Virus record (IMG/VR): IMGVR_UViG_3300043100_000020
Coordinates: 1-32,120 of that record
DNA from: a virus
Length of the DNA: 32,120 nucleotides
Reading direction: 5' to 3' (one strand)
Under the pieces are notes generated by a model. The model made no database searches and was not told the DNA's origin. It saw nothing but the letters and a program-made list of their open reading frames with translations. The translations under genes and the position numbers were made by a program. Shown here in pieces: positions 1-32,120 of this stretch. The first letter of the stretch is position 1. The number at the start of each line of letters is the position of its first letter.

Positions 1-397
1 GCTCGTCATGCATCCCGTCCGGCGCGGCCGTGAACCATCCCGCGTCCAGCGCCCCGGCCACCGGCACCGGATCCCCGTCCCAGTCCGCCTCGAACGCCGC
101 CCCCACCGGGGTATCGGTGCCCTCCAGGTAGTGGGACGGGTACTCGATGAACCCTGCGTGGCGGGAGGCTGTGACGGTCACGCCGAGTTTGTCCCGCGCG
201 ACCCGCACCACGGCCTGGTGCAGCGGTTCGGCGAAGCGGACGGTGCCGCCGGGGATGTGCCAGCGGCCGGCGCACGGCCCCGAATCGCGGCGGGTCAGGA
301 ACACGCCGCGGTGGTCGCGGAGGATGACCTCCACGGTCAGGCGCGGGACGCGGGCGTAGATCGCCTCGAATTCCTCCGTAGTGAGGGGATGGGTCAC
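1..397 (-). CDS. Nudix hydrolase, GDP-mannose mannosyl hydrolase-like (partial, C-terminus beyond window)
   Basis: Reading from a GTG at 397 gives 132 residues that run off the left edge without a stop. The GTG overlaps the TGA of the GH26 gene (GTGA). The segment RLTVEVILRDHRGVFLTRR followed by GRWHIPGGTVRFAE is the Nudix beta-strand and box. The box keeps G-x5-E-x7-R and the closing LGV, but the usual REUxEE is RVARDK, a deviation of the kind seen in GDP-mannose mannosyl hydrolases. These release mannose from GDP-mannose. The mannanase-like and glycosyltransferase neighbours fit a nucleotide-sugar substrate, but specificity is inferred. The 3' end is not visible. Confidence 0.8.
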   Translation of the reverse strand, partial: MTHPLTTEEFEAIYARVPRLTVEVILRDHRGVFLTRRDSGPCAGRWHIPGGTVRFAEPLHQAVVRVARDKLGVTVTASRHAGFIEYPSHYLEGTDTPVGAAFEADWDGDPVPVAGALDAGWFTAAPDGMHDE

Positions 398-1335
398 CGT
401 GCCGCCTTGACCGCAACCCGGTACGCGGCCAGCGCCGCCGGATCGGACTCGAGCCGCCAGTCATGCTGGTCCTGGCTCCCCTTAACGCCTTTGCGGCTGA
501 CGTCGAACCACAGGAAGCCGAGCAGATTGCTCGCCTTAACGCCCGCGAACAGGTCCCCGACCTGCGTGGCTGCATCCGGTCCCGGGACCACTGAAGTCTC
601 CGGGATCATCACAGGCTTCCCGGGCGCGGCCTTGCGGATCTCCGCCACCGCGCCGCCGAACAGCTCCGCGAAGTCTTTTTTCCCCGACCAGTCGTAGCCG
701 TCCACGCCTGCGATGTCGACATACTCAGACCCGGGATAGAGCGGCGCGTACGGCTCGGTTCTCCCCGGCGCGGGGATGTTCATCGTCCAGAGCCATGTCA
801 CCAGGGATGTCTGGGAATCGATGACGTCGTGGACATGCCGCCACGCCGCGACGAACTGGGCAGGAGTGACGTGCTTGTACCCGTAGGAGAACCAGGACCC
901 GTTGGCTTCGTGATCGAACGACACGATCACTGGCTTCCCGGCCGCCTGGATCGCCCGCCCGAACGCCTTCAGGTACGTGTCGTTGCGGCCCGCAGCAATA
1001 CCCGTCAGCGACGCGCCGGACGAGTCGATGTTGACCAGCACCACAGCCCCTGCGTTGCTGACCTGTTCCGCGAATGCGGTCCGGTACGGCTCCCACCATC
1101 CCGAGTAGTACGACACGATCCCCGGCTTCACGCCGGTTGCCTTCGCGAATGACACCTCGGATGAAAACGATGCGGGCATTCCCTGGCCGGTCATGCCGAT
1201 AGTCCCGGCGGGAGGAATCCACGGCATGCGGGATGATGACACGGCCTTCGGTGCCTGTGCGGCGGGGCTGCTCCCGCACGCCGCCAGTGCCGTGACTGCG
1301 GCCAGAACCGCCGCCGCCTTGATGTGTTTCTTCAC
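394..1335 (-). CDS. GH26-type beta-mannanase-like lipoprotein
   Basis: A 313-aa protein starting GTG, with AGAGGAAA upstream. Residues 1-20 form a lipoprotein signal (KK, hydrophobic stretch, LAAC with Cys20), so it should be anchored outside the membrane. The rest matches glycoside hydrolase family 26: FDHEANGSW places a likely acid/base Glu143, and VMIPETS a likely nucleophile Glu246, with aromatic-rich loops (YYSGWWEPY, TWLWTMN). GH26 enzymes mostly cleave beta-1,4-mannans. It lies 17 nt downstream of the GT2 synthase and overlaps the Nudix gene. Synthase plus glycan hydrolase is the usual pairing for an exported polysaccharide. The substrate is inferred from the family only. Confidence 0.85.
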   Translation of the reverse strand: MKKHIKAAAVLAAVTALAACGSSPAAQAPKAVSSSRMPWIPPAGTIGMTGQGMPASFSSEVSFAKATGVKPGIVSYYSGWWEPYRTAFAEQVSNAGAVVLVNIDSSGASLTGIAAGRNDTYLKAFGRAIQAAGKPVIVSFDHEANGSWFSYGYKHVTPAQFVAAWRHVHDVIDSQTSLVTWLWTMNIPAPGRTEPYAPLYPGSEYVDIAGVDGYDWSGKKDFAELFGGAVAEIRKAAPGKPVMIPETSVVPGPDAATQVGDLFAGVKASNLLGFLWFDVSRKGVKGSQDQHDWRLESDPAALAAYRVAVKAAR

Positions 1336-1352
1336 GATGCGGTTTCCTCTCG

Positions 1353-2900
1353 TCAGCCTTGAACTTCACGGCCGGGGAAGAGCAGCCGCAGCGTTACCGC
1401 GGCGTTGATCAGCCCCATGACCCCGACCACCGCGAACGGTGCGGCCCCGTACTGCGTGACCCGCCACGCGAGAAGCCCTAGCCACACGGCGCAGGCACCT
1501 CCGTTCCATATGCGGATTCCCCACCACATCCGCCGCACGGTCGACACCCCGGACCCGGTTGGCTGCCACGCCATCGTCCGGCCGCGCAGGTAGTCCCAGA
1601 TCGCCAGCGCGTGCGCCCAGCCCCGCGCTACCGACAGCGGCAGCACGTCCCGGAGCCGGTAATCCGAGTAGTGCCACAGCGGGAACAGTCCGAGGCCGGC
1701 GAACATGGCGATCAGGATCGGAACCGAGTTGAGCGGCTTGATGAACGCCGGGTGGAACGCCAGGAGGGCGATGGGGATGAGCGGCACCGCGAACACCGCC
1801 GCCGCCGTCGATGCGTAGTAGCAGAACCCGGATACGTACGTCATCCGGGCGCGGTGCGTCATCGGTACCGACCAGAGCCGGGAGGTAAGCACCGTCGACG
1901 TCGACCCCGTGCACCATCGGTACTGCTGGCGCGCGAACGCGTCCAGGGTCGACGGGCAGGTGCCCGCGGTCAGCACCACGGGGACGTACTGAAGGTCCCA
2001 CCCCTCGCGGCGCACATCCAGCCCGGTGTGAACGTCCTCCGCATAGGCGATCAGCGTGGTGCCCCCCTGATCCTCCAGCGATGCGCGCCGGTACACGGCG
2101 CATGTCCCCACGCAGATCGACGCCCCAAGCCGGTTCCTGCTCGTCTGGATCGCCCGGTAGAACACCTCCTGGACGGCGCCCGCCGCCCGCTCCACCCATG
2201 TCTGCGCTGCGGATGTCCGGAAGAACTGGGGGGTCTGGACGATCGCCACGCGGGAATCATCGAAGTACGGCAGTGTCTCCGCGAGGAAGTCGGGGCGCGG
2301 AGCGAAGTCGGCGTCGAGGACGACGAAGAACTCTCCTGACGTCCAGGAGAACGCGGACCGGAGATTCCCGGACTTCTTGTCCTTGCCCCGGTCCAGGCGC
2401 ACCACGTACCTCAGGCCCGCTTCGCTGGCCAGCGCGCGGGCGCGCGGGTCCGCGCCGTCATCAAGGACCCACGCCGTCGCCGGTCCCGGGTAGGCGCGGA
2501 CAAGCCCGGCGACGTAATGCCAGGTGTTGGCCAGCAACTCCGGCGGCTCGCCGCAGACGGGAAGGAAGATGTCGACGGACGGCATCTGCCGCGGCCTCCA
2601 CGCCGCCACCTTGTCCTCGTGCGCCTTGTAGTCGAAGCCGGGCCCGAGGAAGCTCAGCGGCATGGACAGGCCGAACGCGCCGACGGTCAGTAGCACGAAC
2701 GGGAGGAACTCCCAGTAACCCGTCACGCTCATGAACCCGGCCTGGGAGATCGCGGCGAACGTGAACCCGGTCGTCACGCATATCGTCAGCAGCGGCAGCG
2801 AGCGCCACACATAAAGGCGCTTCTCCTCGCCATCAGGGGCAACCGGAAGCGTCAGCAGCGGCCCGGGCGTGCTGCGGTGGCGTCCCGCGGCGGCGCTCAC
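1353..2900 (-). CDS. Processive family 2 glycosyltransferase (cellulose-synthase-like membrane protein)
   Basis: A 515-aa protein from a GTG at 2900 that overlaps the TGA of the upstream gene. Two transmembrane segments lie at about 35-88. The cytoplasmic GT-A domain follows, with VDIFLPVCGEP, WVLDDGA (Asp147/148), VVLDADF (DxD, 196-198), an AED variant of TED (287-289) and QQYRW (QxxRW, from 325). Several C-terminal membrane helices follow. This is the full motif set of processive GT2 polymerases such as cellulose, mannan or hyaluronan synthases. It probably polymerises and extrudes a glycan from a nucleotide sugar. With a GH26 protein and a GDP-mannose-type Nudix enzyme beside it, a mannose-containing product is plausible but unproven. 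Such an enzyme is unusual in a phage. Confidence 0.88.
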   Translation of the reverse strand: MSAAAGRHRSTPGPLLTLPVAPDGEEKRLYVWRSLPLLTICVTTGFTFAAISQAGFMSVTGYWEFLPFVLLTVGAFGLSMPLSFLGPGFDYKAHEDKVAAWRPRQMPSVDIFLPVCGEPPELLANTWHYVAGLVRAYPGPATAWVLDDGADPRARALASEAGLRYVVRLDRGKDKKSGNLRSAFSWTSGEFFVVLDADFAPRPDFLAETLPYFDDSRVAIVQTPQFFRTSAAQTWVERAAGAVQEVFYRAIQTSRNRLGASICVGTCAVYRRASLEDQGGTTLIAYAEDVHTGLDVRREGWDLQYVPVVLTAGTCPSTLDAFARQQYRWCTGSTSTVLTSRLWSVPMTHRARMTYVSGFCYYASTAAAVFAVPLIPIALLAFHPAFIKPLNSVPILIAMFAGLGLFPLWHYSDYRLRDVLPLSVARGWAHALAIWDYLRGRTMAWQPTGSGVSTVRRMWWGIRIWNGGACAVWLGLLAWRVTQYGAAPFAVVGVMGLINAAVTLRLLFPGREVQG

Positions 2901-4657
2901 GCGCCCTCCCGGATCCAGATAGTGGCATGCCCCGTAATCCCGGACACCGCATAGGGCGGTTCCGCGGCCACCCGGTAGCCGCCGTAGCGGGCGATGTCCG
3001 CCGCGATCCCGTCTGTTGCCCGGAAGTAGAGGACGATCACCGAGAAGTACCGGTGCCGGATCGCGTCCCGGTAGGCAGGGACTCCCGTCAGCCGGTGCCC
3101 GGTCGCCGGGTCGGTGTAGCCGAAATACCACAGGTATAGCGCGTTTTGCGACGTCTGCGCCGGCAGGTAGTACTCGGCGACGTTTCCCGCGTCCGGCATG
3201 AGCACCGGGCCGTGCGCGTCGGACAGGACCGGCCGCAGCGCCGACATGACCCGTGACGACGATGGCCAGTTCGCGAAGTGGGTCCCGGCTAGCAGGTATC
3301 CGGATACCGCGCCTGCTGCTGCTACCGACGCCGCCGTCCGCAGTGCGCGCGAAGCATTCCGCGGGGGCACCGTGCGTGCCAGTGCCGAGAGGGCGAAGCC
3401 GGCCGCGATGGCCCCGAACCATGCCCCGTACCCGACGTGCTTGAACAGGCTCGTGAATACCCCGATCCGCGCCTGCTCCGCTGGCGCCAGGAACGACGCG
3501 GCTGCAAGTGACCACGCCAGCGCGGTCATCGGCCGGGACCGGAACGTTGCCGTCACGGCTACTGCGCCAAGCACTCCGGTGAGCATCACGACCCCGGCCC
3601 ACCCGGCTGACACATACAGGATGTCGATCGCCCGGAACGCGCCGTGCGCACGGTCCAGCGTCGTGACCGACAAGCCCTCCCTGTAGGTTGCGCCGCCCGC
3701 GATCAGCCCCGCCGTGGCAAAGCCCCCGGCCAGCCCGGCGACAATGACCCCCGACCGCCACGCCGCTGCCGCCCCCCGGTGTTCCCGCGCGGCGAAAACA
3801 GCGATCGCTATGACCACGGGGACAAACAAGGCCGATGCATACTTGGCCGCCACCGCCAGTGCCAGCGCAGCCGCGCACGCCGGCAGCAGCACGGCACGAT
3901 CCGCAGCCCCTGTCGTCGCCCCCCGTGCCGCACACCACGCGGCGAACGCCAGGAGCATCAGCGCCATCGCATCGTAAGTGGCGAACGCCCCGAGAAACTG
4001 CGCCGCCCCCAGCCCCGCGAACAGCGCCGCGCTGAACAGCGCCGCACGCCTGTCCCCGAACAGCCGTACTGACGTGGAGTAAAGGAAGCCGGTCGCGCCG
4101 AGCATGAATCCCAGCGACAGCAAGCGCGCCCCGGCGAGACCGCCGATGCTGTCGGCTAGTGCGCCGACAGGCGGATAGACCACGGGAGAGCCAGAGAAGT
4201 ATGTCGCAAACGCGGGGACCGGGGTCCCGTGCAGCCAGTGCGCCCACTCCAGGTGACCGGCCCACAGGTAGAGCGCCTCATCAGTGAACGCCGTGTTCGA
4301 CCAGATCAGCCTTAGTGACAGCGCCGCCTGAACGACCAGGATCAGTCCCAGCGCCACCGCGGACCGGCTGACCCGGTGAATCCCCGTCCTGAACACGCCC
4401 CGGTGCAAGAACGGGGACGGCACGGGGGCGTCGTCAAGCCGCTGCGTCTCACCCAGCGCCTCCAGTACCGCGAGCGAGTCAAGCTGGTCCCCGGTCACCG
4501 GTCCCGTGTACGGCACGTCCGGCACCGGCGTCACCCGTCCCCGCCGCACCAGCTCCGCCAGTTCCTCATGCGGGCCGAGGGCGATCTGCTCCCCGGTCGC
4601 CGGGAAGTCGTCGTCCCGCGCGGCACGGAAGCCGTTCGGCAGCGTCGGGGCGCTCAC
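2897..4657 (-). CDS. Multispanning GT-C fold glycosyltransferase (GT39/ArnT-like)
   Basis: A 586-aa protein read from GTG 4657, which overlaps the TGA of the methyltransferase-like gene. The first 95 residues are hydrophilic, then about ten or more hydrophobic helices. Shortly after the first helix comes NTAFTDEALYLW (Asp126-Glu127), the acidic pair in the first external loop that marks GT-C enzymes using polyprenyl-phosphate sugars (protein mannosyltransferase and ArnT type). A soluble tail of roughly 120 residues closes it. Role inferred: transfer of a lipid-linked sugar to a glycan, lipid or protein outside the membrane. It sits directly before the GT2 polymerase with an overlapping stop and start. 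Confidence 0.8.
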   Translation of the reverse strand: MSAPTLPNGFRAARDDDFPATGEQIALGPHEELAELVRRGRVTPVPDVPYTGPVTGDQLDSLAVLEALGETQRLDDAPVPSPFLHRGVFRTGIHRVSRSAVALGLILVVQAALSLRLIWSNTAFTDEALYLWAGHLEWAHWLHGTPVPAFATYFSGSPVVYPPVGALADSIGGLAGARLLSLGFMLGATGFLYSTSVRLFGDRRAALFSAALFAGLGAAQFLGAFATYDAMALMLLAFAAWCAARGATTGAADRAVLLPACAAALALAVAAKYASALFVPVVIAIAVFAAREHRGAAAAWRSGVIVAGLAGGFATAGLIAGGATYREGLSVTTLDRAHGAFRAIDILYVSAGWAGVVMLTGVLGAVAVTATFRSRPMTALAWSLAAASFLAPAEQARIGVFTSLFKHVGYGAWFGAIAAGFALSALARTVPPRNASRALRTAASVAAAGAVSGYLLAGTHFANWPSSSRVMSALRPVLSDAHGPVLMPDAGNVAEYYLPAQTSQNALYLWYFGYTDPATGHRLTGVPAYRDAIRHRYFSVIVLYFRATDGIAADIARYGGYRVAAEPPYAVSGITGHATIWIREGA

Positions 4658-5442
4658 GACGCGGCCCCCTTCCGCATGCAAGCGGTCAGGTAGCAATGGA
4701 TGCCCCAGTGGCTGACGTGCTGCGGAGCGACGCCGGACTCTTCCCATTCGGCGTCAAGCAGCTTGAAGAACTCGTCATCAGCGGTGCACCCGCCTTCCGG
4801 CTCTCCCGCGAAGATCAGCAGGTCACCGTCGTAGCAGGCCAGGGACTGCGCTGCCCACGGCTCCGCGTACGACGGCCAGCACAGGAACAGTGCCCGGTCA
4901 GGGTGCAGCCGTGCCGCGCCGTGGTCGTCGCGAAGCACCGTGGCCCACTGGCGGCACGCGAATTTGTTGTTCCCCGTCTCAGCGGGGTCATAGGCGACGG
5001 CATCGATCCCGGCCTGCTCCATCTGCCATGCCCAGTAGCCGCTGCCGGCCCCCGTCTCCACGACGCCCTTCCCGCCGAGGATGTCCCGCATCCACGCGAT
5101 ATCCCCTGGCGACGGAATCGACCAGGAGAACGTCCGGCAGAGGGAGAACCGGTCAGCGAAGACGCGGAGATCGTTCCCCGGCGTGCCCGTGAACAGGTGC
5201 GTCATAGGCTCGGGCCGCGTTTCCCGCGGGAACGGTATGTCCGACAGCGGGAGCTGGCGGATGATTTCCCAGTACGGGTTCCGGGTCCCGACCGGGACTT
5301 CCTGATCCCATTTGCCGCCGGCGATCCTGGCGGGGATGTTGCGCGAGTAGTGGTCCGGTTCCGGATCCTGCCACCACGCGGCGAGTTCCGCTAGCAGGGC
5401 ATCCGCGTCGACGGGGTCCGCGTTCCATCCGGCCGCGCTCAC
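4654..5442 (-). CDS. SAM-dependent methyltransferase-like protein
   Basis: A 262-aa protein from a GTG at 5442 overlapping the stop of the 26-aa peptide. VVETGAGSGYWAWQ (about 127-140) is a glycine-rich motif I for S-adenosylmethionine, AVAYDP follows where the acidic ribose-binding residue is expected, and LFLCWPSYAEP occupies the motif IV position. There is no membrane segment. The target is unknown. Position in a glycan operon suggests sugar or glycan methylation, but that is context only. The C-terminal AAS overlaps the start of the GT-C gene (GTGA). Confidence 0.65.
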   Translation of the reverse strand: MSAAGWNADPVDADALLAELAAWWQDPEPDHYSRNIPARIAGGKWDQEVPVGTRNPYWEIIRQLPLSDIPFPRETRPEPMTHLFTGTPGNDLRVFADRFSLCRTFSWSIPSPGDIAWMRDILGGKGVVETGAGSGYWAWQMEQAGIDAVAYDPAETGNNKFACRQWATVLRDDHGAARLHPDRALFLCWPSYAEPWAAQSLACYDGDLLIFAGEPEGGCTADDEFFKLLDAEWEESGVAPQHVSHWGIHCYLTACMRKGAAS

Positions 5443-5519
5443 CGGTCACCGCCCCGCGCCGCGAGGACGATGAGCACGATCACGACGACCCCGGCGGCAG
5501 CAGTGAAGAAGATCCGCAT
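5439..5519 (-). CDS. 26-residue single-span membrane peptide
   Basis: A small frame between two larger genes reads MRIFFTAAAGVVVIVLIVLA and then ARGGDR before TGA. It is one hydrophobic helix with Arg at both ends. Its ATG overlaps the upstream TGA (TGATG) and its TGA overlaps the downstream GTG (GTGA). It fills the space between the neighbours exactly, which supports translation. No function is known. It could help assemble the membrane glycosyltransferases or be a toxin-like peptide. The topology is predicted by eye. Confidence 0.6.
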   Translation of the reverse strand: MRIFFTAAAGVVVIVLIVLAARGGDR

Positions 5520-6127
5520 CACCGCTCCAGCGCGTCAGCAACCGGGGCGACGACCGCGCTGAACTCGGCGGCCAGCACGCTGACCGCCTCACGGGCCGTC
5601 TCCTCGACCTCGCCGGGCCGGCGGTACGCGCCAGGCGCATCCGGGAGCCGCCCCAGCGGCACCGCGAACACCAGGCGCACCGACGAGAGGGCATAGCAGT
5701 TGCCCCGGGTCACCTCGTCAGCCCACGGCTCGCGCGGGCAGTCCGCGTCGCTGCCGAACGAGTGCTCGCGCGGCCACGGGTGCCACGACTCACCGAGCTG
5801 GTAGCGGCGGTCCCGCAGGCCCTGCGGCCACGGGGACGCCAGCTCCACCGCGGCGATGAGCCCGGGGCCGCCGTTATCGTCGAGGCTGAGCCGCACGTCC
5901 AGGACCGGCGCGTGCCAGTCCGCGTACGGGGGCGACATCACCGGGCCGGTCGCGCAGGACCAGGCCAGTTTCGCGAACCGCTCCCTCAGCCGGTCCTCGA
6001 ACGTCCCGTCCCACAGCTCGGCGAAGCCGCCCGGGATCCGGTCGCGGACGTAATGGCCGTACCGCGAGACCCCGTCCGAGGCGGACAGGCGGTCACCTTC
6101 GCGGTCGACCGTGAACAAGGCCGTCAT
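5519..6127 (-). CDS. Hypothetical protein (202 aa)
   Basis: The ATG at 6127 was chosen because GAGG lies about 10 nt upstream; longer in-frame starts (6208) lack a clear site. The protein is soluble, rich in Asp, Arg and Trp, and has no motif I recognise. LDVRLSLDDNGGPGLIAAVEL resembles part of a beta-rich fold. It is the first gene of the leftward glycan operon and ends in TGATG with the 26-aa peptide. A function cannot be assigned. Confidence 0.65.
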   Translation of the reverse strand: MTALFTVDREGDRLSASDGVSRYGHYVRDRIPGGFAELWDGTFEDRLRERFAKLAWSCATGPVMSPPYADWHAPVLDVRLSLDDNGGPGLIAAVELASPWPQGLRDRRYQLGESWHPWPREHSFGSDADCPREPWADEVTRGNCYALSSVRLVFAVPLGRLPDAPGAYRRPGEVEETAREAVSVLAAEFSAVVAPVADALER

Positions 6128-6223
6128 GACTGCCTCGCAGCGGCAGTGATGGCCATTGGCCGTGATATTTCCGGCGCTCCCGGCGCAGGGGTATCCATGG
6201 ACTCGCACCTTTCGGGGGTTGCG

Positions 6224-6241
6224 GCCGCCCGTCCGGGCGGC
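6224..6241 (-). terminator. GC hairpin after the excisionase-like gene
   Basis: GCCGCCC, loop GTCC, GGGCGGC forms a perfect 7-bp stem 22 nt beyond the stop at 6263. There is no U tract, as is common for actinobacterial terminators. It could attenuate transcription between the excisionase-like gene and the 6127 operon. Confidence 0.4.
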
Positions 6242-6262
6242 GCGGGACAGGGGTTCGGGGGG

Positions 6263-6511
6263 TTATGCGGCGGAGTGCTTGCGGCCTGCGTCGCCGGATG
6301 CTTCGCCGTACTGCTCGGTCTCAAGCTCGCTGACGTACCGCTCGCACTCGGCGAGCGAGATGCGCCGCACCTGCGGGGCCAGCTCGAGCTTGCGGATCTT
6401 CCCCTGGCGCATGAGCCGGTAGAGCTGCGAGATGGAAACGCCGATCTTGCGGCGCGCCTCGTCGTAGGTCAGCAGCAGCGACCCGTCCGGGGTGTCACCC
6501 GCGTCCGTCAT
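6263..6511 (-). CDS. Excisionase-family helix-turn-helix protein
   Basis: An 82-aa protein with ATG at 6511 and AGGAGA 7 nt upstream. LLTYDEARRKIGVSISQLYR then LMRQGKIRKLEL and RRISLAECERYV is the MerR-like winged-helix pattern of excisionase/BldC-type DNA-binding proteins. It is transcribed divergently from the repressor gene across a 129-bp control region that holds a perfect palindrome. Likely role: recombination directionality factor or Cro-like early regulator, binding at attP or the switch. Which of the two cannot be told from sequence. Confidence 0.8.
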   Translation of the reverse strand: MTDAGDTPDGSLLLTYDEARRKIGVSISQLYRLMRQGKIRKLELAPQVRRISLAECERYVSELETEQYGEASGDAGRKHSAA

Positions 6512-6539
6512 CGGCTTCTCCTGTCGTGATAGCCAGATC

Positions 6540-6555
6540 GCATCACCTGTGATGC
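6540..6555. promoter_or_regulatory. Perfect palindrome, probable repressor operator
   Basis: GCATCAC-CT-GTGATGC is a perfect 7-2-7 inverted repeat. It lies just downstream of the predicted minus-strand -10 (6575-6570) and inside the leader of the excisionase-like gene, where a bound repressor would block leftward transcription. I saw no second full copy in the window. Confidence 0.55.
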
Positions 6556-6569
6556 CGGCGTGCGTTCAC

Positions 6570-6598
6570 ACGGTACTGCCAACGACAGCCAATAGCAA
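6570..6598 (-). promoter_or_regulatory. Predicted promoter of the excisionase-like gene
   Basis: On the minus strand, TTGCTA (6598-6593), a 17-nt spacer and TACCGT (6575-6570) fit an actinobacterial sigma-A promoter. The leader would be about 50 nt and would contain the palindrome at 6540-6555. Confidence 0.45.
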
Positions 6599-6605
6599 CC
6601 TGCGA

Positions 6606-6634
6606 TTGCCAGTGACTCTCAACTGCTATACGGT
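6606..6634 (+). promoter_or_regulatory. Predicted leaderless promoter of the repressor gene
   Basis: TTGCCA (6606-6611), a 17-nt spacer and TACGGT (6629-6634) are followed after 6 nt by the GTG start at 6641. Transcription would begin at or next to the start codon, giving a leaderless mRNA. No ribosome binding site is present, which agrees. Confidence 0.55.
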
Positions 6635-6640
6635 GACGGC

Positions 6641-7216
6641 GTGACATCAGGGCGGGAAAGCGGTGACGAGTGGTTCGGCGCGAACCTCCGCGCCGGGAGA
6701 GACCGGCTGGGCATCGGCCAGCGCGAGCTGGCACGCCTCATGACCGAGGACGGCCATGCGTGGTTCCAGTCGACCGTCGCCCGCGCCGAGGCCGGCCGCC
6801 AGGCGGTGCGCGTCATGGAAGCCGCGTCGCTGGCCCGCATCCTCGCGACCACGGTCGACATGCTGACCAGGCCCCCGCCCGAGACCGCGGCACTCATGAT
6901 GGCCGACCACGCTCTCGGGCGCCTGCACTCGGGCCGCGCGCAGGTGATCCGGTCGGTCGCGGCATACCTGCGCGCCAGGGACGGCGCCGTACGGGCGGTC
7001 AGTGCCGCGCAGGACAGCCCGTACGAGAGCGTCCGCGGCCAGGCCGCCGAGCTGGCCGCCGAGCTCGGCGAGGGCGGCCTCGACGAGGCGGTAGAGGACG
7101 GCATCTGGAAGTACGAGCACCCCGAGGGGGCCGAAGACGATGACGGAGACGGGACCGGGACCGAAGCGGACACGGAAAGCGAACCTGGAGTCGTGGGTCA
7201 GCCAGGTCCCGAATGA
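6641..7216 (+). CDS. XRE-type helix-turn-helix repressor (probable immunity repressor)
   Basis: A 191-aa protein, GTG start without a ribosome binding site. NLRAGRDRLGIGQRELARLM and FQSTVARAEAGRQAVRVMEA form an XRE-type HTH at about 14-60. The middle is helical and the C-terminal 30 residues are very acidic (EDDDGDGTGTEADTESEPG). It is divergent from the excisionase-like gene and overlaps the integrase gene by 77 nt in another frame, so repressor and integrase are probably made from one transcript. Context makes it the best candidate for the lysogeny repressor; peptidase motifs for self-cleavage are not seen. Confidence 0.75.
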   Translation: MTSGRESGDEWFGANLRAGRDRLGIGQRELARLMTEDGHAWFQSTVARAEAGRQAVRVMEAASLARILATTVDMLTRPPPETAALMMADHALGRLHSGRAQVIRSVAAYLRARDGAVRAVSAAQDSPYESVRGQAAELAAELGEGGLDEAVEDGIWKYEHPEGAEDDDGDGTGTEADTESEPGVVGQPGPE

Positions 7217-8618
7217 CCGCGGCTACTACGAGGCCAAGGTCTGGATGGGGATCAAGCCTGACGGGAAACCGGACCGCCGCCACCTCCAGCGCAAGTCCCT
7301 CCCTCAACTCAGGAAGGCGGTCCGCGTACTGGAGAACAGGCGCGACGCAGGCCAGGGCGGGAAACCCGGCAAGCTCCCCACCGTGGAGGAGATGCTCACC
7401 CGGCACCTGGCCGTCGTCCTGCCGGCCAAAGGGCGCGCCCCGCGCACGATCTCCGACTACTGGTCGAAGTGCCGCAACGACATCTTCCCCCGGTGGGGCG
7501 GCTGCCGCATCGACCGGCTGCTCCCCGAGTGGCTCGAGGACGGCTACGCCGACATGCTCGCCGCAGGCCACGCACCCTCGCACGTCGTCAAGGTCCACGT
7601 CATCCTCAGCTCCGCCTATAAGGTCCAGGCTGAGCGCTCCCAGAAGTACGGCCTCGCCGGCGGGACGGTCATCGTGAACCCGTGCGACTATGTCGACCCC
7701 CCCGAGCTGTCGGCGACAGAGAAGAAATCACTGACCAAGAGGCAGGCGCGGGCCGTCCTCGCCCAGGCGGAGAAAAGCGGGAACTGGCTCCGGTGGGCCT
7801 ATGGCATGTCGGTCGGCAACCGGCAGGGCGAGGTACTCGGGCTCCGCTGGGAGTACATGAACATCGACGTTCCCGAGGGAGAGCCCGGCGAGGCGAGGAT
7901 CTCCTGGCAGCTCCAGCGGCTCACCTGGGAGCACGGCTGCGCTGACGAGACGGAGAAGGCGCTGCGGAAGAAGGGGGCGGCCAGGGCCGAGACCGATAAG
8001 GCCGCGGCGAAACGGCGCCACGAGTGCGCGGCAAAGCACTGCAAGAAGAAACCGTGCCCGGCCAGGTGCAAGAAGCACACCAGGGCGTGCCCGTCGCCGT
8101 GCCCGGATGACTGCGAAAGCCACGCCCGCGACTGCCCGGACCGCAAGCTCCCGCAGGGCTGCGTCCCGGTGTCCGGTGCCCTCGTGCTGCGCGAGATCAA
8201 GGAGAAGCGCCGCGCCAGGGTCAAGACCGTCCCCATCCCCCCCGAGCTGTGCGCGCCGTTCCGTGAGCACCGGGAGAAGCAGTTCGAGGCGAAGATGCTC
8301 GCCGGATCCGAGTGGACGGAGCACGACCTCGTCTTCACCCGGTGGAACGGGAGCCCGGTCGACCCGCGGCAGGACTGGGAGGAGTGGAAGCGGCTGCAGG
8401 AGGCCTCGGGCGTCGCGCACCGCGGCGTCCACGGCACCCGGCACACCGCCGCGACCCTCGCCGTCGATGAAGGGGTCGCGATCACGGTCGTCAAGGAGAT
8501 GCTCGGCCACTCCGACATCCGCGTCACGGAGGGTTACATCGAGACTGCGTCGCCTCAGGCGCAGCGGGCGGCGCGGACGATCGGGAAGGCTCTTTTCGGG
8601 AGGGACTCGGGGACGTGA
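7140..8618 (+). CDS. int: Tyrosine-type site-specific integrase
   Basis: A 492-aa phage integrase with ATG at 7140 and GAGGGGG about 10 nt upstream, inside the end of the repressor gene. It has an N-terminal arm-binding region, a core-binding domain (about 80-190) and a catalytic domain. Catalytic residues visible are Arg228 (GNRQGEVLGLRW), His431-x-x-Arg434 (HGTRHT), His457 (LGHSDI) and Tyr466 (EGYI). Between the first Arg and the HxxR box is an inserted Cys/His-rich stretch (about 294-341) with nine cysteines in CxxxxC and CxxxC spacings, probably metal binding. The attachment site follows 140 bp downstream. It should integrate the element into a tRNA-Thr gene. Confidence 0.95.
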   Translation: MTETGPGPKRTRKANLESWVSQVPNDRGYYEAKVWMGIKPDGKPDRRHLQRKSLPQLRKAVRVLENRRDAGQGGKPGKLPTVEEMLTRHLAVVLPAKGRAPRTISDYWSKCRNDIFPRWGGCRIDRLLPEWLEDGYADMLAAGHAPSHVVKVHVILSSAYKVQAERSQKYGLAGGTVIVNPCDYVDPPELSATEKKSLTKRQARAVLAQAEKSGNWLRWAYGMSVGNRQGEVLGLRWEYMNIDVPEGEPGEARISWQLQRLTWEHGCADETEKALRKKGAARAETDKAAAKRRHECAAKHCKKKPCPARCKKHTRACPSPCPDDCESHARDCPDRKLPQGCVPVSGALVLREIKEKRRARVKTVPIPPELCAPFREHREKQFEAKMLAGSEWTEHDLVFTRWNGSPVDPRQDWEEWKRLQEASGVAHRGVHGTRHTAATLAVDEGVAITVVKEMLGHSDIRVTEGYIETASPQAQRAARTIGKALFGRDSGT

Positions 8619-8650
8619 AAGCGCTCGCCAAGGACGGCCGGCGCCGGTCG

Positions 8651-8972
8651 CGTTCGAACGCGTCTAGGAGCTAGATAGCCGGGCCGATTTTCAAAACTGG
8701 TCCCAGAACTGGTCCCATCCGCCGATCCGCGAAGATCGCAACATGGGCCTGACCTGTGAGCCGCCTATCGGAATCGAACCGATGACCTACGCATTACGAG
8801 TTCGCGGTAACCCGCATTCAGGGGCGTTCAACAGCATCCGGTCACGCCGTTTCACCTGCTCAGATAGCCGTTGCAATTCGCTGGACGCGGTTGCGACTGT
8901 CCCCAGAATTGTCCCCACGGCATGCGCGGTCCCGTTCGAACGCCCCGCGCGGCTCCATCGCCCGCTCGAGCG
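8651..8972. other. attP: attP attachment region with arm-type repeats and palindromes
   Basis: Between int and the next gene lie, in order: palindrome CGTTCGAACG (8651-8660); a direct-repeat pair ACTGGTCCCA-GA-ACTGGTCCCA (8696-8717); the tRNA-Thr 3' half (8759-8802); a second pair ACTGTCCCCA-GA-ATTGTCCCCA (8896-8917), exactly 200 bp from the first and in the same orientation; palindromes CGTTCGAACG (8933-8942) and CGCTCGAGCG (8963-8972). This is the P arm, core and P' arm layout of tyrosine integrases. The palindromes may bind an accessory factor. Positions are read directly; binding is inferred. Confidence 0.75.
8759..8802 (-). repeat. 3' half of a tRNA-Thr(CGT) gene: attachment core
   Basis: On the minus strand this reads the anticodon loop CTCGTAA, 3' anticodon strand TGCGT, variable loop, a perfect T arm (ATCGG-TTCGATT-CCGAT) and 3' acceptor strand AGGCGGC plus T. 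The expected 5' acceptor GCCGCCT and the D arm are missing upstream, where unrelated DNA begins within the anticodon stem. So it is not a functional tRNA gene but the portion a phage carries to rebuild the host tRNA after insertion. The host target should be a tRNA-Thr with anticodon CGT. Confidence 0.75.
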
Positions 8973-8985
8973 CGGGCGGCGGCAC

Positions 8986-9015
8986 GGGACAGTATTACCC
9001 CGCGCGCTGTACGGT
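8986..9015 (+). promoter_or_regulatory. Predicted leaderless promoter
   Basis: GGGACA (8986-8991), an 18-nt spacer and TACGGT (9010-9015) are followed after 6 nt by ATG 9022. The TACGGT-N6-start arrangement is the same as at the repressor gene. Confidence 0.4.
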
Positions 9016-9021
9016 CAGCAC

Positions 9022-9285
9022 ATGACGACGATCGACCTGCGCACGCTCGGTCTCGTCGCCCGGCTCGCGGACCAGAGCCTCGCGGGGAGCCTGCTCGCGT
9101 GGCGGGACAGGATGGTGGCCGCGTTCGGCGTGCCGGAGGGCGCGGTGGCGTTCATCGTCCCGGCCTGGGCGCTGACCGGCGTGACTCATCTCGCCGGGTC
9201 CCCGGTAGTTCACAGCGGGGACGTGTCCGTGCCGGTGGCGGCTCTCGCGCCGGACGGGCCGTCCGGTGTCGCGATGATGAGTTAA
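9022..9285 (+). CDS. Hypothetical protein (87 aa)
   Basis: ATG 9022 is chosen because a -10-like TACGGT lies 6 nt before it; there is no ribosome binding site. The longer frame upstream would translate the attachment site and is not credible. The product begins MTTIDLRTLGLVARLADQSL, has mid hydrophobic segments (AVAFIVPAWALTGVTHLAG) but no clear membrane helix, and no family I recognise. It is the only plus-strand gene between attP and 16.2 kb, so it may be expressed in the lysogen. Confidence 0.55.
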   Translation: MTTIDLRTLGLVARLADQSLAGSLLAWRDRMVAAFGVPEGAVAFIVPAWALTGVTHLAGSPVVHSGDVSVPVAALAPDGPSGVAMMS

Positions 9286-9491
9286 AGATGTCGCCGAGGG
9301 GGAAGCGCCGGAATCCCGGAGGTGCCGGGCGGCACCGCGCCGGGCGGGTAGGCGCTGTCCGGCAGCGGCGGGAGCGGCTCGCCCGGTCGTGCGCTGCGCA
9401 TCGCGGCTTCCTGTTCTTCGCGCATCCTGCGCAGGCGCGGCGACGGGCCGAGGGTGAGGTAGCCGAAGCCGCGGGTGAGCCAGTGCCACAT
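9282..9491 (-). CDS. Hypothetical small protein (69 aa)
   Basis: It starts MWHWLTRGFGYLTLGPSPRL and becomes Arg/Glu-rich, then Pro-rich (PLPPLPDSAYPPGAVPPG). Its TAA shares four bases with the TAA of the convergent gene 9022-9285. The start has only a weak site (TTAGGT). Coding is plausible because it fills the space up to the convergent stop, but support is moderate. Confidence 0.45.
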   Translation of the reverse strand: MWHWLTRGFGYLTLGPSPRLRRMREEQEAAMRSARPGEPLPPLPDSAYPPGAVPPGTSGIPALPPRRHL

Positions 9492-10040
9492 GACCTAAGC
9501 GGACGGGGGCGGGGCGCGGCGTCGGGTGATCAGCCCCCCTGCGTGAAGTTATTGCCGGGCATCCGCCGGTCCCGTCCGGCGGCTGACCTTCCGCCGGGCT
9601 GTCCGCGCCGTGCCTGGCGCCGGGCGTGCATACGGTCTTGGCGGGCGGGTTTAGCCCGGTGCGCTGTGCTCGGGCTGGCCTCTCCGTCCCGAGGTCCGGT
9701 GCTTGCCCTGCGGTTCCCGCGCTGTCCGTAGCCCCTCCCGGTGTCATCCGGTACTCACTGCGGCTTGCGGCTAGGATAGCGCGGTGCCGGGCCAGTCGCG
9801 GCGCGCCCGGCATCGCTTCGCGGTGTGCGGGGGAACAGGGTCTCGTTACGGTTTCGAGCACCGGCCAGCACGTGTCCGCCGCGAGCGGGGGCTGAACACC
9901 CATCCCTTAGCGTTCCCCCTGGTGGGATCCTTGACCCGGTGGCCCTGCGCCCGGAATCGCTGGCAACTGCGCAGGCTGCCTGGATTAGCTTTCACCAGCG
10001 CGCGTTCCGGGCGGTGGTGACTAGTACAGCCACCGGTTCG
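9492..10040. other. 549-bp stretch without a convincing gene
   Basis: Short frames exist on both strands but with mixed third-position use and no good starts. The best candidate is a plus-strand frame from GTG 9784 to 10020 (78 aa, very Arg-rich) preceded by TAGGAT six bases before the GTG; it lacks a -35 match. A hairpin CCGCCGG-tcccgt-CCGGCGG lies near 9570 and could end leftward transcription coming from the tRNA side. The region may hold an untranslated RNA or a control segment. Confidence 0.4.
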
Positions 10041-10114
10041 TGGCGCGAGCGGGATTTGAACCCGCGACCTACAGGTTATGAGCCTGCCGAGCTGCCGAAC
10101 TGCTCTACCGCGCT
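10041..10114 (-). tRNA. tRNA-Met (CAT) with initiator-type features
   Basis: A complete 74-nt cloverleaf can be folded: acceptor AGCGCGG/TCGCGCC, D arm GAGC/GCTC, anticodon arm GCAGG-CTCATAA-CCTGT, T arm GCGGG-TTCAAAT-CCCGC, discriminator A. CCA is not encoded. Initiator hallmarks: bases 1 and 72 do not pair (A and C), pair 11:24 is A:T, 2:71 G:C, 3:70 C:G and 4:69 G:C as in formylatable initiators. Only two of the three G:C pairs next to the anticodon are present (A29:T41 replaces the third). It lies at the downstream end of the leftward gene array. Confidence 0.85.
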
Positions 10115-10432
10115 GCTCTGAAGTTTAGCGCCCGAGAGGGCCGCAGGCACGCGCTCGTCGCACGGGTCGCCGGTCGGGTCTCCCGGCTGCCAGCCGTACA
10201 GGCCGCAGTCCGGGCAGCGGACGTTGCCCCATCGTCTCCGGAGGCGTCGTTCGGCAGCCTCGGACGCGTCACCGTACCCGGACGGGAGCGGGAAGTCGTG
10301 GACCTCGTTCGGGCAGTCGTCGCGCGGGCCTGAGCGCATGTCGCTCAGGCACAGGTGGATGCGGGGACCGACGAGTCTCGGCTTACGCGGGCGGTCGCCT
10401 GGGTGAACGGCGATGGAGTCCGGCTCAGCCAT
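10076..10432 (-). CDS. Hypothetical protein with CPDC knuckle (118 aa)
   Basis: ATG 10432 overlaps the TGA of the next gene upstream (ATGGCTGA). VRCPDCGLYGWQPGDPTGDP and a nearby Cys could bind zinc. The last 12 residues (AVEQFGSSAGS) are encoded by the 5' half of the tRNA-Met gene, and the TAA is the last three bases of the anticodon loop. Either the reading frame truly ends inside the tRNA or its stop was lost when the tRNA was acquired. Function unknown. Confidence 0.6.
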   Translation of the reverse strand: MAEPDSIAVHPGDRPRKPRLVGPRIHLCLSDMRSGPRDDCPNEVHDFPLPSGYGDASEAAERRLRRRWGNVRCPDCGLYGWQPGDPTGDPCDERVPAALSGAKLQSSAVEQFGSSAGS

Positions 10433-10841
10433 GCTGGCCGCCGTACAGGGTTCCCTCGTTCAGCCTGCGCCAGACCTCCAGCGCTTCCTCCCGCAGCGTC
10501 ATCCCCGGCGTCTCGGTGCTCCCGCCGTGGCAGGTGCAGCGGCCCTCATGGTGGGCGAGTCCCCCGGCCACCTCACGGAACATGCATTCCATGTGGGCGT
10601 GGCAGATCTGCGGCGGGCCGTCCGCCTTCATGAGCGGCATCGCCTTACCGGAGTCGCCTGCGGCTTCGTCGAACGGCTCGCCGCAGTACAGGCAGGACTC
10701 GCCGGCAGGGAAAGGCTTGCGCATGTCCTCGCGGAGCTGGCCGCTCTCGTTGTAGCACTCGTAGGACCACCAGGGCTCGCCGAACCAGCCGTGGCTGGCG
10801 CGGCGGACCTCAGCGGGGATGTCGTCGCAGGGAGTTGTCAC
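10425..10841 (-). CDS. Cys/His-rich putative zinc-binding protein (138 aa)
   Basis: GTG 10841 overlaps the upstream TGA. ESCLYCGEPF, ICHAHMECMFREVAGG and RCTCHGG give three Cys/His clusters typical of small zinc proteins common in actinophages. The N-terminus has WFGEPWWSYECYNESGQ. No enzymatic motif is visible. It overlaps the following gene by 8 nt. Confidence 0.7.
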   Translation of the reverse strand: MTTPCDDIPAEVRRASHGWFGEPWWSYECYNESGQLREDMRKPFPAGESCLYCGEPFDEAAGDSGKAMPLMKADGPPQICHAHMECMFREVAGGLAHHEGRCTCHGGSTETPGMTLREEALEVWRRLNEGTLYGGQHG

Positions 10842-11083
10842 GGCTTTCTCGCCTTCCGCTCATCACGCAGCTTGATCCCGTGCGACTCGATCTCATCAAG
10901 GATGTCCTGCTCGGTGCGCCCGTAGTGGATGACGACCTCGACTTGCGGCAGTCCGAGCTGCGCCATCTGCCCGGCGCTGATCCTGATGGGCTCGCCGGCT
11001 GCCAGGCGAGTGACGTTCTCCCCGGACAGTCCGAGGAACAGCATCGGCAGCCCGAGACCCGTCTTGAGCGCGGCCTTGATCAT
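10838..11083 (-). CDS. Hypothetical protein (81 aa)
   Basis: Starts MIKAALKTGLGLPMLFLGLS at ATG 11083, with GGAGGG about 8 nt upstream. It has the look of a small regulatory or adaptor protein: hydrophobic N-terminus, then PIRISAGQMAQLGLPQVEVV and a charged tail. GTGA overlap with the next gene. No family is recognised. Confidence 0.6.
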   Translation of the reverse strand: MIKAALKTGLGLPMLFLGLSGENVTRLAAGEPIRISAGQMAQLGLPQVEVVIHYGRTEQDILDEIESHGIKLRDERKARKP

Positions 11084-11098
11084 CGGCCGCCCTCCGCT

Positions 11099-11446
11099 TC
11101 AGTGCTCACGCCCGCCATCCTCCCGCACCTCTTCCCATGGTCTTGTGGTGATCGTCCGCGAGACGACCACGGCTACGGTGGACGGTGAGAGCGCCCGGAC
11201 TTCATCCCGCACCTGCCGCGCCTCGGCCTTGTCCCGGTACTGCTGGACGTACGGAGGCCTGCCAGGGTCGGTGAACTTCACGCCCCACTCGGGGACGACC
11301 GCCGTGTCCTTTGCGACCGCGTTGAGGACGGCGGCGATTGCGGCATCGAGCTTCTCGGCGTTGCTGCCCGCCGACGCGAAGAAGGCCGCTGCGGCGATCA
11401 CGCGGAGGTCGGCGGGGATCGTGGCGGGGCGGATCGGGTCAGGCAT
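11099..11446 (-). CDS. Hypothetical protein (115 aa)
   Basis: ATG 11446 lies inside the end of the upstream gene (ATGCCTGA overlap) with CAGGGAG before it. An N-terminal helical part (RVIAAAAFFASAGSNAEKLD) is followed by a basic, Val-rich C-terminal half. It has no Cys cluster and no recognised domain. Confidence 0.6.
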   Translation of the reverse strand: MPDPIRPATIPADLRVIAAAAFFASAGSNAEKLDAAIAAVLNAVAKDTAVVPEWGVKFTDPGRPPYVQQYRDKAEARQVRDEVRALSPSTVAVVVSRTITTRPWEEVREDGGREH

Positions 11447-11918
11447 CGTCGCTCCCTGGCATCAGCGCGGCGTCCTCACGGTCGCGGTACGCCTGCCATA
11501 GTGTCCGCTCCCCGTCGACATGCAGGTACGGGAGCATGACCTCATCAATCGTCGCCATCTGCGCGGCGATCAGCGCGAGGTTGGCTTCGAGCCAGTCCTT
11601 GACGACGCGCCAGGCCACGTTAGCCGCATGCTCGCGGCCCCCGAGTTTGTTCAGCTGGGACCGGGACAGGTGCGGCGGGTTCTCGCGAAGCATCCTGGCC
11701 AGGACCGCCTGCGCGCCGGTGACGTTCACCGGGAGGGTGAACGACCGGACGCCGTGCGGTGTCTTCAGCGAGAACGACAGGCCCGCTGGCCTCCCGTCCT
11801 CGAAGTGGATCGCGACGGACGAGGCTCCCGCCGCGCCGAGGATCGCCTGGCATTCCCCGGCCGTCTGGGCGACCGGGATCGTCGTCGTGTAGTTCATGGG
11901 CCTTCCGCTAGCCGTCAT
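11439..11918 (-). CDS. Phage-conserved hypothetical protein (159 aa)
   Basis: ATG 11918 is preferred because GGGAG lies 8 nt upstream; alternatives are GTG 11957 and ATG 11897. The pattern IPVAQTAGECQAIL, GRPAGLSFSLKTPHGVRSF, AWRVVKDWLEANLALI and IDEVMLPYL is one I recall from conserved phage proteins of unknown function found in several phage groups (memory, not searched). Soluble, mixed alpha/beta. Confidence 0.65.
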   Translation of the reverse strand: MTASGRPMNYTTTIPVAQTAGECQAILGAAGASSVAIHFEDGRPAGLSFSLKTPHGVRSFTLPVNVTGAQAVLARMLRENPPHLSRSQLNKLGGREHAANVAWRVVKDWLEANLALIAAQMATIDEVMLPYLHVDGERTLWQAYRDREDAALMPGSDDA

Positions 11919-11983
11919 CGCCATCACTCCCTTGGCCTTGTCGATGAGCCCTTTCACTTCCGCGGGGATCGCAGCGTGGCAGA

Positions 11984-12430
11984 TCAGGCATCGTTGCTCC
12001 CGTTGGCTATGTCTAGCAGGACGCGAGCATGACAGAAGTCCGGCTCACCTTCGGCCGGGAGCTTGCACCAGCACGCGAGGTCGTATCCCGCGAGATCCAC
12101 CCTGGCTCGTTCCATCAGGCCGGGACGGTCGTTCAGCCACAGCCGGAACGCCGCCGTGGCGACTGCCGGAGTCGCGGGTGCAGCGATGTCGTAGAGCTTG
12201 CCGGACACGTCCGCGCCCGTGACTTCGCCTATTGCCGCGTCCAGGTAGGGGCGCAGCGGGTGCTGGCGGTGCAGCATCAGCCTGAGCCGGAACCTGTTCG
12301 CGAACGGCGAGCCGGGCAGCCCAGGTCCGGGGCGGCCGACGTAGCGTGCACCATCCGGGATCCGGGGATGGAACAGGTCACCTCCGACGCAGACCCTGCG
12401 TCGTTCACCCATCGCGGCGAAATCAGGCAT
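11984..12430 (-). CDS. DUF4326 domain protein (148 aa)
   Basis: ATG 12430 overlaps the upstream TGA (ATGCCTGA). RYVGRPGPGLPGSPFANRFR near the N-terminus and DLACWCKLPAEGEPDFCHAR near the C-terminus are the two hallmark segments of DUF4326, with the CWC...CHA cysteines and histidine. This family is frequent in phages; its activity is not known to me. The longer frame from 12499 has no support. Confidence 0.8.
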   Translation of the reverse strand: MPDFAAMGERRRVCVGGDLFHPRIPDGARYVGRPGPGLPGSPFANRFRLRLMLHRQHPLRPYLDAAIGEVTGADVSGKLYDIAAPATPAVATAAFRLWLNDRPGLMERARVDLAGYDLACWCKLPAEGEPDFCHARVLLDIANGSNDA

Positions 12431-12779
12431 TGCCGGCCTCTCCTCCGAGGAGTGCCTTCGCCGCGATCGTGTAGGTATTGCACGGCCAGTCCTCCGCATC
12501 TGTCGGGTCGATCAGGTTCTCCCGGCACCACTCGCAGGCGAAACCCTCAGGCTGGCACAGGCACAGGCTGTCCCCGTTGCCGGCCTCGTCGTGGCAGCCC
12601 GCGTCGAAGTCGTGACCGCAGTCGCAGGGCTTGTCGCGCGGCCCGGCGGCGTACAGCGGCACCGGCTTGTGGTCTTCGAGGAGAGCAATGATCGTCTCTA
12701 CGAGGCGGGGAACCTGCCAGCGGCTGGGATGCGCTTTGGTCGCGGCGAGCTCTGCACGCACCGGGTCGTCATCCGTCAT
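12423..12779 (-). CDS. Cys-rich hypothetical protein (118 aa)
   Basis: ATGA overlap at 12779 with the upstream gene. A helical N-terminal third is followed by CDCGHDFDAGCHDEAGNGD, LCLCQPEGFACEWC and a last Cys, at least eight cysteines in CxC/CxxC spacing. Metal binding is likely. Function unknown; similar proteins occur in Streptomyces phages as far as I recall. Confidence 0.7.
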   Translation of the reverse strand: MTDDDPVRAELAATKAHPSRWQVPRLVETIIALLEDHKPVPLYAAGPRDKPCDCGHDFDAGCHDEAGNGDSLCLCQPEGFACEWCRENLIDPTDAEDWPCNTYTIAAKALLGGEAGNA

Positions 12780-13318
12780 CGGCCGACCTCCTCATCATCT
12801 ACCTCGGTTCCAGGGAGGACGCGCCCCTCATCTCCAGCATCCAGCGCGCACCGGTGACAAGTTGCCGGGTCACCGGGGATGAAATCCGGATGACTGTGAC
12901 CGGCCTCGGGGACCGGCGGTTCAAGCCCCAGGCCGGCCGCCGCCGCGAACGCCTGCGCCACGGCGCGTTTATGCGCACGGCCGAAACCGCCCAGCGCGAA
13001 CTGGTCCTCCCCCAGCGCCACGGCGAAGTCGAGGATGCGCAGCTCTGAAGAGGACGCGGGCAGCGGCCGGTCCTGGCCTTTGCGCCGGTAGCCGCGGTCG
13101 ATGAACTCGCGGGCCTCCTCCCAGTTGATGCGGGCGATAAGGCCGGGCGCGTACTGGGTGATACATGCGGACTTGAAGTCAGGGCGGCGCAGCCATGTCT
13201 CGTGCCAGATCAGCAGTTCGACGGCTGCCCGCTCGTGGTCTGTCCTGCCGCGCGCCCAGCCCCGGAGGCCCTTGGCGAGATCCTCGGGGCCGATCTCGGC
13301 CACCTTGTTGTTGTCCAT
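12776..13318 (-). CDS. Hypothetical protein (180 aa)
   Basis: ATG 13318 has AGAGGA 6 nt upstream; the longer frame to 13603 overlaps the real upstream gene and is rejected. It starts MDNNKVAEIGPEDLAKGLRG, is mostly helical, and contains WEEAREFIDRGYRRKGQ. A C-terminal CHRCALDAGDE gives one CxxC with nearby His (GHSHPDF), possibly one zinc site. No family is assigned. Confidence 0.65.
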   Translation of the reverse strand: MDNNKVAEIGPEDLAKGLRGWARGRTDHERAAVELLIWHETWLRRPDFKSACITQYAPGLIARINWEEAREFIDRGYRRKGQDRPLPASSSELRILDFAVALGEDQFALGGFGRAHKRAVAQAFAAAAGLGLEPPVPEAGHSHPDFIPGDPATCHRCALDAGDEGRVLPGTEVDDEEVGR

Positions 13319-13337
13319 CGCTAGTCCTCTTCCGCCG

Positions 13338-13622
13338 TCAGAACGGCGCTTCGCAGTCGCATTTGCCGCCGTCATGGTCTTCGGCCAGGTGCTTCTCCAG
13401 GTGCGCCGCCCATGCCGCGTCGATCTCAGCCTGAGACGGGGGCGGGCAGTCGCATGCCGCCCCGGCATGGATCTCCTCGCAGTGGTTCGCGTACAAGATC
13501 GCGTCCCAGTCGGGCTCGCGGGGCTCGCGCTGGGTGCCGTCCGGGTTGATGTAACCCATCGCCACGCTGTCTTTGTATTCCTCGTAGCGGTCATCGCCGT
13601 CATCGTCGTAACCGGTGCTCAC
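13338..13622 (-). CDS. Acidic Cys-containing protein (94 aa)
   Basis: GTG 13622 lies 3 nt after the stop of the STAS gene. The start is very acidic (STGYDDDGDDRYEEYKD), and the C-terminal half has NHCEEIHAGAACDCPPP and HDGGKCDCEAPF: Cys/His pairs likely to bind a metal. Unknown function. Confidence 0.65.
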   Translation of the reverse strand: MSTGYDDDGDDRYEEYKDSVAMGYINPDGTQREPREPDWDAILYANHCEEIHAGAACDCPPPSQAEIDAAWAAHLEKHLAEDHDGGKCDCEAPF

Positions 13623-13625
13623 CGT

Positions 13626-13994
13626 TCACTCCTCTCCCTCCATGACGGTCAGCTCAGCGACCGCCTCTTCAACGGTCGCGCGGATCATGAAGACCCTCTC
13701 CAGCCCGCTGGCGGCGAACATGGCCGCCAGGTGCGAGCCCTCCCGTATCACCAGGGTGACCCCTCCGTCATGCCTGCGGGCGCGGCTGAGCGCCCCGACG
13801 ATGACGCCGAGGCCGATGGAGTCCGCGTACGGGACAGCTGACAGGTCCAGGACGAGGAAGTGCCGGCCTGCGGCTATCAGGCTGATGGTCAGGGTCCGGA
13901 GGGCCGGGGCGGTTCCGGCGTCGAGGTCCCCCCGGACGGTGATGACCTCTGCGGGGCCGGAGGGGTAGTGGGTGGGGGCGGTCACGGCGCGCAT
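13626..13994 (-). CDS. STAS-domain protein, anti-sigma factor antagonist-like
   Basis: A 122-aa protein from ATG 13994, which lies inside the end of the 43-aa Cys-rich gene. VITVRGDLDAGTAPALRTL, LVLDLSAVPYADSIGLGVIV and LERVFMIRATVEEAV follow the STAS fold. Ser59 in ADSIGLG is at the place phosphorylated in SpoIIAA/RsbV-type antagonists (DSxGLG). These proteins free sigma factors by binding anti-sigma kinases. A phage copy could redirect a host stress or development sigma factor. No kinase gene is in the window. Confidence 0.85.
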   Translation of the reverse strand: MRAVTAPTHYPSGPAEVITVRGDLDAGTAPALRTLTISLIAAGRHFLVLDLSAVPYADSIGLGVIVGALSRARRHDGGVTLVIREGSHLAAMFAASGLERVFMIRATVEEAVAELTVMEGEE

Positions 13995-14113
13995 TTCTCG
14001 CCATCCTCGATGCACATGCAGCCATCGAGGTCGTCCTCGTCGTTGTGTACCCAGCCGTCCCAGGTCTGCTTGATCTCGTGCGAGCAGGTGAAGCACCACT
14101 TATCGGTCCACAT
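13982..14113 (-). CDS. 43-residue Cys-rich protein
   Basis: A small frame that overlaps both neighbours: its ATG lies in the end of the 116-aa gene and its TGA lies past the STAS start. It begins MWTDKWCFTCSHEIKQTW and ends CMCIEDGEKCAP. CxxC, CxC and a final Cys with one His suggest a single zinc site. Its exact fit between two genes supports translation. Confidence 0.55.
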   Translation of the reverse strand: MWTDKWCFTCSHEIKQTWDGWVHNDEDDLDGCMCIEDGEKCAP

Positions 14114-14450
14114 CGGCTCTCCCCTCGGGCCTCATGTCGCTATCCACCTGGTCGCCGCGCGCCCTGCGGGCGACCCCGCCACCTTCTCGGCCCCCCTTCG
14201 CGGCTGCCTCCTGCTCGCCGAGCGCAGCCTCAAGCGTCATGCCGTGCTCCAACTCGTTCATCCGGGCCAGCGTGTAGCGGGCGTGCTTCTCCCGCGCCTT
14301 CGCGTCGCGGTAGGCCTTCGCGCCGAGCGCGAACTCGCTCGCCGACGCGCCCGCGAGAACGAGGGCGTCCATCTCGGAGCGGATCGAGTCCCACCAGCGG
14401 CGGGGCACTGCATCGCCGGGCAGCTCCGGAGCGGGCGTCTCGGCAGTCAC
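14100..14450 (-). CDS. Hypothetical helical protein (116 aa)
   Basis: GTG 14450 has a strong GGAAGGAGG 8 nt upstream and overlaps the TGA of the preceding small gene. RWWDSIRSEMDALVLAGASA, KAYRDAKAREKHARYTLARM and LEAALGEQEAAAK are amphipathic helices, probably coiled. The tail is Arg/Gly-rich. No domain is recognised. Confidence 0.65.
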   Translation of the reverse strand: MTAETPAPELPGDAVPRRWWDSIRSEMDALVLAGASASEFALGAKAYRDAKAREKHARYTLARMNELEHGMTLEAALGEQEAAAKGGREGGGVARRARGDQVDSDMRPEGRADVDR

Positions 14451-14623
14451 CGCGACCGCCTCCTTCCGCCACGCTTGCCAACGGGGGCCGACACGCCGAG
14501 GCGGCCGATCCCGTCCCTTGTGCTGGCACCCACCCAGGTACGGCCTTTGCCGAGGGGGACGGAGACACGGAAGCGGAACGGGCCGAAGCCGAAGGACTGG
14601 GAGATGCGGAGGCGAGGTGCCAT
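14447..14623 (-). CDS. Small basic protein (58 aa), DUF4236-like
   Basis: ATG 14623 with GGAGGG 7 nt upstream; stop in GTGA with the next gene. It begins MAPRLRISQSFGFGPFRFRV and continues SVPLGKGRTWVGASTRDG, a short beta-hairpin pattern resembling DUF4236-type phage proteins (F-G-P-x-R-x-x-x-S then G-x-x-x-S). The C-terminus is GGRRRSR. The family link is weak; the gene itself is well supported by its start site and spacing. Confidence 0.5.
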   Translation of the reverse strand: MAPRLRISQSFGFGPFRFRVSVPLGKGRTWVGASTRDGIGRLGVSAPVGKRGGRRRSR

Positions 14624-14626
14624 GAG

Positions 14627-15013
14627 TCAGCCCTCCTTTGTCTCGGGCGCGAACGTGCGGACCGGCACGAAGCCGGGAGCGGCGAAGTCCTCCAGCTCGG
14701 GATTGGAGCAACTGGAGCCGTTCCAGTAGACGCGGGGCGCGAACAGGTGCTTGCGCTCATAGGCGTCAAGGTTGTCGATGCCGTGCGTGTCCAGGCGGAC
14801 AGACGCTCCGGTGACCTCATGGCGGAAGGTGAATCCCCATCGCCCGTCGCCGTGGTCCTCGCCGCCATCCAGCAGCGTGACGCCGGTCAGCCCCTCGGCG
14901 TGCATCGCGGCGAGCCACTCCTCTGCCGTGGCGCGGGCCGTGGCGTACGTGTTCGCCCACCCGTCACCCGGTTCCCCGATGCGGGAGCCGGGGTTGATGA
15001 TCACCGCAGTCAC
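14627..15013 (-). CDS. Phage-type conserved hypothetical protein (128 aa)
   Basis: GTG 15013 overlaps the upstream TGA. GWANTYATARATAEEWLAAM, WGFTFRHEVTGASVRLDTHG, YERKHLFAPRVYWNGSSCSN and LEDFAAPGFVPVRTF look like a well-conserved compact protein that I recall from actinophages and actinobacterial mobile elements; activity unknown. It ends 3 nt before the 58-aa gene. Confidence 0.65.
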   Translation of the reverse strand: MTAVIINPGSRIGEPGDGWANTYATARATAEEWLAAMHAEGLTGVTLLDGGEDHGDGRWGFTFRHEVTGASVRLDTHGIDNLDAYERKHLFAPRVYWNGSSCSNPELEDFAAPGFVPVRTFAPETKEG

Positions 15014-15432
15014 CGGTCAGCCCTCCAGCATCCGCTTGCGCCACGCGATGATCCGGTGCGCGTGCCGCAATGCCCGGGGTTGCCCCTCAGGAACGCCGGC
15101 GTCTCGTCGTAGCCGACTCGCTGGAATGCCGCCGCATCGCGGGCCTCGGACGGCAGGTGGCCGCGGGCTTCGTACCATTCGACGAGACTGTCGCGCGGTG
15201 TCTCGCCGTCCTCGTCGCCGCCATCGCCGTCCTCTGCCATCTCCTGCTCGCAGGCGATGATGGCCGCTTCCGCGTCGTCGAGGATCTTGCGGAGGGCCGG
15301 GAACTGGTCCCGTTCGATCTGCACCGAGGGCAGTTCCAGGGTCGTGTAGTCACGGCGGACCGTGACCTCGGTTCCCTCGAAGTCGGTCAGGGTGCCGATC
15401 TTGACGTGGGCGTTCGGGTCGGAGTTGGTCAT
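15010..15432 (-). CDS. Hypothetical protein (140 aa)
   Basis: ATG 15432 is 2 nt after the upstream stop. The first half (IGTLTDFEGTEVTVRRDYTT, then a hydrophobic/acidic helix) looks folded. The second half is acidic then basic, ending GTRTGSSRGASGCWRADR. No domain recognised. Confidence 0.6.
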   Translation of the reverse strand: MTNSDPNAHVKIGTLTDFEGTEVTVRRDYTTLELPSVQIERDQFPALRKILDDAEAAIIACEQEMAEDGDGGDEDGETPRDSLVEWYEARGHLPSEARDAAAFQRVGYDETPAFLRGNPGHCGTRTGSSRGASGCWRADR

Positions 15433-15434
15433 GG

Positions 15435-15749
15435 TCAGTTCTGCCTTTCCTGCCGGGCCAGCCGCTCGCCCTCGTCGTCGAGCTGGCCGGGTGAGGTTGC
15501 GGTGATGCCTGCGGCGGTCGCGGCGGCACGGAGGGGGGCGAGGGGGTCGGGCCGCTCGGCGTCCACCTCGTCCTGGCAGGCGTCGCAGATCAGCTCTCCG
15601 GGCTCGTCCATGTCGTTGGCGAGCCTCGGGTACTGGCCGGGCTCGTACATCAGGTCGAACGTCTTGCGGCAGAGTCCGCAGGTGTCCGAGATGCCGGTAC
15701 CGGGACCCTGGTAGGCGGGAACGCTGAGGTCGGTAACTGTCAAGGTCAT
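15435..15749 (-). CDS. Zinc-ribbon protein (104 aa)
   Basis: ATG 15749, 2 nt before the upstream gene's stop codon region. DTCGLCRKTF and LICDACQDEVD give two CxxC knuckles about 28 residues apart, a zinc ribbon, then a helical acidic tail. The site before the start (AGGCGG) is weak, so translation probably depends on coupling to the DUF6011-like gene. Role unknown. Confidence 0.65.
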   Translation of the reverse strand: MTLTVTDLSVPAYQGPGTGISDTCGLCRKTFDLMYEPGQYPRLANDMDEPGELICDACQDEVDAERPDPLAPLRAAATAAGITATSPGQLDDEGERLARQERQN

Positions 15750-15751
15750 TG

Positions 15752-16153
15752 TCAGGCCGCCTTCGTCATCGAGCGGCGGACCCGCCGCGCCGGGATCGCC
15801 ATGAGCCGCACCGCGCCGATGTGCGCGCAGGGCTTGACGGTCGCGCTGGACCGGCGGACACCCCACGGGCAGGTGCAGATGCCGGACTCGTGGATCTTGT
15901 AGGTCCGGTCACCGGAGGGGACCAGCCACACGCCGGGACGGGCTGAGCGGATGACGGCCTTGTCGGCGACGAGATCCAGTGCCTTCTCCCGCTGCGTGTC
16001 GTTCAGGCCGTCGAGGGCGTGCTCGCGGGCCTCTCGGCGGATGCGGGCGCGGCAGCCGGGGCCGTAGCCCGCGGCGACCGATCCGGCGGACCGGATTTTC
16101 CGGCCGCAGCGCAGGCACCTGGCCTCGTGGCTGGCGGTGGTACCGGTGGTCAT
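15752..16153 (-). CDS. DUF6011-like zinc ribbon plus SWIM-like zinc finger protein (133 aa)
   Basis: ATG 16153 has GGGGAGGG 5 nt upstream. RCLRCGRKIRSAGSVAAGYG with PGC following is the DUF6011-type treble-clef. The C-terminal half, ICTCPWGVRRSSATVKPCAH, has the CxC...CxH signature of SWIM zinc fingers. Both are nucleic-acid or protein binding modules. It is the first gene of the leftward array ending at the tRNA and lies directly downstream of the 12-8-12 inverted repeat, so its transcription is probably controlled there. Confidence 0.75.
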   Translation of the reverse strand: MTTGTTASHEARCLRCGRKIRSAGSVAAGYGPGCRARIRREAREHALDGLNDTQREKALDLVADKAVIRSARPGVWLVPSGDRTYKIHESGICTCPWGVRRSSATVKPCAHIGAVRLMAIPARRVRRSMTKAA

Positions 16154-16177
16154 CGCTGCCCTCCCCTTGTCGTTTCT

Positions 16178-16209
16178 GTACTTACACTTTAGCATGTAAG
16201 TGTAAGTAC
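16178..16209. promoter_or_regulatory. 12-8-12 perfect inverted repeat operator
   Basis: GTACTTACACTT, spacer TAGCATGT, AAGTGTAAGTAC: a perfect 12-bp inverted repeat. The right side also contains a direct repeat of GTAAGT. It lies between two divergent genes, and a related half-site (CGTAAGTACACG, 16234-16245) sits in the promoter of the plus-strand gene. The adjacent ribbon-helix-helix protein is the obvious candidate binder. Confidence 0.7.
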
Positions 16210-16216
16210 AAGTCAA
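16186..16216 (-). promoter_or_regulatory. Predicted promoter of the 10-16 kb array, under the operator
   Basis: On the minus strand TTGACT (16216-16211) and TAAAGT (16191-16186) are separated by 19 nt, longer than ideal. The inverted repeat covers the whole spacer and the -10. Protein binding there would shut the promoter. Confidence 0.35.
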
Positions 16217-16249
16217 GGGGTGATGATGGATTCCCGTAAGTACACGTGC

Positions 16250-16255
16250 GATAAT
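16250..16255 (+). promoter_or_regulatory. -10 element for a leaderless ribbon-helix-helix transcript
   Basis: GATAAT is followed after 6 nt (CAGCCG) by GTG 16262, the spacing seen at 6629 and 9010. No clear -35; the CGTAAGTACACG half-site lies just upstream and suggests autoregulation. Confidence 0.4.
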
Positions 16256-16261
16256 CAGCCG

Positions 16262-16459
16262 GTGCCCAGACCGCCGACAGGCAAGACGCCCAACCGCAAC
16301 CTCCGCGTCGTCGACGAGGTATGGAAGCCGGCGCTCGCCAGTGCCAAGACCCAAGGGCAGACCATCACCGACGTGATCACGCAGTTCCTGCGCTGGTACC
16401 TGCGGCATCCCGGTGCGAAGCTCCCCGAGCGCCCTCCACGTCAGCCTCCCGCCGCCTAG
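16262..16459 (+). CDS. Ribbon-helix-helix type regulator (65 aa)
   Basis: GTG 16262 is preferred over ATG 16223 because a GATAAT box lies six bases before it. RNLRVVDEVWKPALASAKTQ then ITDVITQFLRWYL fits the strand-helix-helix of CopG/Arc-type repressors. It is transcribed away from the leftward array and overlooks the 12-8-12 repeat and its half-site, as a self-regulating repressor would. It converges with the 16488-16781 gene, 28 bp away. Confidence 0.7.
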   Translation: MPRPPTGKTPNRNLRVVDEVWKPALASAKTQGQTITDVITQFLRWYLRHPGAKLPERPPRQPPAA

Positions 16460-16487
16460 CCCGTTCACGCCTGCCCGCGCTCCCCGC

Positions 16488-16781
16488 TCACGGCCTGAAC
16501 GACCCGTCGGGCACGACCTCGGCAAGCTTCCGCGCCTCCCGCCCCCGCTCGCACTGCCTGCGCCACGCCAGGTCCTCGATGCTCATCGACGGCGGCCGGG
16601 TCTTCTCCTCGGCGCGGACGAGGACCTCTTCCAGCGTCTCGCCGCCGAAGCTCCTGCCGCAGAACGGGTTGCCGAACTGGCCACGCGGCCACCACAGGAC
16701 CAGCGGGCCGTCGCCGCCCTGGTGGATGCGGGCGACTCCCCGCGCGTTCAGGCGCCGCCATGCACGGTCGGCGGGAGTCAC
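16488..16781 (-). CDS. Hypothetical protein (97 aa)
   Basis: GTG 16781 overlaps the TGA of the upstream CGHC gene. VLWWPRGQFGNPFCGRSFGG and ETLEEVLVRAEEKTRPPSMS are the most distinctive parts; the rest is charged and helical. No family is recognised. It is the last gene of the 22-16.5 kb array and meets the plus-strand regulator head-on. Confidence 0.6.
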   Translation of the reverse strand: MTPADRAWRRLNARGVARIHQGGDGPLVLWWPRGQFGNPFCGRSFGGETLEEVLVRAEEKTRPPSMSIEDLAWRRQCERGREARKLAEVVPDGSFRP

Positions 16782-17011
16782 GGAGCACTTCCGCACTCGG
16801 CGCACAGCCAGCAGCCGTCACCATCGGCGCGGATCTGGTCACCGGCCTTGATGTCCTCCCAGCACCCGGAGCACATGCCGGGATGGCCCGCAGTGATCCA
16901 GGGACCGTAAACGCCGGGTTCGGCGGACTCCTTCTCAAGCCTCTTCTCCGCTCCGGTGCAGTGGCCGCACTGATCTACCAGGAGGTCTGTGAGGTCGCAG
17001 CGCACCGTCAT
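16778..17011 (-). CDS. CDLTDL/CGHC zinc protein, copy 3 (77 aa)
   Basis: ATG 17011 (GGGGAGG 4 nt upstream) overlaps the stop of the methyltransferase-like gene (ATGA). The N-terminus RCDLTDLLVDQCGHCTGAE is nearly identical to two other genes at 18.8 and 20.3 kb. After it come MCSGCWEDIKAGDQIRAD and WLCAECG, a second treble-clef-like ribbon. Zinc binding is likely; the partner may be the protein encoded next to each copy. Confidence 0.75.
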   Translation of the reverse strand: MTVRCDLTDLLVDQCGHCTGAEKRLEKESAEPGVYGPWITAGHPGMCSGCWEDIKAGDQIRADGDGCWLCAECGSAP

Positions 17012-18366
17012 GCCGCCTCCCCATCCCGGCCGCACGCAAGCGCCTTGAAGATGCCGGGGAATTCCAGGTGCCAGTGGAAGAACTGGTGCTGCCGTTTCAG
17101 GTCCGCGAGAACGGCTTCAGCTTCCGGGGACAGCTGCCCTCCGGCGGCGATGTGCAGGAGCGTCCCCGTGGTCACGGGCTCGGCGTTCCCGTCGTGAGGC
17201 CACATGAATGCCGCGCACCATGCGTCGGCGACACGCTTGGCGAGTCGCACCGGGGCCGCGTCCTCGAGTATCCGGTGCGCTATCGCCGGAGTAGGAGCGG
17301 CGAGCGCGCAAGCGCGTGCCTCGTCCATCCTTGCCGGCGCGTCCATGGCGGCCGGCAGCCCGTTCAGCATCGCCTGCCGCTCTGCCTTGTTCTTGCGCCG
17401 CGCTGCCGTGACGAGCTCCCGGCGGTCCCCTCCGATGACCGTGTACGCCTTGTCGGGGATGCCCTTGGCCAGCAGCGCGGGCGTGGACCCGATCAGGGCA
17501 TTGCCGCACTTGACGTGATGCCCCAGGTACGGGCTGGGGAGCCCGGGAACGTAGGCTTCGGCGGCCAGGACCAGGCGGGTGAGGTCGACCGTAAGCGGAT
17601 TCAGGTCGACGGCGTGGATCAGCTCCGTAATCACGTCGCGCCGGGCTCTGGGAAGTTCTTCTTCGATGCTGCGGTCGTGGCCTGCCCGGAACATCGCGAG
17701 GTGCCAGGCGATGAGGCGGGCTGCCCGGAGCGGGAAGATCCCGGCCCCGCACGCCGGGTCGCAGACAGTCAGCTCCTGGAACGCTTCTTCCGGGGTGCCC
17801 GGCATTATCCGGGGGGCCGTATATCGCGTTCCGTTGCCGCTGCTCACCAGCGGCGCGTCGCGGACGCCGCCGTCGGCGGTCAGCGCCTCCAGGATCTGCG
17901 GCAAGAGGGTGGTCTGGAGCAGACGGTCGACTAGCTCGGGGTTGGTGTAGAAGGAGCCGGTCTTCTTCCGGAGGTAGCGGGTTCCCAGGTCACTGCACAC
18001 TGCCCCGGCAGCCGCCGCCTCCGTGACGCAGCACCTGGTGTCGTGCGCCGCACACCAGTGGCGCCCGGCGAAGTCGATGCCCCGCGGGCAGGTGGCCAGG
18101 ACTGCCAGCACCCGGGCCATCGCTGTCAGCACCGCTTCCCCGTCGCTGGTCTCACCGAAAATGGCCTTGTCGGCGGAGCACGCGATGATGTCGGCATCTC
18201 CGCTGAGATCATCCGCTGACACGCCGGACGCTGTGGCCTTCTCCACGGCCGCTTCCAGGCGCTCGCCGAAGTCCTCGCGGATGGCGATCAGGTCGGGGTC
18301 TCCGGCGCTGGCAAGAGGGTCGTCTGCTAGCCGGAGGACAAGCAGCTGACCGCGTGGTTCGCTCAC
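17008..18366 (-). CDS. N6-adenine methyltransferase-like protein lacking the catalytic NPPY/F motif (452 aa)
   Basis: GTG 18366 overlaps the upstream TGA. Residues 80-113 hold a module, ATCPRGIDFAGRHWCAAHDT, shared with two neighbours. Then come SFYT (138), DPACGAG (203-209, SAM motif I), AVDLNP (252-257) and CGNALIG (287-293), as in Eco57I/PglX-like gamma-class enzymes. It ends at FFHWHLEFPGIF (429-440), where large relatives continue straight into the NPPF/W catalytic motif. No [DNS]PP[YFW] is present, so it should bind SAM or a partner but not methylate by the usual chemistry. The ending coincides with an ATGA overlap, so it is a stable gene boundary rather than a random break. Confidence 0.8.
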   Translation of the reverse strand: MSEPRGQLLVLRLADDPLASAGDPDLIAIREDFGERLEAAVEKATASGVSADDLSGDADIIACSADKAIFGETSDGEAVLTAMARVLAVLATCPRGIDFAGRHWCAAHDTRCCVTEAAAAGAVCSDLGTRYLRKKTGSFYTNPELVDRLLQTTLLPQILEALTADGGVRDAPLVSSGNGTRYTAPRIMPGTPEEAFQELTVCDPACGAGIFPLRAARLIAWHLAMFRAGHDRSIEEELPRARRDVITELIHAVDLNPLTVDLTRLVLAAEAYVPGLPSPYLGHHVKCGNALIGSTPALLAKGIPDKAYTVIGGDRRELVTAARRKNKAERQAMLNGLPAAMDAPARMDEARACALAAPTPAIAHRILEDAAPVRLAKRVADAWCAAFMWPHDGNAEPVTTGTLLHIAAGGQLSPEAEAVLADLKRQHQFFHWHLEFPGIFKALACGRDGEAA

Positions 18367-18812
18367 AGGAGCCCTCCAGCCATTGTCAGGTCATCGATGA
18401 GCGGCGGAACGTCCAGAGGCTCCCCGTGGATGTCCCTGAGCCAGGTGACTTCGACGGAGCTGGTCCGGGAGCTGAACCGCGGGTGTCCCGGCGGGCGCAT
18501 CACCAGCTCACCGTCGTCGCGGACGCCGGCGTCCCAGTGCACCTCGGCAGCGATCGACGGGATGCGGCGCTCCTTGCCGAACTGGCGTCGCTGAAGTTCC
18601 CGCGGCGTCGGCGGATCCTCATGGTCGGTCTCCTTGTGCAGGAACGGCAGGCAGCGGCCCTTCAGGCCCCGTTCCCACGCCTCGACGTTCACCTGCTCGG
18701 GCAGGTATCCGCAGTAGTCCCCGGCACGCTCCTGCGCGGCCCGCGCCTCGGCCCCGGTGCAGTGGCCGCACTGCTCGACGAGGAGGTCAGTAAGGTCGCA
18801 GCGCTCAGCCAT
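18363..18812 (-). CDS. CDLTDL/CGHC zinc protein, copy 2, with extended C-terminus (149 aa)
   Basis: ATG 18812 overlaps the upstream TGA (TGATG). It begins MAERCDLTDLLVEQCGHCTG, the shared module, then has about 110 residues not present in the other copies (DYCGYLPEQVNVEAWERGL, HWDAGVRDDGELVMRPPGHP). That tail might be a separate DNA- or protein-contacting part. Stop overlaps the next start (GTGA). Confidence 0.7.
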   Translation of the reverse strand: MAERCDLTDLLVEQCGHCTGAEARAAQERAGDYCGYLPEQVNVEAWERGLKGRCLPFLHKETDHEDPPTPRELQRRQFGKERRIPSIAAEVHWDAGVRDDGELVMRPPGHPRFSSRTSSVEVTWLRDIHGEPLDVPPLIDDLTMAGGLL

Positions 18813-19363
18813 CACAGGAGTCCCGTCGTCGAGACTGTCGTGACCCTGCGCGGCAGTTCCGTCTTCTCGTCGCCCCACTCGCCGCATTCGCCGTTATGCG
18901 CCCGGTAGCAGCCGTTACGCTGCCACGACTCCGCTGGGCAGGTGCACCATCCGGGCTGGCCAGGGCAGCGCGGGCAGCCGGGGTGCGGGCAGGCGCACCA
19001 GTGCTGCCCGGCGAACGTGACTCCGCCGGGCTGGCAGGCCAGCACCGCGAGCCCGCGGGCGAGGAAGTTGAAGACCTCGCCGGGGCTGTACGTCGCCTGG
19101 CCGCGAGCACAGACGGGGCACCTGCTCGCGGCACGATCCTCGGCGGTGACGGCAGGCGGGTGCGCCTCATGCGCGGCCAACTCCTTAGCGCCGTGGCCGA
19201 ACCTGACCGACGAACCGTACTGGAGGGTGTCACCCTGGCTCCCGACCGCGCTGCTGCACGTCTTCGCGATCTGCTGCCGGATTTCAGCGGGCAGCCCCCG
19301 GACCTCCTCGATGTACAGCGGGACGATCGCCTCCAGGCTGCCGGTGAGCACGTCGTCATTCAC
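18812..19363 (-). CDS. Stand-alone PGG-HW module protein, Cys-rich (183 aa)
   Basis: GTG 19363 overlaps the sigma-like gene's TGA. A helical N-terminus (LPAEIRQQIAKTCSSAVGS) is followed by RCPVCARGQ, then LAVLACQPGGVTFAGQHWCA and a dense Cys stretch (CPHPGCPRCPGQPGWCTC). The PGG-x-x-F-x-G-x-HW core matches the N-terminal parts of the two methyltransferase-like proteins, but here no methyltransferase core follows. At least 12 cysteines point to several zinc sites. Confidence 0.7.
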   Translation of the reverse strand: MNDDVLTGSLEAIVPLYIEEVRGLPAEIRQQIAKTCSSAVGSQGDTLQYGSSVRFGHGAKELAAHEAHPPAVTAEDRAASRCPVCARGQATYSPGEVFNFLARGLAVLACQPGGVTFAGQHWCACPHPGCPRCPGQPGWCTCPAESWQRNGCYRAHNGECGEWGDEKTELPRRVTTVSTTGLL

Positions 19364-20166
19364 GCAGATTCCCCTTCCCTGTGCGCTTTCGCCGCGTACC
19401 GCGCCCGGTTGTAGGCGTTGTGCGCCTCGCGGCACCCGCACCCCTCCGTGGACTCCCCGCGCTTCTGGTGCGCCCAGTAGCCCTTTTTCGTCCCGCACGG
19501 GGGACGGGTGCCCTCGCGGGGCGCGCGGGAGAACACGCGCTTGTCGAGCCGCCACATCCGGGACGGCTCCTCCCCCTCATGCCAGAGGGCGAAGAACGCC
19601 TTGCGGGCGCGGCTGATCAGGGCCGTGAATGTGTCCGGCGTGATCCCGGCCATCTCCGCCGCGAGTGCGTAATCCCCTGTCGCGGCCAGGGCGTTGAACG
19701 CATCCCGCTGCCGGGGCGTCAGGGCCTTCATGATCTGGGTGACCGCGAGGCCATCCGTCAGCTGATCCTCCGGGGACCGGGCCACGCCGGCATGCTGGTA
19801 CCAGTACACGGCGAACCTGGAGCCGTCGTTGGCCGAGTCGGTGCGGGCGCCCCGGTGGCGCATCTGGTCCCGCACCTCACGGGCCACGGCGAGCCGTCCG
19901 GCTTCCAGGAGATCCCGTTCGCGGGGCGGCTCCTTCGCGGCGCACAGGTGCTCAGCGATGCCTTCCCATGCGGTGTCGTGCTGGTCGCCGCGGTCGCCTG
20001 CCGGCCACCAGTGCAGGTTGTTGCGCACGACCCGGGCTGCGAGATCATCCAAGGCGGCCAGCGTGTAGCCATGCAGCGGGTCGCGAGCGCCGTTGCATGC
20101 CGGTTCCGGGCCTGCGGCCTGCGCCGGCAACGGGTAATACGTGAGCTGCCTGCTGTACCTGCTCAC
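19360..20166 (-). CDS. Sigma-region-4-like protein with C-terminal CGT zinc motif, copy 2 (268 aa)
   Basis: GTG 20166 overlaps the TGA of the 35-aa CGHC peptide. It opens with SRYSRQLTYY, nearly the same as the next paralogue. Residues 149-195 (LTPRQRDAFNALAATGDYAL, then AAEMAGITPDTFTALISRAR) are a sigma-70 region-4-type HTH. The C-terminus CGTKKGYWAHQKRGESTEGC with GCREAHNAYNR is a Cys/His motif that I recall in actinobacterial mobile elements. No region 2 is visible, so it is probably a DNA-binding regulator, not a full sigma factor. Confidence 0.75.
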   Translation of the reverse strand: MSRYSRQLTYYPLPAQAAGPEPACNGARDPLHGYTLAALDDLAARVVRNNLHWWPAGDRGDQHDTAWEGIAEHLCAAKEPPRERDLLEAGRLAVAREVRDQMRHRGARTDSANDGSRFAVYWYQHAGVARSPEDQLTDGLAVTQIMKALTPRQRDAFNALAATGDYALAAEMAGITPDTFTALISRARKAFFALWHEGEEPSRMWRLDKRVFSRAPREGTRPPCGTKKGYWAHQKRGESTEGCGCREAHNAYNRARYAAKAHREGESA

Positions 20167-20270
20167 GAGACCGGCCTCCGGATGGCCGCCGCTGCGATCC
20201 TCTCCTCGACCCTGGTGCAATGACCGCACTCGGTGACGATCAGGTCGGTGAGGTCACAGCGGTCAGCCAT
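20163..20270 (-). CDS. CDLTDL/CGHC peptide, copy 1 (35 aa)
   Basis: ATG 20270 overlaps the TGA of the paralogous sigma-like gene (TGATG). The whole product is MADRCDLTDLIVTECGHC followed by TRVEERIAAAAIRRPVS. The last eight residues repeat the tail of the methyltransferase-like protein ending at 21049 (AAAIRRSVS), and each tail is followed by a sigma-like gene. It seems to be the minimal form of the module, made by a duplication that brought the tail along. Confidence 0.65.
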   Translation of the reverse strand: MADRCDLTDLIVTECGHCTRVEERIAAAAIRRPVS

Positions 20271-21052
20271 CAGGCAGCCTTCCGTGCCTTGCGGCGCTCC
20301 GATTGCGCGGCCTGGCATTCCGCGCAGTTCTCGCGGCGACGCCAGTGCCGGAAATACGCCGCCTCCGTCCCGCACGGGCGAAGAACCCGCGACGACTCGC
20401 CGCTCACCGGACCCCGCACCAGGCTGGCGGGCGGTTCGGTGCCCTCATGCCACAGCGCGGCGAACCGGCGGCGCGCGGACGCGATGGTCACCCCGAACGT
20501 CTTCACCGTGATCCCCATTGCCCGCGCGGCATCCTGGTGGTCCTCGTAGGCGGCCAGTGCTTCCAGGGCCTCGCGCTGGCGCGGGGTCAGACGCGGCCAG
20601 ATCTGGGCGACCGCCAGCCGGTCGGTGACGATCTCCTCGGGCGAGCTGGCGTGCGCCGGGTTGTTCCAGTACTTCACCCACTTAGGCGCGCTGCCCGGCC
20701 CCCACGCAGACGTGGAGCCGTAGTCGCGGTAACCATGCTGGCGCATCTCCTCGCGCGCGAGGTCGCGGGCGGCATCCATCCCGGCGCGGGCCAGATCCTG
20801 CCATGACGGCGCGAGCGGGGAGGTCAGGATCAACTCGCAGATCGCGTGCCACGCCGCGTCGTAGGCGTCGGTTGTGTCGCGGGCGGTGAATCCGCGGAGC
20901 CTGGCGAGGCTATAGCGGGCGGCGTTGTCGATCTTGTCGAGAGTCCAGCCGTGAAGAGCGTCAGCACGCTGCTCCGGTTCAGTCCCGGGCTCGGGGCCCG
21001 TTCCGGCGCGCGGGTCGTCCCAGTAGGTGAGCTGGCGGGAGAAGCGGCTCAC
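20270..21052 (-). CDS. Sigma-region-4-like protein with C-terminal Cys motif, copy 1 (260 aa)
   Basis: GTG 21052 overlaps the upstream TGA. Starts SRFSRQLTYW; HTH at about 155-200 (RLTPRQREALEALAAYEDHQ, ITVKTFGVTIASARRRFAAL). The ending CGTEAAYFRHWRRRENCAEC with QAAQSERRKARK is the same Cys/His tail as in copy 2. The two proteins align along their whole length but differ at most positions, so the duplication is old. Likely a transcription regulator for the array or for host promoters. Confidence 0.75.
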   Translation of the reverse strand: MSRFSRQLTYWDDPRAGTGPEPGTEPEQRADALHGWTLDKIDNAARYSLARLRGFTARDTTDAYDAAWHAICELILTSPLAPSWQDLARAGMDAARDLAREEMRQHGYRDYGSTSAWGPGSAPKWVKYWNNPAHASSPEEIVTDRLAVAQIWPRLTPRQREALEALAAYEDHQDAARAMGITVKTFGVTIASARRRFAALWHEGTEPPASLVRGPVSGESSRVLRPCGTEAAYFRHWRRRENCAECQAAQSERRKARKAA

Positions 21053-21996
21053 GAGACCGACCTCCGGATAGCGGCTGCCGCACTGAGGGTCTCCTGGACA
21101 TGCTGGCGGTTCAGCATGTCCGGCCAGCCCGGCGGAGGGTCGATGTGCCCCTTGATGAGCTGCTCGACGTCACGGATGCCGAGCAGTGAGTCACCCTGGA
21201 CGATGGTGAGCTCGGCCGGCACCGGCACCGTGGGTGCCATGAGCGCGAGGGTGAGCCGCGCCAGTTCCACCGACGTCTGGTCGATGTCGACACCGTAGAA
21301 GCAGCGGATGACGAGCCTGCGCGCCGCCATGGTAAGCGGGTCGCGGCTGTCCAGCGGCGGGAACTCGCTGCCGGGTGCCAGGCGTGCGGGGGCGGGAACC
21401 GGCGGGGGCGTGCCGTCAGCCTCGTACCGCCACGCCTCCGCCAGGCGCCCGGCGAGGTAGCGCACGCCTGCGATGAGGAACACGCCCGAGCCGACGGCGA
21501 TGTCCGCGATACGCAGGTCAAGGATGGCGCTGCTCGGGACGAGCCGCCACGTCGACCGGTCGGCGGTCTCCAGCGGTCCCGGCAGGTACACGAGGGGCTC
21601 GATCGCGCCGAGCGTGACCCTCTCGGCCAGGTTGCGGGGCGTGAAGTACGCGCCCTTCGCCTCGCGCTGGTCCAGGCCCGTCAGGGACAGCTCGCCCGGA
21701 CCCGGGCAATCCTTGTGGTCGCCGTGGTGCCAGTGCAGGCCGCCGAACTTCACGCCGCCCGGACGGCATGCGAGGATCGCTAGCCCGCGGGTGACGGCGT
21801 CCGCCACGTCGGCGTGCCCTGGCTCGTCCTCCGGCGGCTTCTTCGGCACGGGGGTGAACAGGACGTCGGCGGCGGAGGCGATAAGGTCGGCGCACTCCTC
21901 GGCCGCGACGATCCGTTCCGGGACCGGGAGTGCGGCCATGGCGGGGATCAGGTCCGGGACCGCACCGAGCGCGTCCCTGAGGATGGCGGCGCTCAC
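21049..21996 (-). CDS. N6-adenine methyltransferase-like protein lacking the catalytic motif (315 aa)
   Basis: GTG 21996 overlaps the upstream TGA. Residues 70-98 contain the shared module (LAILACRPGGVKFGGLHWHH). Then AYFTP (116-120), ADIAVGSGVFL (motif I, 164-174), YGVDIDQTSVELARL (from 234) and GDSLLG (268-273), in the order seen in very large actinobacterial N6-adenine methyltransferases. The protein stops about 40 residues later, before any NPPY/F. It is a second, independently shaped SAM-binding half-enzyme. The AAAIRRSVS tail is shared with the 35-aa peptide. Confidence 0.8.
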   Translation of the reverse strand: MSAAILRDALGAVPDLIPAMAALPVPERIVAAEECADLIASAADVLFTPVPKKPPEDEPGHADVADAVTRGLAILACRPGGVKFGGLHWHHGDHKDCPGPGELSLTGLDQREAKGAYFTPRNLAERVTLGAIEPLVYLPGPLETADRSTWRLVPSSAILDLRIADIAVGSGVFLIAGVRYLAGRLAEAWRYEADGTPPPVPAPARLAPGSEFPPLDSRDPLTMAARRLVIRCFYGVDIDQTSVELARLTLALMAPTVPVPAELTIVQGDSLLGIRDVEQLIKGHIDPPPGWPDMLNRQHVQETLSAAAAIRRSVS

Positions 21997-22220
21997 GGCA
22001 GTTCCCCTTCCGCCCTGGCGCACAGCACGATCAGCTCCAGGGCCTCGGTGAGCATGTCCGCCGCGTTCTCGTCCCACAGCCGCCCGGCGTGCTCCCGCTG
22101 CCACGCCTCGTTCCTGGCGCGCCAGTCCAGCACCGACTGGTGGTAGGCCTCCCATCCTTCGGGAGGGTCAGCGGAGGCGATGACAGCCAGGAGAGTGTCG
22201 TCGGTGACGGAGACGGCCAT
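21993..22220 (-). CDS. Hypothetical protein (75 aa)
   Basis: TGATG overlap at 22220. Begins MAVSVTDDTLLAVIASADPP; the rest is helical and Trp-rich (GWEAYHQSVLDWRARNEAWQ) ending in acidic residues. Possibly a small partner of the methyltransferase-like protein it precedes. No family recognised. Confidence 0.6.
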   Translation of the reverse strand: MAVSVTDDTLLAVIASADPPEGWEAYHQSVLDWRARNEAWQREHAGRLWDENAADMLTEALELIVLCARAEGELP

Positions 22221-22813
22221 CAGAACGCCCCCGCTTCGCCGGGTTCCTGCGAGCCCCCCCACGCGTCATCGCCGCTCCCGGCCTCAAGAGCCCGCTGCGC
22301 CTCCGCGCGCACCCACCCGGCCTCGCGCCGTTCCCGCTCCCGGACCGCCCGCTGGCGCGCTTCCCACGCCCTCCGCACGGACTCCTCGGTGACGGGCCGG
22401 CGCGAGTACAGCGCCGACGCGGCGTACTCCTCCCACGCGTCCGGGTTGCCGCCCCACAGCTTCTCAGGCAGCTCAACGCGGAACGCGGCCTGGCCGCCGA
22501 GGGTGATCTCGGTGACGTAGCCGGTGAGTTCGACGTGACCGAGGAAAGCGATGGAAAGCCACCGCCCCTCGCCGGGCACGGGGGCGGCGTCCGCGATCGC
22601 TTCGAGGTGGCGGACGTACCTGACCGCGATGGCTTCGCCGGCCTCGTCGCGGTCCCATTCGTCGCCCGCGTTCTGGAGGATCTCGCCGACCAGGCTGTCA
22701 GCCTGCGAGCAGGCGTAGTCCTGCGCGACGAGGGTCAGCTGATCGACGAGCATGCCGGGATACGTCTTGACGTGCCGGTCCAGGTGGACGCGGATTGCCT
22801 TGGCGATGTCCAT
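22220..22813 (-). CDS. Hypothetical phage-type protein (197 aa)
   Basis: ATG 22813 with AGGAG 7 nt upstream. An N-terminal helical third is followed by FLGHVELTGYVTEITLGGQA and FRVELPEKLWGGNPDAWEEY, a beta-rich core, then a long Arg/Glu helix (RAWEARQRAVRERERREAGW). I recall similar proteins in actinophages, without known activity. A 67-nt gap separates it from the preceding gene, so a promoter or processing site may lie there. Confidence 0.65.
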   Translation of the reverse strand: MDIAKAIRVHLDRHVKTYPGMLVDQLTLVAQDYACSQADSLVGEILQNAGDEWDRDEAGEAIAVRYVRHLEAIADAAPVPGEGRWLSIAFLGHVELTGYVTEITLGGQAAFRVELPEKLWGGNPDAWEEYAASALYSRRPVTEESVRRAWEARQRAVRERERREAGWVRAEAQRALEAGSGDDAWGGSQEPGEAGAF

Positions 22814-22880
22814 AATGTGCTCCTGTAGTTTCCAGGCTCAAGCCCGGCGCGGGTGGGTGCGGACCGGGTAGCGGGGATGG

Positions 22881-23945
22881 TCACGGCTCACTCCCCGGCT
22901 CGCGGCGGTCCATGACGGCCCGGATCGCCAGGAGCGCATACAGCAGGACCTCATAGACCGACTGAAGCACCTCGCCGCCACCCTGGGCCTCGGCGAGGTA
23001 CTGCCTGGCGTAGACCGCGCCGTCTTGCAGTTCCTCGTACAGGTCCCGCAGGGCGTCGCGCCCGTTGTGCGCCTGAAGCAGCGAGCCGTAGCGCCGCAAG
23101 CCGAGAAGCTTCCGGTCCCGGAGACCGGTGACTACCCCGCCGAGTGTCTTCGCGCCGGGGTGCCCGTCCATCAGGTCGCCGATCACGAGGTCGTGCATCG
23201 ACGCGCCGTCGTTCGGCACCGGGAGCGGCTGGTCTTCCGGCCGCAGGCCGTCCGCCGGCACCGGGCGCGTCCGCTCAAGCCACTGCAGCCCGCTCTCGGC
23301 ACCGTCCCATGCCGGCCCCTCGAACCCGTCGAGCTGCTCTTCCAGGACCGCGACCGCGCCGTCCCGGTCTCGGTGCTGTGCGGCGTCGATCCATGCCGCG
23401 TAGAGGGCGCGGGCCTGGTGCTCTACGGTGCTCCCGAGGTGACGGCCCCCGTTGCGGAGCTTGCCTGCCTCGTCGATGCACTGCCGCATCACCTCGTGCG
23501 GGGATACCGGCCGGGCGTAGTCGCCGAGCCCGAGGGCTTCGAGGAGGTCGCCGAGGTCGCCGCGGATCAGGTCACGCTCGGCGGTGCCGGGGCTGCCGTC
23601 CCGCGCTTCGGCGCGGATGAACGGGGCTGCGGCGTCGATGATGTCGAGGGCGAGGTAGAGCATCCGCGTGCCGGTGACCTCCGGGGCGCGGGAGCGGATC
23701 GCTGCGACGACGGCGGCGAGGATCTCCGGTGAGCGGGTCCCGTCTGCATGCGTCCCCGCACGGTCCTGTCCGCCGCGCTCGCGGCCGGACGGTCCTTCCC
23801 GCGGATCCCCGGCAGGGGGTGACGGCTCCGTGGATTCTGGCGCGTCCTGGCCCGTGACGGTGCCCAGTGCTTCCGCTAGCCGCCGCCCCCGTTCCTCGCG
23901 GGCCTCCGGGGACTCGGGAGGGGTGATCGGGGTGTCGCCGGTCAT
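22881..23945 (-). CDS. Hypothetical protein with GRDALRDLYEE-type C-terminal domain (354 aa)
   Basis: ATG 23945 in ATGA overlap. The first 75 residues are Pro/Glu/Gly-rich and probably disordered. The middle is helical. The last 100 residues contain LGLRRYGSLLQAHNGRDALR then DLYEELQDGAVYARQYL, a pattern common in actinophage proteins; its Glu/Asp helices recall all-alpha nucleotide pyrophosphatases, but I cannot confirm the metal site. Confidence 0.6.
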   Translation of the reverse strand: MTGDTPITPPESPEAREERGRRLAEALGTVTGQDAPESTEPSPPAGDPREGPSGRERGGQDRAGTHADGTRSPEILAAVVAAIRSRAPEVTGTRMLYLALDIIDAAAPFIRAEARDGSPGTAERDLIRGDLGDLLEALGLGDYARPVSPHEVMRQCIDEAGKLRNGGRHLGSTVEHQARALYAAWIDAAQHRDRDGAVAVLEEQLDGFEGPAWDGAESGLQWLERTRPVPADGLRPEDQPLPVPNDGASMHDLVIGDLMDGHPGAKTLGGVVTGLRDRKLLGLRRYGSLLQAHNGRDALRDLYEELQDGAVYARQYLAEAQGGGEVLQSVYEVLLYALLAIRAVMDRREPGSEP

Positions 23946-24121
23946 GACAGGAGTCCTAGCGTCCGTGCGCTCGCAGCGCCTTCAGGGTCGCGTTCCGGCG
24001 TCCAGCAGGCGACGCAGAGCGCGGTGAACGGGCCGATGCCCTCGCTGTTGCAGTAGGCGCAGACCGGGAACCCGGACGGCCCGGTCTGCACGGCGATCAG
24101 CTCGAGCTGGACGGCGGTCAT
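23942..24121 (-). CDS. Zinc-ribbon protein (59 aa)
   Basis: ATG 24121 overlaps the DUF7352-like gene's stop; its TGA overlaps the next ATG. VCAYC (21-24) and LCVAC (36-39) form a two-knuckle ribbon. Starts MTAVQLELIAVQTGPSGFPV. Fills the gap between neighbours exactly. Function unknown. Confidence 0.6.
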   Translation of the reverse strand: MTAVQLELIAVQTGPSGFPVCAYCNSEGIGPFTALCVACWTPERDPEGAASARTLGLLS

Positions 24122-24426
24122 GCCCGGATCTCCCGTGCGGCCCCGACGTCCTTCAGTTCGTACAGGTGCCAGACGATCCCCTCGGGGGTCCGGGGCGCGG
24201 TGCCGACGTAAACCGCGCCAGGCGGGATCGGGTGACCGGTCCCGGTGATCGTGAACTTCCGGACCCGCGGCTCGGCCGACTCGTCATGCTCGGCCCAGAA
24301 CTCGACGCCCGCGCTATAGCCCATAGCGCCGAAGGCCACCGGGTCTCCGGTCAGGCCGATCCGGCACGGGATGCCGTCGATAGGCACCTCGTAGCGGCGC
24401 ATGGTGCGGACGGGTGCGGCGGTCAC
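24118..24426 (-). CDS. DUF7352-like protein (102 aa)
   Basis: GTG 24426 overlaps the upstream TGA. RRYEVPIDGIPCRIGLTGDP, VEFWAEHDE, FTITGTGHPIPPGAVYVGTA and GIVWHLYEL match the beta-rich pattern that I know as DUF7352 from Streptomyces phages. No catalytic residues are evident. The longer frame to 24666 crosses the upstream gene and is rejected. Confidence 0.65.
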   Translation of the reverse strand: MTAAPVRTMRRYEVPIDGIPCRIGLTGDPVAFGAMGYSAGVEFWAEHDESAEPRVRKFTITGTGHPIPPGAVYVGTAPRTPEGIVWHLYELKDVGAAREIRA

Positions 24427-24638
24427 TGAACGGCTCCCTTCGCGGCACGCTGGCGAGGGGTCGCGTATCCCTTTGTGCCCGGGTATCCGTAGCCCTGCGT
24501 CTGGCGGCGTTCCTTGTGGATGATGCGCCGCCACTGCCTCGGCGTGAGCGCGACATGCAGATGGCCGGGCCGCTGCCCGCGCCGGGTGCGGTAGCGCGCG
24601 GCTCGCTCTGCGGAGTCCATCGGTTTCGCGGCGCTCAC
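24423..24638 (-). CDS. Small basic protein (71 aa)
   Basis: GTG 24638, GTGA overlap at both ends. Very basic (RAARYRTRRGQRPGHLHVAL, RQWRRIIHKERRQTQGYG), consistent with a nucleic-acid-binding peptide. No domain recognised. Confidence 0.55.
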   Translation of the reverse strand: MSAAKPMDSAERAARYRTRRGQRPGHLHVALTPRQWRRIIHKERRQTQGYGYPGTKGYATPRQRAAKGAVQ

Positions 24639-24883
24639 TGGCCGGCCTCGATCCCGGCGCGCTCAAGGATGCGCTGCGCCTCGTCCGCGGTGACGATCGC
24701 GTGACGCCACCCCTCCGGGTCGCGCTCGCCGACGATCCCCAGCGCGGCCAGCTGGTCCAGCAGCCCGGCGGCAGCCGCGAAACCTACACGGACCTTCCGC
24801 TGGATCAGCGCAGCACCCGCCCGGCGTTCCGTGACGGCCACCTTGGCGGCGGCGCGGAGAAGGTCAGGGTTGCGGATCTCCAT
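24635..24883 (-). CDS. FtsK gamma-like winged-helix protein, copy A (82 aa)
   Basis: ATG 24883 in TGATG overlap. GAALIQRKVRVGFAAAAGLL then DQLAALGIVGE matches the DNA-binding gamma domain of FtsK/SpoIIIE (S/A-LLQR-R-x-x-x-GY-x-x-A-x-x-L-x-x-LE-x-x-G-I-V-G). No motor domain is attached. Copy B at 29670-29960 has almost the same DNA. It may bind FtsK-orienting sequences or act as a small repressor. Confidence 0.75.
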   Translation of the reverse strand: MEIRNPDLLRAAAKVAVTERRAGAALIQRKVRVGFAAAAGLLDQLAALGIVGERDPEGWRHAIVTADEAQRILERAGIEAGQ

Positions 24884-24911
24884 CAGGCTTCCCCGATCCC
24901 GGCGCGCTGGC
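24649..24911. repeat. Repeat R1, left copy
   Basis: About 263 bp, matching 29726-29988 at an offset of 5077 with about six mismatches, five of them clustered. Covers most of the FtsK-gamma-like gene and the end of the gene before it. Confidence 0.9.
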
Positions 24912-25440
24912 GCCACCCGGCGAAACGTGCGCGCATCGCGGGCGTCAGGTCATAGCGGACGGTGTGCTCAAAGTCCGCCAGGACCTCGGTGAGGAGGGAG
25001 CGGAGCTCGCGCGTCTCGGCCATCGCGGCGTCCAGTCCGGGGGCGGCCTCCACCGGATCGCCGGGGACGCCCGGCGGGCGGCCCGCGGCCTCCGCCGTGA
25101 CCCCGGCCTGCTCGGCGATATTGATGGCAGCCCACCGGGCGGCAGAGTCGTCCGTCCCCTCATACAGGGCGGCGAGCATCCCGGCCGCTGCCGATTCGGC
25201 GGCGTCGGGCGCGGGTCCGGTCAGGTGCTTATCCAGCCATCCTGACCACAGGACCGTCCCGTCGTCCTCGGTGATGGTGACATGCTCTTCGGTGCCGACA
25301 TCCCGCAGCAAGTCGGTGCTGGTCATGATCACGTCGCGGATGCCGGCCGCGCCGTTCGCGAGAGACTCGCGGATCGCCGCGCCCGCGTACTCGTCTAGGT
25401 CGTCGGTCGTGGCGCCCTTGACGCTGGTGCGCATTTTCAC
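24883..25440 (-). CDS. Hypothetical acidic helical protein (about 185 aa)
   Basis: GTG 25440 (GTGA overlap) or ATG 25434, two codons later. Acidic, Ala-rich: MRTSVKGATTDDLDEYAGAA, VTITEDDGTVLWSGWLDKHL, ELRSLLTEVLADFEHTV. The ending WRQRAGIGEA is shared with the gene at 29960-30307, which has the same position relative to the other FtsK-gamma-like copy. No known domain. Confidence 0.6.
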   Translation of the reverse strand: MKMRTSVKGATTDDLDEYAGAAIRESLANGAAGIRDVIMTSTDLLRDVGTEEHVTITEDDGTVLWSGWLDKHLTGPAPDAAESAAAGMLAALYEGTDDSAARWAAINIAEQAGVTAEAAGRPPGVPGDPVEAAPGLDAAMAETRELRSLLTEVLADFEHTVRYDLTPAMRARFAGWRQRAGIGEA

Positions 25441-25649
25441 CGCTTCACCACCGCGACGATCGCGGCGAAGCCGAGCACCAGCAGGACGATGACGACGGCC
25501 AGTGCCGCGCCGATCCACAGCGGCGACAGGACCCACCACCACGACCAGCGGATCTCATGGATCAGCTTGAGGACGATGAATGCGATCGTCAGCAGTCCGG
25601 CGAAGCCGATGCCGCTAGACGATGAGGATGAACTGGAGTTTCTGCTCAC
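25437..25649 (-). CDS. Small two-span membrane protein, transmembrane fragile-X-F (Tmemb_185A)-like (70 aa)
   Basis: GTG 25649 with AAGGAGAT upstream. A Ser-rich start (NSSSSSSSS) precedes two hydrophobic spans (GIGFAGLLTIAFIVLKLI; WIGAALAVVIVLLVLGFAAI) joined by RWSWWWVLSPLW. The WSWWWVLSPLW link is typical of phage proteins usually annotated in this family. Its leader carries the GC hairpin at 25677-25705. Confidence 0.65.
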   Translation of the reverse strand: MSRNSSSSSSSSGIGFAGLLTIAFIVLKLIHEIRWSWWWVLSPLWIGAALAVVIVLLVLGFAAIVAVVKR

Positions 25650-25676
25650 TCTGGTGATCTCCTTGCGGTTGCCCGT

Positions 25677-25705
25677 GTCCCTGGCCGCTACCTCCGGCCA
25701 GGGAC
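25677..25705 (-). terminator. GC hairpin in the leader of the small membrane gene
   Basis: An 11-bp stem (GTCCCTGGCCG / CGGCCAGGGAC) with a 7-nt loop, about 30 nt before GTG 25649. Either a weak terminator or a stabilising/processing element; the same hairpin core is at 30786-30810. Confidence 0.5.
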
Positions 25706-25826
25706 GCGGGACGGGTGGTTACGGGCGCCTGGCGGCCGGGCGGGCGTCGTCGGCTGCCAGGGCGAGGTCGTAGAGGCGCGTCCACTCGGCGGGGTTCAGG
25801 GCCTCCGCGTCGTCCTCCAGGGATGC
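25679..25826. repeat. Repeat R2, left copy
   Basis: 148 bp matching 30786-30933 at an offset of 5107 with two mismatches. Contains the hairpin and the C-terminal codons of the 31134-type gene. Confidence 0.9.
25719..25826 (-). pseudogene. C-terminal remnant of a 31134-type gene
   Basis: Codes SLEDDAEALNPAEWTRLYDL and AADDARPAARRP to a TAA, the same tail as the intact gene at 30826-31134, but the first two thirds are missing and no start is present. It follows the lipoprotein gene by 21 nt, in the same frame after that gene's TAA. Left behind when other genes replaced the body of the copy. Confidence 0.75.
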
Positions 25827-25847
25827 AGTGGCCGGGCGCGGGGATGG

Positions 25848-26501
25848 TTACTTGGTGCAGACTTCCTCGGCCTGCTGCTTCGCGGCGTTGAGAATCTTGA
25901 CCTTGCATACCGGCATGACGGGCGTCCCGTTGATGTGAATGCCACCCCGGCCGCCGTTCATGGTCTGGTCCCAGTAGGCGGGGGCGGTCACCGAGATGTC
26001 GTACGCCTCGTCGTCGTTGAGGTACTGGCCGCCAGTGCTGTTGACGCGCAGGCCGCTGGTACCCGTCGTGTCCCCGGTGAAGACGCCCTCCGGTTCCTCC
26101 TGGCCGACGCCGACGCCAGCCTCGCCGTTGGTGCCGCCGTTGTTCCACTGGGCGACGACCGGATTGGACAGGTTGTCAGTGTCCGGGATCGGCACCCCGA
26201 TCGACGGGCACGACAGAACGGGGGCACCGATGCCGGGCACGAAGTCGAACGTGGTCGAGGCGATACCGAGGGCGTTGATGGCCTCGATCTCGATGAGGTC
26301 TTGCCGGATCTGGCTGAACGGAAAGTACGGCAGCGGCTGAACGTAGGCGAACTGCGTGTCGTCGTTCTGCTGCTGCTGGTTAGTGAGCGCGTTGCCGTTC
26401 GGCGCGCTACTCCCGCTGTTGCATGCGGTGACCGCGACCGCGAGGGACACGGCGGCGGCGATGGCGGTGATGGCGGTGATGGTTCTCGTGATCGTCTTCA
26501 T
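25848..26501 (-). CDS. Secreted lipoprotein (217 aa)
   Basis: ATG 26501 in TGATG overlap. Signal peptide and lipobox AVTAC (Cys27), then a Gln/Asn-rich stretch (NALTNQQQQNDD). The remainder is a soluble domain with one internal Cys pair candidate and FDFVPGIGAPVLSCPSIGVP, NPVVAQWNNGGTNGEAGVGV. Membrane-anchored outside the cell. Phage lipoproteins can exclude related phages; here no family is recognised. Confidence 0.75.
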   Translation of the reverse strand: MKTITRTITAITAIAAAVSLAVAVTACNSGSSAPNGNALTNQQQQNDDTQFAYVQPLPYFPFSQIRQDLIEIEAINALGIASTTFDFVPGIGAPVLSCPSIGVPIPDTDNLSNPVVAQWNNGGTNGEAGVGVGQEEPEGVFTGDTTGTSGLRVNSTGGQYLNDDEAYDISVTAPAYWDQTMNGGRGGIHINGTPVMPVCKVKILNAAKQQAEEVCTK

Positions 26502-26956
26502 CAGTTTCCCCCGGTGCGTATCGGTGACGCGAGGCTGACCGCTCCCGCTGAGCAGTTAGCGGCGATCCATGACCTCACCGACGGGACAAGCGGGACGCTG
26601 CCCGTCAGGTAGCTGGCCTCCAGGGACGCCTGGTTGCCGATGCCGATGGCCTGGGCGCGGAGCGCGGCGGCGTCCGGCGATCCGGACTCCTCCGCGATCA
26701 CGCCGTCGAGCGAGGCCACATCATTAGTGATGGCGGTGATGTAACCCTCTTGCGTCGCGTAGTTGTTCTGTACGACGTGCGCCTGCCGGGTGGCGTCGTG
26801 GCTGGCGAACCACCAGCCGGCCTGCCACATGACCAGCGTGAGCACGCCGATCACGGCGAGGCACGCGCCGCCGATCAGCAGGGCGGTCGGGAGCCAGCGG
26901 AAAAAGCCCTGCCGGGCTTCTCTCGGGTACATGAACGGGTCGTCGTCGCGCCCCAT
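26501..26956 (-). CDS. Single-span membrane protein (151 aa)
   Basis: ATG 26956 with GAGAGGAAA upstream. A short cytoplasmic part (MGRDDDPFMYPREARQGFFR), one helix at about 22-46 (LPTALLIGGACLAVIGVLTL), then an external helical domain (VVQNNYATQEGYITAITNDV). Directly upstream of the lipoprotein gene; the two probably act together at the cell surface. Confidence 0.7.
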   Translation of the reverse strand: MGRDDDPFMYPREARQGFFRWLPTALLIGGACLAVIGVLTLVMWQAGWWFASHDATRQAHVVQNNYATQEGYITAITNDVASLDGVIAEESGSPDAAALRAQAIGIGNQASLEASYLTGSVPLVPSVRSWIAANCSAGAVSLASPIRTGGN

Positions 26957-26992
26957 GAGTATGTTTCCTCTCGTTGACTGGTTCTTCCGTCA

Positions 26993-27011
26993 GCGGCGCT
27001 TCCCGCGCCGC
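26993..27011 (-). terminator. GC hairpin between genes
   Basis: GCGGCGC-TTCCC-GCGCCGC, a perfect 7-bp stem immediately after the stop at 27012 and 36 nt before ATG 26956. Confidence 0.5.
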
Positions 27012-27121
27012 TCAGGGACCCTCCCGGAGGACGGGCATCTCCCCGGAGTGCCGGGCCTCCTCGATCGCGGCGAGCACCGCGGCTTTCCCCCGCGCGGCGA
27101 CTTCCGCCCCCGTCGCGGGCC
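27006..27121. repeat. Repeat R3, left copy
   Basis: 116 bp identical to 32005-32120 (offset 4999); the match runs to the window edge. It covers the C-terminal part of the 27012-27350 gene. Confidence 0.9.
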
Positions 27122-27350
27122 GCAGTACCGGCCTGCGGGCCGCGTTCCTCAGGTCCGCAGGCTCACCGTCCGGGTCATGGATGAGCCGCCACACCTCGGC
27201 GGTGACGTCCAGCGGGTGCCAGGTGGCACCGACAGCGGCAGTGATCGCCTTGCGGAGGTCGTCAGGGTCCCAGTCGGCGCGCATCGCGCAGGCGAAGTCC
27301 ACCAGGAGCCCGGGGGGAGGGGGGCGGACCGGGTCCGGGGTACCGGTCAT
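27012..27350 (-). CDS. Hypothetical protein (112 aa)
   Basis: ATG 27350 overlaps the methyltransferase stop (ATGA). Pro-rich start, then FACAMRADWDPDDLRKAITA, EVWRLIHDPDGEPADLRNAA and AAVLAAIEEARHSGEMPVLR. Helical and soluble. The end of an identical gene is seen at the right edge of the window. Role unknown. Confidence 0.65.
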   Translation of the reverse strand: MTGTPDPVRPPPPGLLVDFACAMRADWDPDDLRKAITAAVGATWHPLDVTAEVWRLIHDPDGEPADLRNAARRPVLRPATGAEVAARGKAAVLAAIEEARHSGEMPVLREGP

Positions 27351-28825
27351 GACGCCTCCAGGCCGAACAGGCCCGGCTGTACCGGCTTGGCCAGCCGGAC
27401 GCGGGTGAGCGCCAGGGCGTCCGGATCTTTGTCGATCAAGACTGCGTCGAAGCCCTCCAGGATCGCGGCCTCACCGGTCGTGCCGGTACCGCAGAAGGGA
27501 TCGAGGACCGTGCCGCCGGGCGGTGTCACCAGCCGGGCAAGCCAGCGCATCAGCTCGACGGGCTTGACGGTCGGCCAAGCAGTGCCGTCCTCGAGGCGGG
27601 GACGCTCGGATGCCGGGGCCTTCGCCTGGTAGCGGAACACCGGGAAAAAGCGGGACGCGCCTCCGGTGTCGCCGAAGTGAAGGGTTTCCTGTCCGGTCGG
27701 CTGCCAGCCATCGTCGTTCATGACCCCGAGGGCGGTGCGACGCATCCGGCCGCCCTGGGAGGTGGACACCCCGCTCTGCCGGTCCAGCTCGGCTACCGGG
27801 CAGCCGTCTGCGCAGTCCCACGCCTCGACGGTCTCCATGCCATCAGCGTCGGCATGGGAGCCTGGGGCGTCGTCACTGATCGTTCCGTAGACGTCGCTGG
27901 CGGCGCGGGGAGTTGTTCCGCGCGATGGCCCATGTGCGGCAGGGCGCACCCGCCGCATCCCGGTCATCTCGCACCCCGGAGAGTGGCTCAGCAGGATGTT
28001 TCCCGGCCAGCGGCCCGCGTCGTGTGCCTTTCCTGCGGTCATGGCGAAGTCCATCGCGCGGGTCCGGTTCTCGTCGTGTCCCCGGTCGCCGGATGCGTTG
28101 CGGGCGTAGTCGGGATCCGTGACGGAGACGCGGCAGCCGTCGATGTTGAGCGCGCCGGTCCCGTGCTCCAGGACGTTGGCCGCGACGGTCTTCCCGGCGA
28201 GAGGCTTACGGGCCACGACGATCGGCTCGTGAGCCGGTTTGAGTGCGGTGCCCCATCCGTCCCAGCGGGCAGCGTCCTCGGTGGCGGGCGCGGTCTGCGC
28301 GGGAACGAACTCACGCCCGTCGTCCTTGGCCCACTGTCCGGTCCGGTTCTGGGTCGCGCCGGGGATCATCCGCTTGAGGGGTGTGCCCGTCGCGGTGATT
28401 TCGCGTTCCGCGCCGGCCATCCGGTCGATAGCCTTGGACACATCATGCGATTTCGGAAATCCTTGGCCAAATACCCATGAAATGCTGTCGCGGATCTCAA
28501 ATCCGGCGATGCGGATCGAGAGCGTCATCAGGTCCACGGTGCGCGGGCCGGCGAACGCGAGCAGGTGGCCGCCAGGCTTGAGGACCCGCAGGCACTCGTC
28601 CCACACACCGGGTGGCGGGACGAACTTGTCCCACTCGCGGCCCATGAAACCGCGCCCGTCCGGGACGTGGGTCCGGTCGCCCGCCATCCACGCCGCGATC
28701 GCCTTGAGCACCATGGCCGTGGGCAACTCGGCCAAGCCGTACGGAGGATCGCAGACGACAGAATCCACGCTTGCGTCCGCCATCGGCAGGTGCGCGGCGT
28801 CCCCGCGCAGGATGACCGCGCTCAC
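27347..28825 (-). CDS. Site-specific DNA methyltransferase, beta-class order (N4-C or N6-A)
   Basis: A 492-aa protein from GTG 28825, overlapping the D12-class gene. VVCDPPYGLAELP puts catalytic DPPY at 26-29. VLKPGGHLLAFAGPRTVDLM follows, then a long variable part with target-recognition function expected, GRWPGNILLSHSPGCE, and near the end LDPFCGTGTTGEAAI (442-451), the SAM motif. DPPY before FxGxG is the beta-class order. It probably modifies the phage genome and protects it from host restriction. No restriction endonuclease is adjacent. Confidence 0.88.
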   Translation of the reverse strand: MSAVILRGDAAHLPMADASVDSVVCDPPYGLAELPTAMVLKAIAAWMAGDRTHVPDGRGFMGREWDKFVPPPGVWDECLRVLKPGGHLLAFAGPRTVDLMTLSIRIAGFEIRDSISWVFGQGFPKSHDVSKAIDRMAGAEREITATGTPLKRMIPGATQNRTGQWAKDDGREFVPAQTAPATEDAARWDGWGTALKPAHEPIVVARKPLAGKTVAANVLEHGTGALNIDGCRVSVTDPDYARNASGDRGHDENRTRAMDFAMTAGKAHDAGRWPGNILLSHSPGCEMTGMRRVRPAAHGPSRGTTPRAASDVYGTISDDAPGSHADADGMETVEAWDCADGCPVAELDRQSGVSTSQGGRMRRTALGVMNDDGWQPTGQETLHFGDTGGASRFFPVFRYQAKAPASERPRLEDGTAWPTVKPVELMRWLARLVTPPGGTVLDPFCGTGTTGEAAILEGFDAVLIDKDPDALALTRVRLAKPVQPGLFGLEAS

Positions 28826-29673
28826 GCTGACTCCAGGTCGAACAGGCTCCCCTGGGGGAACGGCCGGTTGGACCAGATGACCTCGGTACGCGCCGTGCTG
28901 GTCCCGTTGCCCGCCACGCCCGCCAGCTCGGCGCGGTGCCACCCGTCGTACAGCTCACCGTAAAGCGGGCTGTCGTAGCCGGGCACGACGACTGCCGCCC
29001 GGGCGTCGCGCAGCGACCGGGCCAGCTCGCGGTGCTCGTCATCAGTGCGCAGCTCATGGGCGTAGTCCGGTCCCCGGCACCGGCCCTTGTTCAGAGTTCG
29101 CACCGAGGCGAGGTACGGCGGGTCCGCGTAGATCAGGACACCGCCGTGGCGGCCGTAGCGTTCGATCAGCTCAGCAGCGGGACGGCATTCCAGCGAGACG
29201 GCCCGCAGCCGCTCGGCGGCGGCGCCCATGCGGCCGATGTACGAGCCGAGGTAGTCCGGCATCGATGACGAGCCTGACCCTCGCGGGTCCTGGTAGTGCC
29301 GCCATCCGCTGCTCACGGGCGGGAGGTGGCCGGCGCGGCCCTGCGTCAGCAGCACCCAGACCTTCCGCGCCCGCTCAAGATCATCTCCGTCGAGGGTGCG
29401 GGCGTTCTCATGCTCGGCCCGCGAGTGGGGGGTCAGCGCGCAGACCCGCTCCAGATCACCCGGGCGGTCGCGGAGTACCCGCCAGAAGCACATCAGGTTG
29501 CCGTCGAGATCGTTGACGGTTTCCATCGGTGACCGTTTCTTGGCCAGCAGCACCGCGAGGCTCCCGGCGAACGGCTCCACGTAGTGCTCATGCGGCGGGA
29601 GAAGCGCGGCGATCTTCTCCGCGATGGCCAGCTTGCCGCCGAAATATGTAAAGGGGGGCTTGAGGCTGGTCAT
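28822..29673 (-). CDS. D12-class (Dam-like) adenine-N6 DNA methyltransferase
   Basis: A 283-aa protein starting ATG 29673 in ATGA overlap with FtsK-gamma copy B. FTYFGGKLAIAEKI (from 8), YVEPFAGSLAVLL (31-43, SAM site) and IYADPPYLASV (DPPY 184-187) are the three marks of the family, in alpha order. Length is usual. It overlaps the second methyltransferase by GTGA, so both are made together. Recognition sequence unknown; GATC is typical for Dam itself but not implied here. Confidence 0.9.
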   Translation of the reverse strand: MTSLKPPFTYFGGKLAIAEKIAALLPPHEHYVEPFAGSLAVLLAKKRSPMETVNDLDGNLMCFWRVLRDRPGDLERVCALTPHSRAEHENARTLDGDDLERARKVWVLLTQGRAGHLPPVSSGWRHYQDPRGSGSSSMPDYLGSYIGRMGAAAERLRAVSLECRPAAELIERYGRHGGVLIYADPPYLASVRTLNKGRCRGPDYAHELRTDDEHRELARSLRDARAAVVVPGYDSPLYGELYDGWHRAELAGVAGNGTSTARTEVIWSNRPFPQGSLFDLESA

Positions 29674-29960
29674 GACGGCATCTCCAGGACCATCTGGGAA
29701 AGGCGGCGGGCGGCGGCCTCGTCTCCGATCCCGGCGCGCTCAAGGATGCGCTGCGCCTCGTCCGCGGTGACGATCGCGTGACGCCACCCCTTACGGTCGG
29801 GTTCGCCGACGATCCCCAGCGCGGCCAGCTGGTCCAGCAGCCCGGCGGCAGCCGCGAAACCTACACGGACCTTCCGCTGGATCAGCGCAGCACCCGCCCG
29901 GCGTTCCGTGACGGCCACCTTGACGGCGGCGCGGAGAAGGTCAGGGTTGCGGATCTCCAT
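29670..29960 (-). CDS. FtsK gamma-like winged-helix protein, copy B (96 aa)
   Basis: ATG 29960 in TGATG overlap. The first 75 residues are nearly identical to copy A (differences at A/V13 and in ERDPEG versus EPDRKG). The C-terminus is different and longer (GIGDEAAARRLSQMVLEM). The winged helix is intact, so both copies should bind similar DNA. Confidence 0.75.
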   Translation of the reverse strand: MEIRNPDLLRAAVKVAVTERRAGAALIQRKVRVGFAAAAGLLDQLAALGIVGEPDRKGWRHAIVTADEAQRILERAGIGDEAAARRLSQMVLEMPS

Positions 29961-29988
29961 CAGGCTTCCCCGATCCCGGCGCGCTCGC
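29726..29988. repeat. Repeat R1, right copy
   Basis: Partner of 24649-24911, about six mismatches in 263 bp, direct orientation. Confidence 0.9.
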
Positions 29989-30307
29989 GCCACCATGGCA
30001 TCTGGCGAGGCTCCCAGCAGCTCTCGTCGATCGCCCGGAGTACCTCGGCGAGCAGGGCGCGCAGCTCACCCGCGTCGTTGCGGGCAATATCGCGGTCAAT
30101 CGTCAGCTGGGCAGCACGGGCGCGTTCGGCCCGGATGTCTGCGGGCTGCGCGACGTCGATAGCAGCCTGCGCCCCCGCCTCCCAGTCGGCGCGGCTTCCC
30201 TCGTTCATGGTGTCCCACGCCGGCGTGAGTCCGGTACCGAGGCGGACGACGGACTTCGCCGTCAGTCTCGCCTCGTAGGCGGCGCGGCCAGGTGACGTCT
30301 CGGTCAT
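29960..30307 (-). CDS. Hypothetical protein (115 aa)
   Basis: ATG 30307 in ATGA overlap. Helical: RAAYEARLTAKSVVRLGTGL, SRADWEAGAQAAIDVAQ, GELRALLAEVLRAIDESCWE. The last part (ELRALLAEVL ... RERAGIGEA) resembles the end of the 24883-25440 protein, while the N-terminal parts are unrelated: a mosaic pair produced by the 5-kb duplication. Confidence 0.6.
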   Translation of the reverse strand: MTETSPGRAAYEARLTAKSVVRLGTGLTPAWDTMNEGSRADWEAGAQAAIDVAQPADIRAERARAAQLTIDRDIARNDAGELRALLAEVLRAIDESCWEPRQMPWWRERAGIGEA

Positions 30308-30751
30308 GAGTTCGCCGCCTCCCACTGCTCAGCGCTCTCGTACGTCGCGAGGCCGTCATCGGTGTGCCCGATGACCGTCGACGTGCCGTCGCCGGGACGG
30401 ACCACCGCATACCAGCGGTGCAGGTCGATCGAAGGGGCAGCCGAGGGGCGTCCCATGGCGTCGATGGCGGCGAGGATCAGTTCTTCCGCCGAATCGTCGT
30501 CCAGCTCCTCCGCGTAGCCGTCCTCGTCGAACTTGCCGGTGACAAATCCGGCCCGGACCATCGGCACGTACAGGTCCCATTCCCATCCGCTGTTGCCGAA
30601 CGGCCGCTTGCCGCTGAATCCCTCGCCTTCGCGCCAGACCTTTGGCGAGCAGCCTGGTGAGGTACTCGCGGACGGTTGCGGCGCCGGCATCGTTGTCGTC
30701 CAGTTCGAGACTCAGCAGGCGCTGAATGGTCTCGTCGGTGATGTCGCTCAT
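30304..30751 (-). CDS. Phage-type hypothetical protein interrupted by a +1 frameshift
   Basis: ATG 30751 starts MSDITDETIQRLLSLELDDN and is open to about 30641 (EYLTRLLAK). The continuing protein (VWREGEGFSGKRPFGNSGWE, YVPMVRAGFVTGKFDEDGY) is in the next frame, ending at 30304. The span is 448 nt, one more than a multiple of three, and an extra base in AAAGG (30643-30639) restores a continuous 148-aa product. I recall uninterrupted relatives in actinophages. It may be a mutation, an assembly error, or +1 frameshifting. With the shift unread, the first frame continues past the break as LARRRGIQRQ. Confidence 0.65.
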
Positions 30752-30785
30752 GCGTGGTTCCTGGTCTCCTAGTGGTTGTCCGTGC

Positions 30786-30810
30786 CCCTGGCCGCTACCT
30801 CCGGCCAGGG
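30786..30810 (-). terminator. GC hairpin in a gene leader (R2)
   Basis: CCCTGGCCG, 7-nt loop, CGGCCAGGG, between the stop at 30826 and ATG 30751; AGGAGA lies between hairpin and start. Confidence 0.5.
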
Positions 30811-30933
30811 ACGCGGGACGGGTGGTTACGGGCGCCTGGCGGCCGGGCGGGCGTCGTCGGCTGCCAGGGCGACGTCGTACAGGCGCGTCCACTCGGCGGG
30901 GTTCAGGGCCTCCGCGTCGTCCTCCAGGGATGC
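30786..30933. repeat. Repeat R2, right copy
   Basis: Partner of 25679-25826, two mismatches in 148 bp, same orientation. Confidence 0.9.
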
Positions 30934-31134
30934 CGCGTGGGCGCTGGCAGCGGCCCGGTCCAGCGCGGTCAGCGCCGGGTGGTCGAAGTACCCGGCGGGG
31001 TAGTTCTCGACCGCGTACTCCGCGCCCTCCCGTTCGCGCTTCCACAGGTGCAGCAGGGCCGCGCCCTTGTCGAGGTCGGTTAGCTCGTCCCACGCCGGCA
31101 GCGGGGCCGAGGGGGTCTCTTCGGTGATGCTCAT
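30826..31134 (-). CDS. Hypothetical protein (102 aa)
   Basis: ATG 31134 with AGGAGAT 6 nt upstream. Begins MSITEETPSAPLPAWDELTD; helical and acidic (GAALLHLWKREREGAEYAVE, ENYPAGYFDHPALTALDRAA). Its last third also exists as a remnant at 25719. Flanked by a GC hairpin on each side. Function unknown. Confidence 0.65.
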   Translation of the reverse strand: MSITEETPSAPLPAWDELTDLDKGAALLHLWKREREGAEYAVENYPAGYFDHPALTALDRAAASAHAASLEDDAEALNPAEWTRLYDVALAADDARPAARRP

Positions 31135-31163
31135 CCGGTGATCTCCTAGGGGTTTTCCCTGCA

Positions 31164-31194
31164 CGCCCCTGGCCAGTTGCGACGGCCAGGGGCG
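31164..31194 (-). terminator. GC hairpin between the VWA gene and the next gene
   Basis: An 11-bp stem, CGCCCCTGGCC / GGCCAGGGGCG, with a 9-nt loop, 13 nt after the VWA stop and about 30 nt before ATG 31134. Confidence 0.55.
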
Positions 31195-31207
31195 CGAGGG
31201 GATGCGG

Positions 31208-31942
31208 CTAGCTGACGAGCGTGATCAGGTCCGCCGCGATCTCCTGCGGATCGGTCACCGCGTCGAACGACACGACCCTGACGTGCCCCTTGCCGAACTT
31301 GTCCTGCACCTGGTTCCGCTGCGCGGCCTGCTGGTAGGCGCGCACCGTCGCGTCGTGGCGATCGCCGTAGCCGACGACCGCCACGACGAACACCCGCTTG
31401 GCGGATGCCTTCTCCAGCACCGGGCCGAACTCGTCCCAGTCATCCGCCTCGCCGTCCGTGAGGACCACGGTGAGCATGACAGGCTGCTCGTCAGGGTCGC
31501 GGTCACCGAACTCCTCGTCATAGTCGGCGAGGGCCGCCTTCCACGCGGGCATGATGTGCGTCGTGCCGCCCCACCCGACCGAGTTCAGGCGCCGCTCCAG
31601 GTTGGAAGAGTTCAGGTCGCCGATCTCGACGTGACCGGTGGCGAACCCGTGGGTCAGCAGGCCGCCTAGGTCGTCGCTGCCGCCGGCCTGCTCGCCGGCC
31701 GCCTCGGAATCCTCGCCCTCCAGTGCGATGACGAGGCCGCGCAGGGCCTCGATGACGATGCCCCGGCGTCCCCCCGTCGCGCCGTCCCACTCGGAACCTC
31801 CGGGCGCGGCGTCCCAGTCCATGGACGTCGACAGGTCAAGCAGGAGGACCGGCTCCTTCGCCCGGTTCGCCGACACGGCGGCGGTGATCTCCGATCGCGG
31901 GGTGCGGGTCGGGCCGCCGGTCTCGGTGCGGGTCTCTGTCAT
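31208..31942 (-). CDS. von Willebrand factor A (VWA) domain protein (244 aa)
   Basis: ATG 31942 with AAAGGATCATC upstream. LLLDLSTSM gives the DxSxS metal-adhesion (MIDAS) motif at 36-40, GWGGTTHI the Thr at 127 and VVLTDGEADDW the Asp at 163: the site is complete. An acidic loop (EGEDSEAAGEQAGGSDD) lies between. No signal peptide or helix, so it is cytoplasmic, as are VWA proteins that pair with ATPases or tellurium-type stress proteins. No such ATPase gene is in view. Partner unknown. Confidence 0.85.
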   Translation of the reverse strand: MTETRTETGGPTRTPRSEITAAVSANRAKEPVLLLDLSTSMDWDAAPGGSEWDGATGGRRGIVIEALRGLVIALEGEDSEAAGEQAGGSDDLGGLLTHGFATGHVEIGDLNSSNLERRLNSVGWGGTTHIMPAWKAALADYDEEFGDRDPDEQPVMLTVVLTDGEADDWDEFGPVLEKASAKRVFVVAVVGYGDRHDATVRAYQQAAQRNQVQDKFGKGHVRVVSFDAVTDPQEIAADLITLVS

Positions 31943-31961
31943 GATGATCCTTTCGGTGGTT

Positions 31962-31986
31962 CCGTCCCGGCCTTGTGCCGGGACGG
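31962..31986 (-). terminator. GC hairpin in the leader of the VWA gene
   Basis: CCGTCCCGGC-CTTGT-GCCGGGACGG, a 10-bp perfect stem 20 nt before ATG 31942, with AAAGGA between. Confidence 0.55.
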
Positions 31987-32004
31987 GGGTTTCCGGGCGG
32001 CCCC

Positions 32005-32120
32005 CGCCGCTCAGGGACCCTCCCGGAGGACGGGCATCTCCCCGGAGTGCCGGGCCTCCTCGATCGCGGCGAGCACCGCGGCTTTCCCCCGCGCGGCGAC
32101 TTCCGCCCCCGTCGCGGGCC
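32005..32120. repeat. Repeat R3, right copy (runs off the window)
   Basis: 116 bp identical to 27006-27121; the true length cannot be seen. Confidence 0.9.
32011..32120 (-). CDS. Second copy of the 27012-type hypothetical gene (C-terminal part only)
   Basis: The last 36 codons before the edge read the same as the end of the 112-aa protein (AAVLAAIEEARHSGEMPVLR, then EGP). The N-terminal part is beyond the window. Identical DNA implies a recent copy, gene conversion or strong conservation. Confidence 0.7.
   Translation of the reverse strand, partial: PATGAEVAARGKAAVLAAIEEARHSGEMPVLREGP

Follow-up and report, generated by a model that had tools for sequence, protein, structure and literature searches.

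The DNA analyzed here, called the window, is a 32,120-base IMG/VR virus record with a G+C content of about 70%. It encodes a tyrosine integrase (7140–8618, plus strand), an excisionase-like protein (6263–6511, minus strand) and a tRNA-Met (10040–10114). A near-identical record of 68.8 kb, L004, extends into ORFs that, read by eye, resemble those for terminase, capsid, tape-measure and GH25-lysin proteins, and also contains a 1254-aa ORF. Because of the integrase and the excisionase-like protein, together with the structural and lysin-like ORFs of L004, we take the window to be a piece of a temperate siphophage with an actinobacterial host. When another related contig, L002, is compared with the window, 73 of the 88 differences fall within a single kilobase (13000–14000), forming a sharp mosaic boundary.

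Eight genes occupy the minus strand from 21996 to 16778, with each overlapping its neighbor by 1 or 4 nt. In order, they encode MTase-A (21996–21049; 315 aa), which consists of a PGG module (residues ~8–98) followed by a DrmMI-type SAM-binding lobe (residues 100–315); sigma-A (21052–20270; 260 aa), a putative ECF-like sigma factor (regions 2 and 4) with a CGT cysteine tail; CGHC-C (20270–20163; 35 aa), a chimera of a CGHC N terminus and a copied MTase-A end; sigma-B (20166–19360; 268 aa), a paralog of sigma-A with the same type of tail; a PGG-only protein (19363–18812; 183 aa), the partner of sigma-B; CGHC-B (18812–18363; 149 aa); MTase-B (18366–17008; 452 aa), in which a PGG module precedes a DrmMI/type IIG-type lobe that stops short of motif IV; and CGHC-A (17011–16778; 77 aa), which combines a CGHC finger with a C-terminal zinc ribbon. 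All eight frames are open, and a coding GC pattern was seen where checked, in MTase-B and both sigma genes. An initial annotation had described this stretch as eight overlapping genes assembled from three recurring modules, and both the coordinates and the short overlaps are borne out.

The initial annotation had also noted that a sigma-like protein occurs twice. Sigma-A and sigma-B are full-length paralogs, 40% identical from end to end (E = 2e-46), and their N-terminal halves recur as well as the HTH. Matches to Sigma70_r4_2 (8e-4 for sigma-A and 2.7e-3 for sigma-B) are both under the Pfam cut-off, which a Murinocardiopsis relative exceeds (32.7 vs 25.7 bits), and no sequence profile for sigma region 2 matches either window protein. 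An AlphaFold model built from seven sequences (pLDDT 68, pTM 0.38) has its helices in the right order. Among the PDB fold matches listed for this model, almost all from rank 2 onward are solved sigma factors, including SigH, SigL, WhiG, RpoE and CnrH, with probabilities of 0.9–0.99 and a best E value of only ~0.02; the best PDB chains for the sigma profile are CnrH and SigC. The two proteins are candidate ECF-like sigma factors. Since region 2 has no profile match and the region-4 scores are below the cut-off, the assignment of the N-terminal half depends on a model of modest confidence. The CGT/HGT cysteine tail resembles a common add-on of actinobacterial proteins (phrog_12112 and HNH-associated tails), and we set it aside as a component of a system. 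A single-protein scan of IMG/VR with sigma-A returned no relative. Sigma genes of this family occur without PGG in Nocardiopsis and Murinocardiopsis; Murinocardiopsis flavida has ten paralogs, and no PGG gene was found in its genome.

The PGG module is a helical N-terminal domain that ends in LARGLAxLAxxPGGVxFxGxHWC, often followed by H..C. It had been recognized by eye in three proteins of the block, and a profile built from eight sequences, all from outside the window, picked exactly these three (1.7e-23 for the PGG-only protein, 2.9e-12 for MTase-A and 1.5e-11 for MTase-B), with the next best of 325 six-frame window stretches scoring 0.25. The shared PGG…HW module is a real homology. It matches no family in Pfam, PHROG or NCBIfam, a fold search gave no PDB relative and nothing usable, and no match was found to the known anti-sigma families and folds ZAS, NepR, FlgM and RsbW. 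The PGG-only protein is 54% identical to the PGG protein of a phage contig, L056, in which the PGG and sigma genes overlap. One other candidate PGG gene (L059), a weak tblastn match in a structural region, was left out of all counts.

Outside the window, it is the pairing of these two genes that recurs. At 14 loci, spread over genomes of Actinomycetes, plasmids of Streptomyces and contigs of other phages, a sigma gene touches or overlaps a PGG gene, and both gene orders occur. A sigma-led search found relatives in three Streptomyces plasmids and the IMG/VR contig L011, all of which touch or overlap a PGG gene, while a PGG query found L056, where sigma is followed by an overlapping PGG gene in an apparent structural region. 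One genome contains the series PGG-sigma-PGG. Beside the pair in one of the Streptomyces plasmids (L014, 6188–8761) lies a phage-type DNA methyltransferase with what appears, by eye, to be an intein-like insert.

Is this pairing more than coincidence? Among 395 Actinomycetes genomes, PGG is present in 4 and sigma in 11, and three of the four PGG genomes carry sigma, compared with 11 of 395 overall (p = 6e-5). The two genes are adjacent in two of these three genomes and 3.2 kb apart in the third, which also has a sigma remnant abutting PGG. In one order, represented by 260 genomes, PGG occurs in 19, sigma in 38 and both in 7, so that sigma is found in 7 of 19 PGG genomes versus 38 of 260 overall (hypergeometric p = 0.011). 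The distance between the two genes is ~70 bp or less in five of the seven double genomes, which chance would not yield in genomes of 6–10 Mb. These data support a real, non-random association of sigma and PGG. About one third of PGG genomes have an adjacent sigma gene and about two thirds have none within 1.5 kb, and each gene is often found alone. Since many genomes have one gene without the other nearby, neither needs its partner everywhere. Partners also seem to have been exchanged, because sigma and PGG pairwise distances are weakly correlated across 14 pairs (Mantel r = 0.25, p = 0.02), which suggests that they are exchangeable.

The other two PGG modules of the window precede methyltransferase sequences. 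The lobes of MTase-A and MTase-B are related to each other (24% identical, 3e-10). From residue 100 onward, MTase-A matches the PADLOC DrmMI model (4.4e-53) and is 47% identical to a Rhodococcus ruber DrmMI, whose gene lies in a plasmid-borne drmD-MTase-drmA locus. For MTase-B, the matching models are DrmMI and type IIG (~1e-18), and the protein is 35% identical over 320 aa to a 1331-aa methyltransferase of Nocardioides plasmid pNOCA01. In that plasmid (L012, 299–7152), the homolog lies between genes for a DpdE-like helicase and McrBC-like proteins, which is not a standard DISARM operon. The initial annotation had called the window proteins headless methyltransferases, which is apt in one respect only. 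The catalytic motif IV ([NDS]PP[YFW]) is absent from all frames of the gene block, and MTase-B ends at FFHWHLEFPGIF, where its homologs reach NPPW within ~30 residues, but motif I is kept in both lobes (DIAVGSG and DPACGAG). Judged from these sequences, PGG is followed in both MTase-A and MTase-B by the SAM-binding lobe of a large N6-adenine methyltransferase, and the two proteins are predicted to be incapable of methylating alone. The only close relative of the lobes, in L002, differs at 1 of 1359 nt; a single-protein IMG/VR scan with MTase-A found no relative, and a PDB sequence search with MTase-B found nothing.

Split methyltransferases exist in other families, and a second polypeptide carrying motif IV could in principle complete these SAM-binding lobes, whose motif I is intact. 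However, the window has just two motif IV sequences on methyltransferase coding frames, at 28750 and 29124, and both lie in genes separate from the block. In five related contigs, including L002 and L004, no detached methyltransferase stretch with motif IV was found. An active split enzyme is the least probable arrangement that we considered. The separate genes (27347–29673) are two complete, mutually overlapping methyltransferase genes with DPPY.

Full-length homologs of MTase-A are present in 34 of the 395 Actinomycetes genomes, most with 1,350–1,500 codons, and in nearly all of them the match starts at residue ~100, past the PGG module. The fusion to PGG has been seen once outside the window phage, in a 397-aa protein annotated as a DNA methyltransferase on a plasmid of Amycolatopsis sp. 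FU40 (L080, 5980–7173). This protein has the same PGG and DrmMI-type arrangement (38% identity over 282 aa), so the fusion exists beyond the window phage. It differs in retaining motif IV as NPPY and has no sigma-like gene among the annotated neighbors tested. The two window copies are short forms of this PGG-methyltransferase fusion. At 28 further PGG loci, no methyltransferase was found (0/28).

Since the lobes derive from defense-type enzymes, a role in countering restriction, raised as speculation in the initial annotation, is possible. The PGG-methyltransferase halves could act as dominant-negative decoys on the SAM, DNA or partner surfaces of a host DISARM or type IIG system. The two lobes come from two different defense-type methyltransferases, and full-length MTase-A homologs do occur in Actinomycetes. 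We nevertheless regard decoy action as unlikely, as the Amycolatopsis fusion retains NPPY and so may methylate, and our literature search found no anti-DISARM protein of this kind. The resemblance to DISARM is itself partial: DrmMI is ~1340 aa in length, whereas MTase-A is 315 aa, carries PGG at its N terminus and lacks motif IV, a recognition domain and drmA or drmB neighbors, with no helicase-sized gene among the neighbors of the block (15.5–24 kb).

The third recurring element, RCDLTDLxVxxCGHC, is found at the three gene starts where it had been reported (20270, 18812 and 17011). Their similarity extends to the DNA level (91 nt, 65–77% identity), and the three starts are paralogous. CGHC-A matches phrog_28043 (2.6e-8); the zinc-ribbon proteins of phrog_28043 and phrog_1581 are like CGHC-A in the C-terminal ribbon, but its CGHC N terminus is outside the matched stretch. 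In two other contigs, L003 and L005, a CGHC finger precedes a zinc ribbon as in CGHC-A, in the absence of sigma, PGG and methyltransferase genes. A relaxed CGHC DNA pattern had no matches among 84,980 genomes and matched five IMG/VR contigs, one of which (L006) contains a candidate in-frame relative only. The CGHC fingers may be best pictured as independent zinc-finger genes that were merely shuffled into the block.

These distributions bear on the proposal, made when the block was first annotated, that all of its products form a single multi-subunit zinc/SAM/DNA-binding machine, speculatively for transcription takeover, with co-occurrence of the modules as the test. Part of this holds: all genes form one overlapping run, sigma and PGG associate, and as a two-gene pair they recur. 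The remainder is not supported, since the CGHC and methyltransferase genes do not travel with the pair, as the 28 PGG loci and the solitary CGHC genes of L003 and L005 illustrate, and many PGG and sigma genes occur separately. Moreover, sigma-B is broken in near-identical phage contigs, where it is reduced to its tail, and takeover of transcription in the strict sense is unlikely. A single machine is very improbable.

How did the block grow? A 58-nt direct repeat (78% identical; minus strand) spans the start of both sigma genes. Copy 1 (21024–21081) contains the 3′ end of MTase-A and the start of sigma-A, while copy 2 (20138–20195) contains the 3′ end of CGHC-C and the start of sigma-B. The sequence upstream of sigma-A is the MTase-A end (TLSAAAAIRRSVS), and its BLASTP alignment with R. 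ruber DrmMI (TLRSAADTRRKIA) marks this tail as native to the methyltransferase. Ahead of sigma-B, an MTase-A-type tail closes the 35-aa CGHC-C, whose last ~14 residues (including AAAAIRRPVS) are a copy of that end. The simplest reading of these sequences is that sigma-B arose when sigma-A was copied into a CGHC gene and brought the terminal stretch of MTase-A with it, in agreement with the expansion by duplication that the initial annotation proposed. In the near-identical contigs L002/L054 and L004, the repeat located at 27.0 kb is followed directly by the final portion of sigma-B, whose CGT tail is thus left without a sigma domain. MTase-A and sigma-A are missing from the existing parts of these contigs, which begin or end at the repeat, and may lie elsewhere in the genomes.

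Such rearrangements raise the possibility that the block is a shuffled set of accessory genes that do not work together: small actinophage modules accumulated through recombination at short repeats, among which the methyltransferase lobes and the CGHC-C chimera would be decaying fragments. The tail shared by MTase-A and CGHC-C at the sigma starts, the ending of both methyltransferases ahead of motif IV while the Amycolatopsis fusion is intact, the trimming of sigma-B and reordering of cassettes in sister contigs, and the occurrence of the modules apart from each other would all fit. However, decay does not readily account for eight open frames with 1–4 nt overlaps and, in MTase-B and both sigma genes, a coding GC pattern, nor for the preservation of motif I in both lobes. 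Shuffling also fails to explain why sigma-PGG adjacency recurs across many lineages in both orders. We consider this account possible but somewhat unlikely.

We favor a different reading, with decay and decoy action as its chief rivals, and assign it a probability of roughly 0.45: the block would be an accessory cassette with which a temperate siphophage controls transcription, having a sigma-PGG core and enlarged by local duplication. According to this model, the cassette would sit in the early region of the phage, and its core would be an ECF-like sigma factor and a small PGG protein. The sigma protein would bind host RNA polymerase and steer it to phage-linked or host promoters, and the PGG protein would bind the sigma protein and gate it, either as a co-sigma or an anti-sigma factor. 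We infer such gating by analogy with sigma genes that have an overlapping anti-sigma neighbor. In the window phage, the core unit has been duplicated, with the copy taking along the end of the neighboring methyltransferase gene. Fusion of PGG to SAM-binding lobes could give the partner a second binding surface, for SAM, DNA or a host methyltransferase complex. A more ambitious version is that PGG proteins are a new class of sigma-binding partners in actinobacterial phages and plasmids, and that fusion to inactive lobes links transcription control to blocking or sensing DISARM or type IIG systems; we consider this version a long shot.

As a kind, phage-borne sigma genes with a partner are known. 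Group 4 ECF sigma factors and their anti-sigma factors (SigH-RshA, BldN-RsbN and CnrH-CnrY) share with the window pair the two-domain layout, as judged from the model, a region-4 HTH, putative in the window proteins, and a partner gene that touches or overlaps the sigma gene. In contrast to these ECF sigma factors, the window proteins have an extra N terminus and a CGT tail, and their region 2 is unrecognized by sequence; PGG is outside the recognized anti-sigma families, and the paired form is mostly found in mobile elements. Bacillus phages also carry accessory sigma factors, of which a sporulation-like one is non-essential (PMC9429907). Like these, the sigma genes described here are phage-borne, and a sister contig has lost one sigma copy. 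However, the Bacillus phage proteins are SigF/G-like sporulation factors of Bacillota phages, whereas those of the window are ECF-like, belong to Actinomycetes and have a partner gene.

In the family libraries and papers searched, we did not find descriptions of the PGG partner family, its pairing and recurrence in mobile elements of Actinomycetes, or its fusion to DISARM-type lobes. Literature on anti-DISARM proteins and actinophage ECF sigma factors, from a search that mostly did not cover subscription papers, did not yield the arrangement of the window. Since PGG recurs beside a sigma-like gene across Actinomycetes mobile elements, it marks a testable regulatory pair whose members are annotated as hypothetical proteins, even though PGG is absent from three family libraries. 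The fusion of such a partner to halves of defense methyltransferases is unusual, and the pair may offer an entry point into the means by which phages of sporulating soil actinomycetes regulate transcription or defense in their hosts.

Finally, we note that the window contains two paralogous cassettes of ~2 kb between shared repeats. These repeats are a 269-nt sequence (24649–24917 and 29726–29994; 97% identical), which overlaps a gene resembling an FtsK-gamma winged helix, a 172-nt sequence (25655–25826 and 30762–30933; 96%) and a 120-nt sequence (27002–27121 and 32001–32120; 99%). In L054 the cassette blocks occur in another order, which would fit a region of cassette exchange or, alternatively, an ambiguous assembly.
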